A stretch of DNA of 64,000 nucleotides from Amphibalanus amphitrite (lineage: Eukaryota > Arthropoda > Thecostraca > Balanomorpha > Balanidae). Under the pieces are notes generated by a model that saw only the letters and a list, made by a program, of their open reading frames with translations, was not told the origin of the DNA and did not search any database. The position numbers and the translations under genes were made by a program. The stretch covers positions 2,046,001-2,110,000 of the forward strand of contig NW_024881501.1 in assembly GCF_019059575.1 (NCBI RefSeq), in the 5' to 3' direction. Shown here piece after piece: positions 1 to 64,000 of this stretch. The first letter of the stretch is position 1. The number at the start of each line of letters is the position of its first letter.

Positions 1-927
1 AGCAGGATGAAAGCTCGTGTTCGTCACTCCCTATCAGAGATTACACGCAAGATAACACATAGCTGAAAGAAAGTACTTGAGCTGTTTAGATGCGCTACAT
101 CATGCTTACAGATGAACCCTGCAAGCAGCCTATGCTATTAGGCTAATGTGCTGCTAATACACTGATTGCATCGGGCATGCGCCGTTCGGTTACATAGTTC
201 CGTTATCATATGGTAATGGCATGGATTAGGTAGTATTATCTCATCCATGGTAATGGCATACATAATATAGAGAGAGCGCTGACCTAGGTCCGACACAGTC
301 GTGGCGGTCCTAATAACCTGATTAATACGACACTAATACACGTCACACGAATGCCTCACATGCAGCACACCGAATAAGGTCGAGAAACGCCCCGCTAAAA
401 CGGGGATGCCGTTCGGGGGCTGTGCGAGTAAGGCCACTGCGCCGTGGCCTCCTGAGAACTGTCGTGGTAGTGTACCGCCCGCGTCCAGCTCAGCGGGGCC
501 GGCGGCCGCCGCCGGTACTGCAGCCTGCCGCGCCGGCCACCAGGGCGGCGCCACCAGTCACCGCGCCGGTCCCAACACACGGGGAGTGTGGGCCCGGCAC
601 ACATCTGCCTGGTCTACAGCAGCAACTATTGCTACAGTCGTCTTCCCGGGCGCATAAAACCCGCCCCACTTCACCCTTCTGACTACAACACCGACTGAGA
701 GGACTGCCATCTGCCGTCCACTGCCTATCCCACCGTCCACCGTCCGTAATTCACCGTCCGTTATTCACCATCTGTCCCACCGTCCGTCCATTCTCCACTG
801 TGCACTCCCGTCTGGTACACACGAGACGCGTCTCGACGAGCCGCCCGCTATCTGTCACAGCGGCCGCCCGGCGTCCCCCACACCAGCTGCACTGCAGCCG
901 CCCGGTGTCTGTTCCACCACCAGTCCG
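1..927. other. 3' flank of the PLA2G15-like gene
   Basis: This is the sequence downstream of the PLA2G15-like stop codon on the minus strand. I see no second gene. The part from 400 to 927 is GC-rich, with short CCGTCC/CACCGTCC repeats around 715-800; the part from 1 to 330 is AT-richer. No AATAAA or close variant is obvious on the minus strand here, so the polyadenylation site is not located. The open frames in 333-1078 have low-complexity Pro/Ala/Arg composition and look like noise. Confidence 0.5.
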
Positions 928-1171
928 TCAGACGAGCTGTCCGCCGTTGAGCGCCGCCAGGTGGTTGACGATCTCGGCGGCCATGGCCGGCTTGGTGATC
1001 ATGCCCATGTGATCGGCGTCCGGATAGAGTCGGCTGGCCAGCGGCTGGCGCTGCCGGCCGCGCCACGACTCGCACCACTGCAGGCTGCGCAGGTTCACCG
1101 TGCCGTCACCGGCGCCCTTCACCACGTGATCGGGCGAGTCCGGGAACTTGGCCATGTCCGTGTACACCACC
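928..1171 (-). CDS. PLA2G15: PLA2G15-like coding exon 7 (catalytic Asp and His, stop)
   Basis: This exon encodes residues 344-424. FPDSPDHVVKGAGDGTVNLRS carries Asp366; YPDADHMGMI carries His398. A short helix and a TGA at 928-930 follow. The acceptor (TGTATCAG|GGTGGTG) sits at the edge of a minisatellite made of copies of that same acceptor. The copies read CTGTACCAG instead of CTGTATCAG. Confidence 0.92.
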
Positions 1172-4100
1172 CTGATACAGACAGACAGACACGGGTACAG
1201 GTCAGCACGGTCTGTCCGTGTACACCACCCTGGTACAGACAGACACGGGTACCGGTCAGCACGGTCTGTCCGTGTACACCACCCTGGTACAGAGAGGTAC
1301 AGGTCAGCACGGTCTGTCCGTGTACACCACCCTGGTACAGAGAGACAGACACGGGCAGTGCTGGAAATGAGGCCGCTTTCTGGTCCCGGCGTTTTATTCT
1401 CCGGGCGGGTTAAAGGTAGTGTGCCAGCTTTCCTGGACCGTATGGAGTTAATGGCCCAGATAAGGAGAACCGGATTTTTAGAACTTATCCATACCTTCAA
1501 AACTCATGGAAACGTCTTAAATTCTTCAAATTTTGAGTAGGTACCCCAGTGCGAAATTCGCCCCGACGGGTTGTCGGTCGTACCCCAACCACATTTCACA
1601 CCACTATGAACAATAAATGCTTACACTGAAATCGCTATTACCGATATGCTCATCCAATCAAGTTTCGATAAACCCGTTCATCATCATCTCCTGCGGTTCC
1701 GAACACGCCTGTTAGGTGGTGCGGTAGACCGCGCCCAAAGCCAGGGCCCCGGTAACGTGAGGTAGCCGAGTCGGGGCAGCGTGCGCTGACCCAAGCCGGG
1801 GCCGCGCGTCCTCCCGGTGTCATGTGATAGCCCGGGGCTGCCCGCGGGGATGCGGTAGACCGCGCCCAAAGCTGCGGCCCCGGCTTGGGTCAGCGCACGC
1901 TGCCCCGACTCGGCTACCTCACGTTACCGGGGCCCTGGCTTTGGGCGCGGCTTCTGCTCATACTTTGTGGTGCGGTGGTGGTGCGTCGGGCCGCGCGCTC
2001 TGACTTCGGCCAAGAAAAATGCGTCAGCTGATCATTGTCATTTCTGCCACTTGCGTGTGGTGAAATGGGGTCATAACTTAAGAGACGGCTTTTTCATATC
2101 AATTATTTTACATAAAATCATACTTCAAACCATAAATAATGTTCGACAGCCAAATAAAAGAAACAATACCAATACAGGCTTTCAGTTTAAGGCTCGACAT
2201 TGTGTTGTCTACGATTAGACAGCTGATAACTCCTTCCCGTACGTCGTAACTCTATGATGACCTTTGCTTATTGTCACATATGCGCCGCATTCGCGATTGT
2301 TGCCGACGCCTGTTTGCAGCTCAGCCCACTACAGTTGTTATACATATCGAAAAACCGATAAACTTTTAGGCGAAAAAGGCACTATTCCAGGCCCATTTTT
2401 GATTTTTTTGCGATATTAGGTAAAAACAGAAGCTTCTTCTCCTAGGAAAAATAAAATGGGAAATCTTTCAAAGGTGGCACACTACCTTTAATCCCGTCCA
2501 GCGTTTAGCCTTTCGGGACCCACTCAGGGTCGTGGTTGTTTTCGCCGCTCGCCCCAGTCGAGATGCAAAGTTAATAGTCACACGAAGCTTACTTAGGGCC
2601 AGCCAAACCAGCCTAGTCTGGGGTTACTGTTAAATGTATGCATATACCTAGGTGAAAGAAGAAGGTTTTGTACAATCGATTAACCCGCGCCCTGGTGGGG
2701 TCTGTTTATAACGCGACCTGGTGGGGGGGGGGGGCTATTTTTTGCCCCCCCTCGTATCTCCGAAACTACTGGACGGATCCGCAAAATTCAAACGGCGTTC
2801 GAAAGGCCTGTCAAATTTGTCGAGGGAAACCAAATTTCATTGACCTCGGGGTCACCGATGACGTCACAGGTCAGGTCAAAGATGAAATGTTTCACCGTTC
2901 ACGGGTCATCTAGGGAATGCGCTATAACACCGAAGAAAACGCATTTTGTCGAGAATCAGCGATAGGGCGTCAGTTGCCTAGTACATATATTGCTATAAGA
3001 GGTCACTGACAATACCAGGTCACAGGTCAGGTCACCAAGGGTCACAGGTCAGGTCACATGAACCTAACTTTAGGTACTAAGGTTGTGCGATGCATGTTTT
3101 ATGGCCAATTTTTCATTTCCAACTCAATGGTGTTGGTTATAAGACTATCAGGTACGGCTTAGGCCACTTTCTGGTGGAGGTCAGGTCAAGGTCAGGTCAA
3201 AAAAGGTCAAATTTCAAAGTTGATATTTTTGCATAAAATGGGTATTGATTCGATGCAGCTCGTCACGGGGAGTCTAATGGTGGTCTTTGTTTTGCGCTAC
3301 GAGGTCTAGAATTGCAAAAAATTGAGTTTGAAAATTTGACGTCATCAATTTTGAACAGTTTTTTCGCTGTAACTTGGCCAAAAAAAGAGGTATCGATCTC
3401 AAATTTGGTATGTAGATAGAAGGCGGTAAGGACTATCACATATATTCCGGTTTTTTCGAAATTCAAAAAACTTTTTGGATTTTTCGGCTATTATAATCAA
3501 AAAATCTATTTTTTGATTTTTGGGGGTCAAAATCCAAAAATTTCAAAAATCCGAGATAGCAGTTTTGTAGCCCTGTTGATTCTACAGCTTTTATGTCTTT
3601 ATCGTTTTTCTGTATTTGCAAAGCTATAGGCCTGACAGCTCTTCCCGCGAAACCCTTTTTTGGGTCGAAAACGGCAGAACATGACGTCACTCTGACGTCA
3701 TTTCCGGCCAACCTATCATAGCCTTTGGATAAATTTTTGGTCACAATGTGTAAAATTGATGTCCGGGAGGGTACTGAAAGTTTGGTGACGATCGGCGCAG
3801 CGGTTCTGGAGATATATCGAAAAGTCTGGAGGGGGGGGCAAAAAATAGCCCCCCCCCCCACCAGGGCGCGGGTTAATTTCGAAGTCGTACATTCAGAGGC
3901 CCCAAATATACTTCGTGTAACTATCAACTTTGCATCTCGAATGGGCCGAGCGGCGAAAACAACCGCAGTTCTGAGAGGGTCCCGAAAGGCTAAGCGCTAG
4001 ACGGGGCTAGCCCACCCGGAGAATAAAACGCCGGGACCAGAAAGCGGCCTCATTTCCAGCACTGGACACGGGTACAGGTCAGCACGGTCTGTGACTCTAT

Positions 4101-7100
4101 GTACACCACCCTGGTACAGAGAGACACGGGTACAGATCAGCACGGTCTGTCCGTGTACACCACCCTGGTACAGACAGACACGGGTACAAGTACAGGTCAG
4201 GGGGAACACACGCTGCAGTCGCGTTACTAAATGGTTACTAAAAATACTCATTACATACAACCACCATGACTGCACAGACACTACAAGTGACAACAGACCA
4301 GTCTCCCTTCCGTCCCCGTTACAAACACCAACCTCCGGTGTTACCTGTCCCCTCACACACAGACATTGTGTAGCCCACCTCTCGGTGGTGGCCGAGCCGT
4401 TTCCGTAGACGCAGTACATGCTGACGCCGGGCGGCTGGGTGATGTCCAGCAGGCCGGCCGTGTCCTTCCGCATCTCCCAGCCCACCGTATAGTTAATGTC
4501 ACTGAGGGAGAGGGGAGGGTCAGAGACAGGCGCGACACAGGGGGAGGGGAGGGGAGGGTCAGAGACAGGCGCGACACAGCCCACAGGGGCCCACCGTATA
4601 GTTAATGTCACTGAGGGAGAGCGGCGGGTCAGAGACAGGCGCGACACAGGGGGAGGGGAGGGTCAGAGACAGGCGCGACGCAGAGGGAGAGGGGAGGGTC
4701 AGAGACAGGCGCGACACAGAGGGAGGGGAGGGTCAGAGACAGGCGCGACACAGAGGGGGAGGGGAGGGTCAGAGACAGGCGCGACACAGAGGGAGGGGAG
4801 GGTCAGAGACAGGCGCGACACAGAGGGAGGGGAGGGTCAGAGACAGGCGCGACGCAGAGGGAGGGGAGGGTCAGAGACAGGCGCGACACAGAGGGAGGGG
4901 AGGGTCAGAGACAGGCGCGACGCAGAGGGAGAGGGGAGGGTCAGAGACAGGCGCGACACAGAGGGGGAGGGGAGGGTCAGAGACAGGCGCGACACAGAGG
5001 GAGGGGAGGGTCAGAGACAGGCGCGACACAGAGGGAGGGGAGGGTCAGAGACAGGCGCGACGCAGAGGGAGGGGAGGGTCAGAGACAGGCGCGACACAGA
5101 GGGAGGGGAGGGTCAGAGACAGGCGCGACGCAGAGGGAGAGGGGAGGGTCAGAGACAGGCGCGACGCAGAGGGAGAGGGGAGGGTCAGAGACAGGCGCGA
5201 CACAGGGGGAGACGGGGGAGGGTCAGAGACAGGCGCGACACAGGGGGGGGGGGAGACGGGGGGAGGTCGTCTGGTACAGCGGGACACCACGAGGAGAGGG
5301 GAGAGGACGTCGTCTGGTACGGCGGCACACCGGGAGGGTCAGTGATCACCCCGACAATGACATGGATGTTCAGTGGCCCGTGCACACATCAATGCAACGG
5401 GCAGAATCAGCGGTCCAGTTCATCAATCAGTTGGCGTCGCGCCCAGCCCTGGCTCTGACGGCCGGTCACGAGCGGATGATGGATGGCACCGGCCGCCGTC
5501 CCGCCCCGCCTCCACCGGCGAGACAGCAGACAGTTCAACACGGCTGACGGCCGACCCGCCCCACCTCCACCGGCGAGACAGCAGACAGTTAAGCACGGCC
5601 CGGCCGCCATCCCCGTCCATATACAGGCGAGCGGCAGTCAGACAGCGGGCCGAGTCATAACCCGGCCGGCCGGCCGGCCCGGTCACTCACGTGAAGAACT
5701 GCTGCACGTTCTGCAGCGTGTAGTTGGTCTCTGGCGTGCTGAGGAACACGTAGTCCTTGGGCCACGCCTGCGGGCTCGGCGACAGGAACGCCAGGCTGGG
5801 ACTGGTGCGCTGCTCCTGGCGCAGCCGAGAGCCCGACAGCTCCCACACGTTCAGGTTATACCCTGGGGGCACGGAGAGGGGTCACTGCTACCCTGGGGGA
5901 GGACCGGTCACACCTACCCTGGGGGCATGGGCAGCGGCCGCAGGGGTTCCGAGTTCGCCTTATACATCCCTGTTTGTTTCCGCACCATCGCCCGCTTTCA
6001 CCCCACCGAGCGGCATACTTCGCACGCCGATCATACCCGTCACACGGCGGGACTGTCCAGTCCAAACAGGGCTATCGCTATCTCCGAGCGCATCTCTATC
6101 TTCCGAGTCGTTGATTTTGGCGAGATTCCCTGCGCGCCCCAGCGCCGGTGGCGTGAGCGAGCCGACACCAACAGAACCAAACAAAACGGCCGGGATCGAT
6201 CGACCTCCAGATAGTGTCAGCCTCTCCATATATCTGATTGAACTGGAACGGCCAGGAATCCCGTCCCGTCGAGCGCAAAGCTCCTTCCCATTCATCGAAA
6301 ACGAAGGCCGACTGAACGCTAGCAAACAAGACGAACTGGTATTTCGAGTTTGTTTGATCACGGTCAAGCAATAGAAAGAGAAACACTACCTGTTCCTTGA
6401 GACAAATGGTGGGTGGATTTATTTGCCCGCAACACCAGTGAGGAACAGATGCGGCGAATGGCATACCGCTCCCAGCGCCGGGCCGAGCAGCGCTGACCAA
6501 AACTGAGCGGTCATTTTGAGCACCTGCCCCGAGTGTAGGAAGAAGGGATCGGATTTCTACTTGGTCTTACATCAGATGTCTGACAACTGCCTTTCAAATG
6601 ATATGTTACCTCGCTATGCTCAACGTTGACAAATATCCGTAATCACGTTTTACTTTATTTCAGTTCCAACTGATCACCAGCAATTTCCGTTTTCATCTGG
6701 GTGAAGCCGAATCAGTAGTTTTATTGCATAAAACTATAAACTAGTTATCATGTTCATCGCCAGAAGCTTTGGGTAACAAGACACCTTGCTTGTTCTCTAA
6801 AGCGGGAGGGTGAATGGTGGCCAGGGCAGTTCAGACACGGTCCGACAGAGCGCTCAGAGACGCCGTCGCGGCGCTCGACAGGGGCCGCCGGCGCAGACAG
6901 GGGCCGTCCGGTAACCCCGGGATCCCTCCCCTCACTGTGACGGGAGGGAGCGGCCGGTGATCCCGCCGCCGTCAGACACCTCTGATAATCCCGCCGCGGT
7001 CACAGCATCTGATAATCCCGCAGCGGTGACCCGCAGAGGTGACACACCAGAGGTGCCTCCGAGGCCCCGGTCAGCCAGAGGTCGCCGGCCTCCCGGCTAT

Positions 7101-10100
7101 ATTTGTCGCCCACCTCGGACCGGACAGGTGCAAAATACTTTCATAGCAAAGTCAAATGTGAGCCGGATAGCGGGCCACTATCGGTCGTCCGTCCCGGGGC
7201 GCCCGCCGCCCGGCGGACGCGGCCCACTACATACTTACACGTCGGACGGACGGCAAACAAACAACGGAGGCCGCAGCCTGATAGAGCGCCGTTCCAACGG
7301 GGCCGCATCGCATTACATCGAGAGCCTCCCGGCAGGCGTCCGGCCGAATTACAGGGCAGCAGCGGGTCCGTCACCCCGACCCGACCCGACCCACATCTCA
7401 GCGGCGCGCCAGTCATCGCCGGTCCCACCCCTTCACCCAGCGGGGCCGTCACCCCGACCCACAGGGCCCGCCACCCCGACCCACAGGGCCCGCCACCCCG
7501 ACCCACAGGGCCCGCCACCCCGACCCACAGGGCCCGTCACCCCGACCCACAGGGCCCGCCACCCCGACCCCATCCCTCCCCGGTCCGCGGCCGTCCCCCA
7601 TCCCCAGGCTTCTGCTGCGCAGCCGGCGGCGGACCCCTTCCACCAGGGGCGCGCCTCCGTCCCTGTACCGTACCCGATCCCGTCCGACCACCGCCGGCCG
7701 TACTGCATCCCACCGCCGCCCGTACCGCACCGCGCGCTCCCACCGAGCGGCGTACCGTCCCGCTCCCACCGGGCGGCGTACCCCCTTCCGTCGCTCACCT
7801 GCGGCGTACACCTCGTAGGAGAGCGCCGTGCCGGCGAACGGTCCGGCCAGCGACACCCACTGTTCGATGAACTTGTCCTTCCAGGCCTGCGGCCGCGAGT
7901 GCAGCCAGTGCAGCGTCAGCGGGCAGCCGTAACTGTGTGTCACCAGCACCACGCGCCGGTTGGCGTTCCGGTAGTACACCTGCTCCGTCAGCCGCGTCAG
8001 GTTGGCCAGGAACACGCCCAGCTCGTCTGCCGGTGGCGGCGGGGGCGGGGGGCGTCAGGGGAGGGTCCGGGGAGGGTCCGGGGGGTACCGAGTGGTGGGG
8101 TAGGACCGGGGAGCCGGGTCGTAGGGGACAGGGTCAGAGGTGAGGGACGAGTCCCTCCGCCAGGGCGGGAGGTCTCGTTTGAGGTAATGGCATACTACAG
8201 CCGTGTACGCCCAGTGAATGCAGTGATATGCGCATCTCAGAAACAGTGCGTGTGACAATGGGCAGTATGAGCCGCTTGGTACAGTGCGACCGCACACCAA
8301 ACTATTTCGTAAAGACTCGTCATAGGTTTAACCACTTTGTCCGGTTGTTAACGAAGAAAGATTACAGATGTTGTTCGAACGCGCTGAGGCCTGAGACAAA
8401 GTGCCAAGTCGTCACGATTTCGGAGTGCTACTCAGGTACGGTAAGCACGAGATCTGGAGAAAGTGAGCGTTCCATCCCTGTCAAATCTGAAGACGGGACT
8501 CGGTCCACCGGAAATGAATCACCCGAAAAGGACCGGTTCTTAGCGGAATGTAGTTAAACCATTACCCAGTACCCCATTCTTGATGACTTCTCGAGGTCCA
8601 GGGCATACAAGGGTAACCTAAACTGAATGAATCCAGCGGTCGCCCTCGTGCATACATTGCACGACAAGTCGCAGCGACAGAGTCGTGCCGTCGTCTGCCA
8701 GCTAGGCATCAGACAACGAGTCGACAACATGTCACGGCAGTCAGCTCCACCCCGGTGGCCGCCCCGCGTCATGTCTCGCCGCGCCGCGCCGCATCTGCAT
8801 AGCAGGCCGGTGGTGCATCGTGTGCCGTCACATGGCCCGAGTCGGTCCATCCGTCACCGGCCCGTTTGAACCCTGACGCAGGTACAGAGCCGTCTCGTAA
8901 CTCAATTGACAGGGTGTTTGGACTCCCGACGGTGAGAGCCCCGGTTCGGGTTGCTCCGGCACTCCATGAATGAGGCTCGTGACGGGGATGGTCTGCAGTT
9001 GGTGGGAGCAGCCGCAGCCAGTTGAGTGGGACAGGCCGTGTCCGGCTTTGAAAGGCACGTTAAACTTTGACATCTAAAAACTCCCATTAGCCGGCATTGC
9101 GCGATCTGACGATAGGGGTCGGGGTCTACGCAACAGTCTCTGCTTAGCGCGGGCTCCGGCTCTGTCAATCCGTCCACTCAAGGGTCCAAGCTGACTTCAC
9201 TTTATTAAAAGAGCCGGCCGGTGCATTGTAGTGTTGAACCGTCAAATGTCAATTATCAGCCAGTTCTGGGACCCAGGTCAGCCAATGTCTGTCTGGGACA
9301 CAGGTCAGCCAGTGTGTGGCACACAGCCGTGTCGGCGGGGACATGTGTACTGGTGCGACGCAGAGCAAACCAGCCGCCCCGCCCCCCGGAGGGCGCACAG
9401 CCGGTGACGTCAGAGCTGTGACGTCACCGGGAGGGCGGGGACCGCCAGTGCGCAGATACACACGGCGTGTCGGGAGAACAACAACAAAGGACCCTATTTC
9501 CCGGTCCCACGTTATGCAATGTCCTCCGTCCGTACAGACGACAGCTTTGTTTATTGGGGATTAAGGGCGCTTCGACTGCAAAAGTCGTTTTGATTTTTGC
9601 TTACGGACGACAGCATGATATGAAACGTTTTTAATTTCAACGTAGTTTGGATGCATCAATCAATGGTTTGAAACGTCAGATACAGCTTTTGGGCTCTGTC
9701 TAAGAATAAAGAAAGAATGTAACTGCTTTGAAAATGATGGGACAAAAGCCTTTTTAACACCGATCTTTAACACCGATCAATTCTCTTTAACACCGAAACT
9801 GGTTTAGATTCTAACCGGTTTACATGATTAAGTTCAAAGCGCAGCGACAGTAGACACCAATTACCAACCACATCATAAACTGAGGAAACGAAGGGGGTTT
9901 CATAGCATATTCATAATAATGCCTGGATCTTGAAGAAGTACTTTGGACTTTGGCGTTTCACAAAAGACGCGCCCTACTGTCCTGTGTCAACAGATAAGTC
10001 TCACCACACGCTTATTTATATACCGGGCCAAGATATAGCGCATGCAGTAGGCTACGGCTCACAAATAAATGTATCACAGTTTTATAAACAGCCTATTTTG

Positions 10101-13100
10101 CAACGATTAAAAAAAAACATGGGTAGCCAGGTTGTCTCCGTCCCTATCTATAAATTGGCTAAGACATGCTAGGATAATACGTAGTCGAAAGCTACATACA
10201 GCAGCTAGCACAAATGAAACTCTGGCCATTACTGGCCAGGGTGCTGGTTTACCTCGCACCTACAGTGCTTGCAAACCTACTACATAAGCCACCGTACGTG
10301 ACCCATGTTGAGGCGCGGTAGGCTGGTATCCATTATCGGGTTTCGCTCGGCGTAACGGTCAGCAGTGGCAGGGAAGTGGCACATGAAATTAACCCAGTAC
10401 CAGGCGGCGTAGAGGGACCCCAGGGGGCGGCCCACGGGTCCGGGACCTCGTCCACGGGGACAGACAGTGGCCCGTGGCACTGGGGTACCGGACCGGGTGT
10501 CGGCAGTGACACTGGCGTACCAGACCGGGTGTCGGCACCAGCAGTGACACTGGGGTACCAGACCGGGTGTCGGCACCAGCAGTGACACTGGGGTACCAGA
10601 CCGGGTGTCGGCAGTGACACTGGCGTACCAGACCGGGTGTCGGCACCAGCAGTGACACTGGGGTACCGGACCGGGTGTCGGCACCAGCAGTGACACCGGG
10701 GTACCAGACCGGGTGTCGGCAGTGACACTGGGGTACCAGACCGGGTGTCGGCACCAGCAGTGACACTGGGGTACCAGACCGGGTGTCGGCACCAGCAGTG
10801 ACACTGGGGTACCAGACCGGGTGTCGACAGTGACACTGGGGTACCAGACCGGGTGTCGGCACCAGCAGTGACACTGGGGTACCAGACCGGGTGTCGACAG
10901 TGACACTGGGGTACCAGACCGGGTGTCGGCAGTGACACTGGGGTACCAGACCGGGTGTCGGCACCAGCAGTGACACTGGGGTACCAGACCGGGTGTCGGC
11001 AGTGACACTGGGGTACCAGACCGGGTGTCGGCACCAGCAGTGACACTGGGGTACCAGACCGGGTGTCGACAGTGACACTGGGGTACCAGACCGGGTGTCG
11101 GCAGTGACACTGGGGTACCAGACCGGGTGTCGGCACCAGCAGTGACACTGGGGTACCAGACCGGGTGTCGGCAGTGACACTGGGGTACCAGACCGGGTGT
11201 CGGCACCAGCAGTGACACTGGGGTACCGGACCGGGTGTCGGCACCAGCAGTGACACTGGGGTACCAGACCGGGTGTCGGCACCAGCAGTGACACCGGGGT
11301 ACCAGACCGGGTGTCGGCAGTGAAGGGTTCCGCCGGAGGACGGACGGCGCCGATACCGCCCGGGTGGCGGGCTCCATGAGTAGTGTGCTGGGGAGCTCGG
11401 GGCCGGGGGCGCGGCGGCCCGGCCCGCCGACACTGTACCCCGGAGACGGGCCGCCGTCCGTCCGTCCGTTCGCCGGTCAGATAGGGCGCCTGTGACCGGC
11501 GGGGGGGGGGGGGGTGAACGGAGGACATGTAAACACGGCGTCAACACCGTGCCGGCACACAGCGGACCCCACACCCGCGGCCGGCCGGCGCCGCGTTATG
11601 TAACACTCGGCCAGTGTGGGCCGGCGGCGCCCCGGGATCCCTCCACACAGCCGCGTCACCCAGGCTATTCCGCTGAATCGCTTTATGATGATAGCAGAAC
11701 GTTATATAATGTGGCTGCTGCAGTGCGAGTGCACTGGATTAACTGTAGCCTGGCCGCCCGGCGGCGACCACTGCGGCAGGAGCCCCCGCTGAGGCTCCAT
11801 CCGAGTTCCGCGGCGGGACCGGGTCTCTGCGGCCGGGCGCCGGTGGGAGCCGGGGAGTCGGCGCTGGCTGACCGCAGCGCTGCCGACGGGCTGAGATCGG
11901 CCAATGAGCTCTGATTGCCTTCACAACCGGGCTACGTACAGGCCTCCACTCCTTTCCATCCCCACCGCCTAGCGTCATTGAAGCCCTCCCCCCCCCCCCC
12001 CCCGGCACTCACTGGGCGCCTTTCGGAAGTGGTACGGCGCCCCCTCCCCCCCCCCCTCCCCCGGCACTCACTGGGCGCCTTTCGGAAGTCTTACGGCGCC
12101 CCCCCCCCCCCCTCCCCCCGGGCACTCACTGGGCGCCTTGCGGAAGTCGTACGGCGCGCCGACCACAACCCCCCCCCCGGGCACTCACTGGGCGCCTTTC
12201 GGAAGTCGTACGGTGCCCCCCCCCCCCCCCTGGCACTCACTGGGCGCCTTTCGGAAGTCTCACGGCGCCCCCTCCCCTCCCCCCGGCACTCACTGGGCGC
12301 CTTGCGGAAGTCGTACGGCGCGCCGACCACGTCCACATTGCGGGTGTAGTTGAGCTGGGTCACCATGTTCTCCACGATGTGGTAAAAGTACTGCGTGTAC
12401 GAGAAGAAGATGCTGTTCCAGTCGCTGAGGTTCTCGATGGTGTCGGTGGTGCCGAATCCGGGCACCACCGTCTCCACGCCAGGCGTGTTGTACGTCTTGC
12501 GGTCGGTGATGTTGTAGGTCAGCTTCATGTTGTCCACCTATGGGGCGGATAGGCGGGAACGGGGTCAGCCTCAGCACCTGAGTGGTACCATCTCAACTCA
12601 ACTCCACAACATGACATACATAACAAACACGTAGCAAAAAAGTGCACATGCAGTATAACACATGCAGTTACACAATGAGGAATGTGTTTGAGTAACTATG
12701 TGTTTATAGCTTTTGGTTTATACTTATGTTAATTGTTTTTGGTTAGAAGCTAACACTGAGCAAAATGGCCAGCACTGAGCATTATTTGCACATCATGAGC
12801 ATGTCAAATGACACAATGAGCCTGCTGGACAAATGCTACACATGGCTAGGCTAAACTGCATTCAACATTTCTGGTGATTAGCTGAGGTACAGGATGCCTT
12901 TTATCAGGCAGGCTGTGAACAGGTATTGATGAGTTCACCAGTACTTATCGAAGGTCAGATAACTCACAAAGCAGTCCATGAACTTGCTGAACAGGACATC
13001 CAGGTTGAGCCAGAGCAGGTAGAAGGATGTGTGCTGGTAGCACCAGTAGTGAGGTCCGGATGTTTTGTTCAGCTTGGCCATCATCTTTGAGCCCCCATCA

Positions 13101-13456
13101 CCTGGAACTGGACATCCCAGGAAGGCAATGACAGAAATGCAATATGCTCAACTCAAAATATAGCCTTCTTGTCTGAAACATCCAGAACATCAATAAAATC
13201 AGCTACTGACAACATCCAAATGAACAACAGCAGAATCAATTAAAATTAATGACTCATTTAATAAACAGTTGTGGATCTGTAGCAAATGGGCAGTAGGCTA
13301 ATAAAGACATGCACAAAGAGCACCATACATACCTAAAATCACTGGATGTCTTGTTGGTGCCTTTCCTTTATTTCCATAGAACTTCCCAAAGGTAAGGGGT
13401 GTTGCAGAGGTGGTCCATATCAGACCAAAAACAATTATGCCATGAAATATTCTCAT
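928..13456 (-). CDS. PLA2G15: Lysosomal phospholipase A2 / LCAT-family acyltransferase (group XV-like), seven coding exons
   Basis: The coding exons, in transcript order, are 13456-13333, 13107-12968, 12537-12294, 8026-7799, 5862-5691, 4501-4379 and 1171-928. Every junction is GT-AG, the phases fit, and the exons sum to 1275 nt: 424 residues plus a stop. Residues 1-18 are a hydrophobic signal peptide. The LCAT-family oxyanion motif VPGDGGS is at 42-48. Cys64 and Cys87 match the N-terminal disulfide of the family. The motifs VPGFGT and GAPYDFRKAP follow in exon 3. The nucleophile elbow is THSYG with Ser201, and the catalytic Asp366 (AGDGTVN) and His398 (DADHMG) are in the last exon. Family members cleave or transacylate glycerophospholipid acyl chains in lysosomes or outside the cell. 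The length is close to vertebrate PLA2G15 (about 412 residues). The gene looks intact; its introns are filled with splice-site-derived minisatellites and transposons. A broader LCAT-like assignment is possible, but the exon-by-exon match favours PLA2G15. Confidence 0.93.
1158..1355. repeat. Minisatellite of copied exon-7 splice acceptors (proximal block)
   Basis: The real exon-7 acceptor (about 1161-1180) is followed upstream in the transcript by three further copies of the same segment (about 1219, 1271 and 1319). Each reads CTGTACCAG|GGTGGTGTACA on the minus strand, spaced by 48-60 bp of GACAGAC and GGTCAGCACGG linker. The array continues beyond the inserted hAT-type MITE at 4065. Confidence 0.85.
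1414..2487. mobile_element. TTAA-flanked MITE inserted in the left arm of the hAT element
   Basis: TTAA at 1410-1413 and 2488-2491 flanks inverted ends AGGTAGTGTGCCA...TGGCACACTACCT. Without it, the left arm of the hAT MITE joins cleanly and matches the right arm. This differs in sequence from the CCCGCGCC-ended TTAA families elsewhere. It is non-coding and carries a GC-rich hairpin at 1729-1950. Confidence 0.8.
1729..1950. repeat. GC-rich inverted repeat (about 76-bp arms)
   Basis: 1729-1804 is the reverse complement of 1874-1950, nearly without mismatch, around a 69-bp spacer. The start of the left arm is also repeated directly near 1851. The segment is very GC-rich compared with the AT-richer element around it, so it may be a separate small insertion. 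Confidence 0.8.
2684..3872. mobile_element. TTAA-flanked MITE, family 1 copy A (CCCGCGCC ends)
   Basis: TTAA at 2680-2683 and 3873-3876 flanks CCCGCGCCCTGGTGGGG...CCACCAGGGCGCGGG. Just inside each end is a G-run, a GCTATTTTTTGC-type core and a C-run that can fold on itself (2721-2752; 3831-3860). The interior has AGGTCA/GGTCAGGTCA clusters (2870-3210) and several TGACGTCA sites. A near-full copy in the opposite orientation is at 47735-48944. No transposase frame is present. Confidence 0.85.
4065..4199. repeat. Minisatellite of copied exon-7 acceptors (distal block)
   Basis: After the hAT insertion the array resumes with two more copies of the acceptor-bearing unit (about 4099 and 4156), separated by the GGTCAGCACGG linker. 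It fades out at about 4200, where ordinary intron sequence continues to the exon-6 donor at 4378. Confidence 0.8.
4379..4501 (-). CDS. PLA2G15: PLA2G15-like coding exon 6
   Basis: This exon encodes residues 303-343: DINYTVGWEMRKDTAGLLD and PPGVSMYCVYGNG, matching the conserved GW-MR-DT-GL and PPGV-CLYG blocks. The acceptor is CTCCCTCAG (4502-4503) and the donor is GAG|GTGGGC (4378). Confidence 0.92.
4504..5262. repeat. Intronic minisatellite with GGGTCAGAGACAGGCGCGAC core
   Basis: About twenty tandem units of roughly 34-40 bp share the core GGGTCAGAGACAGGCGCGAC, separated by variable A/G-rich linkers (GCAGAGGGAGGGGA type). It starts directly at the exon-6 acceptor. A copy of the acceptor and the first bases of exon 6 is at about 4590-4622. 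On the coding strand the array is a long pyrimidine-rich tract. The long Arg/Gly/Asp-rich frames over it are artefacts. Confidence 0.9.
5263..5690. other. Intron 5 remainder with two 50-60 bp direct repeats
   Basis: There is no coding signal beyond the neighbouring exons. A segment around CTCCACCGGCGAGACAGCAG is duplicated (about 5508-5545 and 5568-5605). The tract next to the exon-5 donor is GC-rich (CCGGCCGGCCGGCC at 5662). Confidence 0.5.
5691..5862 (-). CDS. PLA2G15: PLA2G15-like coding exon 5
   Basis: This exon encodes residues 246-303, the cap domain: YNLNVWELSG, RQEQRTSPSLAFLSPS, QAWPKDYVFLSTPETNYT and NVQQFF. These correspond to the REQQRSAVST, EKVFVQTPTINYT and YRKFF parts of group XV phospholipase. 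The acceptor is GCCCCCAG|GGTA and the donor is CAC|GTGAGTG (5690). Confidence 0.9.
5863..7440. other. Intron 4, proximal part, with duplicated acceptor segments
   Basis: Next to the exon-5 acceptor, the segment TACCCTGGGGG (acceptor plus first exon bases, read on the plus strand) occurs three times between 5859 and 5931. The rest is unassigned intron. 6500-6800 is AT-richer. 6890-7090 is GC-rich with repeated GATAATCCCGC/GGTGAC motifs near 6955-7050. No second gene is seen. Confidence 0.5.
7441..7568. repeat. Short GC-rich minisatellite (about 21-bp unit)
   Basis: Six or so tandem units of ACCCCGACCCACAGGGCCCG type lie in intron 4, 230 bp from the exon-4 donor. They explain the repetitive Pro/Arg/Gly-rich open frames over this area. 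Confidence 0.85.
7799..8026 (-). CDS. PLA2G15: PLA2G15-like coding exon 4 (catalytic serine)
   Basis: This exon encodes residues 170-245. After ELGVFLANLTRLTEQVYY comes the strand RRVVLVTHSYG, with the nucleophile Ser201. Then come LTLHWLHSRPQAWKDKF and WVSLAGPFAG, close to the family's QPQAWKDKYI and SLGAPWGG. The acceptor lies in a C-rich tract ending CGGCAG, and the donor is CAG|GTGAGC (7798). Confidence 0.93.
8027..8886. other. Intron 3, exon-4 side
   Basis: A G-rich tract (8030-8110) next to the exon-4 acceptor reads as a polypyrimidine tract on the gene's strand. Beyond it I see no gene, RNA or clear repeat up to the SINE. Confidence 0.45.
8887..9210 (+). mobile_element. tRNA-derived SINE copy 1
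   Basis: The 5' part resembles a tRNA: an A-box-like TCGTAACTCAATTGACAGGG and a B-box-like GGTTCGGGTTGC. The body shares blocks with the copy at 33463: CACGTTAAACTTTG, GCGCGATC and GCTTAGCG. It is diverged and has no functional tRNA fold. It lies within intron 3, opposite to the gene's orientation. Confidence 0.65.
9211..10477. other. Intron 3, central part, no feature recognised
   Basis: Mixed-composition intron. 9750-9800 repeats TTTAACACCGA three times. No coding or RNA signal is found. Confidence 0.45.
10478..11325. repeat. Large intronic minisatellite with 38-bp and 32-bp units
   Basis: About 24 tandem units are each centred on GGTACCAGACCGGGTGTCGG. A long 38-bp form and a short 32-bp form, lacking a CACCAG hexamer, are interspersed. 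A few units carry GTCGACAG or GGTACCGG variants. The array lies in intron 3 of the PLA2G15-like gene. Open frames over it on the minus strand (repeating WYPSVTA / TPGLVPQCH) are repeat translations. Confidence 0.92.
11326..12002. other. Intron 3, GC-rich unique part
   Basis: This GC-rich intronic sequence includes a poly-G run at 11500-11513 and an AT-richer patch at 11660-11720. No gene was recognised. Confidence 0.45.
12003..12293. repeat. Minisatellite of copied exon-3 ends with 5' splice donors
   Basis: The last ~35 nt of exon 3 plus its GTGAGTG donor are repeated in tandem, separated by poly-C spacers. On the minus strand, exon-end/donor junctions fall after 12294 (real), 12241, 12189, 12130, 12072 and 12013, so spacing is 52-59 bp. 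Each copy preserves CGCCCA|GTGAGTGCC and most of the codons for GAPYDFRKAP. The copy ending at 12130 is identical to the exon over the longest stretch. Confidence 0.92.
12294..12537 (-). CDS. PLA2G15: PLA2G15-like coding exon 3
   Basis: This exon encodes residues 89-169. It carries DNMKLTYN (matching DNIRLVYN of the family), VVPGFGTTD, the helix YFYHIVENMVTQLNYTR, and GAPYDFRKAP. The donor at 12293 is GTGAGTG. The exon end plus this donor is repeated five more times directly downstream in the intron. The frame stays open for about 200 nt past the donor, so use of a distal donor copy would not at once hit a stop. Confidence 0.92.
12538..12967. other. Intron 2 of the PLA2G15-like gene
   Basis: A 430-bp AT-richer intron with no repeats or genes recognised. 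It contrasts sharply with the GC-rich, repeat-filled introns 3-6. Confidence 0.7.
12968..13107 (-). CDS. PLA2G15: PLA2G15-like coding exon 2 (PGDGGS oxyanion motif)
   Basis: This exon encodes residues 42-88. PGDGGSK is the family oxyanion-hole loop. HYWC and DCF carry the two cysteines (Cys64, Cys87) that pair in the lid disulfide of family members, and LLWLNLDVLF matches the conserved IWLNLE segment. NKT at 55-57 is a possible N-glycosylation site. The acceptor is GATGTCCAG and the donor is GTGAGT (12967). Confidence 0.9.
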
Positions 13457-13464
13457 ACTGGCCT
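13333..13464 (-). CDS. PLA2G15: PLA2G15-like coding exon 1 (start codon, signal peptide)
   Basis: The exon begins after a good acceptor (TTGTTTTACAG) at 13465-13466, so an untranslated upstream exon is implied. The start codon is 13456-13454, the second ATG of the open frame; the earlier ATG at 13483 lies in the intron. It encodes residues 1-41: a basic-hydrophobic signal peptide (MRIFHGIIVFGLIW) and the run into the first beta strand (RHPVIL). It ends at a GTATGT donor (13332). The last codon is split with exon 2 to give the Val of VPGDGG. Confidence 0.88.
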
Positions 13465-14575
13465 CTGTAAAACAACCAATCAAACATGAGAGCAGTTAAA
13501 CAACACTAGACATCCAATCTTATATCCAGCATACATTACATACACAATACACATGTCACATACAGTGCACTTAGTATCACATTATGGAGGGAAAATATTT
13601 ATCAAATAACCCATCTGTTTTCATTAGTTTCCTAGCAGCATGATGAATGATGCCAGTGAATGATGACAGGCCCTGGCAGCCACTGATGAAACTCAAAGTT
13701 TTGGAAGATCACCAGTACTTCAACTTATTGAAGGTTCACCAGTAGTTTGCACTTTGGAAGACTGGCTAATTTACTAAGCCCCAAGCTGCAAGGCTGTCTC
13801 CATATAAACACTGCTTCTAAGCAGCATGGGCCAGGCCAGGTGACAAAAATGCACAAACCCAAACCAACCATGCTGGTAATCCACAACAGCACTAACATGC
13901 AGGCAGCAGGCTGCACCAAACTATACACACTGACACAATTTTTACTACAAAATTCAGCAGTCTTCACTTCTGACAAGAAAAATGCAATGTATGTCCATTA
14001 TTCCTGGCCAGCCCAGCCCTGCCCTATCCCATACATCATTTTCAGACAATCAGCACAGTGGTCCAATTCAGCGAAAGACATTTGATGGGTACTACCTATG
14101 GGCGGCTGGCCCGTTCCTGCACTAATCCACATAGATTCCGCAGTCCGCACCACACCACCAGTGTAATTTCTGCCTTTTTGTAATTTGTATAAATTATGTC
14201 AATAAGCAACTCATGTCAATAAGCAAAGTATGTCTTTGAAAACTTGAAATAAGAGGTAGGGGACCTTTACGCAAATACACCATCTGCATGCCAAACAAGA
14301 GTGTAAAACTTGAATGTACGCTCTACACACTACAGATGCCAATCACAGTGGTATTCACAGTGGTCCAAGTTGAAGTCAAAGTCTAGCCTGTACTGCCTTG
14401 GTCTAGCCCAAGTCTAGGTCGGAAACACGGAGGTCCCCAAGCGTTTTCGTTTTAATTATATGAATCCAATTAGTATCACAACATGCTATAATCCAACTAT
14501 CTAACATTCCCTGCCAGTAAAATGCAACAGCTTACCATTTAAAGCTGGCAAAATTGACCCCAAAACACCACATAC
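13465..14575 (-). other. Putative 5'-UTR intron and upstream sequence
   Basis: This AT-rich sequence lies upstream of the start-codon exon. The strong acceptor at 13465-13466 implies an intron reaching an upstream exon, and the best donor candidate is at 14574-14575. Short open frames here (13725-14085) show no recognisable domain. Confidence 0.45.
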
Positions 14576-14640
14576 CTCACCCCTCGCAACCGACGCTGAC
14601 GCCATGCTGGTTACGGCGGATGAACACAATTTATAAACAA
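14576..14640 (-). promoter_or_regulatory. Candidate TATA box and non-coding first exon of the PLA2G15-like gene
   Basis: On the minus strand, TTTATAAATT (about 14628-14638) is followed about 30 nt later by a GC-rich stretch ending GGGTGAG|GTATGT, a good donor (exon end 14576). Joining it to the acceptor at 13465 gives a short leader. Its own ATG would hit a TGA after the junction, so it would be untranslated or an upstream ORF. This is inference from signals and spacing only. Confidence 0.3.
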
Positions 14641-14807
14641 TCAAGGCTGCAAAGATATCAGATGCGTTTCGCGTGCACAATTTTTTATCGCAGCCAGAAA
14701 TGACAAACAATACCAAGGTTCTCAAATTGTTATGTCTAAAGCGCGGACAATTTTAAATTTGAGAAAAGCGATTATTACTCGATGAAATTCAAAGAGGTGT
14801 CCTAACC

Positions 14808-15119
14808 TAACCTAACCTAACCTAACCTAACCTACTGATTTTTGCCTACCGAGCTTAGAAACCTAACCTAACCTACTGATTTTGCCTACCAGGCATAAAG
14901 AAACCTAACCTAACCTAACCTAACCTAACCTACTGATTCTTGCCTACCGGGAATCCTAACCTAACCGAACCTAACCTAACCTAACCTAACCTAACCTACT
15001 GATTTTTGCCTACCAGGCATTAAGAAACCTAACCTAACCTAACCTAACCTAACCTACTGATTCTTGCCTACCGGGAATCCTAACCTAACCTAACCTAACC
15101 TAACCTAACCTAACCTACT
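14808..15119. repeat. Interstitial TTAGG (CCTAA) telomere-type repeat with regular spacers
   Basis: Runs of 2 to 9 CCTAA units alternate with spacers of the form CTACTGATTTTTGCCTACC plus a few bases (14834, 14873, 14930, 14996, 15054, 15117). TTAGG is the ancestral arthropod telomere repeat. The spacer-punctuated structure indicates an internal satellite rather than a chromosome end. Confidence 0.85.
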
Positions 15120-15161
15120 GATTTTGCCTACCGGATAAGGAAATAGTTACTTGCAGGAATA

Positions 15162-15290
15162 GATTGCAGGCAATAGTAAATCAAATATTTTCAGGTTAAG
15201 TGGTCATGCATCAGGCTTCAGGCCTTCGGCCTGAAGCCAGATACATAACCATTTAACCTAAAAATATTTGATTTACTATTGCCTGTAATC
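15162..15290. repeat. Near-perfect hairpin (about 62-bp arms)
   Basis: 15162-15223 is the reverse complement of 15229-15290 with only a few mismatches, meeting at GGCCTTCGGCC. Transcribed, this would form a long hairpin with almost no loop. It could be a foldback element or a hairpin precursor; no target duplication is evident. Confidence 0.8.
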
Positions 15291-16474
15291 TCTCCTAAGG
15301 CATTGCCTTCGGCACTGCACTGCTTCGCCACGAGTTGGCCACAGACGAAAACATGTACAGTACAGGCGAAGAAATGTTGGACGAAGAATGAAAATATGTA
15401 CAGACAAAAAAATGCACGGACCAAAAAACGAAAATAAAGAAAATGCACGAACGAAAATATTTACGAACGAAACATTTCTGAAGACTTTTTCAGAAAAGTC
15501 GCTATCATTCGTCGACAGATCTGGCGCATCTCGTGAGGCGCTTTACCGAAAAAGAAAATTACCGAATTCTCTTCTATTAAAAATTAAAAATACAGAACCG
15601 TAATTCCAAAATTATTTGTGTATATCTATTACTTTTTCATAAAATAGTTCCCCCCCCCACCCAAAACCCCGGTTTCCCACAGTTCCCCTAGTGTGTTGGG
15701 TTTTATGAAGATACTACATTTCTGCGTAATGGTATTTAACAACAATTGACATGTTGACAACAGACCGTCGTGCGGCTCCACCGAGATCGTGGTAAGAATA
15801 CGATTAGTTAGCTTTTGGTCTTAAAATTATCGATCAGATAACTGGAAACCACATTATTCTTACTAAACATGAGTTTCTCTATAGAATGATGTCTATATTA
15901 TAGGGATTAACTAATTTTGAAGCGGGGACCTCCATGTGTACCGCCCAAGTCTAGCCTTTGACTTCAACTTGAGTGCTTGCTGGCGACGCAGAAAGCGTAA
16001 TGACCTACCTACCTACCTGTTGTTCCTCGTGCGCAGCCGTTGTAACAAAGAGATATTGATATGGCCTTGACAAAGAGTACGAACAGAGTAACACCCAAGG
16101 TTTTATAGCTTTACTTATGCGACCGATAAGCCCAACCAAGAGAGGTGTTGATGTCACGCGCAGCACACCAATGGGCGCCCTGGGACGAATTGGGATAGCG
16201 ACGACCTCTGCGTATGCGGGCACCACGCGCCTTTGTTTATTTTCGGAATCAGCTGTTCGCAAGGTTACGCTTGGTTTCGCTGAGGATCGTGAATTTCAGG
16301 CCACAATAATCGAGCAAGGCTTGAGCTACCATATGATATGGAGTAAAAAAAAAAACTTTAGCAGGATCTCTCGAAACGCTTTCGCATAGCCGTAATAACT
16401 CCAATACAAGACTAACACGCCGTGCTGGCGACCTGAGGCCTTTTAACCAAGATTACTTTACTACTCCTTTTAAC
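15291..16474. other. Unassigned intergenic sequence
   Basis: An A-rich patch (15380-15480) repeats ACGAA/AAAATG motifs, and a poly-C run is at 15650. On the minus strand a TATAAAA-like site lies near 16105 inside an 85-codon open frame (16262-16005) that I do not recognise. No gene is supported. Confidence 0.4.
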
Positions 16475-16811
16475 CCCGGCAGAATATTCTGCCGGGTGTG
16501 ACAACTGACATCAAACGTCTGGTGACGTCGCAGACCTCGCTATACCGGCAATCGCCTTTCATCGGTGCGAACTGTGAAACAATTTCACACGAAAGCCACT
16601 AGAAAATAACACCAGCATGTGTTTCTCAAATATTCTGTAGGGTAGTAACTCACCAATTCACGCTATTTACACCTCCCAATACATATCCGCACGAAAGAAA
16701 CGCGCCACAATTCAATCATGTGGTGCGCCACGTTGAGTAGCAAAACCATCGGCATCACGAAAATCCGTCATGCCATTCTGCGGCTGGCGGCAGAATATTC
16801 TGCCGTCAGCC
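16475..16811. repeat. Paired copies of a perfect palindrome around CAGAATATTCTG
   Basis: CCCGGCAGAATATTCTGCCGGG is at 16475-16496, and a related longer palindrome centred on the same CGGCAGAATATTCTGCCG is at 16782-16811. They may mark the two ends of a ~330-bp non-autonomous element. No clear target duplication is seen. Confidence 0.45.
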
Positions 16812-16913
16812 GTGACGTCATACGTTAGAAGCTCCGCCCACTGATGCCTACTGCGCATGCGTCGTGAAATAATATTCCATAATATTTCGCGCTGAAATAG
16901 GCCTCTGAACTTT

Positions 16914-18315
16914 CCGCCGAGTGCTGGAGGGGTTCCCCCCTAAGATCTCGGAAAGTTACCTGCCGGCCGATTTTCAAAGTTCAAACGGCGTTGGAATTGG
17001 ATAGCCCTACCGCGGAACTACCTTGTTACCACATTTCATTGACCTCGGTCCAGCCGATGACGTCAGAGGTCAGGTCAAAGGTCGAATTTTCACCGTTTAT
17101 AGGCATTTCAAGAAATGTGTTGTAAAATCGAGTAAACGGCATGCTATTGAAAATCATCGATAGGGGAATGGTCCGTAGAACACATATTTTGCTAGTTGAG
17201 GTCATTGATACCAGGGCCTCGTTTCATAAAACGAGCTCGTAACGTACGCCGGTTTTTGGGCTTGCATTGCAAGCGCATGTGAAGCGATAAATTTATTTCC
17301 CCTTCTGCCTTCTGGTCTTGCTTGCTTGCAAGTCAAGGTCATGACCTGACCGGAAAGGGTCATGTTGCATATCGGTTGATCCGTACCTATCGTCGAGCTG
17401 AACACATCTGACGAGTTTTCACCGCTCTAGCACGTCTCTATCAAAAGTTATAGCCAAAAAACTGCTGGTGATCGTTCAAGACCTGAGATGACATCCTCAG
17501 GGGCATACGAAGGGGTCACAGATGCATTTTAAGATTCAGTGTGTCAACGATGTTTGAGAGCGTTTTGAACGACATTCGTCCAAATGAGGCGCGTTTCAAT
17601 TTTCTCCAAAAAAAAAATTGACCTAGTTATAGGTATAGGTAGGTATATCTAATGGAGAAGTCACAAAATTGACCTGACCTTAGGTTACAGATATCAAAAA
17701 TCCGAGATATATATTTTATACATAGTAGCCGTTTTCACGACGGCCATCTGGTACACATCTGGTGCACATTTGATGCAGATTAGGTGCAGATTTGGTCAAA
17801 TCAGGTTCAGTGTGTCTCTTACTAGCTATCGGCTATGGGTTGCACTAATTGCTGATATACCATACCTGCTTTGTCATATTATCAGAGAGTATCTAATCTT
17901 ATATCGATGAAAACACTGAAATAAATTCATAAAATACAGATATTTGCTGTAAAAGAGATTAGGTGCAGATTTGGTCAAATTAGGTGCACTCGCCGGATAG
18001 CCCGCCGTGAAAACGGCCATTGTTACTCATATAGTTAAATGCTGAAAGTTTCGAAGTGATCGTTCAGTCGGTGTAGACTGTAGCTACAGCGAGCCTTTGA
18101 ACTTTTTCTGAGGTAAGGTCACTTGACGTGACCTGGTGATCCTGACCTTGAATTGAACGACCCGGGTCTGAGATTTTCACAGAATTTGTGAAAATGATAT
18201 ATGAACAGGTGTACCGAAAACGGCGGCGCTCCGTTTTTGAGATAGGTAGGTATTCGTGAAAAAACTGAGGGAGGGGGGGGGCGTAAAAACGCCCCCTCCC
18301 CCAGCATGGCGCGGG
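16914..18315. mobile_element. Decayed TTAA-type MITE, family 4 copy K
   Basis: The right end is CCCCCAGCATGGCGCGGG followed by TTGG (decayed TTAA). Before it comes a G-run, CGTAAAAACG and a C-run (18270-18300). The left end (GTGCTGGAGGGGTTCCCCCC) is approximate. The body has GGTCAAAGGTC clusters and TGACGTCA. A relative at 22660-23238 shares the blocks GATCGTTCAGTCGGT and GGTCACTTGAC.TGACCTGGTGA. It is interrupted by the MITE at 17728. Confidence 0.6.
17728..18017. mobile_element. MITE with GCCGTTTTCACGACGGC ends, copy 1
   Basis: The inverted ends are GCCGTTTTCACGACGGCCATC and GCCCGCCGTGAAAACGGC. TA precedes the left end and CA follows the right, so a mutated TA target duplication (mariner-like) is plausible. 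The interior repeats AGGTGCAGATTTGGTCAAAT-type motifs. Further copies are at 55605-55864 and 59478-59748. Confidence 0.7.
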
Positions 18316-18319
18316 TTGG

Positions 18320-19050
18320 GAGTGTAACTGAAATCGTAAAGCAAAAAACGATTAGAGCTACTATTCATAGGTAATGGAAAGCAAAGCATCATCCCAATGT
18401 AGGGTAGACCGGGGCAAGGCGGCATGCGCACCTGTTTGACTCTGATAGGGATTAAATTAGGGGACAACGAAGGACAGCTTAACGCTTGTCAACCACTGAA
18501 CACTTGTCTTCATAACCTTACGGACAAAGTTCATGATTCACCCACCGGTAACGTGTCAAAAGGGAAAGTGATTTAAATCAAAATGGGCGTTTTGCCCCGG
18601 TACCGGGGCAAGGCGCCCCCTTCCGAGGTGTAAGGCGCACCACATGAAGTAATTAGCATAAAGCATTCCTGGGTGAAAACAAGCCTCTGCTGTATAGCTT
18701 TAGCACTGCGGTACGTATCTCAAAATTGTTGCTCATGACTGTAAGCCATAAATCAAGTTTGCTCCAGCCATTTTACTGGTGACATCTCCCCTTCCCTCCT
18801 ACGCGGCGGTTACATATAGATAATTGTATTATATGCTTTGTTACAGCGTAACTGTGGCAAAACACCCCCATGGGGCTGGGCTCCCTGCTCATGCTGCGCT
18901 GTGCCGCGTCAACTAAATTATGTTTTGTCACCTGACGCACCGACGGCGTAAATGATGCAAACTATGTTTGGCAAAAATAATCGAGTATCTCCCATGGAAA
19001 CTATGGCAGTACGCCTGCGTACTATCTTAACATTGAGTCACGAACTCATA
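18320..19050. other. Unassigned sequence
   Basis: Contains repeats of ACCGGGGCAAGGCG (18408, 18602). No gene or clear element boundaries. Confidence 0.4.
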
Positions 19051-19308
19051 GTGAAAATGTCGTGAATATTTCATGAAAATCACGTAAAACAATGGTCAGA
19101 AATGCGACCTTTGACCTGACCTGTGCGTCGTCGGCTGCAACTGGGTCAGTTAAATTGGGTCAGCAGATAGTTTCCCGGTGGGGCTATCGAACGCTAATTG
19201 AATTTTGAAAATCGATCAGTAACTTCTCGAGAACTCAAGTAAGGGGGGGCGTTTGCCCCTCCCCCTTTACGGGTGACAGGGTCCGGCAACAGCTCTACGG
19301 GGCGCGGG
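19051..19308. mobile_element. Right end of another TTAA-type MITE (copy L)
   Basis: The end GGGGCGCGGG precedes TTAA (19309-19312). A G-run / CGTTTG / C-run hairpin lies at 19241-19266, and TGACCTGACCT upstream matches the other TTAA families. The left end was not located. Confidence 0.5.
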
Positions 19309-19312
19309 TTAA

Positions 19313-21339
19313 GTGGCCGCTAGCCACCTCTGTCCCATGTGACTGTGCGATGATAGAAAAAAATGAAAATGGAATGAGACTAGGGTTACCCGCGTGCTCC
19401 GCAACGCGAAGAAGGGTTATTTTTTACCCGTGGGTATTGGGTTGGTCTGTGTCGATTTGGTTGGTATTCATTTGCTTCGATTGTTCGATTGCTTTTTGAC
19501 GGCCAAACATTTTGAAATGAAACAAAAAAGATGCATCGCATCGAGGTGCCCGTGTCGTATTATCATGCGTTCTACTTTAGAATGATTCGAAAACTGGCGT
19601 GAAGTCTTTTGAGGGCCATCGATGAATTTCGCTAAAAATGACAATGTAATGGTTTGGAACATTTACATTTTTAACAATGCTGTTGATCATCATGCAAAAA
19701 TGAAGGCTGAGCCTTGGACAGAATTGAATGCTCTTTCCAACGGTGCCATTTTAATTGCCAGAGATATCAGATCATTGAGCAAAACCCGTGTGATCAATAA
19801 AGTGGCACAAAATTGACAAACACCATTTTCTTCCGTGATTTGTACCACCTTGATTTGGAGCAATCAGCTTTTCACAATTTTCTCATGAGAGGCGGTACAT
19901 TTCTCTTGCCAACAGGCGTTGTTCCAACTCGCTCCGCTTAACAGTCACCTAAAAATAAAATCAATTCCAAAATCCGTCCGAAACGTCAATTTTCCACATA
20001 AAAGTGCCCTCCCCGGTGCACGTGGCGCGTGCCATCCCCTGCACCTCATACCATTCGATAGCCCGTTCAATTATCTACACGATGCTGTTTTTCCCGTGCC
20101 GGTCGGACCCCTGGTCACCAAGATATAGCACCGGGACCGGACCCGTGTCGGCCAAAATTTGCCGTTTTCGCCCGATTTTGCAAGCCGATTTATACATGTA
20201 AAGTCTATGACGCGAATTTGCACTTTTTGGACACGCGCCACGCACTCACTATCGACCCGATCGAGCTCAGACCCCTCAAAGGCACGTCGCACATCCTTGA
20301 TCTATGAGTTGTGCAAATTTCATCGGGCTAGGTGCAACGGTCTGGCCTGTAGTCCACGCAAAGCACGACCAAGTCGGGACCTCGGTAACGGACAGACGCA
20401 CCCTCCTCAAATAGTAATATAGATTATTCCGATGGCTAATCATTTGACCTCCAACCTTCGCGGGCCCAAGAGTTTGTCATCCCCCTGATGAATATTTCAG
20501 AGAGGTTCCGACGAGCGCTTCGGGATTGGATCGCAAATCTTTCAGTACCTTTTCACCATCAATGTGACGTCCTCTAGAGGAAAAAGAAAATGTATCTAGC
20601 TCCCTTGATGACGTCACAATGCGGTTTTTCCAGCTGCAAAAAAAAAACAGCTTCAGAGATAAAGACAAATTATGACATTGGTGATGCATATGAACTAGAA
20701 AAATAAATTGGTGGCCTGAGGTCAGAGGTCAGGTCAAAGAACCCGAGCTGGGGTCTGGGATGCCCCAACATCCGCCCGCCGCATCCGCCGCCATTGGCCG
20801 GCTATATTTAGCGCTGCGAGTCGGCGCTGTCGTCCGTCCCACTGCGGCGCCCAGTCCCACAGTCGACCGGTCCCAACTACTAGAGCAGCTGGAACAATGG
20901 CCTCGTTTACGCAGCGAAACTGATAACCTGTCAAATAGACGGAGAAAGTCGATGAAATTAAAGCGGCACAATTTGCGGTGAGAATGGGTGATGAGAATTG
21001 GTGGCCGCAGACATCCTAACCAGCACAGAGTGTTTACTTTAAACGGTTGAGCAAGTGGCCAAACTCACAGCTGATAACAGCTAATAGATCGTCGTAGCCT
21101 GTTGCCAGCTGTACTACGACTGCAATCCATCTTTGTGAAGAGGAATTACCGGACATCAGAGGAGAATCGGTCGCAGCCATAAAAAACGCATAAAAAAAAT
21201 CGGCATAAACGCATAAAAAAAGAGCTGCTGAGCTCTGACGAGCCCTGTGGGGTCCCTTTGAGACGAAATATGGCCAGCGTGGACCCTCAGCGGCCGATTG
21301 GCGCCGCAGGGACCCGAAGGGCCCCCTGGACCCGATGGG
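19313..21339. other. Unassigned intergenic sequence
   Basis: There are only short open frames without recognisable domains (for example 19394-19585 and 19622-19816). 20640-20650 is a short poly-A run. 20760-20900 is a GC-rich patch. Confidence 0.4.
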
Positions 21340-21388
21340 AGGGGCACGTGCCCCCTGTGCCCGCCCCCCCTCACTTGGCTACGCCACT
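21340..21388. mobile_element. Solo hAT-like terminus
   Basis: Read on the minus strand, the end is CAGTGGCGTAGCCAAGTGAG followed by a G-run. This is the common form of hAT MITE termini. A matching opposite end was not found nearby. Confidence 0.45.
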
Positions 21389-22659
21389 GGAATCTATCAT
21401 GTTATGTTTAAGATCTCTGCAAGATGTATCCCCCGTTTGCGGACTTAGCAGAGAAAAGGCAAGCTCGAAAGGAGGCTTAGCGCGGTGTTTTTGGCCCCTT
21501 TATCGAATATCTAGAATTAAAGTACTCGGCTTTTCCGGACAGTTTCGTGACTGTATTATTGTCACTTCGTCAGCGGTATACAAGTAATATAAACATTTTC
21601 GAATATCTAGAAGATGTCATTGACTTGTCACCGTAAAGGAATTGTGGGTGTCACGTGGGTGTCACTAAGGGACACCGTGCCGAGTTGCGCAAGTGGAAGC
21701 ACACCGAGTAACGGCTACCAAATGAGTGTTACGAGTTGAAGTTAGTCGGCAAGGTGATAGTGGTTGCATTTTGGAATGCCGACGGGGCTCTGCTTGTCAA
21801 CTTTCTAAAACAGGGGCGCACAATTGATGATGTGCGTCCATTCGATAGACATCGAGGAGAGGCTATAGGGAAGCTGATTAAGTGTGCACCTGATCCACGT
21901 CCACGCACTTGCGTACATGCGCGGGGTGACGATCAGTGAAGCGATGAAATGTGGCTTCGAGTTGTTGTCGTATCCACTTTTTTCCGAACCCTGCACCCTC
22001 TGGTTGCCACCTCTTCCCCAACATAAGGAAATTAGCAGTGGCAACTTCGCTGACTGCAGGGAGACTAAAGCAGCCGTCTTGGACGTGGGATGGGTCCGAA
22101 ACCCACTTGATTATGGAGACTTTGAGGGCTCCCCCGAAGCGCTGCGCGAAATGTGTTTGTCTTAGCGGTGGTTATTTGAATAAATGAACTTTTTGGTCTA
22201 ATAAGTCGATGATGTATCTCTCTACTTCTTCATGGTCGGGCAGGTAACTTTCTGAATGCCGGCTCGTACTGTCATCCTTTTATTTTGGCAAGCAGGCCTT
22301 TCTAACTATCGTGGTGTTTCGAGACCTCGTTAGTTGTCGAACCCTGCAAATTGCAATTGGCGCGGGCCTTCAAAGCCGCTCCTGGCCCCGCAGCAGTCTT
22401 TTTCATTCGGCTTGGGCCATCAAAACCGTTCCTGGCCCCTTGCAGCACAGCCGTGCCGTGGGCCTCTTTCAGAATGGCGTGCATTCCTCCAACACTATTA
22501 TAACTGCACGTTTTGTGCATGGAGCTCGGCGAGGACCTAGACTTCCAAAATGTTTTTTTTTTTTAGATTTTGGTTTGTCTTGTCAATGACCAGGGCGAAA
22601 AAATAAGTGGTCGAAATCCGATGAGAAAGGCAGATTTGGGGGTACCCTACCTTTTAAGC
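21389..22659. other. Unassigned intergenic sequence
   Basis: The motif TCGAATATCTAGAA occurs twice (21502, 21599). Open frames at 21884-22187 and 22311-22589 have no recognisable domain. Confidence 0.4.
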
Positions 22660-23238
22660 CCCGTCACATATGGCCGGCCGCCGCCTTTGGGCCATACCAA
22701 TCATTTTCGGAAAACGACACCCCTGACCTGAGATGACCCGTGGGACATAATGAGTGGTCACAGGTGCAATTTTCTTATTCAGTGTGTTAATTTTACATGT
22801 ATCCTAATGCTTGCGATTGTCTAGAATGAAGCTCGTCCAAAAGAGATGCCTTTCAGTTGTCTCCCATAAACTTAGGTAGGTATACCTAATAAAGATTGGA
22901 GAGGTCGCAAAGCTGACCTGACTTTAGCTCACATATATCAAAATTCCGAGATAAACATTTCATGAATATTGTTGCTTTCATCAATCGCTGACAGTTTCAA
23001 AGCGATCGTTCAGTCGGTATAGCAATGGTGAGCATTTTAACTTTCTGAGATTAGTTAGGTCACTTGACATGACCTGGTGACCTGACGTTGCATGACCCGG
23101 GTCTGAAATTTTTACATGTGCGGAATAGATGCATGATAAGGTGTGCTAAAAATGGTGGCGCTGCGCACAGCTGTTTTTTTTTCAGATATTTACGAAATAC
23201 CTGATGGGGGAGCATAACAACGTCCCCAGCACGGCGCG
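22660..23238. mobile_element. Decayed TTAA-type MITE, family 4 copy M
   Basis: It shares several diverged blocks in the same order with copy K (16914-18315), including the CCTGAGATGAC, GATCGTTCAGTCGGT and GGTCACTTGAC segments. Its right end is CCCCAGCACGGCGCGGG. The left boundary and target site are not resolved. Confidence 0.5.
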
Positions 23239-23332
23239 GGTATGGCGGCTCTCGATTTTGACGACGGCTTGGCGCCCCTTCGTATGAAGCGCCCCGGGAT
23301 TGCCAGGTCACCCCTATTTTGACTTGCTGCCC

Positions 23333-23365
23333 CCCCCCTCCCGAAAATTCCTGGATCCGCCTCTG
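23333..23365. mobile_element. Solo hAT-like terminus
   Basis: On the minus strand it reads CAGAGGCGGATCCAGGAATT followed by a G-run, a widespread hAT MITE terminus. The other end was not found. Confidence 0.5.
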
Positions 23366-23393
23366 GCCACCCATCCCATGTCCCGCAAATCTA

Positions 23394-24808
23394 TCTACTA
23401 TTATAAATCTTAAAAAGTCCGCCGCCGCCGCCGCCGTCGGGGTTACGCAGTCGGTGTTACTCCCAAAAACGCCTATTGCAAAGCCGTCGATTGACGCAGG
23501 GGGGTGAAATTTTCACGACTCGTGGGTCACGTAATTCAACAGGTCGTATTAAATTTTGGGCACGATTCGGCCGGGGGTGCGCCCGTGGCGCGAGCTCATC
23601 TGCGCCATAGGGTTAGCATTAGAATCGCGACCGGCGCCGAGCAGAGGGCACGTGCTTTAGGCTCAGTTGTTCGCTTAAAAAACTGAGTGGAAATAATCAG
23701 AGCCGGCAGGTCATTGACCTTTGACAACGAAGGCCGACACAGGGCACCGCTCGCCAAGGGGATTCGCCAGTAAATACAATTAATTTGTTTTTGCAATATC
23801 TCAGCCGTTTCTGGGCCGATTTAGCTGAAACTTGGAATGTCGGTGGCAGTGTAGGGTAGGGTTGGGTAGGGTAGGGTAGGGTAGGGTAGTGTAGGGGTAG
23901 GGTAGGGTGTGGTAGGGTAGGGTAGGTTAGGGTAGGATAGGGTAGGGTAGGGTAAGGTAGGGTAGGGTAGGGTAGGGTAGGGTAGGGTAGTAGGGTAGGG
24001 TAGGGTAGGGACTAGGGTAGGGTAGGGTAGGGTAGGGTAAGGTAGGGTAGGGTAGGGTAGTGTAGGGTAGGGTAGGGTAAGGTAGGGTAGGGTATGGTAG
24101 GGTAGTAGGGTAGGGTATGGTAGGGTAGGGTAGGGTAGGGTAGAGTTAGGTAGGGTAGAGTTCGGTAGGGTGGGGTAGGGTAGGGTAGGATAGAAGGGTA
24201 GGTTAGGGTAGTAGGGTAGGGTAGGGTAGGGTAGGGTAGGGTAGAGTAGGGTAGGGTAGTAGGGTAGGGTAGGATAGGGTAGGGTAGTAGGGTAGGGTAG
24301 GGTAGGGAAGGGTAGGATAGTAGGGTAGGGTAGGGTAGGGTGGGGTAGGGTAGGGTAGGGTAGGGTAGGGTAGTGTAGGGGTAGGGTAGGGTAGGGTAGG
24401 GTAGGGTAGGGTAGTGTAGGTAGGGTAGGGTAGTGTAGGGTAGGTTAGGGTAGGGTAGGGTAGGGTAGGGTAGGGTAGGGTAGGGTAGGGGTAGGGTAGG
24501 GGTAGGGTAGGGTAGTGTAGAGTAGTGTAGGGTAGGGTAGGGTAGGGTAGGGTAGGGGTAGGGTAGGGTAGTGTAGGGTAGGGTAGGGTAGGGTAGGGTA
24601 GGGGTAGGGTTAAGTTCAAAAAGGGCCTAACATACAAAACACTTGAACACCCCGCACCTATCACCAACCCTTACAGTTTAATTAAAAACAGCTACCCAAA
24701 TCTACCCAAATAATACATCTAAAAATACAAGTCAATCACCCAAACTAATGCACCCGTAACATAACATAAATCAAAACATACAGTTATCGCGTGAACCTGT
24801 ACCTCTAG
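23394..24808 (+). repeat. Helitron-like unit 1
   Basis: 5' block 23394-23850, pentanucleotide core about 23851-24610, 3' block to CTAG at 24805-24808. The 5' block carries the GACGCAG / GGGTGAAATTTTCA segment once (type 1). Confidence 0.75.
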
Positions 24809-26347
24809 TCTACTATTATAAATCTTAAAAAATCCCACGCCGCCGTCGGGGTTACTCCCAAAAAGGCTTATTACGGCGCCGTCGATTGACGCAGGAGGGT
24901 GAAATTTTCACGACTCGTGGGTCACGTCATTCAACAGGTCGTATTAAATTTTGGGCACGATGCGGCCGGGGGTGCGCCCGTGGCGCGTGCTCATGTGCGC
25001 CATAGGGTTAGCATTAGAATCGGCATAAACACTTATTAAACAGGCTATTGCTCGGAAACGGTGAGGGCTACGGGGGTGAAATTTTCATGCCAAGTCGAGC
25101 GCGTGCACTCATTTGTCGTATTAAATTTTCGACGGTGTGGGTTCAGCGGTGTGCACGTGGTGGGGCCGCGACCGGTGCCGAGCAGAAGGCACGTGCTCTA
25201 GGCTCAGTTGTTCGCTTAGAAAACTGAGTGAAAAGCATCAGAGCCAACGAAGGCCGACACAAGGCACCGCTCGCCAAGGGGATTCGCCAGTAAAAACAAT
25301 TAATTTGTTTTTGCAATATCTCAGCCGTTTCTGGGCCGATTTAGCTGAAACTTGGACTGTCGGTGGTAGTGTAGTGTAGGTTAGGGTAGGGTAGGGTAGG
25401 GTAGGGTAGGGTAGGTGATTGTAGGGTAGGGTTGGGTAGGGTAGGGGATTGTAGGGGATTGTAGGGTAGGGTAGGGTAGGGTAGGGTAGAGTTAGGTAGG
25501 GTAGGGTAGGGTAGGGTAGGGTAGGGTAAGGTAGGGTAGGGTAGGGTAGTGTAAGGGTAGGGTACGGTAGGGTAGGGTAGGGTAGGGTAGGGTAGGATAG
25601 GGTAGGGTAGTGTAAGGGTAGGGTAGGGTATGGTAGGGTAGGGTAGGTTAGTGTAGGAGTAGGGTAGGGTAGGAGTAGGGTAGGGTAGGAGTAGGGTAGG
25701 GTAGGGTAGGGTAGGGTAGGGTAGTGTAAGGGTAGGGTATGGTAGGGTAGGGTAGTGTAAGGGTAGGGTAGGGTAGGGTAGGGTAGGGTAGGGTAGTGTA
25801 AAGGTAGGGTAGGGTAGGGTATGGTAGGGTAGGGTAGGGTAGGAGTAGGGTAGGGTAGGGTAGGGTTAGGGTAGGGTAAGGTAGGGTGGGGTAGGGTAGG
25901 GTAGGGTAGGAGTAGGGTAGTGTAGGGTAGGGTAGGGTAGGTAGGTCAGGGTAGGGTAGGTAGGGTAGGGTAGGGTAGTGGTAAGGTAGGGTAGGGTAGT
26001 GTAGTCATAGTGTAGGGGTAGGGTAGGGTAGGGTATGGTAGGGTAGGGTAGGGTAGGGTAGGGTATGGTAGGGTAGGGTAGGGTAGGGTAGTGTAGGGGT
26101 AGGGTAGGGTAGGGTAGGGTAGGGTAGGGTAGGGTAGGGTAGGGTTGCGTTCAGTAACATCTTAACTTACAAAGGGCTCGAAGAACTCGCATGCATCACC
26201 ATCATACTTTACAGTTCAATTAAAAGCAGTTACCCACTTCTACAAAAAAACATACCAATAAAAATGCAAGTTTCTACACCCAAACTAATGCATCCGTTAA
26301 TCATACATATCAAAACATACAGTTATCGCGTAAACCTGTACCTCTAG
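24809..26347 (+). repeat. Helitron-like unit 2
   Basis: The 5' block is longer than in unit 1 because a related GGGTGAAATTTTCA segment occurs twice (24897 and 25071). The core is about 25371-26145. The 3' block is a diverged subtype shared with unit 6 (GTAACATC...CATGCATCACC). Confidence 0.75.
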
Positions 26348-27745
26348 TCTACTATTATAAATCTTAAAAAGTCCGCCGCCGCCGCCGTCGGGGTTACGCA
26401 GTCGGTGTTACTCCCAAAAACGCTTATTGCGGCGCCGTCGATTGACGCAGGAGGGTGAAATTTTCACCACTCGTGGGTCACGTAATTCAACAGGTCGTAT
26501 TAAATTTTGGGCACGATGCGGCCGGGGGTGCACCCGTGGCGCGTGCTCATGTGCGCCATAGGGTTAACATTAGAATCGCGACCGGCGCCGAGCAGAGGGC
26601 ACGTGCTTTAGGCTCAGTTGTTCGCTTAAAAAACTGAGTGAAAAGCATCAGAGCCGGCAGGTCGTTGACCTTTGACAACGAAGGCCGACACAGGGCACCG
26701 CTCGCCAAGGGGATTCGCCAGTAAATACGATAAATTTGTTTTTGCAATATCTCAGCCGTTTCTGGGCCGATTTAGCTGAAACTTGGACTGTCGGTGGTAG
26801 TGTAGTTTAGGGTAGGGTAGGGTAGGGTAGGGTAGGGTAGGGTAGGGTAGGGTAGGGTAGGGTATGGGTAGGGGTAGGATAGGGTAGGTTAGTGTAGGAG
26901 TAGGGTAGGGTAGGGTAGGGGTAGGGTAGGGTAGTGTAGGGGTAGGGTAGGGTAGGGTAGGGGTAAGGTAGGGTAGGGGTAGGGTAGGGTTGGTAGGGTA
27001 GGGTAGGTTAGGGGTAGGGGTAGGGTAAGGTAGGGTAGGGTAAGGTAGGGTAGGGTAGGGTAGGGTAGTGTAAGGGTAGGGTAGGGTAGGGTAGGGTAGG
27101 GTAGGGTAGGGTAAGGTAGGGTAGTAGGGTAGGGTAGGGACTAGGGTAGGGTAGGGTAGGGTAGGGTAGGGTAGGGTAGGGTAGGGTAGGGTAGGGTAGG
27201 GTAGGGTAGGGTAGGGTAGGGTAGGGTATGGTAGGGTAGTAGGGTAGGGTATGGTAGGGTAGGGTAGAGTTAGGTAGAGTAGAGTTAGGTAGGGTAGGGT
27301 AGGGTAGTAGGGTAGGTTAGGGTAGTAGGGTAGGGTAGGGTAGGGTTGGGTAGGGTAGGGTAGTAAGGTAGGGTAGGGTAGGGTAGAGTAGGGTAGGGTA
27401 GTAGGGTAGGGTAGTAGGGTAGGGTAGGGTAGTAGGGTAGGGTAGGGTAGGGTAGTAGGGTAGGTTAGGGTAGGGTAGGTTAGGGTAGGGGGTAGGGTAG
27501 GGTAGGGGGTAGGGTAGGATAGGGTAGAGGTAGGGTAGGGGTAGGGTTGACTTCAAAAAGGGCCCAACATACAAAACACTTGAACACCCCGCAACTATCA
27601 CCATCCCTTACAGTTCAATTAAAAACAGCTACCCAAACCTACCCAAATAATACAGCTAAAAATACAAGTCAATCACCCAAACTAATGCACCCGTAACATA
27701 GCATTAATCAAAACATACAGTTATCGCGTAAACCTGTACCTCTAG
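26348..27745 (+). repeat. Helitron-like unit 3
   Basis: Type 1 5' block, core about 26798-27548, and a standard 3' block (GGGCCCAACATACAAAACAC). Confidence 0.75.
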
Positions 27746-29047
27746 TCTACTATTATAAATCTTAAAAAGTCCGCCCACGCCGCCGTCGGGGTTACGCAGC
27801 CGGCGTTACTCCCAAAAACGCCTATTGCGGCGCCGTCGATTGACGCACGAGGATGAAATTTTCACGACTCGTGGGTCACGTCATTCAACAGGTCGTATTA
27901 AATTTTGGGCACGATGTGGCCGGGGGTGCGCCCGTGGCGCGTGCTCATGTGCGCCATGGGGTTAGCATTAGAATCGCGACCGGCACCGAGCAGAGGGCAC
28001 GTGCTTTAGGCTCAGTTGTTCGCTTAAAAAACTGAGTGGAAATAATCACAGCCGGCAGGTCATTGACCTTTGACAACAAAGGCCGACACAAGGCACCGCT
28101 CGCCAAGGGGATTCGCCAGTAAATACAATTAATTTGTTTTTGCAATATCTCAGCCGTTTCTGGGCCAATTTAGCTGAAACTTGGACTGTCGGTGGTAGTG
28201 TAGTGTAGGGTTGGGTAGGGTAGGGGTAGGGGTAGGGTAGGGTAGTTAGGGGTAGTGTAGGGTAGGGTATGGTATGGTATGGTATGGTAGTGTAGAGTAG
28301 GGTAGGGTAGGGTAGGGTAGGGTAGGTAGTTTAGGGTAGGGTAGGGTAGGGTAGGGTAGGGTAGGGACTAGGGTAGGGTAGGGTAGGGTAAGGTAGGGTA
28401 GGGTAGGGTATGATAGGGTAGTAGGGTAGGGTAGGGTAGGGTAGGGTAGAGTTAGGTAGGGTAGGGTAGGTTAGGGTAGAGTTAGGTAGGGTAGGGTAGG
28501 GTAGGTTAGGGTAGTAGGGTATAGGGTATGGTAGGGTAGGATATGGTAGGGTAGGGTAGGGTAGGGTAGGGTAGGGTAGGGTAGGGTAGTAGAATAGGGT
28601 AGGGTAGGGTAGGGTAGGGTAGGGTAGAGTAGGGTAGGGTAGAGTAGGGTAGGATAGGGTAGGGTAGGGTATTAGGGTAGGGTAGGGTAGGGTAGAGTAG
28701 GGTAGGGTAGTAGGGTAGGGTAGGGTAGGGTAGGGTAGGGTAGGGTAGTAGGGTAGGGTAGGGTAGGGTAGGGTAGTAGGGTAGGGTAGGGTAGTAGGGT
28801 AGGGTAGGGTAGGGTAGGGGTAGGGTAGGGTAGGAGTAGGGTAGGGGTAGGGTTGAGTTCAAAAAAGGCCCAACATACAAAACACTTGAACACCCCGCAA
28901 GTATCACCATCCCTGTTCAATTAAAAACAGCTACCTAAATCTACCCAAATAATACAGCTAAAAATACAAGTCAATCACCCAAACTAATGCACCCGTAACA
29001 TAACATAAATCAAAACATACAGTTATCGCGTAAACCTGTACCTCTAG
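27746..29047 (+). repeat. Helitron-like unit 4
   Basis: Type 1 5' block, core about 28196-28855, standard 3' block. A short run of GGTAT units lies at 28268. Confidence 0.75.
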
Positions 29048-30133
29048 TCTATCTATATTATAAATCCTAAATAATCCGCCGCCGCCGCCCACGCCGTGTG
29101 CGACGTAGTCACTTTGTAGCGCTTATTGCGGCGGCGTCTGTTGACCTACGGCCGTGAAATTTTACAGCAATGTGGGCCACCTTTACACGTAGGTCGTATT
29201 AAATTTTGGACATGATGCGGCCGGGGGTGCGCCCGCGGCGCGTGCTCACGTGCCCATAGGGTTAACATTAGAATCGGCAAAAACACGCTATTGCTCGGGA
29301 ACGGTAAGGGCTACGGGGGTGAAATTTTCACTGCAAGTCGGACGCGTGCACTCATTTGTCGTATTAAATTTTCGAGGGGGTTGGTTCAGCGGTGTGCACG
29401 TGGGCGGGCCGCGACCGGCGCCGAGCAGAGGGCACGTGCTTTAGGCTCAGTTATTCGCTTAGAAAACTGAGTGAAAAGCATCAGAGCCAACGAAGGCCGA
29501 CACAAGGCACCGCTCGCCAAGGGGATTCGCCAGTAAATACAATTAATTTGTTTTTGCAATATCTCAGCCGTTTCTGGGCCGATTTAGCTGAAACTTGGAC
29601 TGTCGGTGGAAGTGTAGTGTAGTGTAGTGTAGGGTAGGGTAGGGTAGGGTAGGGTAGGGTAGTGTAGTGTAGTGTAGTGTAGTGTAGTGTAGTGTAGTGT
29701 AGTGTAGTGTAGTGTAGTGTAGTGTAGTGTAGTGTAGTGTAGTGTAGTGTAGTGTAGTGTAGTGTAGGAGTAGGGTAGGGGTAGGGGTAGGGTAGGGTAG
29801 GGTAGGGGTAGGGTTGAGTTAAATAGGGCCTAGGGTAGGGTAGGGTAGGGTAGTGTAGTGTAGTGTAATGTAGTGTAGTGTAGTGTAGTGTAGGAGTAGG
29901 GTAGGGGTAGGGGTAGGGTAGGGTAGGGTTAGGGTAGGGGTAGGGTTGAGTTAAAAAAGGGCCTAACATACAAAAGACTTGGACACTCCGCAACTATCGC
30001 TATTATATTAAAAACAGCTACCCAAATCTACCCAAATAATACAGCTAAAATACAAGCTACTCACCCAAACTAATGTATCCGTCACATATAATTAATCAAA
30101 ACATACAGTTATCGCGCAAACCTGTACCTCTAG
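29048..30133 (+). repeat. Helitron-like unit 5 (type 2, TAGTG-rich core)
   Basis: The 5' block begins with the type-2 segment (GTGCGACGTAGTCACTTTGT). The core is largely TAGTG (29640-29770) and is partly duplicated, with a truncated 3' motif (GGGTTGAGTTAAATAGGGCC) in its middle. The sequence ACTGTCGGTGGAAGTGTAG here is the intact form of the site that is interrupted in unit 7. Confidence 0.75.
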
Positions 30134-31617
30134 TCTATATTATAAATCCTAAATAATCCGCCGCCGCCCACGCCGTGTGCGACGTAGTCACTTTGTAGCG
30201 CTTATTGCGGCGGCGTCTGTTGACCTACGGCCGTGAAATTTTACAGCGATGTGGGCCACCTTTACACGTAGGTCGTATTAACTTTTGGACATGATGCGGC
30301 CGGGGGTGCGCCCGCGGCGCGTGCTCGCGTGCCCATAGGGTTAACATTAGAATTGGGAAAAACACGTTATTGCTCGGGAACGGTAAGGGCTACGGGGGTG
30401 AAATTTTCACTGCAAGTCGGACGCGTGCACTCATTTGTCGTATTACATTTTCGAGGGGGTTGGTTCAGCGGTGTGCACGTGGTGGGGCCGCGACCGGCGC
30501 CGAGCAGAGAGCACGTGCTTTAGGCTTAGTTGTTCGCTTAAAAAACTGAGTGGGCCGGCAGGTCATTGACCTTTGACAACGAAGGCCGACACAAGGCACC
30601 GCTCGCCAAGAGGATTTGCCAGCAAATACAATTAATTTATTTATGCAATATCTCAGCCGTTTCTGGGCCGATTTAGCTGAAACTTGGACTGTCGGTGGTA
30701 GTGTAGGGTAGGGTAGGGTAGGGTAGGGTAGGGTAGGGTAGGGTTGGGTAGGGGATTGTAGGGTAGGGTAGGGTAGGGAATTGTAGGGTAGGGGTAGGGT
30801 AGGGTAGGGTAGGGTAGGGTAGGGTAGGGTAGTGTAGAGGTAGGGTGGGGTAGGGTAGGGTAGGGTAGGGTAGGGTAGGGTAGGTTAGGGTAGTGTAGGG
30901 TAGGGGTAGGGTAGGGTAGGGTAAGGGTAGGGTAGGGTAGTGTAAGGGTAGGGTAGGGTATGGTAGGGTAGGTTAGGGTAGGGTAGGGTAGGGTAAGGTA
31001 GGGTATGGTAGGGTAGGGTAGGGTAGGGTAGGGTAGGGTAGGGTAGGGTAGGGTAGGGTAGGGTAAGTTAGGAGTAGGGGTAGGGGTAGGTAGGGTAGGG
31101 TAAGGTAGGGTAGTGTAAGGGGGAAGGGTAGGGTAGTGTAACGGTAGGGTAGGGTAGGGTAGGGTATGGTAGGGTAGGGTAGGGTAGGGTAGGGTAGTGT
31201 AGGGGTAGGGTAGGGTAGGGTAGGGTACAGTAGGGTAGGGGTAGGGGTAGGGTAGGGTAGGGTAGTGTAAGGGTAGGGTAGGGTAGGGTATGGTAAGGTA
31301 GGGTAGTGTAGGGGTAGAGGTAGGGGCAGGGTAGGGTAGGGGTAGGGTAGGGTAGGGGTAGGGTAGGGGTAGGGTAGGGTAGGGTAGGTTAGGGGTAGGG
31401 TAGGGTAGGGTAGGGTTGAATTGAGTAACATCCTAACTTATTAAGGGCTCGAACAACTCGCATGCATCACCATCATACTTTATAGTTCAATTAAAAGCAG
31501 TTACCCAGTTCTACACAAATAATACCAATAAAAATGCAAGTTTCTACACCCAAACTAATGCATCCGTCTATCATACATATCAAAACATACAGTTATCGCG
31601 TAAACCTGTACCTCTAG
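30134..31617 (+). repeat. Helitron-like unit 6 (type 2)
   Basis: Type 2 5' block, core about 30697-31416, and the diverged 3' block it shares with unit 2. Confidence 0.75.
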
Positions 31618-33001
31618 TCTATATTATAAATCCTAAATAATCCGCCGCCGCCGTGTGCGACGTAGTCACTTTGTAGCGCTTATTGCGGCGGCGTCTGTTG
31701 ACCTACGGCCGTGAAATTTTACAGATATGTGGGCCACCTTTACACGTAGCTCGTATTAAATTTTGGACATGATGCGGCCGAGGGTGCGCCCTTGGCGCGT
31801 GCTCGCGTGCCCATAGGGTTAACATTAGAATCGGCAAAAACAGGCTATTGCTCAAAAACGGTAAGGGCTACGGGGGTGAAATTTTCACGTCAAGTCGAGC
31901 GCGTGCACCCATTTGTCGTATTAAATTTTCGAGGGTGTGGGTTCAGCGGTGTGCACGTGATGGGGCCGCGACCGGCGCCGAGCAGAGGGCACGTGCTTTA
32001 GGCTCAGTTGTTCGCTTAAAAACCTGAGTGAAAATAATCAGACAACGAAGGCCGACACAAGGCACCGCTCGCCAAGGGGATTCGTCAGTAAATACAATTA
32101 ATTTGTTTTTGCAATATCTCAGCCGTTTCTCGGCCGATTTAGCTGAAACTTGGACTGTCGGTGGCAGTGGCGGCGGATTCGATTTTGGCGTGGGGGGGGG
32201 GGGGGGCAAGATCCCAGACCGAGATGATATCATAGGTGGATCAGAAAGGTGGTTTCGAGGCTGCTGGTATATACCCCCCCCCCCAAAAAAAGTCCCCAAA
32301 ATCCAAAAACTCCTCGCATTTTTATTCCCTACGTACGTACTGCTGAGCATTTGAAAGCCAAAAAAAAAAAAAGTTTTATTATAAGAAAACATATTTTTGT
32401 CTAATCAGGGCGTTGCGGGAAAGTAATAACTATCAATTTCCTCTCACTGGATCCGCAAATGGACGCTGTAACGATTTTTGTACCGCTGTATTAGAATAAG
32501 TTCCAACGGGAAATTTTGTGCCATAGGCAGATGGCATATCAGATGTTGAAGAACGGAACTAAACTTAAGGAAAAAGGTGAGCGCTTGAGCGCTATTTTTC
32601 AATGAGGTAACTCGGTACCATTTTCTCTGTTCATGTTACATTCGATTTCCGTTCAACGTTCCCTCGATATCATGAGACAGATATCAACTGAAGCTATAGC
32701 TCATAGCATGAGAAGACCGCTTACCATACTTTCAGAGGCAAACGGTCGCAACTAAACCTATTGGGACAGCAATCCGCCAGCTAAACCCACCTCAAGAAAG
32801 TGGTTCGTAAACTAAACTCACCGAGACGGGCTGTCTCGGTTTATACAGCAAGCCTACAGCGAGGCTTAAATAAGCCCAAACACTTGTCGGGCTAGAGTGA
32901 GGGAACGGAGGGCTAAGGCAAGGGAGCGGCGGGCTAGGGCGAAGGAACGGAGGATTGGGACGAGGATCCAGTAGCTGTGAGTGGGCGTTATTTCATTAGG
33001 G

Positions 33002-33190
33002 CCTTATGGCTGAAACAGACTTTCCGCGTTCAGGAAATCGCATGCGAGAGCCTATTCAAATACATTATGTATAATTCTTCCCGCATCAATCGCATCCGGG
33101 AGGTGCGTGCGATTGATGCGAGCGTGCTTCCATGTATTTGAATAGGCTCGCGCATGCGATTTCCTGACTGCGGAAAGAGTCTGTTTCAGG
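33002..33190. mobile_element. Small MITE with about 60-bp inverted repeats
   Basis: 33010-33065 and 33133-33190 are inverted repeats (CTGAAACAGACT.TTTCCGC outward; GGAAATCGCATGCG inward). CATTAGGG flanks both sides (32994-33001 and 33191-33198), giving an 8-bp duplication. The left repeat contains a ~7-bp insertion. A CGCATCAATCGCA / TGCGATTGATGCG stem lies in the middle. Confidence 0.8.
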
Positions 33191-33462
33191 CATTAGGGTA
33201 CGCAGACTGCGGTAAGGTCGACTATTATCACATCAAATTTTGACACCACGTCTGTTTACTCGAGAATCAGCCGCCAGTGATATCTGCAAAGACGACGCAT
33301 ATCCGACCCAGATTCAGCCGAGTCAGAGCGCCTCAGGTGGCGTGACTTTAATTTCAGTTTCACATGTCAAACGACCTGAGTACAGCCACTGCAACCACTA
33401 TTTTTATTGTGCTGTGGTTTATTTTTATTGTGCTGTGACTTTGGCCGTAAATGACTTTAGCC

Positions 33463-33874
33463 GGTCCCGTAGCTCAATTGGTAGAGCGTTGGACTCCGCA
33501 TGGTGAGAGCACGCGTTCCCGGTTATAACAGTCCGGGTTCGAAGCGCGACGGGCGCTTGACATTTATGGGCCTCCTGACAGGTATGGCTGCGGTTGGTGG
33601 AAGGCCGTAGCCAGGCGAAGTCAGTGAGGGGACCGGCCGTGCGCGGCTATGTGCGCACGTTAAACTTTGGACTCTAAATTCTGCCATAGAACTGGAATTG
33701 CGCGATCGGAGGGTAGAGGGCAGGGTCACCGCAACAAGCTTCGCTTAGCGTTGGCTCTGTCCTTGTGAATCCTTCCTATCAAAAGGTTCGGACTAAATTT
33801 ATAGAAAAAAAAAATGGACATGCCCCGTGGCTGATATGGTGAATAAATGAAATAAACGAAATGAAATGAAATGG
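33463..33874 (+). mobile_element. tRNA-derived SINE copy 2
   Basis: The head has a clear A box (TAGCTCAATTGGTAGAGC) and B box (GGGTTCGAAGC) with an insertion between anticodon and T arms, so it is not a functional tRNA gene. The body (GCACGTTAAACTTTGGACTC, GCGCGATC, CTTCGCTTAGCG) matches the copy at 8887. The tail is a short AAATG repeat (33840-33874). Confidence 0.8.
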
Positions 33875-35389
33875 CTGGATCTATTGTAGGGCTATTTTGC
33901 CGAATGACCTCGTCCATTGACTTAACAACTTTGATGTGACCCAGGGAGGGTTGAAACCTATTGGGCTTCTTTTTGTCGCATGATCGCGCAACGTTTAGTC
34001 TACAGATGGATTCAGGAAAAGCGATCACGAGATCCATTCGTCTGTTTTGGAATGAGAGGGAGGCCCACTAATGGTCAGTGCCCCCCCCCCCAAAAAAAAA
34101 CTTTCCAACTTTTTTTTACAAATTTCATCAGTCCTAACTACCCGCAAGCGAATGGCAAGCCCTTCCGTCTCCGCTCGCCTGAGATTTGGAATTTACCAAA
34201 TAGCGGTAAACGACCACTGAAGGTCGGAGCTGCGTCTCTTGCACACTTAGAATGTCTCAAAATCGAAGCTGGAAGGACAAAAAACTGCTTTAAAGCGGAA
34301 ATCGTTGCCATTTAATGTATTCCAAAGTGACGGTTAGACCAACTGTATGGGCGCATAGGTACAATATTAGGTTATGGAAATTCTCCTCATGTTTAGGGCA
34401 CAAACTATGGAGGGGCAAAATATACGTTTGCCACTCCTCCAAAAGTTTCGTAGGTGACGAGTCGACGACGCTTCCTCTGCCGCCCCGTATCCGTCGCCCC
34501 TAAAAGCGGCCATTTAAGGCCTGGGCTGCCGCTGCGTCACGTTGACGCTTATGCTTATATTGCCTCTAAAACGAGTTTGAGGAGAGGGAAACTTCTATTG
34601 AACGCAAACGCTTGTCATTTAAGAAAGGCAACGTATGATATAGTATATGGGCATCTGATAACACCTTCAGAATTCAGATGATCGAACAAAATTAATATAT
34701 GGCTTCTTGTCAAAGTTTTATGTCACAAATTATGGGGGGGCAAAAAGATACTTTTGCCCCCCCACGAGTTTGCCAGGGGGGGCAGCTGCCCCCTCTGCCC
34801 CCCCGAATCCGCCGCCCCTGGTCGGTGGAAGTGTAGTGTAGGGTAGGGTAGGGTAGGGTAGGGTAGGGTAGGGTAGGGTAGGGTAGTGTAGTGTAGTGTA
34901 GTGTAGTGTAGTGTAGTGTAGTGTAGTGTAGTGTAGTGTAGGAGTAGGGTAGGGGTAGGGGTAGGGGTAGGGTAGGGTAGGGTAGGGTAGGGGTAGGGTT
35001 GAGTTAAAATAGGGCCTAGGGTAGGGTAGGGTAGGGTAGGGTAGGGTAGGGTAGGGTAGGGTAGGGTAGGGTAGGGTAGGGTAGGGTAGGGTAGGGTAGG
35101 GTAGTGTAGTGTAGTGTAGTGTAGTGTAGTGTAGTGTAGTGTAGGTGTAGGAGTAGGGTAGGGGTAGGGGTAGGGTAGGGTAGGGTAGGGTAGGGGTAGG
35201 GTTGAGTTAAAAAAGGGCCTAACATACAAAAGACTTGGACACTCCGCAACTATCGCTATTATATTAAAAACAGCTACCCAAATCTACCCAAATAATACAG
35301 CTAAAATACAAGCTACTCACCCAAACTAATGCATCCGTCACATATAATTAAGCAAAACATACAGTTATCGCGCAAACGTGTACCTTTAG

Positions 35390-36713
35390 TCTATATTATA
35401 AATCCTAAAAAGTACCCCGCCCACGCCGTGTGCGACGTAGTCACTTTGTAGCGCTTATTGCGGCGGCGTCTGTTGACCTACGGCCGTGAAATTTTACAGC
35501 GATGTGGGCCACCTTTACACGTAGGTCGTATTAACTTTTGGACATGATGCGGCTGGGGGTGCGCCCTTGGCGCGTGCTCGCGTGCCCATAGGGTTAACAT
35601 TAGAATCGGCAAAAACACGCTATTGCTCGGGAACGGTAAGGGCTACGGGGGTGAACTTTTCACTGCAAGTCGGACGCGTGCACTCATTTAGTCGTATTAA
35701 ATTTTCGAGGGTGTGGGTTCAGCGGTGTGCACGTGATGGGGCCGCGACCGGCGCCGAGCAGAGGGCACGTGCTTTAGGCTCAGTTGTTCGCTTAAAAACC
35801 TGAGTGAAAATAATCAGACAACGAAGGCCGACACAAGGCACCGCTCGCCAAGGGGATTCGCCAGTATATAAATACAATAAATTTGTTTTTGCAATATCTC
35901 AGCCGTTTCTGGGCCGATTTAGCTGAAACTTGAACTGTCAGTGGTAGTGTAGTGTAGGGTTGGGTATGGTATGGTAGGGTAGTGTATAGTGTAGGGTAGT
36001 GTAGGGGTAGGGTAGGGTAGGGTAGGGTAGGGGTAGGGTAGGGTAGGGGTAGGGTAGGGTATGGTAGGTTAGGGTAGGGTAGGGTAGGGTAGGGTAGGGT
36101 AGGGTAGGGTAGAGTAGGGTAGGGTAGGGTAGGATAGTAGGGTAGGGTAGGGACTAGGGTAGGGTAAGGTAGGGTAGGGTAGGGTAAGGTAGGGTAGGGT
36201 AGAGTAGCGTAGGGTAGGGTAGAGTTAGGTAGGGTATAGGTAGGGTAGGGTAGGGTAGGGTATAGTAGGGTAGGTTAGGGTAGTAGGGTAGGGTATGGTA
36301 GGGTAGGGTAGGGTAGGGTAGGGTAGAGTAGGGTAGGGTAGAGTAGGGTAGGGTAGTAGGGTAATGTAGGGTAGGGTATGGTAGGGTAGGGTAGGGGTAG
36401 GGTAGGGTAGGGTAGGGTAGTAGGGTAGGGTAGGGTAGGGTAGGGTAGTAGGGTAGGGTAGGGTAGTAGGGTAGGGTAGGGTAGGGTTAGGGTAAGGGTA
36501 GGGTAGGGGTAGGGTTGAGTTCAAAAAGGGCCCAACATACAAAACACTTGAACACCCCGCAACTATCACCATCCCTTACAGTTCAATTAAAAACAGCTAC
36601 CCAAATCTACCCAAATAATACAGCTAAAAATACAAGCCAATCACCCAAACTAATGCACCCGTAACATAACATAAATCAAAACATACAGTTATCGCGTAAA
36701 CCTGTACCTCTAG
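35390..36713 (+). repeat. Helitron-like unit 8 (last unit)
   Basis: Type 2 5' block without the CCGCCGCC run, core about 35944-36515, standard 3' block. It ends at CTAG (36710-36713), followed by T and unrelated sequence. Confidence 0.75.
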
Positions 36714-36748
36714 TATCTTTTAAAGGCTTAAAGCCCCAGCTTTGTTAA

Positions 36749-37931
36749 CCCGCGCCCCGCTGGGCTATTCAGCCATACGCGCCCTGCTGGGGGGGGGGCA
36801 GATTCTGCCCCCCCCCTGTCTAACTTCCGAACCGATGGTCGTAGAAAGACGGGGAAAACGGCAATAGAAATCTCTCAACGAGGCGGATCTTAAGAGCCGA
36901 CATTTTTTTTGCTTACGTAGGTCAGAGGTCAGGTCAAGGTCAGGTCAAGGGTACAAAATGCAAGTTTCTACAGTATTGGCCTTGCACCGTAGTTGCCGAA
37001 GAATGGACTGAGACTGATTGCCCAAAACGTGTTCTTAGACTACCAAGACAATATTCGTTGCACACAATGTCATTCAAAGGTCAAGGTCAAGGTCAGGTTA
37101 GGTCAGGTCAGGTCACCAAAAACAAAATATAGAAAAGGGCATGTGCGACACATGTTTTATGGGTCATTTTACTCATGGAATTCAATAGGCACACTCAATA
37201 AGTGATATGGACCACCTCTGGATGAATTTCAGGTCGAGGTCAGGTCAAGGTCAGGTCAAGTGAGGTCAAATTTTGAAGTTGGTTGTTAAGGCCTAAAAAG
37301 GTGTCTATCCGATGCAGTTTTTCACGGCGAATCGAATGGTGCTATTTTTATTTCCGTACGAGGTCTAGAACTTCAAAAAATATCATTTTTCAAAATTTTT
37401 GTGTGTCTTGACGTCATAAAATTTTGAATAACTCCCACATTTTTGAACCGATTCTTCTAAAAATTGGTATGTAGGTGCACATAGACCACTTCTTTGACAT
37501 ATATTCCGGTTTTTTCGATAAACTCAAAATTTTGGATTTTATAAATATTTTCCCAAAAAAGTCAGTTTTTTGGAAAAATTTTGGCCAAAATCCAAAATTT
37601 TAAAAAAACCGAGATAGCCATTTGATAGACAAAGTAGAATCACGTATAACCTTTTTTGTTACGTCTTGATTCCTTTAAAAATGAAGAAGTTAACGGCGTT
37701 TGAAATTTTGCCGTTTTTTAGGCGAAAATGGCGAACATGACGTCACTAAAACGTCAATTTCTCAAAAAATTTCCGACGGATTTCGCTCAAATTTTCAGGG
37801 AACGTGTCAAATTGATGTATGATAAGGTACTGAAAGTTTGACGTCGCTGGCGTAACGCGTTTTGAAGTTATTGGCGAAAAACGGGAGGGGGGGGGGCAGA
37901 TTCTGCCCCCCCCCCCCCAGCGGGGCGCGGG
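36749..37931. mobile_element. TTAA-flanked MITE, family 2 copy C
   Basis: TTAA at 36745-36748 and 37932-37935 flanks CCCGCGCCCCGCTGG...CCAGCGGGGCGCGGG. G-run / CAGATTCTG / C-run hairpins sit inside both ends (36789-36816; 37886-37919). The interior has long (A)GGTCA arrays (36921-36950, 37077-37115, 37230-37268) and TGACGTCA sites. It holds the unoccupied form of the site where a family-1 element is inserted in copy D. Confidence 0.88.
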
Positions 37932-37935
37932 TTAA

Positions 37936-38789
37936 ACAATCAGTTCCTTACCTATACCATAGCGATAGCCCATGTATCTGAGCTCAGCTGCAGAGTGCAG
38001 ACTGCAGGGCATGGTCTTGCTCATCGGTCTCTCCCTTGCGCGACGCCATACCTTCCCGAGTCAGTTACTGCCTCTCCGTATACGAAAACGGAACAAAAAA
38101 AAAAAAAAATCGACTCCATAAGATTCTGGACTTTGCTACCCGAGTTATTTCTGACGGCCGCAAATTCGACAACGTCGCTGACCTGCGCACGAAACTGGAC
38201 TGAAAGCCGCCTGAAAAAGTAAAATTTTAAACTATGGTCACAGCTGAAAAAGGCTTTACACCAAGGCGAACCATGAATTTTTGTCTCAATGTTAAGAAAT
38301 AAAGAAAGCTCGTCAAACAGAACTAAAAACACGCACCATGTGATAACATGGTAATAACATATTGTTCATCTGCAGCGCTCTCGCCTCGGAACCGGAAAAC
38401 GGCGCTCCAACCACAGTGCCGCGGCGCTACATAGACGGCCTACCTGCCGGCCTCAACAGCTGCCATGGCCTCCAAAGTCGCGCGTGCTGCCGAGGCTCTA
38501 CTGAAAAGTTACTGACTACGGTGATGCACACTGTGGTGGGTACATGCTTAGTGTATTAGTTGGAGATCGGTTGGTGTGAGAAATCGTAGCCTGATCAGTT
38601 TGTGCGTTTTAGTTGTGTGTGTTTCTGTTGTCGGAGTGGCCTGCGTTCCTGCAGGCACAATACCTGACTCAGACTGCGAGCAGTAATCGTCAGTCCATGT
38701 CTGGATCGCTCATAGTCAAAAATACAATACGATTCAATATAATACAGCAATTTCACCTGAACCCTGGAAATCTGAACGAAATACCTCTA
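37936..38789. other. Unassigned spacer
   Basis: A poly-A run is at 38095-38109. Small open frames have no recognisable domain. Confidence 0.4.
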
Positions 38790-38793
38790 TTAA

Positions 38794-39735
38794 CCCTCGC
38801 ACGACCAGGCCATTTCTCATAACACGAACGACCAGGGGGGGGGTTGTTACGACCCCCCCCCCTGGCGTTTCGAAACGGAAGGTCGTAGAGCTTAGCGGAA
38901 AAAACCAACGGATTGCTCTCAACGAGATCTCGCGATTGGTGGTATATTTTTTGGTCCTAGGTCAACATTTGACCTACTTTTGACCGGTCAAAGGTCAAAT
39001 TTTCGGAAAAATAGACTTTTTTCAACTTTCGGCGGCGATTGCGGCAAAACGGTGGGAGATATCGACTTGAAACCTTCACTATCGTGTTCCTTGATCAATT
39101 CTCTATCGTTTGGTATGTATTTCGTTTCCCTAGCTCTAAAAATGGCGCGTTGGGAGCGCCGGAAGTCGGCAAGGTCACAGTCGGCGGCAGAAATTCGAAA
39201 AATCAAAATTTAAATTTTTGAAAGCTGATTGTATTTTTGGATTTGGGAGGTCCATTTGCTCCCTATAGAAGCTAATATTGCTGCATATTCCCATTGAGGT
39301 GACAAGAATTAGCAGAATAGTGGTTCGGGCGCTTTTCAAAAATAGTACCGGACGCTGTTCCTCTTGTGACGTCATAGCTCCGTGACCTGACCTGACCCGG
39401 TCAAATTTCTTATACCATATGATAGCCAATACTTGCCCCAACATGCATGGGAAGTTTCATCACGATCCATCAACCGATGTCCGTACCACCGGCAGGAAAC
39501 CTCGGGCGTTGGCACTCAGTTTGTGAAAATCCGGCCGGAGGCTGTACCTCTTATGACGTCATAACTCCGTGACCTGACATGACCCGATCAATTTTTTTTC
39601 GGCAAAAGATGCGCAAAGGTTGCCCCAGGGGGTATTGAAAATTTCAGCCCGCTACGACAAGCTGTTTAGCGTGCACTTCGAAAAAACCTCAGGGGGGGGG
39701 TTGATACAACCCCCCCCCCCCTAGGCGTTCTAGGG
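38794..39735. mobile_element. TTAA-flanked MITE, family 3 copy E (CCCT ends)
   Basis: TTAA at 38790-38793 and 39736-39739 flanks CCCTCGCACGACCAGG...CCTAGGCGTTCTAGGG. The left hairpin is G-run / GTTGTTACGAC / C-run, the right one G-run / GTTGATACAAC / C-run. The interior carries TGACCTGACCTGACC and repeated TGACGTCATA.CTCCGTGACCTGAC. Near-identical copies are at 50595-51535 (inverted) and from 63805. Confidence 0.88.
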
Positions 39736-39739
39736 TTAA

Positions 39740-40716
39740 AAGCCTGTTAGTGACGGTATTTCTCCATTTTTTTTTTTTTTTTGCTTTAAGAAGTTGAAAA
39801 TTTCAAGCACGTCTGCCATGTTTAGTTTCTATTAGGGATCGTTGCCGCAGCGCTCACTGAAAATAGCGGTCACATTTCGCAATATGCCTACGTTAGTCGT
39901 GTAACTACATCAATAGTGCATCAAGTCTCGCGGCTATATGGTTCGGTAAACCATACGTCGACAACCCATTGTAATACTTCACATTCCGTGCAAGTGCCTA
40001 ATACTGTTCAATGATTCATGGTTCCTTCTCCATATGCGCAATGAATTAAGTCGAAACATCATAATGAATGAATGCCTGGCAGTAGAGCAGCATTCCAGGT
40101 TTGCAGCCTGACCATAGTCACGGTACCCGCGCGGTAATGCGCCCCGGAATGGCGGTCACCCCCGAGTGCGCGCACTTCTCCGAGACTCGTGCATCATAAT
40201 ATAGGCCATACCCATTATCCACGTGTATGTGCGGCCCATGGTGACGACATTGAAAAGAGTAGGTATTCAGAAAGATATGACACCCAGAAAGATATGACGT
40301 GACCGTTCTGTTTTCCTCCATTCTCAGGGCGGTCGAATCCAGGGTATATTGAGAGGTCGAATCCTTCTCGTTGACGCCTAAAACTTCCTGATGCCGGCTG
40401 GACGGACACTCTCCTCCGACGTGAGTAGCACATTGCGAGCAGGCTGACGTGCGGTGGGGCGACTGTTAGCGGGGCTCTGTCCATTGAGACGGGCTCAGCC
40501 CCGACGGCGGCCCGGGGATCCCGCCGGCCGACCGGACCAATGTCTCTCCTATTTCTTATCATCCATCCGGCTCTGGAACAGTCTCCTTAGACTGGAGACG
40601 ATAACTCTACAAAACAAAGGATATGACAGAACACATATTTTCCAAACTGATCGAAACATGAATCAATATTGATGGAATAACAGGAAGACGGATTTTGTCT
40701 GCGTTTAATTTGACTT
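39740..40716. other. Unassigned spacer
   Basis: A poly-T run is at 39768-39782. A short direct repeat AGAAAGATATGAC occurs at 40269 and 40287. The 115-codon open frame at 40562-40215 has no recognisable domain. Confidence 0.4.
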
Positions 40717-40720
40717 TTAA

Positions 40721-41704
40721 CCCGCGCACCGACGGGGGGGCGGATATCCGCCCCCCCTGAGGGTTTTCGCGGATAGCGGAAAAACCGCGGCGCGTAGCGC
40801 CGCGAAATTTGGTACGACTATTCCCTCATCAATTTTACACATGGTGTGCAAGTTTGAACCTCCTAACTTTTAAGGTCAGGTCACCAGGTCACTTTGAATG
40901 ACCCAACCTCAAGTCTCTTTTTTGCAACTTTGTCACCGTGCCAGAGCTACAGTAGATGTCGGAGGCCTTTGAAAGTCGCAGGTCATTAGTAGCTACAATT
41001 TGTATATCTCGGAATTTTGATGTCGGTGACCTAAGGTCAGGTCAATTTCGCGACCTCCCCATTATAAGTCAATGGGGGAAAAATCAACTCCCTGTTTTTA
41101 CCGCTAAAACGGGTCGGAATGGCCCCATATACCATACATGACTTCATATACGGTCAACCTTCACTACCTTGAGGTCTGTTTTGCTGTTGGGCAGCCGTAA
41201 GGTCATGTGACGTCATCAAAGGTCACCAGCTGTTTTTTGACAATAACTCCGTACAGAAACAAGATACAGCCGCGCGGATGGTCTCATTGTGTTCAGCTCG
41301 TCAAGGCGCATCGAATGATATACATGATGACCTCGAGGTCACGTGACCTGAGGTCAATCTTTGACCTTGACCTTTCGAGGTCAACATATATATCATTCGA
41401 TGCGGATTGACGAGAGGATCACGATGATGCCCTTAGTTTGTTTCTATATTGACTAGTTCGAAAGTTATTCGAGAAAAACTCTCCCTATACCTAGCGCCGC
41501 CATTTTGACTTTTTTGACCCCTGTGACGTCATCTTTGACCTGACCTGAAAATGACCTTTGTAAAAATTGTAGACCTTGTCCGTGCGTATTCACTTCAACC
41601 GCTTGTCGCTATCTTGCTTCGTTCTCGAGATCTCAGGGGGGCGGTCATCCGCCCCCCCCCCCCCGTCGGTGCGAAGTTGGCGCAGACCCCCGTCGGTGCG
41701 CGGG
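40721..41704. mobile_element. TTAA-flanked MITE, family 5 copy H
   Basis: TTAA at 40717-40720 and 41705-41708 flanks CCCGCGCACCGACGGGGG...CCCCGTCGGTGCGCGGG. The left hairpin is G-run / CGGATATCCG / C-run, the right G-run / CGGTCATCCG / C-run. The interior has GGTCAGGTCACCAGGTCAC, dense TGACCTTGACC motifs and TGACGTCATC sites (41205, 41523). Confidence 0.88.
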
Positions 41705-41908
41705 TTAAGTATAGGGTTTGAGTTTTGAAGTGAAGGACCTCAGTTGGAGAGCCGCCGACGTGAATAGCTTGGCGTTCGGATTTTAATTAATTTTAAATAA
41801 ACTCGGGTCCGTATTTTGTATCAGACAAGGATACTTTTCAAGTCGCCGGCCTTAGTATAATTCACTGAACGAGGCCGGTGTAAACGAATTTTCAAGACCG
41901 AAATCATA

Positions 41909-42501
41909 AGGCCTGTACACATTCAGCTGTTGTGCTGTTGTCAGCCGAAATAGGCTCCACCCACCGTTTCTGGCTGACGGAGTTGTACACATTCGGCTGA
42001 TGAGAACTGTCAGCAGTGGCTGATTGTCTACAAATGTGGCTTTGTAAACAAATATATTGTCTCATATTCATGTTCTTTATTAATACAATGTTTTGATAGC
42101 TAGGTATGTTATCAGCGTATTTACATATAAGATGCAATAGAAATATTTACTCTTCTTCCATTGATAAATAATTATGAAAAGAAAATTACGTGAAAAGCGT
42201 CAATACAGTGTCAAATTTTCATTTATCTGCAGTACTCAGTAAAAATGTGGCACGTGACCTGGCACGTGATTTGTTTACATGCGCCACTACCAGTGTCTAA
42301 ATGCGCCATTTATGGCTTCTGATGACGGCTCGGCATCTCTGCACTTGCTTTCTCCCAGCAGCACAGCTCGTCAGCCCATGCTGCCGTCAGCAGAGAGGTG
42401 ACGTCATGTTGCAAGTGCAACATGACGTCATCAATTTTTCAGCCAATAGAGTGAGCGTTTCTCGGCTGACAACAGCACAGCAGCTGAATGTGTACAGGCC
42501 T
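41909..42501. mobile_element. MITE with about 40-bp inverted repeats (AGGCCTGTACACATTCAGCT ends)
   Basis: 41909-41950 and 42461-42501 are near-perfect inverted repeats. ATA precedes and follows the element, so a 3-bp duplication is possible but weak. The interior has a second inverted pair around GTTGCAAGTGCAACATGACG (42408-42430). It is non-coding. Confidence 0.75.
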
Positions 42502-42663
42502 ATAATTTGATTTTTGAACTGGGCATTCGGCCTCGTTCAAAAACATTATAGACAGTCTGTCCATAATAGCAAAGGTCTTGAAAACTTACCACCGGCCGAG
42601 TATGGTATGTACTTGCCAACTTGGTACTTGCTTGGTATGGACTGCATGCCAACGGTAACTTAA

Positions 42664-42851
42664 CCCGCGCCCCACTGGGGTCTGCGTGTAACACGCCCTA
42701 CGGGGGGGGGGGCTCTTCATAGCCCCCCTCCTAACTCCGAAACTACTGGGCCGATCGTCAAAATTCAAACGGCGCCTGATAGCCCCGGAAAAACTGTCGC
42801 GCGAAACCTAATTTCATTTACCTAGAGGTCACCAATGACGTCACAGGTCAG
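42664..42851. mobile_element. Truncated TTAA-type MITE, family 1-like (copy I)
   Basis: TTAA (42660-42663) is followed by CCCGCGCCCCACTGGGG, a G-run / CTCTTCATAG / C-run hairpin and the AAATTCAAACGGCG and TGACGTCACAGGTCA blocks of family 1. It is cut off where CAGGGTTGTGCTCGACT begins; the other end is missing. Confidence 0.75.
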
Positions 42852-44253
42852 CAGGGTTGTGCTCGACTCATGAGTCGAGTCAGAAATTTGACTCAACTCT
42901 GACTCAAATGAGTCGGGTTTGAGTCGAGTCGGTTACAATATCTGAACTGTTGAGTCAGATTTGAGTCGAGTCGGATAAAATGTTTAGCTGTTGAGTTGAG
43001 TCAGAGTTGAGTCGGACAAAAACGTTAAGGTGTTGTGTTGAGTCAGGGTTGAGTCAGTAAAATAACTTTTGACGTTGAGTTGAGTCAAACATTTAACATG
43101 AGTCAGGTTCTTAACTTTCTAGAAACAATAGTCTAAATATGTGTCTAATTACAGGGCATTATTCAAGGAAAAAAACTCCCTATCTTAACAAATAACTATC
43201 TATAAGAGGCACCTATGACCCAACCAACAGCCATGCCTATGTTTCTTGATAGCTGATATGTCCAATGATTAGAAGAAGGCCCCTATCCTATCATAAGTAG
43301 AAATCAAAGTCAGCAATCTTAGCCACTGCAAAATACATTTTATTACGAGCGAGCGAGCGCAGCGAGCGAAGCGAGTCTTTTCAATATAACGGAAAAATCT
43401 CAGTATGAGCGGCCCGGCCCGGCCCGGCCCAGCCCGGCCCGGCCTGTAACGCTTTTGAGAAGCTTATATCTCAGCAACCGCTGCACAGTGTGGTCAAACA
43501 CCAGTTTAGCGCGAATTAAATCCCAGCGCTGCTCGGATCCGTTGAAAATGGTTCCCTGGTTTCAAAATTGACACTTAAACCTATGTGAGACATTTTACGA
43601 TGCATTATAAATGCTTGCTGACATATAATGGCATAGTTCCGCCTCTAAAAATAAGGAGAACTAGCTTACGACGGGTGATGTGCTTACCAGGCCAGGGCTA
43701 TGAAGTCATGGAGTTACTCCGACTCAGACTACGGCTTTCAAAAGTCAATTTCAACTCTGACTCCGGGCAAAACTGTCGACTTATACGATCGACTCGGACT
43801 CTGACTCCGCAGCCATGGCAGGCTCACGCAGTCGATGAATTTTCGGTGACTCAGACTACGAGTCTTGGTCCGGATTCCAAAATCGATTCCGATTCCAACT
43901 CTGACTGCAGGGTCAGAACTGTTGACTCCGAACGACTCCGACTCTGATTACGAAATCCTGGAATTTAACCGCAAATAAGAGGCATAAAATTGTGGGTCCC
44001 AGCAATGATGGGCATGTTAGGAGGAGGAATCGTTTATGAAATTCCCATCATTTCTCAGGTAAATTCTTATGATTGTCCATAGTTTGCTTGAGAAAAAAAA
44101 TCAGCATCAAATTATGTTTCTGTGTGAATGTTCCTGGTGAAGCACATGAATCGGTAGATGGTTGCTGAAATACACGCACCGATAGGACTGAACCTCAGCA
44201 ATGGGAATAAAAACAAAGACTTACACCATAAGCACCGTCCTTCATGTCATTAA

Positions 44254-44852
44254 CCCTCGCCCGTATTGGTGTTTTGCTAGCCGCGAACGTAGGTCGGGTC
44301 AAGTCAGGTCAGGCCAACCAGTCCTGCCGGGTATTCATAATTAATAGGTGTCAACCGCCAGTGACAGCTTCGTTGCATGTTACGAAGGCACCAAAACTTC
44401 TTCCTAAATGTTCAAATGGTTACTAAATTCGAAATCAGCCCCCAAAACTAGCCAGGAAGCATGTAAAACTAAAAAAGGTGAACCGAGGTCATCAAAGGTC
44501 ATTGAACTGACCTGACCTTCAAGTGATCTTGACACCGACCATAATGCATGGGACCAATATCATAATATCACATGTTTAGACGCTTGAAACCACGAAAAGA
44601 CTGCAAACGCGCGGCTAATGCAAGCAAACATACGCCCAATCGCGCTTCCGGCCAGACATGGTCTCGAGAAATAGGTCACAGGTCAAAGGTCATTGGGGTC
44701 AGGGTCGTGAAATTTAATGGGTAGGTGTAAAATTGATAAACTCGAGGATACTGAAAGTTTCGTCGCGATCGGCCGCTTTTTACATGAGCTTTTTTGCGAA
44801 AACCGAGAGGGGTCCTTTCGACCCCCACCCTCACCCCCTATATGGGCGAGGG
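44254..44852. mobile_element. TTAA-type MITE, family 6 copy J
   Basis: TTAA (44250-44253) precedes CCCTCGCCCGTAT. The right end ATATGGGCGAGGG is followed by TTGA, a decayed TTAA. It carries GGTCGGGTCAAGTCAGGTCAG and GTCACAGGTCAAAGGTCATT. The terminal G/C hairpin is reduced. It lies inside the composite region. Confidence 0.7.
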
Positions 44853-45639
44853 TTGAAAAATTGTTAAGATTTATTCATTGGCAACCGTATTCTGCAATAT
44901 AACAAGTCAGAAATACAGCGGTTGAGCCATCCGCGTAACGTTACGGAGCCGCCGCCACGCCCACCCTGTAGCCGGACCTCCCCGGGCGGGCCAACCCGAT
45001 ACGTTCAAAGCTGAGCCAAAGGCCGGGGGGCAGGTTGGGGCAGGGTTTCTTGAATGGATCATGTCCAGAAAAGTGTGGCAAATCTTCTCATGGTAGATTT
45101 GGCGTGGAGTTTTTTGGCCATTTTCTTATATCTCTACGTTTTTAAGATGGACAGTGTTTTCAGGGGATGTTTGAAAAGGTCATTTTCAAATTAGCATAAC
45201 TCATCGGTTAGTCCAAGGATACCTATAGAATTCGGGTATGCTATCAAATATAGGCTCAGTAGTCATATGCCACTCCAATTATTTCCAAACCTTTCCGACA
45301 ATTACGCTAAAATGTGTTGTAAACATGACGCGGGTTTTCGACGATTTCAGCACAGCCGGGACCGGCATTGCGTATGTCCACTTTAGCTAGCTTTTTGGAC
45401 ACCGAAAGGAAGACATTGAACCAAAGTATTGTGATATTGACATACTTTGGACAATTTCCTATCGACCGATAGTTATGAAAAGTCAAAATTCCAAAATTCG
45501 TTTTTTGATTAAATTCGCGCTAATCTGGCGTTTGGCCACACTGTGCGCTGGTCCGATTGGCCTGCGGTCTTTTTTGCTGGGTAGCCCCATCCCTTCTACC
45601 CCGTAATTGACTACTTTTGATACATCTCAGTGACCGTCG

Positions 45640-46260
45640 TGGCACGTGCCACGTGAAAAGTCGAGGGTGTTCAAGCTGTTTTACAAAAGTAGTGATTTTG
45701 AGAGGCTCATATCTCAGCAGCCGCTTGGGCGATTGACTTGCGGTATTTTTTATAGGGTAGCTGCATCCTTTCTACCAAAAATAGGATACTCTCCATGCAT
45801 GTGGGTCACCCCCAGTGCACGTGCAAAATACAACAATAAGAGGTGTCAAATTTGTTCCCATTTTAATAACTCGGTAATTACTGGGGCGATTTCGCTGAAA
45901 CTTGGCATACAGGTAGACACCCACCAGGCAATGCATTCCCATGTGTTGCGATTAAGGTGCTACTGCACGTGCGCACGTGCAAGGGGCGCTTCCAGATCTC
46001 GAGAACGGCTGGGCCGATTGCGCTCAAATTTGGTACGCGGTTGGAGACCGGTTAGTAGGGTGCCGTGCAAAAGTCAGTTTGGACCCCGTTTGCACGTGCG
46101 CACGTGCAGAATGCCGCTTCCAGATCTCAGGAACGGCTGGGCCGATTGCGCTCAAATTTGGTACACCGCTAGCGACCGGTTAGAAGGGTGCTTTGCGCAA
46201 GCCCGTTGGAAGTACCCTCTCGCCCTTCCGCACGTGCAGGGCTCACTGTCTCGCTCGCTC
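45640..46260. repeat. Diverged tandem repeat with CACGTGCGCACGTGC palindromes
   Basis: Three to four units of about 115-130 bp each combine a CACGTGC / GCACGTGC palindromic segment with AGATCTC..GAACGGCTGGGCC and GATTGCGCTCAAATTTGGTA. The best two units start near 45966 and 46090; older ones are at 45644 and 45815. This accounts for the 268-codon open frame at 45646-46452, which I regard as non-coding. Confidence 0.7.
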
Positions 46261-47122
46261 GTTCTTCGCCCAAAAGGCGTTTTACTGGTGGTAGAATTTA
46301 CATTGCTATGGGTAGGGGTAACACATGGACCTCAGCATTTCACAGGTTTGGTTATAATTAGAATTGTCAAGAATCTACTGTGGTCTATCAAAGGAAGAGT
46401 ACTCATTCATGTTGCAAAAGCACGATCAATTAGTAAGTCTAATGGTAGGTAATACATTAAAATAAGTAAATGTTCATGACAGCATCCCCTAGGGGAAAAG
46501 ACAGAATCAAAACACCACAAAACACATTGTTTGGAAACTGGCCTTGAATCTTGAGATGTGGTCTGAGATAGTCTACAAAGATTTTGACACTGGAAATCCA
46601 GCTGAAGAGGCAGGTATTAGGTAGCCCTGAGCCTGACTTTGGTCCCTAGAATGAAATGAAAATTAGTTTAACTGGCATTTTGTCTTATCTTTAACTCCCT
46701 CCCCCGGTTTACAACTTAGCCCTGGCTCTGCTGCCTGATTTTTTTCACCCCCCCCCCCCCTGCTCAACACCTTTTTTATCTTTTAGTCAATTTTGAGTCG
46801 ACCCAGTTGACTCAACAAAACATTTGAGTCGGGTTGAGTCGACTCATTTTTTAAATGTACACTTTGAGTCAAATTTGAGTCGACTCATATTTTCATTGAG
46901 CCGCTTGAGTCATGAGTTGAGTCAAGGGAAAAATCAGCTCTTTGTTTGAGTCAGAGGTGAGTCAGGTCTTCCTGAAGTTGAATGATGAGTCGAGTCGGCA
47001 ATTTTTTTAGTAGAGCAGCACAACCCTGGTGGCGACTATAAGCACTGGAGGCTATTTTTAGCAGGACAGTAGTGGCTTTACCCAGCTGAGTGTCCACAAA
47101 AAGAAGCAATGGTATTGTTTAG

Positions 47123-49479
47123 CCCGCGCCCCGCTGGAGGTGGGGAGGGTCTGCCCCCTCCCGTTTTTCGCAAATAACTTCTAAACGCGTTACGCCAGCG
47201 ACGTCAAACTTTCAGTGCCTTAGAATACGTCAATTTAACACGTTCCCTGAAAATTTGAGCGAAACCCGTTGGAAATTTTTTGAGAAAATGAAGTTTAAGT
47301 GACGTCATGTCACGCCATTTTCGCTTCAAAAACTGCAAAACTTCAAACGCCGCTAACATCTTCATTTTTAAAGGAATCAAGACGTAACAAAAAGGTTATG
47401 CGTGATTCTACTTTGTCTATCAAATGGCCATCTCGGTTCTTTAATTTTGGATTTTGACCCAATTTTTTTTTTGGGAAAATCATTATAAAATCCAAAATTT
47501 TGAGTTTATAAAAACGAAATATATGTTAGAGAAGTGGTCTATGTGCACATACATACCAATTTTTAGAAGAATCGGTTCAAAAATGTGGGATTTGTTCAAA
47601 CTTTTATGACGTCACGGCACACAAATTTTCGAAAATTATTTTTTTGAAGTTCTAGACCTTGTACGGAAACATAAATAGCACCATTCGATTCGCCGTGAAA
47701 AACTGCATCAGATAGACAACGTTTTAGGTCTTAACCCGCGACCTGGTGGGGGGGGGGGCTATTTTTTGCCCCCCCCCCCCCCCCTCCAGACTTTTCAAAA
47801 TATCTCCGGAACCGCTGCGCCGATCGTCACCAAACTTTCAGTACCCTCCCGGACATCAATTTTACACATTGTGACCAAAAATTTTTCCAAAGGCTATGAT
47901 AGGTTGGCCGGAAATGACGTCAGAGTGACGTCATGTTCTGCCGTTTTCGACCCAAAAAAGGGTTTCGCGGGAAGAGCTGTCAGGCCTATAGCTTTGCAAA
48001 TACAGAAAAATGATAAAAACATAAAAGCTGTAGATTGGACAGGGCTACAAAACTGCTATCTCGGATTTTTGAAATTTTTGGATTTTGACCCCAAAAATCA
48101 AAAAATAGATTTTTTGGATATAATCATCGAAAAATCCAAAAAGTTTTTTGAATTTCGCAAAAACCGGAATATATGTGATAGTCCTTACCGCTTTCCATCC
48201 ACATACCAAATTTGAGATTGATATCGCTTTTTTTGGAGAAGTTATAGCGAAAAAACTGTTCAAAATTGATGACGTTAAATTTTCAAACTCAATTTTTAGC
48301 AATTCTAGACCCCGTAGCGCAAAACAAAGACCACCATTAGACTCCCCGTGACGAGCTGCATCCAATCAATACCCATTTTATGCAAAACTATCAACTTTAA
48401 AATTTGACCTTTTTTGGCCTGACCTTGACCTGACCTTGACCTGAACTCCACCAGAAAGTGACCTAAGCCGTACCTGATAGTCTTATAACCAACACCATTG
48501 AGTTGGATTTGAAAAATTGGCCATAAAACATGTATCACACAACCTTAGTAAAGTTGGGCTCATGTGACCTGACCTGTGACCCTTGGTGACCTGACCTGTG
48601 ACCTGACCTGGTATTGCCAGTGACCTCTAATAGCAACATATCCACTAGGCAACTGACGCCCTACCGCTGATTCTCGACAAAATGCGTTTTCCTCGGTGTT
48701 ATAGCGCATTCCCTAGAAGACCCGTGAACGGTGAAACATGTCATCTTTGACTTGACCTGTGACGTCATCGGTGACCCCGAGGTCAATGAAATTTGGTTTC
48801 CCTCAACAAATTTGACAGGCCTTTCGAACGCCGTTTGAATTTTGCGGATCCGTCCAGTAGTTTCGGAGATACGAGGGGGGGGGCAAAAAATAGCCCCCCC
48901 CCCCCACCAGGTCGCGTTATAAACAGACCCCACCAGGGCGCGGGTTAACAACCAACTTCAAAATTTGACCTCACTTGACCTGGCCTTGACCTGGCCTCGA
49001 CCTGAAATTCATCCAGATGTGGTCCATATCACTAATGGAGTGTGCTCATTTAATTCTATGAATAAAATGACCCATAAAACATGCGTCGCACATGCCCTTT
49101 TCTATATTTCGTTTTTGGTGACCTGACCTGACCTTGACCTTGACCTTTGCATGACATTGTATGCAACGAATATTGTCTTGGTAGCCTAAGAACACGTTTT
49201 GGGCAATCAGTCTCAGTCCATTCTTCGGCAACTACGGTGCAAGGTCGATACCGTAGAAACTTGCATTTTGTACCCTTGACCTGACCTTGACCTGACCTCT
49301 GACCTACGTAAGCAAAAAAAATGTCGGCTCTTAAGATCCGCCTCGTTGAGAGATTTCTATTGCCGTTTTCTCCGTCTTTCTACGACCATCGGTTCGGAAG
49401 TTAGACATGGGGGGGGGGGGCAGAATCTGCCCCCCTCCCACCAGGGCGCGTATGGCTGAATAGCCCAGCGGGGCGCGGG
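47123..49479. mobile_element. TTAA-type MITE, family 2 copy D, carrying a nested family-1 element
   Basis: The left end is CCCGCGCCCCGCTGG after TTAG (decayed TTAA); the right end CCAGCGGGGCGCGGG is followed by TTAA (49480-49483). It is copy C in reverse orientation. With 47735-48944 and one TTAA removed it is about 1.14 kb, like C. A GACCTTGACCTTGACC array lies at 49125-49150. Confidence 0.85.
47735..48944. mobile_element. TTAA-flanked MITE, family 1 copy B, nested in copy D
   Basis: It is flanked by TTAA at 47731-47734 and 48945-48948. It matches copy A (2684-3872) in reverse orientation over its whole length, including GGTCGCGTTATAAACAGACC next to one end. Copy C shows the same host site with one TTAA, which directly demonstrates a TTAA target duplication. 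The 149-codon open frame at 47766 is the equivalent of the one at 3927-3463 in copy A and resembles no known protein. Confidence 0.92.
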
Positions 49480-49748
49480 TTAATTAATCGGGTATACTTG
49501 CTTTAATAGCGTCAGACATGACATGATTATTAGATATTTCTGTTATTATATACCTACTGGTAAAACGGTTTCTTTTCTGCGCATCTATGTAAATCATGAG
49601 AGGGCATGCAGTCTTCCCGAAGCATGAATGGATATAGTGGATCAATAAAGATAGTATTGGTCTGAATGTGGTGTCCGAGAGGATATTTCTCCGAATTATT
49701 TTCATCGAAATGAAACTTATAGTTATCGATACTAGACGATATAGTTGT

Positions 49749-52038
49749 TAGGGTAGTGTGGGGTAATTTGAACATATTTTTACGTCTTCTCCATTGTACC
49801 AAAGTCCAGCTCAACCCTGGACGAAGAAAAACTGTTTCAGTAGCACAAGTGTCACTTGCCTTTACCATGCAAGCCTCATTTTTGGACGAGCCGAGCATAC
49901 GTTGAATAGCATAGCCTCACTTCTCCACCAAGTCACGGTGTGTTCAAATTGCCCCACCGTGGGGTAATTTGAACATACTGCCTTTACCTGTCATAAAAAC
50001 GATAGTCTCGCCAGCACCGATGTTGTTTGACCCATAAACAAATAGGCAGAACAATTCTAAACATACCTTCACTTCAAAAATCAACACAACAACAAAAATA
50101 ACAGTTGCAGAGTATCAATATCTGCACGATGCACACCTGTCAGTTGACAGAATTCGCCTCTATTCAATTAGCAGAACGTCTATAATTTTTGCTCGATAAA
50201 AACTCTCCCAACCTCACTGCACCTGTTATAGTGGTGCCAATGGAAACCTGGACATTTGGAGTTCTGATTTTGTCCAATGTCCAATTCGGAATTGGTTGGA
50301 CAAAGGTAGAAGACTGGACAACATTGGACGTTGGCTTGCTACACTTCAGCGCTTTTGATAAAGTAATCGTGCATAGCATTAATTGGCGAATGGAAAGCTT
50401 GTTAAGCTCTCAATATAATGAACACTTTTCGGCTGGCAAAATTACATGATAAGCAATATAAATGACGGTTTTGAGTGTTGATAGCTGCATAATTTTCGGA
50501 CATATTTGGACAAATAGTTGACTTTAACATTTTTGGACGGAAAATCAACGAAAATGCCGGACATTAGACGGATATTAGACGTAAATTTTCTTAACCCTAG
50601 AACGCCTAGGGGGGGGGGTTGTATCAACCCCCCTCCCTGAGGTCTTTTCGAAGTGCACGCTAAACGGCTTGTCGTAGCGGGCTGAAATTTTCAATACCCT
50701 CTGGGGCAACCTTTGCGCATCTTTTGCCGAAAAAAATTGATCGGGTCATGTCAGGTCACGGAGTTATGACGTCATAAGAGGTACAGCCTCCGGCCGGATT
50801 TTCACAAACTGAGTGCCAACGCCCGAGGTTTCCTGCCGGTGGTACGGACATCGGTTGATGGATCGTGATGAAACTTCCCATGCATGTTGGGGCAAGTATT
50901 GGCTATCATATGGTATAAGAAATTTGACCGGGTCAGGTCAGGTCACGGAGCTATGACGTCACAAGAGGAACAGCGTCCGGTACTATTTTTGAAAAGCGCC
51001 CGAACCACTATTTTGCTAATTCTTGTCACCTCAATGGGAATATGCAGCAATATTAGCTTCTATAGGGAGCAAATGGACCTCCCAAATCCAAAAATACAAT
51101 CAGATTTCAAAAATTTAAATTTTGATTTTTCGAATTTCTGCCGCCGACTGTGACCTTGCCGACTTCCGGCGCTCCCAACGCGCCATTTTTAGAGCTAGGG
51201 AAACGAAATACATACCAAACGATAGAGAATTGATCAAGGAACACGATAGTGAAGGTTTCAAGTCGATATCTCCCACCGTTTTGCCGCAATCGCCGCCGAA
51301 AGTTGAAAAAAAATCTATTTTTCCGAAAATTTGACCTTTGACCGGTCAAAAGTAGGTCAAATGTTGACCTAGGACCAAAAAATATACCACCAATCGCGAG
51401 ATCTCGTTGAGAGCAATCCGTTGGTTTTTTCCGCTAAGCTCTACGACCTTCCGTTTCGAAACGCCAGGGGGGGTCGTAACAACCCCCCCCCCCCTGGTCG
51501 TTCGTGTTATGAGAAATGGCCTGGTCGTGCGAGGGTTAAACTGGCATCACTTATCTGTCACTGCTTTGGGTCGAAAATATTGGCAACAAAAAAAAATGGG
51601 AGCGTTGTTTTTTCGGAGCTATCCCTGCCTTAATTGAAATTCTCACCCTATGTTCAAACTACCCCACGCTAAAAGTTATTTTGCCATTTTTAAAAACAGG
51701 GTTCAAAAGCAAATTTCTTGGAATGAAGGCACTGATTAGGTCATTGAACAACAAAAGCCGTTGCGTATTAGGCGCTAGCAATGCAAGATTTTGCGCTGCA
51801 ATGAAGTTGCAATGACGTGTTGTTAGGAGTTTATCCTTGCGAAATTGATTTTTAACACTGTGCGTCAACGTCTTCATTCCTTGAAACTTTAAACCCCGTT
51901 CAAACGATAGCCCTTTTAGTTACGATAATTTCTCTCATAGGTCTTATTGTCATGCCACTTATTGATTTTCCGTAATTTTGTGTTATTTACACTATGTTCA
52001 AATTGCCCCACATGTTCAAATTACCCCACCCTACCCTA
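49749..52038. mobile_element. Inverted-repeat element with GGGGTAATTTGAACAT ends (copy N), interrupted by a TTAA element
   Basis: The ends are TAGGGTAGTGTGGGGTAATT...AATTACCCCACCCTACCCTA. The GGGGTAATTTGAACAT motif recurs internally in both orientations (49938-49976, 51651-51667, 51990-52028). Copy F (50595-51535) is inserted inside. The target duplication is unresolved. The right half lies in the left arm of the giant palindrome and is mirrored at 63304 and beyond. Confidence 0.65.
50595..51535. mobile_element. TTAA-flanked MITE, family 3 copy F (inverted relative to E)
   Basis: TTAA at 50591-50594 and 51536-51539 flanks CCCTAGAACGCCTAGG...CCTGGTCGTGCGAGGG. It is nearly identical to E (38794-39735) in reverse orientation, so the family has been active recently. 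Part of it (from about 51342) belongs to the left palindrome arm and is mirrored by the copy at 63805. Confidence 0.9.
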
Positions 52039-52504
52039 TACCAATATCATACGCACCAAGTATCCGGCAATAATCGGCTGTCGGCTCAGTCACAGCACGG
52101 CCGTGGATCGCAATTCGCAGCCACTAACAATATAAGTGCATTATTAGGTATACAGTTGACCAAACTATACGCCCAGTTTCCGACTTGAGAGTTGAGACAA
52201 AACAAAAATCAATTTATACAATCTGTCTATCACAATTCACACTGCTCAGCTATACCGGGAAACAAATTGATGGGCCAGACTCCAAAGTCATAAATCGCAA
52301 ACGAAGAACCGCTTCATCCTTCATCTGCCGTCCTCCGGACTGGCGTTTGATCATTCGTCAAAAATGTGAGCAGAAAGGCAACGGGATTCATGGGTCGATG
52401 TCTACCGGCGCGGTGTCTGCCCCATTCAGCGCCGGCCGGGACCCAGCTGTGGTGCGGCGGAAAAGCTGCCGAGTCACTTGTGCCGCGGGGTGGTGAGGCA
52501 CACA

Positions 52505-54472
52505 CAGGGTTGTATACGACTCAATCAATAGCAATCAATTCAATCACGACAAATTTGGGAAACCAATCAAATCAATCAAGTCAGAGCAGTTTTCGGGAAT
52601 TGATTCAATCGACTCAAACGCGACAATGAAAGGAATCAATCAACTCAATCAAACGACTCAAACCAAGACATACATTAGGTTTTTTGCCCCACCAACTTGG
52701 CAAAGTGTCCATAGCAGTCTGGTGTACCTACCTACCTACAGAAGAAACATAAAAATATTGTCATTTAAAATTATAAATTGCCATGCCATACAAAGTTTCT
52801 TTGTAATAAGGAGGGATACCTAGTGATGGACAGGTGGATCATGATATTGAGGTTCAATGGGTAGAATTGGAGCAGAAGTTTCATTTAATGGGTGCAAAAT
52901 AACCCAGTAGTTGACTCGCCCCTTAACCCAAATCACCACCTTTCACCTAAAAGTTGTCAATTTAATTTTGGCCATATTCCAACTCCATTTACACTAAATA
53001 TCAGATATTGCAGTTGAAAGTTGGCTGCTCGGATTTTGGCAGTGTTCGTGATTTGGCCATTTACCCTACACCATGTCTATTTTAATGGATAATATGCATC
53101 AATAACATATTAACCATAGGGAAATAGAAATAAATATCTTACCTGCATCATGCATGTGACGGTTTCGGTTAGACAGAGACTGACGGGCAGTCTGAAAAAT
53201 CTTTCCACACAATGTGCATTTGAGACGTGGTTGTCAGATTGGGAAGGAAGAGATTTGAAGTATTTACCGGTCCACGACTCTGGACGTGGCATGTCAATGT
53301 TAAGTACCTATGTGAAGAATTCAAAACATTTTATTGCAATACAATTTGAAACTGTTAGGACTGGGGGATAGGGATGAGGATTAAAAATATATTTAAAAGG
53401 AAATGGAGAGGACAGGGACTCTGTTACCACAGGATAAGTTAAGGACAAAGGAAGTAGGAACAAGGAAAATTAAAACGCGAAAACGGCACGGTGCGACCGC
53501 GACTGCGAAGCAATGAAAACGTTTTGCCAATAAGTATGCTAAGCTTTTATGAATCCTTATTCTACGTCTTTTGATATTTTGGTAAGATGACGTCATTGAT
53601 TATCATGTAGTATGGTAGATCATCATAAAATAAATCGGTTGTACAACACCAATTTCGTTTCAATTATTATTTCATCTGAAATAAAATCACTTAGTAATAT
53701 TCGGTAAAATATTTTAAGGAAAATGAAATATATTACATATGTTATGCTTAGGCTCTCAGGAGAAAAGGATCAACAAACGTTCTGCTGCAAATTAAACAAT
53801 GCAGCAAATTAGCTATTAATTAGGTACGAAACGTAATTAGCGAGACGAAAACGGTGCTTTTGTTTCAGTTATTTTTGTAGGGGTTCTTGTAGGCATGGCA
53901 TTATAGAGTTCAGTGTAGGAGTTTCAGATATTTATAGAGTTCAGTGGGTTGTTTTTGAGGAGATGTGCAGATGTAAATAATTAATTAATCACACTTTATT
54001 AGTATGTATATAGGGCCTTGCACTTTATCATCTGGATTAAAAAAAAAAAAAAACGTTTCCTGCTGAGTGCAGAAAGGTAGTAGGTAGGTGCATCGCCAGG
54101 TTCTGTCACCAGGATTGGAGCAGATATTGCAGTTAAAAGTCAAAGTTGGCTGTTCATGTTTAGACCCTGTTCTTTATTTGGCCATCTACCCCATATGACA
54201 AGCAGTTTTCAGTGTAGTTTTGTGATCTTTGATGTCATCAATTGGTGTCATTATTTTTCGTCAACTAAAACTTATTTGAACTTTCCATTCAATCGACTCA
54301 ATCATACGAGTCACTCTAATTTTCATGAATCAAATCAGTCAACCAGTCGCTAAAGTCAAACGAGTCAGTCAACCAGTCATCTCGAAAAGTTAATCGACTC
54401 AATCCAATCAACTCAAAATACGCGTTGAAACAAATCAATCAATTCAATCGACTTGATTGGTATACAACCCTG
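52505..54472. mobile_element. hAT-like element in the left arm (CAGGGTTGTATAC ends)
   Basis: The ends CAGGGTTGTATACGACTC and ATTGGTATACAACCCTG are flanked by perfect 8-bp GGCACACA (52497-52504 and 54473-54480). Subterminal repeats of AATCAATCAA and TCAATCGACTCAA are typical of hAT elements. It is 1968 bp long with no transposase frame. It is inserted in a GGCACAC...GCCGCGGGGTGGTGA minisatellite. Confidence 0.85.
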
Positions 54473-54600
54473 GGCACACACACACCGTGTGCCGCGGGGT
54501 GGTGATGTGCCGTGTGCCGCGGGGTGGTGAGGGGTGAGGCACACCGTGTGCCGAGGGGCGGTGAGGGGTGAGGCACACCGTCTGCCGAGGGGCGTTGAGG
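54473..54600. repeat. GC-rich minisatellite hosting the hAT insertion
   Basis: About four units of 29-36 bp (GTGTGCCGCGGGGTGGTGA type) lie here, with a further partial unit at 52478-52504 on the other side of the hAT element. The mirror copy is at 60741-60868. Confidence 0.8.
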
Positions 54601-54908
54601 TAAGTACAGCCTGTGAGTAGTCGGGGCGGGCGGGACCGGCAGTCCTCCGGCTCCGCCGCCGCCGGCCGCCGCAGACTGTTGCCATGGCGACGCGGTTCAG
54701 CAGTGATCCCGATCACAGCGTTCCACTCTGACGCCCAGGCCCGAAGGCAAGCATGCGTAGGGTACAGACAGCAGACAGAGAGACAGGGGAGGGAAGAGAG
54801 AGGGCACCAAAGGACGGTAGAAATAGAAAAGAGGAGCAAGGAGATGAGAGGAAGGGAACGAAAATGGGAGAAAGACGGACAGACAAGCAGACAGACGGAC
54901 AGAGACAG

Positions 54909-54965
<57 letters not shown>

Positions 54966-55000
54966 CAGAGACAGACAGAGACAGAGACATTGAGATAAAC

Positions 55001-55075
<75 letters not shown>

Positions 55076-55090
55076 AGAGACAGAGAGAGC

Positions 55091-55122
<32 letters not shown>

Positions 55123-55142
55123 GAGAGGGGAGATGTGAGAGG

Positions 55143-55208
<66 letters not shown>

Positions 55209-55212
55209 GAGC
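54909..55212. repeat. GA microsatellite, left arm
   Basis: Long (GA)n runs are interrupted by GACAGAGACA and AGCGAGA variants. The Arg-Glu and Ser-Leu repeat frames here are artefacts. The mirrored CT tract at 60137-60430 is about 12 bp shorter, which suggests slippage after duplication or a sequencing length error. Confidence 0.95.
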
Positions 55213-55604
55213 TGAGAGAGATGTGGGCAGATCAGAGCCGGCCTTGTTCAGGTATAATTGCTGTAGCACGATGCGCCCGTCGCTGGGCCCGTTTAGTTCG
55301 CGGTTAGGACTGCGGCGGTGAGTGATGGACTTTTCACCGGCCGCGCACATACGCCAGCTGGCGGGCGCTCCGCGATATACATACATACACTGCATAGTGA
55401 TGACCTGTCCTCCAAATGACCTGTCCTCCAACGACGACAAATATGTAAGTAGATACCCGAAGGGAAACTATCCATACACATTGTCCATCTGTGCTCCTAC
55501 AAAGAGCGTCATTTTTTCCAACAATTTACAGCTCTATCTGGTTACTACTGTGTCCGACTAGCACTGAAAGGGGCAAAGTGTCAACTGTCAATACATACAG
55601 ATTA

Positions 55605-55864
55605 GCCGTTTTCACGACAGGCTATCTAGCGAATGCACCTAATTTGACCAAATCTGCATCAAATCTCTTTTACAGCAAATATCCTTCTTTCCTATCATGA
55701 ATTCATTTCAGTATTTTTATGTCTGGTTATTTGACAAATCAGCCATATAAGCAATTAATGCAAACCTAGATAGCTACTAAGCAATACACTGAACCAAATT
55801 GGACCAAATCTGCACCAAATGTGCACTAAATATGTAGGTACCAGATAGCCGTCGTGAAAACGGC
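55605..55864. mobile_element. MITE with GCCGTTTTCACGAC ends, copy 2 (left arm)
   Basis: TA precedes (55603-55604) and follows (55865-55866) the inverted ends GCCGTTTTCACGACAGGC and GCCGTCGTGAAAACGGC. The interior has AATTTGACCAAATCTGCA motifs as in the copy at 17728. The mirror copy at 59478-59748 has about 11 bp more. Confidence 0.78.
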
Positions 55865-56177
55865 TACTACCTACTTGTATAGTGTCACAAAGCTGCATTG
55901 CCTCAGAGCCCAGGAGACTGGTATAGGTACGGCTCTCGCGAGATTAAGCGGTAGGTTTTGCCCTTTTACATTTCCGGTTATATCTCAGAAACTAATCGAT
56001 GTACGATGAAGCCATTTTATACGATCATGGCAGGCTTGTGAAAAAACAAGTCGATCGCATCTTCAACACTTAAAAGCTCAAGACGAAGGTGATATAGCCT
56101 GAAGTAGGTATACTATATTTCATGGGGGCAAAACCTGCCGCTAAAACCCGCGAGACCTGTACATATGTACATACGTA

Positions 56178-56550
56178 CAGCCCTCTGCAGACTGCGTGGT
56201 AGGTATTCTTTTTTCGACAAAACCGAGAATAACTCAAAGACTAAGTTATCGGTCGGTCGGATCTCATTGCATAAAGATGCGCCATGCTCCACTCCTTTGG
56301 TTCTATCACTGAACGAATTATACAACTGGTGTAGCAACAAAATGCAAAAGTTTGTTTTGGGGGCAGATATAAACTTTCTTGTATTGTTGCCAAACTAGCT
56401 GGAAAATGTATACCAAAATAAGCCCAATCTAAGGTGCGGAGTCTCGCACGTCTTGCTGTTACGTTTTCCGAGTGGCCAATAGCATAGTATTCGCATTATT
56501 CCCGGTTTTGTCGGAAAAAGAATACCTACCACGCAGTTTGCAGAGGGCTG
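56178..56550. mobile_element. MITE with about 50-bp inverted repeats (left arm)
   Basis: The ends CAGCCCTCTGCAGACTGCGT and CGCAGTTTGCAGAGGGCTG extend inward through GGTAGGTATTC and TCGACAAAACCG. No target duplication is evident. The mirror copy is at 58792-59164. Confidence 0.75.
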
Positions 56551-56679
56551 AAGTTTTATTTGAGACAATTGTTAATAAAGCGTACGAAAGGCCATATTTA
56601 CTTTAATGCGAAATATTACATTAAACTAAATGAAATTAAAGATAAGCTACCCGACGTTTCGCTTGTATTTGCTTAGTCA

Positions 56680-57129
56680 CAGGGCTGTCTCATCCCTATC
56701 TCCGTAACGTGTCGTGTGCGACCAATGACGTCACGGCATTGCGGCGTTCTGATTGGGCGGCAGCTCTGAATCGCCCGACTGGTGGTCCCCGCTCGACAAG
56801 CGCACGTGGGCCGACTAGACATTTGTAGTGGCATTGACGGCAGAAAAAGTAAGGTAATGCAGAGCTCTGAATATACTTGAATAGAGTCTAAGCCGTTAGT
56901 AATACGTAAAAACGTCAGATAGGTTTCTTGTTCGTCTTGATTTGAGCTTTTATGTGATATAACTTTTACCTTAGTGTCGAGGTTGGCAGCTATGTGGGAG
57001 AGCCCTAAAGTTGGGTCATTTTCCATAGGATTGCATTACAGCCGTCCGACCCTTCGTACCTGTGACGTCACGGAAATCGCTGCTTCGGCCTAATGAGCAT
57101 ACCTTCTATATAGGGCCTTGGCTTAGTCA
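56680..57129. other. 450-bp segment present only in the left palindrome arm
   Basis: GCTTAGTCA at 56671-56679 recurs at 57121-57129. The right arm has a single copy and lacks the 450 bp between. Either this sequence was inserted with a 9-bp duplication or it was lost from the right arm by recombination between the short repeats. It contains two TGACGTCACGG sites and no recognisable gene. Confidence 0.8.
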
Positions 57130-57258
57130 TGGGCGATCTAACACATTTCACAAATCATACATCTTTTGAATGCATTCGAAAAATATTACAAGGTATTAAA
57201 CAGTATATCAAAAACATCTCCCCGAAGGGAAATTCGGCGATCGATCGATAGAGTTTCT

Positions 57259-57715
57259 TCATGTCGTTTTCTTTTTAACTCGTTCTGCTATGCTCGTATG
57301 TAACTTGAAAAATCCTTGTGATACGTTCGTGACTTCTTCAGTTCGGATGTATGCCGCCTCAATCAGCCACCTCTCGGTTTTCTTTAGGTCGCTGTGTAGG
57401 GCTTCGGCACCATTCCAGTTCGGTAAATGTCCCTCTTTGTCAGCGTGCATCACGATAGCTTTCGTCTCCCTGTGGTTGCGTAAATCGTTCCTATGTTCCC
57501 GAATTCTAGTTTTAAGACCCCTCCCCGTTTCACCATAATACGCCTTATCACATTTGCTACACGGAATTTTGTATACTATGCTGTCTTCGTTTGATGTCTT
57601 GATTTTCTTTTTCTTTAGCATTTGTCCTATCTTCTTGCCCCCTGATGTGACCATCCTGATTTCTGGAGACAGTTGCTGACTGACACTGTTCACCTGTTTG
57701 CTGTGAGGAACAACG
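57259..57715 (-). pseudogene. Inverted partial copy of the Penelope-like endonuclease
   Basis: Read on the minus strand, this repeats the last ~150 codons of the element at 57716-58533 (VVPHSKQV...SGGKKIGQMLKKKK, IPCSKCDKAYYGETGRG, stop) with very few changes. It ends abruptly at the palindrome spacer, so the reverse-transcriptase part is absent. It is a fragment, not an independent gene. Confidence 0.85.
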
Positions 57716-58533
57716 ATGCTTCCATGCTTCCATTCTTGGACGTGATCATAAGGAGATATGATCATGATATAAAATTCTCAGTCTACCGAAAGCCCACAAA
57801 CAAGGATGATTTTGTGCATTATTTTTCAAGACATAGCCAGAGAACAAAGACTGGTATAGTGATCGGATTCTTCTTGAGAGCTTACCGAATTTGCTCACCA
57901 GAGTACATCAAGGATGAACTGGAATATATCACAAGAACTTTCATAAAGCTAAAATTTCCAGAGGCCCTGATAATCGACCTGAAACGCAAAGCGTGGGAGA
58001 TAAAGAAGAGGGCAGATAGACGGAAAAATGAGAATGAGACAAACGAAGAGAAGAAAGATGAAATAAGAACAATGCTCGTTGTTCCTCACAGCAAACAGGT
58101 GGACAGTGTCAGTCAGCAACTGTCTCCAGAAATCAGGATGGTCACATCAGGGGGCAAGAAGATAGGACAAATGCTAAAGAAAAAGAAAATCAAGACATCA
58201 AACGAAGACAGCATAGTATACAAAATTCCGTGTAGCAAATGTGATAAGGCGTATTATGGTGAAACGGGGAGGGGTCTTAAAACTAGAATTCGGGAACATA
58301 GGAACGATTTACGCAACCACAGGGAGACGAAAGCTATCGTGATGCACGCTGACAAAGAGGGACATTTACCGAACTGGAATGGTGCCGAAGCCCTACACAG
58401 CGACCTAAAGAAAACCGAGAGGTGGCTGATTGAGGCGGCATACATCCGAACTGAAGAAGTCACGAACGTATCACAAGGATTTTTCAAGTTACATACGAGC
58501 ATAGCAGAACGAGTTAAAAAGAAAACGACATGA
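57716..58533 (+). CDS. Penelope-like retroelement, 5'-truncated: reverse transcriptase C-terminus and GIY-YIG endonuclease
   Basis: The segment LPFLDVIIRR...FSVYRKPTNKDDFVHYFS (from 57727) and the following YRICSPEYIKDELEYI match the thumb-side end of Penelope-type reverse transcriptases. A basic linker follows (SGGKKIGQMLKKKK). From 58210 comes a GIY-YIG endonuclease: VYKIPCSKC (the CxxC of the EN+ class), YYGETGRGLKTRIREH, and WLIEAAYI with the conserved Glu. The fingers and palm of the reverse transcriptase are missing, so the element is a 5'-truncated insertion. The open frame begins upstream at 57673, but those codons are the antisense of the left palindrome arm and not part of the protein. 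The 360 bp at 57716-58075 form the spacer of the giant palindrome. Confidence 0.85.
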
Positions 58534-58791
58534 AGAAACTCTATCGATCGATCGCCGAATTTCCCTTCGGGGAGATGTTTTTGATATACTGTTTAATACC
58601 TTGTAATATTTTTCGAATCCATTCAAAAGATGTATGATTTGTGAAATGTGTTAGATCGCCCATGACTAAGCAAATACAAGCGAAACGTCGGGTAGCTTAT
58701 CTTTAATTTCATTTAGTTTAATGTAATATTTCGCATTAAAGTAAATATGGCCTTTCGTACGCTTTATTAACAATTGTCTCAAATAAAACTT

Positions 58792-59164
58792 CAGCCCTCT
58801 GCAAACTGCGTGGTAGGTATTCTTTTTCCGACAAAACCGGGAATAATGCGAATACTATGCTATTGGCCACTCGGAAAACGTAACAGCAAGACGTGCGAGA
58901 CTCCGCACCTTAGATTGGGCTTATTTTGGTATACATTTTCCAGCTAGTTTGGCAACAATACAAGAAAGTTTATATCTGCCCCCAAAACAAACTTTTGCAT
59001 TTTGTTGCTACACCAGTTGTATAATTCGTTCAGTGATAGAACCAAAGGAGTGGAGCATGGCGCATCTTTATGCAATGAGATCCGACCGACCGATAACTTA
59101 GTCTTTGAGTTATTCTCGGTTTTGTCGAAAAAAGAATACCTACCACGCAGTCTGCAGAGGGCTG
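58792..59164. mobile_element. MITE with about 50-bp inverted repeats (right-arm mirror)
   Basis: Mirror copy of 56178-56550 with the same CAGCCCTCTGCA ends. Confidence 0.75.
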
Positions 59165-59477
59165 TACGTATGTACATATGTACAGGTCTCGCGGGTTTTA
59201 GCGGCAGGTTTTGCCCCCATGAAATATAGTATACCTACTTCAGGCTATATCACCTTCGTCTTGAGCTTTTAAGTGTTGAAGATGCGATCGACTTGTTTTT
59301 TCACAAGCCTGCCATGATCGTATAAAATGGCTTCATCGTACATCGATTAGTTTCTGAGATATAACCGGAAATGTAAAAGGGCAAAACCTACCGCTTAATC
59401 TCGCGAGAGCCGTACCTATACCAGTCTCCTGGGCTCTGAGGCAATGCAGCTTTGTGACACTATACAAGTAGGTAGTA

Positions 59478-59748
59478 GCCGTTTTCACGACGGCTATCTG
59501 GTACCTACATATTTAGTGCACATTTGGTGCATATTTGGTGCAGATTTGGTCCAATTTGGTTCAGTGTATTGCTTAGTAGCTATCTAGGTTTGCATTAATT
59601 GCTTATATGGCTGATTTGTCAAATAACCAGACATAAAAATACTGAAATGAATTCATGATAGGAAAGAAGGATATTTGCTGTAAAAGAGATTTGATGCAGA
59701 TTTGGTCAAATTAGGTGCATTCGCTAGATAGCCTGTCGTGAAAACGGC
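59478..59748. mobile_element. MITE with GCCGTTTTCACGAC ends, copy 3 (right-arm mirror)
   Basis: Mirror of 55605-55864, flanked by TA on both sides. It has a ~11-bp tandem expansion of the TTTGGTGCA-type motif (59520-59545) that the left arm lacks, so the arms are not strictly identical. Confidence 0.75.
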
Positions 59749-60136
59749 TAATCTGTATGTATTGACAGTTGACACTTTGCCCCTTTCAGTGCTAGTCGGA
59801 CACAGTAGTAACCAGATAGAGCTGTAAATTGTTGGAAAAAATGACGCTCTTTGTAGGAGCACAGATGGACAATGTGTATGGATAGTTTCCCTTCGGGTAT
59901 CTACTTACATATTTGTCGTCGTTGGAGGACAGGTCATTTGGAGGACAGGTCATCACTATGCAGTGTATGTATGTATATCGCGGAGCGCCCGCCAGCTGGC
60001 GTATGTGCGCGGCCGGTGAAAAGTCCATCACTCACCGCCGCAGTCCTAACCGCGAACTAAACGGGCCCAGCGACGGGCGCATCGTGCTACAGCAATTATA
60101 CCTGAACAAGGCCGGCTCTGATCTGCCCACATCTCT

Positions 60137-60148
60137 CTCAGCTCTCTC

Positions 60149-60218
<70 letters not shown>

Positions 60219-60238
60219 CCTCTCACATCTCCCCTCTC

Positions 60239-60270
<32 letters not shown>

Positions 60271-60285
60271 GCTCTCTCTGTCTCT

Positions 60286-60344
<59 letters not shown>

Positions 60345-60379
60345 GTTTATCTCAATGTCTCTGTCTCTGTCTGTCTCTG

Positions 60380-60430
<51 letters not shown>
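60137..60430. repeat. CT microsatellite, right arm
   Basis: Mirror of the GA tract at 54909-55212, slightly different in length. Confidence 0.95.
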
Positions 60431-60432
<2 letters not shown>

Positions 60433-60868
60433 CTGTCTCTGTCCGTCTGTCTGCTTGTCTGTCCGTCTTTCTCCCATTTTCGTTCCCTTCCTCTCATCTC
60501 CTTGCTCCTCTTTTCTATTTCTACCGTCCTTTGGTGCCCTCTCTCTTCCCTCCCCTGTCTCTCTGTCTGCTGTCTGTACCCTACGCATGCTTGCCTTCGG
60601 GCCTGGGCGTCAGAGTGGAACGCTGTGATCGGGATCACTGCTGAACCGCGTCGCCATGGCAACAGTCTGCGGCGGCCGGCGGCGGCGGAGCCGGAGGACT
60701 GCCGGTCCCGCCCGCCCCGACTACTCACAGGCTGTACTTACCTCAACGCCCCTCGGCAGACGGTGTGCCTCACCCCTCACCGCCCCTCGGCACACGGTGT
60801 GCCTCACCCCTCACCACCCCGCGGCACACGGCACATCACCACCCCGCGGCACACGGTGTGTGTGTGCC

Positions 60869-62835
60869 CAGGGTTGTATACCAATCAAGTCGATTGAATT
60901 GATTGATTTGTTTCAACGCGTATTTTGAGTTGATTGGATTGAGTCGATTAACTTTTCGAGATGACTGGTTGACTGACTCGTTTGACTTTAGCGACTGGTT
61001 GACTGATTTGATTCATGAAAATTAGAGTGACTCGTATGATTGAGTCGATTGAATGGAAAGTTCAAATAAGTTTTAGTTGACGAAAAATAATGACACCAAT
61101 TGATGACATCAAAGATCACAAAACTACACTGAAAACTGCTTGTCATATGGGGTAGATGGCCAAATAAAGAACAGGGCCTAAACATGAACAGCCAACTTTG
61201 ACTTTTAACTGCAATATCTGCTCCAATCCTGGTGACAGAACCTGGCGATGCACCTACCTACTACCTTTCTGCACTCAGCAGGAAACGTTTTTTTTTTTTT
61301 TAATCCAGATGATAAAGTGCAAGGCCCTATATACATACTAATAAAGTGTGATTAATTAATTATTTACATCTGCACATCTCCTCAAAAACAACCCACTGAA
61401 CTCTATAAATATCTGAAACTCCTACACTGAACTCTATAATGCCATGCCTACAAGAACCCCTACAAAAATAACTGAAACAAAAGCACCGTTTTCGTCTCGC
61501 TAATTACGTTTCGTACCTAATTAATAGCTAATTTGCTGCATTGTTTAATTTGCAGCAGAACGTTTGTTGATCCTTTTCTCCTGAGAGCCTAAGCATAACA
61601 TATGTAATATATTTCATTTTCCTTAAAATATTTTACCGAATATTACTAAGTGATTTTATTTCAGATGAAATAATAATTGAAACGAAATTGGTGTTGTACA
61701 ACCGATTTATTTTATGATGATCTACCATACTACATGATAATCAATGACGTCATCTTACCAAAATATCAAAAGACGTAGAATAAGGATTCATAAAAGCTTA
61801 GCATACTTATTGGCAAAACGTTTTCATTGCTTCGCAGTCGCGGTCGCACCGTGCCGTTTTCGCGTTTTAATTTTCCTTGTTCCTACTTCCTTTGTCCTTA
61901 ACTTATCCTGTGGTAACAGAGTCCCTGTCCTCTCCATTTCCTTTTAAATATATTTTTAATCCTCATCCCTATCCCCCAGTCCTAACAGTTTCAAATTGTA
62001 TTGCAATAAAATGTTTTGAATTCTTCACATAGGTACTTAACATTGACATGCCACGTCCAGAGTCGTGGACCGGTAAATACTTCAAATCTCTTCCTTCCCA
62101 ATCTGACAACCACGTCTCAAATGCACATTGTGTGGAAAGATTTTTCAGACTGCCCGTCAGTCTCTGTCTAACCGAAACCGTCACATGCATGATGCAGGTA
62201 AGATATTTATTTCTATTTCCCTATGGTTAATATGTTATTGATGCATATTATCCATTAAAATAGACATGGTGTAGGGTAAATGGCCAAATCACGAACACTG
62301 CCAAAATCCGAGCAGCCAACTTTCAACTGCAATATCTGATATTTAGTGTAAATGGAGTTGGAATATGGCCAAAATTAAATTGACAACTTTTAGGTGAAAG
62401 GTGGTGATTTGGGTTAAGGGGCGAGTCAACTACTGGGTTATTTTGCACCCATTAAATGAAACTTCTGCTCCAATTCTACCCATTGAACCTCAATATCATG
62501 ATCCACCTGTCCATCACTAGGTATCCCTCCTTATTACAAAGAAACTTTGTATGGCATGGCAATTTATAATTTTAAATGACAATATTTTTATGTTTCTTCT
62601 GTAGGTAGGTAGGTACACCAGACTGCTATGGACACTTTGCCAAGTTGGTGGGGCAAAAAACCTAATGTATGTCTTGGTTTGAGTCGTTTGATTGAGTTGA
62701 TTGATTCCTTTCATTGTCGCGTTTGAGTCGATTGAATCAATTCCCGAAAACTGCTCTGACTTGATTGATTTGATTGGTTTCCCAAATTTGTCGTGATTGA
62801 ATTGATTGCTATTGATTGAGTCGTATACAACCCTG
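60869..62835. mobile_element. hAT-like element in the right arm (mirror copy)
   Basis: CAGGGTTGTATACC...CGTATACAACCCTG is flanked by TGTGTGCC on both sides (60861-60868 and 62836-62843), the complement of the left-arm target duplication. Its presence at the mirrored site with the same duplication shows it was there before the inverted duplication. Confidence 0.85.
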
Positions 62836-63804
62836 TGTGTGCCTCACCACCCCGCGGCACAAGTGACTCGGCAGCTTTTCCGCCGCACCACAGCTGGGTC
62901 CCGGCCGGCGCTGAATGGGGCAGACACCGCGCCGGTAGACATCGACCCATGAATCCCGTTGCCTTTCTGCTCACATTTTTGACGAATGATCAAACGCCAG
63001 TCCGGAGGACGGCAGATGAAGGATGAAGCGGTTCTTCGTTTGCGATTTATGACTTTGGAGTCTGGCCCATCAATTTGTTTCCCGGTATAGCTGAGCAGTG
63101 TGAATTGTGATAGACAGATTGTATAAATTGATTTTTGTTTTGTCTCAACTCTCAAGTCGGAAACTGGGCGTATAGTTTGGTCAACTGTATACCTAATAAT
63201 GCACTTATATTGTTAGTGGCTGCGAATTGCGATCCACGGCCGTGCTGTGACTGAGCCGACAGCCGATTATTGCCGGATACTTGGTGCGTATGATATTGGT
63301 ATAGGGTAGGGTGGGGTAATTTGAACATGTGGGGCAATTTGAACATAGTGTAAATAACACAAAATTACGGAAAATCAATAAGTGGCATGACAATAAGACC
63401 TATGAGAGAAATTATCGTAACTAAAAGGGCTATCGTTTGAACGGGGTTTAAAGTTTCAAGGAATGAAGACGTTGACGCACAGTGTTAAAAATCAATTTCG
63501 CAAGGATAAACTCCTAACAACACGTCATTGCAACTTCATTGCAGCGCAAAATCTTGCATTGCTAGCGCCTAATACGCAACGGCTTTTGTTGTTCAATGAC
63601 CTAATCAGTGCCTTCATTCCAAGAAATTTGCTTTTGAACCCTGTTTTTAAAAATGGCAAAATAACTTTTAGCGTGGGGTAGTTTGAACATAGGGTGAGAA
63701 TTTCAATTAAGGCAGGGATAGCTCCGAAAAAACAACGCTCCCATTTTTTTTTGTTGCCAATATTTTCGACCCAAAGCAGTGACAGATAAGTGATGCCAGT
63801 TTAA

Positions 63805-64000
63805 CCCTCGCACGACCAGGCCATTTCTCATAACACGAACGACCAGGGGGGGGGGGGGGTTGTTACGACCCCCCCTGGCGTTTCGAAACGGAAGGTCGTA
63901 GAGCTTAGCGGAAAAAACCAACGGATTGCTCTTAACGAGATCTCGCGATTGGTGGTATATTTTTTGGTCCTAGGTCAACATTTGACCTACTTTTGACCGG
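63805..64000. mobile_element. TTAA-flanked MITE, family 3 copy G (partial, window edge)
   Basis: TTAA (63801-63804) precedes CCCTCGCACGACCAGG and the G-run / GTTGTTACGAC / C-run hairpin. It is cut by the window end and mirrors the right part of copy F. The homopolymer runs have different lengths in the two arms. Confidence 0.9.

Follow-up and report, generated by a model that had tools for sequence, protein, structure and literature searches.

The end of exon 3 of a PLA2G15/LPLA2-like gene is present, together with its 5' splice donor, in six tandem copies at positions 12321-11984 on the minus strand of the window, which is the whole stretch of 64,000 nt of DNA that was analysed. Here it is proposed that this array is, quite probably, a minisatellite crossing a splice junction (a 'mirage') in an otherwise intact arthropod gene, a by-product of repeat-rich introns in which donor 1 would be used and the other copies would be near-neutral.

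The PLA2G15-like gene and its exon 3 donor array

The PLA2G15/LPLA2-like gene is intact, with seven exons on the minus strand (13456-13333, 13107-12968, 12537-12294, 8026-7799, 5862-5691, 4501-4379 and 1171-928), an open frame of 424 aa and six introns, all of them GT-AG. The predicted protein matches LCAT in Pfam (5.8e-58) and, in a PDB search, group XV phospholipase A2 (4x90, 2.8e-92), in an alignment that spans the junction RKAP|N. When the genome was searched with Pfam LCAT, six candidates were scored and two matches returned, both of them exons of this gene. In the gene model, exon 4 (7799..8026, minus strand) supplies the acceptor that pairs with the exon 3 donors, and the placement of that acceptor at 8026 in the earlier note fits the alignment of RKAP|NELGVF with RRAP|NENGPY of group XV phospholipase A2. 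The seven-exon model, built from the frame and the PDB alignment, needs no exon from the array.

Exon 3 (12294..12537, minus strand) ends in the authentic donor 1, CGCCCA|GTGAGTGCC, as placed by the gene model, Pfam LCAT and PDB 4x90. The six copies that the earlier note had reported were found with the same last exon bases (12294, 12241, 12189, 12130, 12072 and 12013) and with spacings of 53, 52, 59, 58 and 59 nt, within the 52-59 bp given there, and TRF detected the array independently (11984-12321, period 59, 6.0 copies, score 455). The sequence CGCCCA|GTGAGTGCC is unchanged in 6/6 copies, and 19 nt, AAGGCGCCCAGTGAGTGCC, are invariant across all of them. The separators, described previously as poly-C, are on the coding strand G runs of up to 16. 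Copy 1 (12285..12322, from frame analysis and copy alignment) includes the exon end with the real donor and is followed, also on the minus strand, by copy 2 (12232..12269), copy 3 (12180..12217), copy 4 (12121..12166), which opens a second block of three copies, copy 5 (12063..12100) and copy 6 (12004..12041). An exon part of about 35 nt per copy, as previously estimated, holds for copy 4 (37 nt), whereas copies 2, 3, 5 and 6 carry about 28 nt. A DNA search of the 807.6 Mb assembly, which skips very common words and is therefore no proof of rarity, found the array at one place. The sole other DNA match (58 bits, contig C96) looks by eye like an SR-repeat exon terminus that has a donor and a G run of its own.

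Across the 37 aligned columns of the array (-29 to +8), six are variable, all within the first 19, and none lies among the last 18, around the donor; selection could also produce this absence. Copy 4 is identical to copy 1 over 46 nt, including exon sequence absent from copies 2, 3, 5 and 6, one change is common to copies 2 and 5, and single copies have private changes. The CGCAAG/CGAAAG difference, common among the copies, is synonymous in the exon, so the direction of change is not fixed. The simplest course would be that the exon 3 end was copied twice early and that the resulting block of three was duplicated in turn (3+3). That the array grew by tandem duplication across the splice junction, as had been suggested from the repeat itself, is well supported by the private changes, this nested history and the copying at other junctions described below.

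The same features bear on whether the array was produced by the assembly, either through expansion of poly-G or through head-to-tail joining of two alleles with three copies each. In favour of an artefact, G runs of up to 16 pose difficulties for sequencing, and the blocks 12330-12169 and 12166-11993 have 90% alignment identity with G-run indels counted, near the 92-98.7% found in the main aligned stretches of four compared haplotype pairs. On the same side, the assembly contains uncollapsed haplotype pairs while the PLA2G15-like gene was found at one place. Against such an artefact are the private substitutions in the copies, the start of block 2 inside the exon end and not with the whole exon, and the occurrence of junction arrays at several genes, one of them with a transposon within it, and this explanation is very unlikely. 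Two of the uncollapsed pairs, C160/C461 and C8/C391, differ by 1-8% and are usable for testing differences in repeat number.

The minisatellite reading supposes that the introns in this genome region are rich in tandem duplications, probably formed via slippage or template switching at G-rich tracts. Where a duplication reaches over the end of an exon, that exon would survive with its true site while extra copies accumulate within the intron, and the surviving outcomes would be those that keep one good exon with its site.

Consequences of each donor

Use of donor 1 gives the protein of 424 aa. Donor 3, 105 nt downstream, is in frame and would give 459 aa, with an insert of 35 aa that contains a second GAPYDFRKAP. 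Donors 2 (+53 nt) and 4 (+164 nt) shift the frame and reach an early stop in exon 4 (196 and 233 aa, respectively). The stop codon at 12093 begins 201 nt past donor 1, which bears out the previously noted frame open for about 200 nt, and donors 5 (+222 nt) and 6 (+281 nt) lie beyond this in-frame stop and give 236 aa. Thus, only donors 1 and 3 keep the frame, and 2/6 donors keep the protein. The earlier proposal of a ladder of donors that adds GAPYDFRKAP peptides is then only weakly possible, feasible at donor 3 and failing at donors 2, 4, 5 and 6, which reach stops.

An identical 9-mer is present in all six donors, so site strength gives donor 1 no preference. Predicted RNA accessibility is low at all six, and donor 1 ranks lowest for the 6-mer +1..+6; RNA structure was therefore rejected as a reason for preferring donor 1, which is predicted to be no more accessible than the other five. 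As judged from the sequence, donor 1 is most likely the site used, since with donor 3 it is the sole protein-keeping donor and it is placed by homology. Exon size and transcription order are both plausible candidate factors in this choice. The five other copies are most likely near-neutral decoys, yielding at most low-level transcripts that would be in frame (donor 3) or would meet an early stop.

A functional role, in which competing use of the six identical donors would adjust the protein through donor 3 or lower expression through stops and nonsense-mediated decay, is unlikely. All six donors are intact and identical over 19 nt, and the contrast between an in-frame donor 3 and four donors that lead to stops would suit such regulation. 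G runs next to donors are a setting in which hnRNP H/F act, and G runs adjoin each donor here. Tandem repeats at the boundaries of human paralogs do change splicing, according to PMC2812944. On the other side, frames are not kept by design, given unit lengths of 52-59, and the donor columns have no special conservation in the far larger TPRG1-like array described below. Furthermore, RT-PCR of lancelet globin genes and earlier Adh3 data, as given in PMC3087553, suggested regular splicing.

Other copied junctions and repeats in the window

Two acceptors of the same gene are also copied. The acceptor of exon 6, together with 21 exon nt, CTCCCTCAG|TGACATTAACTATACGGTGGG, has one extra copy 109 nt upstream (first base 4610), and an intron 5 minisatellite of 34-bp units (4501..5252, minus strand) contains the pyrimidine tract of this acceptor. 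The exon 7 acceptor and exon start, TACCAG|GGTGGTGTACACGGAC, are part of 54-bp units at 1155..1347 (minus strand), with copies at 1229, 1283 and 1331 that include 16 nt of exon; the real exon 7 site is TATCAG at 1171. If used, the acceptor copies at 4610, 1229, 1283 or 1331 would lead to stops, as indicated by frame analysis. Two more copies of the 54-bp unit are found at 4065..4188 (minus strand), beyond a transposon at 1356..4064 with inverted ends of 57 nt (96%) and a flanking 8-bp duplication, CCCGTGTC, read by eye. This element, which we take to belong to the hAT-like family, has inserted within the exon 7 acceptor array, which must therefore predate it.

Further repeats were observed in the window. 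Intron 3 of the PLA2G15-like gene contains a 24-copy minisatellite of 38 bp with CCCCAG (10474-11319), for which no source exon was recognised. TTAGG-type pentamer repeats are present within the contig at 14801-15143 with a higher-order unit of 124 bp, and a series of long GGTAG-type pentamer arrays, of up to ~150 copies each and with starts ~1-4 kb apart, extends over 23851-36515. At 54447-60894, inverted flanks encode the same peptides on opposite strands around the frame 57646-58530, which by eye resembles part of a Penelope-like element. The window was scanned against Rfam and for tRNAs with no match, and Rfam scans of pieces L007-L026 gave none either.

Copied junctions in neighbouring genes

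With 200 kb around the window added, a joined stretch of 264 kb on one contig was obtained, of which 5,000 bases read N. Minisatellites of period at least 12 make up 9.6% of it (124 non-overlapping arrays), and six 6-kb pieces from elsewhere in the genome have 4.4%. Tandem junction copies were found in two of the three neighbouring genes, TAT and a TPRG1-like gene, with 0/10 in HOIP.

TAT was identified by PDB 3dyd (9.5e-78). A human probe served to place its 11 exons, ten of them with matches at E 0.005 or better; exon 3 (E 37 only) was retained for its position and splice signals. Its copied donors are those of exon 1 (three copies, C4:1994879-1995052), exon 6 (four copies of a 51-bp unit, C4:1986374-1986571) and exon 9 (two short copies). 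The TPRG1-like gene matches hSac2 (7.5e-11), and three of its exons were located with a probe (E 2.6e-15, 7.8e-6 and 0.009). Here one donor is present about 55 times, another donor twice and an acceptor four times. The large array (C4:1967882-1969628) consists of ~55 tandem 33-bp units derived from the exon end ATCACACC|GTGAGTGGGG, each of which contains the final 8 bases of the exon and the donor GTGAGTGGGG or a close variant. It has 55 anchors including the real one, of which 49 are alignable, with GT in 49/49; a stricter criterion gives 42 copies. In the 49 of 55 copies compared (six were dropped for more than 7 mismatches or for length), conservation is not significantly higher in the donor columns than elsewhere (p = 0.30), in a test whose anchor on the donor biases it towards conservation. 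Selective conservation of decoy donors was rejected on the basis of this 55-copy array.

HOIP/RNF31 was recognised by its UBA_HOIP, IBR_1 and E3_UbLigase_RBR domains, and splice-site scores at coding-segment ends were used to set its junctions. Six of these ten, in pieces b, c and f, lack Pfam support (of the three pieces the scan covered c, with no match). Together with TAT exon 3, these pieces leave 8/47 junctions on weak or no homology, and 0/8 of them are copied.

Copying at junctions and in introns

A junction was counted as copied when it recurred, with at least 10 bases on each side, within 2 kb. The sample comprises 47 modelled junctions of four genes on the one 264 kb stretch of one contig: 12 of PLA2G15, 20 of TAT, 5 of the TPRG1-like gene and 10 of HOIP. 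An 18+18 nt window had missed the TAT donor copies because of indels in their intron parts, and shorter windows were used for the final tests. An annotation-free first pass, antisense segments included, gave 3/29 donors and 4/28 acceptors, compared with ~10% at random points.

Nine of the 47 junctions are copied, comprising 6/22 donors and 3/25 acceptors and distributed as three each in TAT, the TPRG1-like gene and PLA2G15 and none in HOIP. The same test returned 1831/6000 and 1751/6000 at random intron points, and 9/350 and 4/350 at exon-interior points (1-3%). Because this pooled intron control (30%) samples all four genes with equal frequency and is pushed up by the TPRG1-like gene, gene-specific, complexity-filtered intron rates are preferred (about 0.12 for TAT, 0.68 for TPRG1-like, 0.19 for PLA2G15 and 0.12 for HOIP), from which 9.25 copied junctions are expected. 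The TPRG1-like rate is dominated by the donor array itself; without this gene, 6/42 junctions are copied against 5.8 expected. PLA2G15 is in the sample because it was chosen for its array, and 6/35 junctions are copied when it is left out.

These counts bear on a directed mechanism, in which splice junctions, through R-loops or splicing-coupled breaks, would be hot spots of tandem duplication. Three of the 12 PLA2G15 junctions are copied, and in the unfiltered profile copying is most frequent 25-100 nt into the intron: of 47, 8 at +12, 14 at +25, 17 at +40, 15 at +60 and 17 at +100, followed by 12 at +150, 9 at +200 and 13 at +300. There may thus be mild clustering of copying within ~100 nt of exons, since +40 and +100 (17/47 each) exceed +200 (9/47). 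Junctions themselves, however, are copied about as often as intron (9 observed, 9.25 expected) and do not look targeted, and the same agreement is seen without the TPRG1-like gene. Junctions as duplication hot spots were accordingly rejected, and a directed mechanism is highly improbable. Inside exons, the unfiltered counts fall from 9 at the junction to 6 at 12 nt, 3 at 25 nt and 0 at 40 nt. Taken together, the profile suggests that intronic minisatellites spill over junctions and that exons are protected.

Tentatively, and with rather less confidence than in the origin of the exon 3 array, junction-crossing minisatellites might be routine in the genes of this arthropod, given that about 1/5 of the junctions sampled are copied, with up to ~55 donors, and they would supply competing identical sites. 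If so, they would form a permanent pool from which alternative donors, stop-containing transcripts and new introns could arise, as well as a natural test of spliceosome choice among many equal sites. Arrays of identical donors (6 in PLA2G15 and ~55 in the TPRG1-like gene) raise the question of how one of many equal 5' splice sites is chosen, which is sharpest in the TPRG1-like gene. Intron gain by tandem duplication can likewise draw on junction arrays as raw material.

Comparison with known systems

The exon 3 array is a real case of a known kind, the mirage, probably in a phylum new to it, and most likely follows from repeat-rich introns. The term denotes tandem duplications that cross exon-intron boundaries in the globin genes and Adh3 of lancelets; two haplotypes of BflGb6 have 6 and 3 units, and RT-PCR suggested that splicing is undisturbed (PMC3087553). 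PMC3902484 adds PGBD5 and TnC. In both papers, the lancelet cases (Adh3, BflGb6, BflGb9, PGBD5 and TnC) have, as here, minisatellite-like repeats that span an exon-intron boundary at the donor or acceptor side, in several units and with AG/GT kept in many copies. The exon 3 array consists likewise of boundary-spanning tandem units with kept splice signals (6/6 donors) and an intact frame (424 aa). In contrast to the lancelet mirages, its host is probably an arthropod, outside the known lineage Cephalochordata, which extends the taxonomic range and has no bearing on structure; the donor ladders here reach ~55 units of 33 bp, and they are known from genomic sequence alone. The Chitin_bind_4 cuticle domain (PF00379) gave 150 scored matches among 705 candidates in this genome, a count inflated by allelic copies. 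This cuticle family is typical of arthropods, a point that the 14 control genomes (at least two of them bacteria) do not test, and a lancelet source was set aside on the strength of the count. The TTAGG-type repeats at 14801-15143 are in agreement, TTAGG being the telomere repeat of arthropods. The name 'mirage' was not found in the open-licence literature for such arrays outside lancelets.

Introner-type intron-generating elements are also repeated sequences that carry splice sites. Unlike them, near-identical copies dispersed in many genes were not seen, the array having been found at one place in a search that skips very common words.

Repeats that cross exon-intron boundaries also occur outside lancelets. 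In recently duplicated human genes, internal tandem repeats occur at exon-intron boundaries, with units of 9-126 bp among the coding-sequence intron cases, 27 intron modifications after manual check and transcript support for changed splicing (PMC2812944). The position of the repeats is alike; the human ones vary between paralogs, partly form new introns and have known transcripts, whereas here a gene at a single place is described from genomic DNA. In the potato RdRp gene, according to PMC4974935, a tandem duplication extends over an intron-exon boundary and gives rise to new potential splice sites, as in the present gene, whose copies in contrast lie within an old intron, with no new intron or recruited exon in the gene model. 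In Daphnia pulex, introns are much poorer than other regions in repeats with units of more than 8 bp (PMC3152781), and the introns examined here, unlike those of Daphnia, are repeat-rich. The presence of mirages in a probable arthropod, at about the rate expected from intronic repeats, suggests that such arrays follow predictably from very repeat-rich introns and are no lancelet curiosity.
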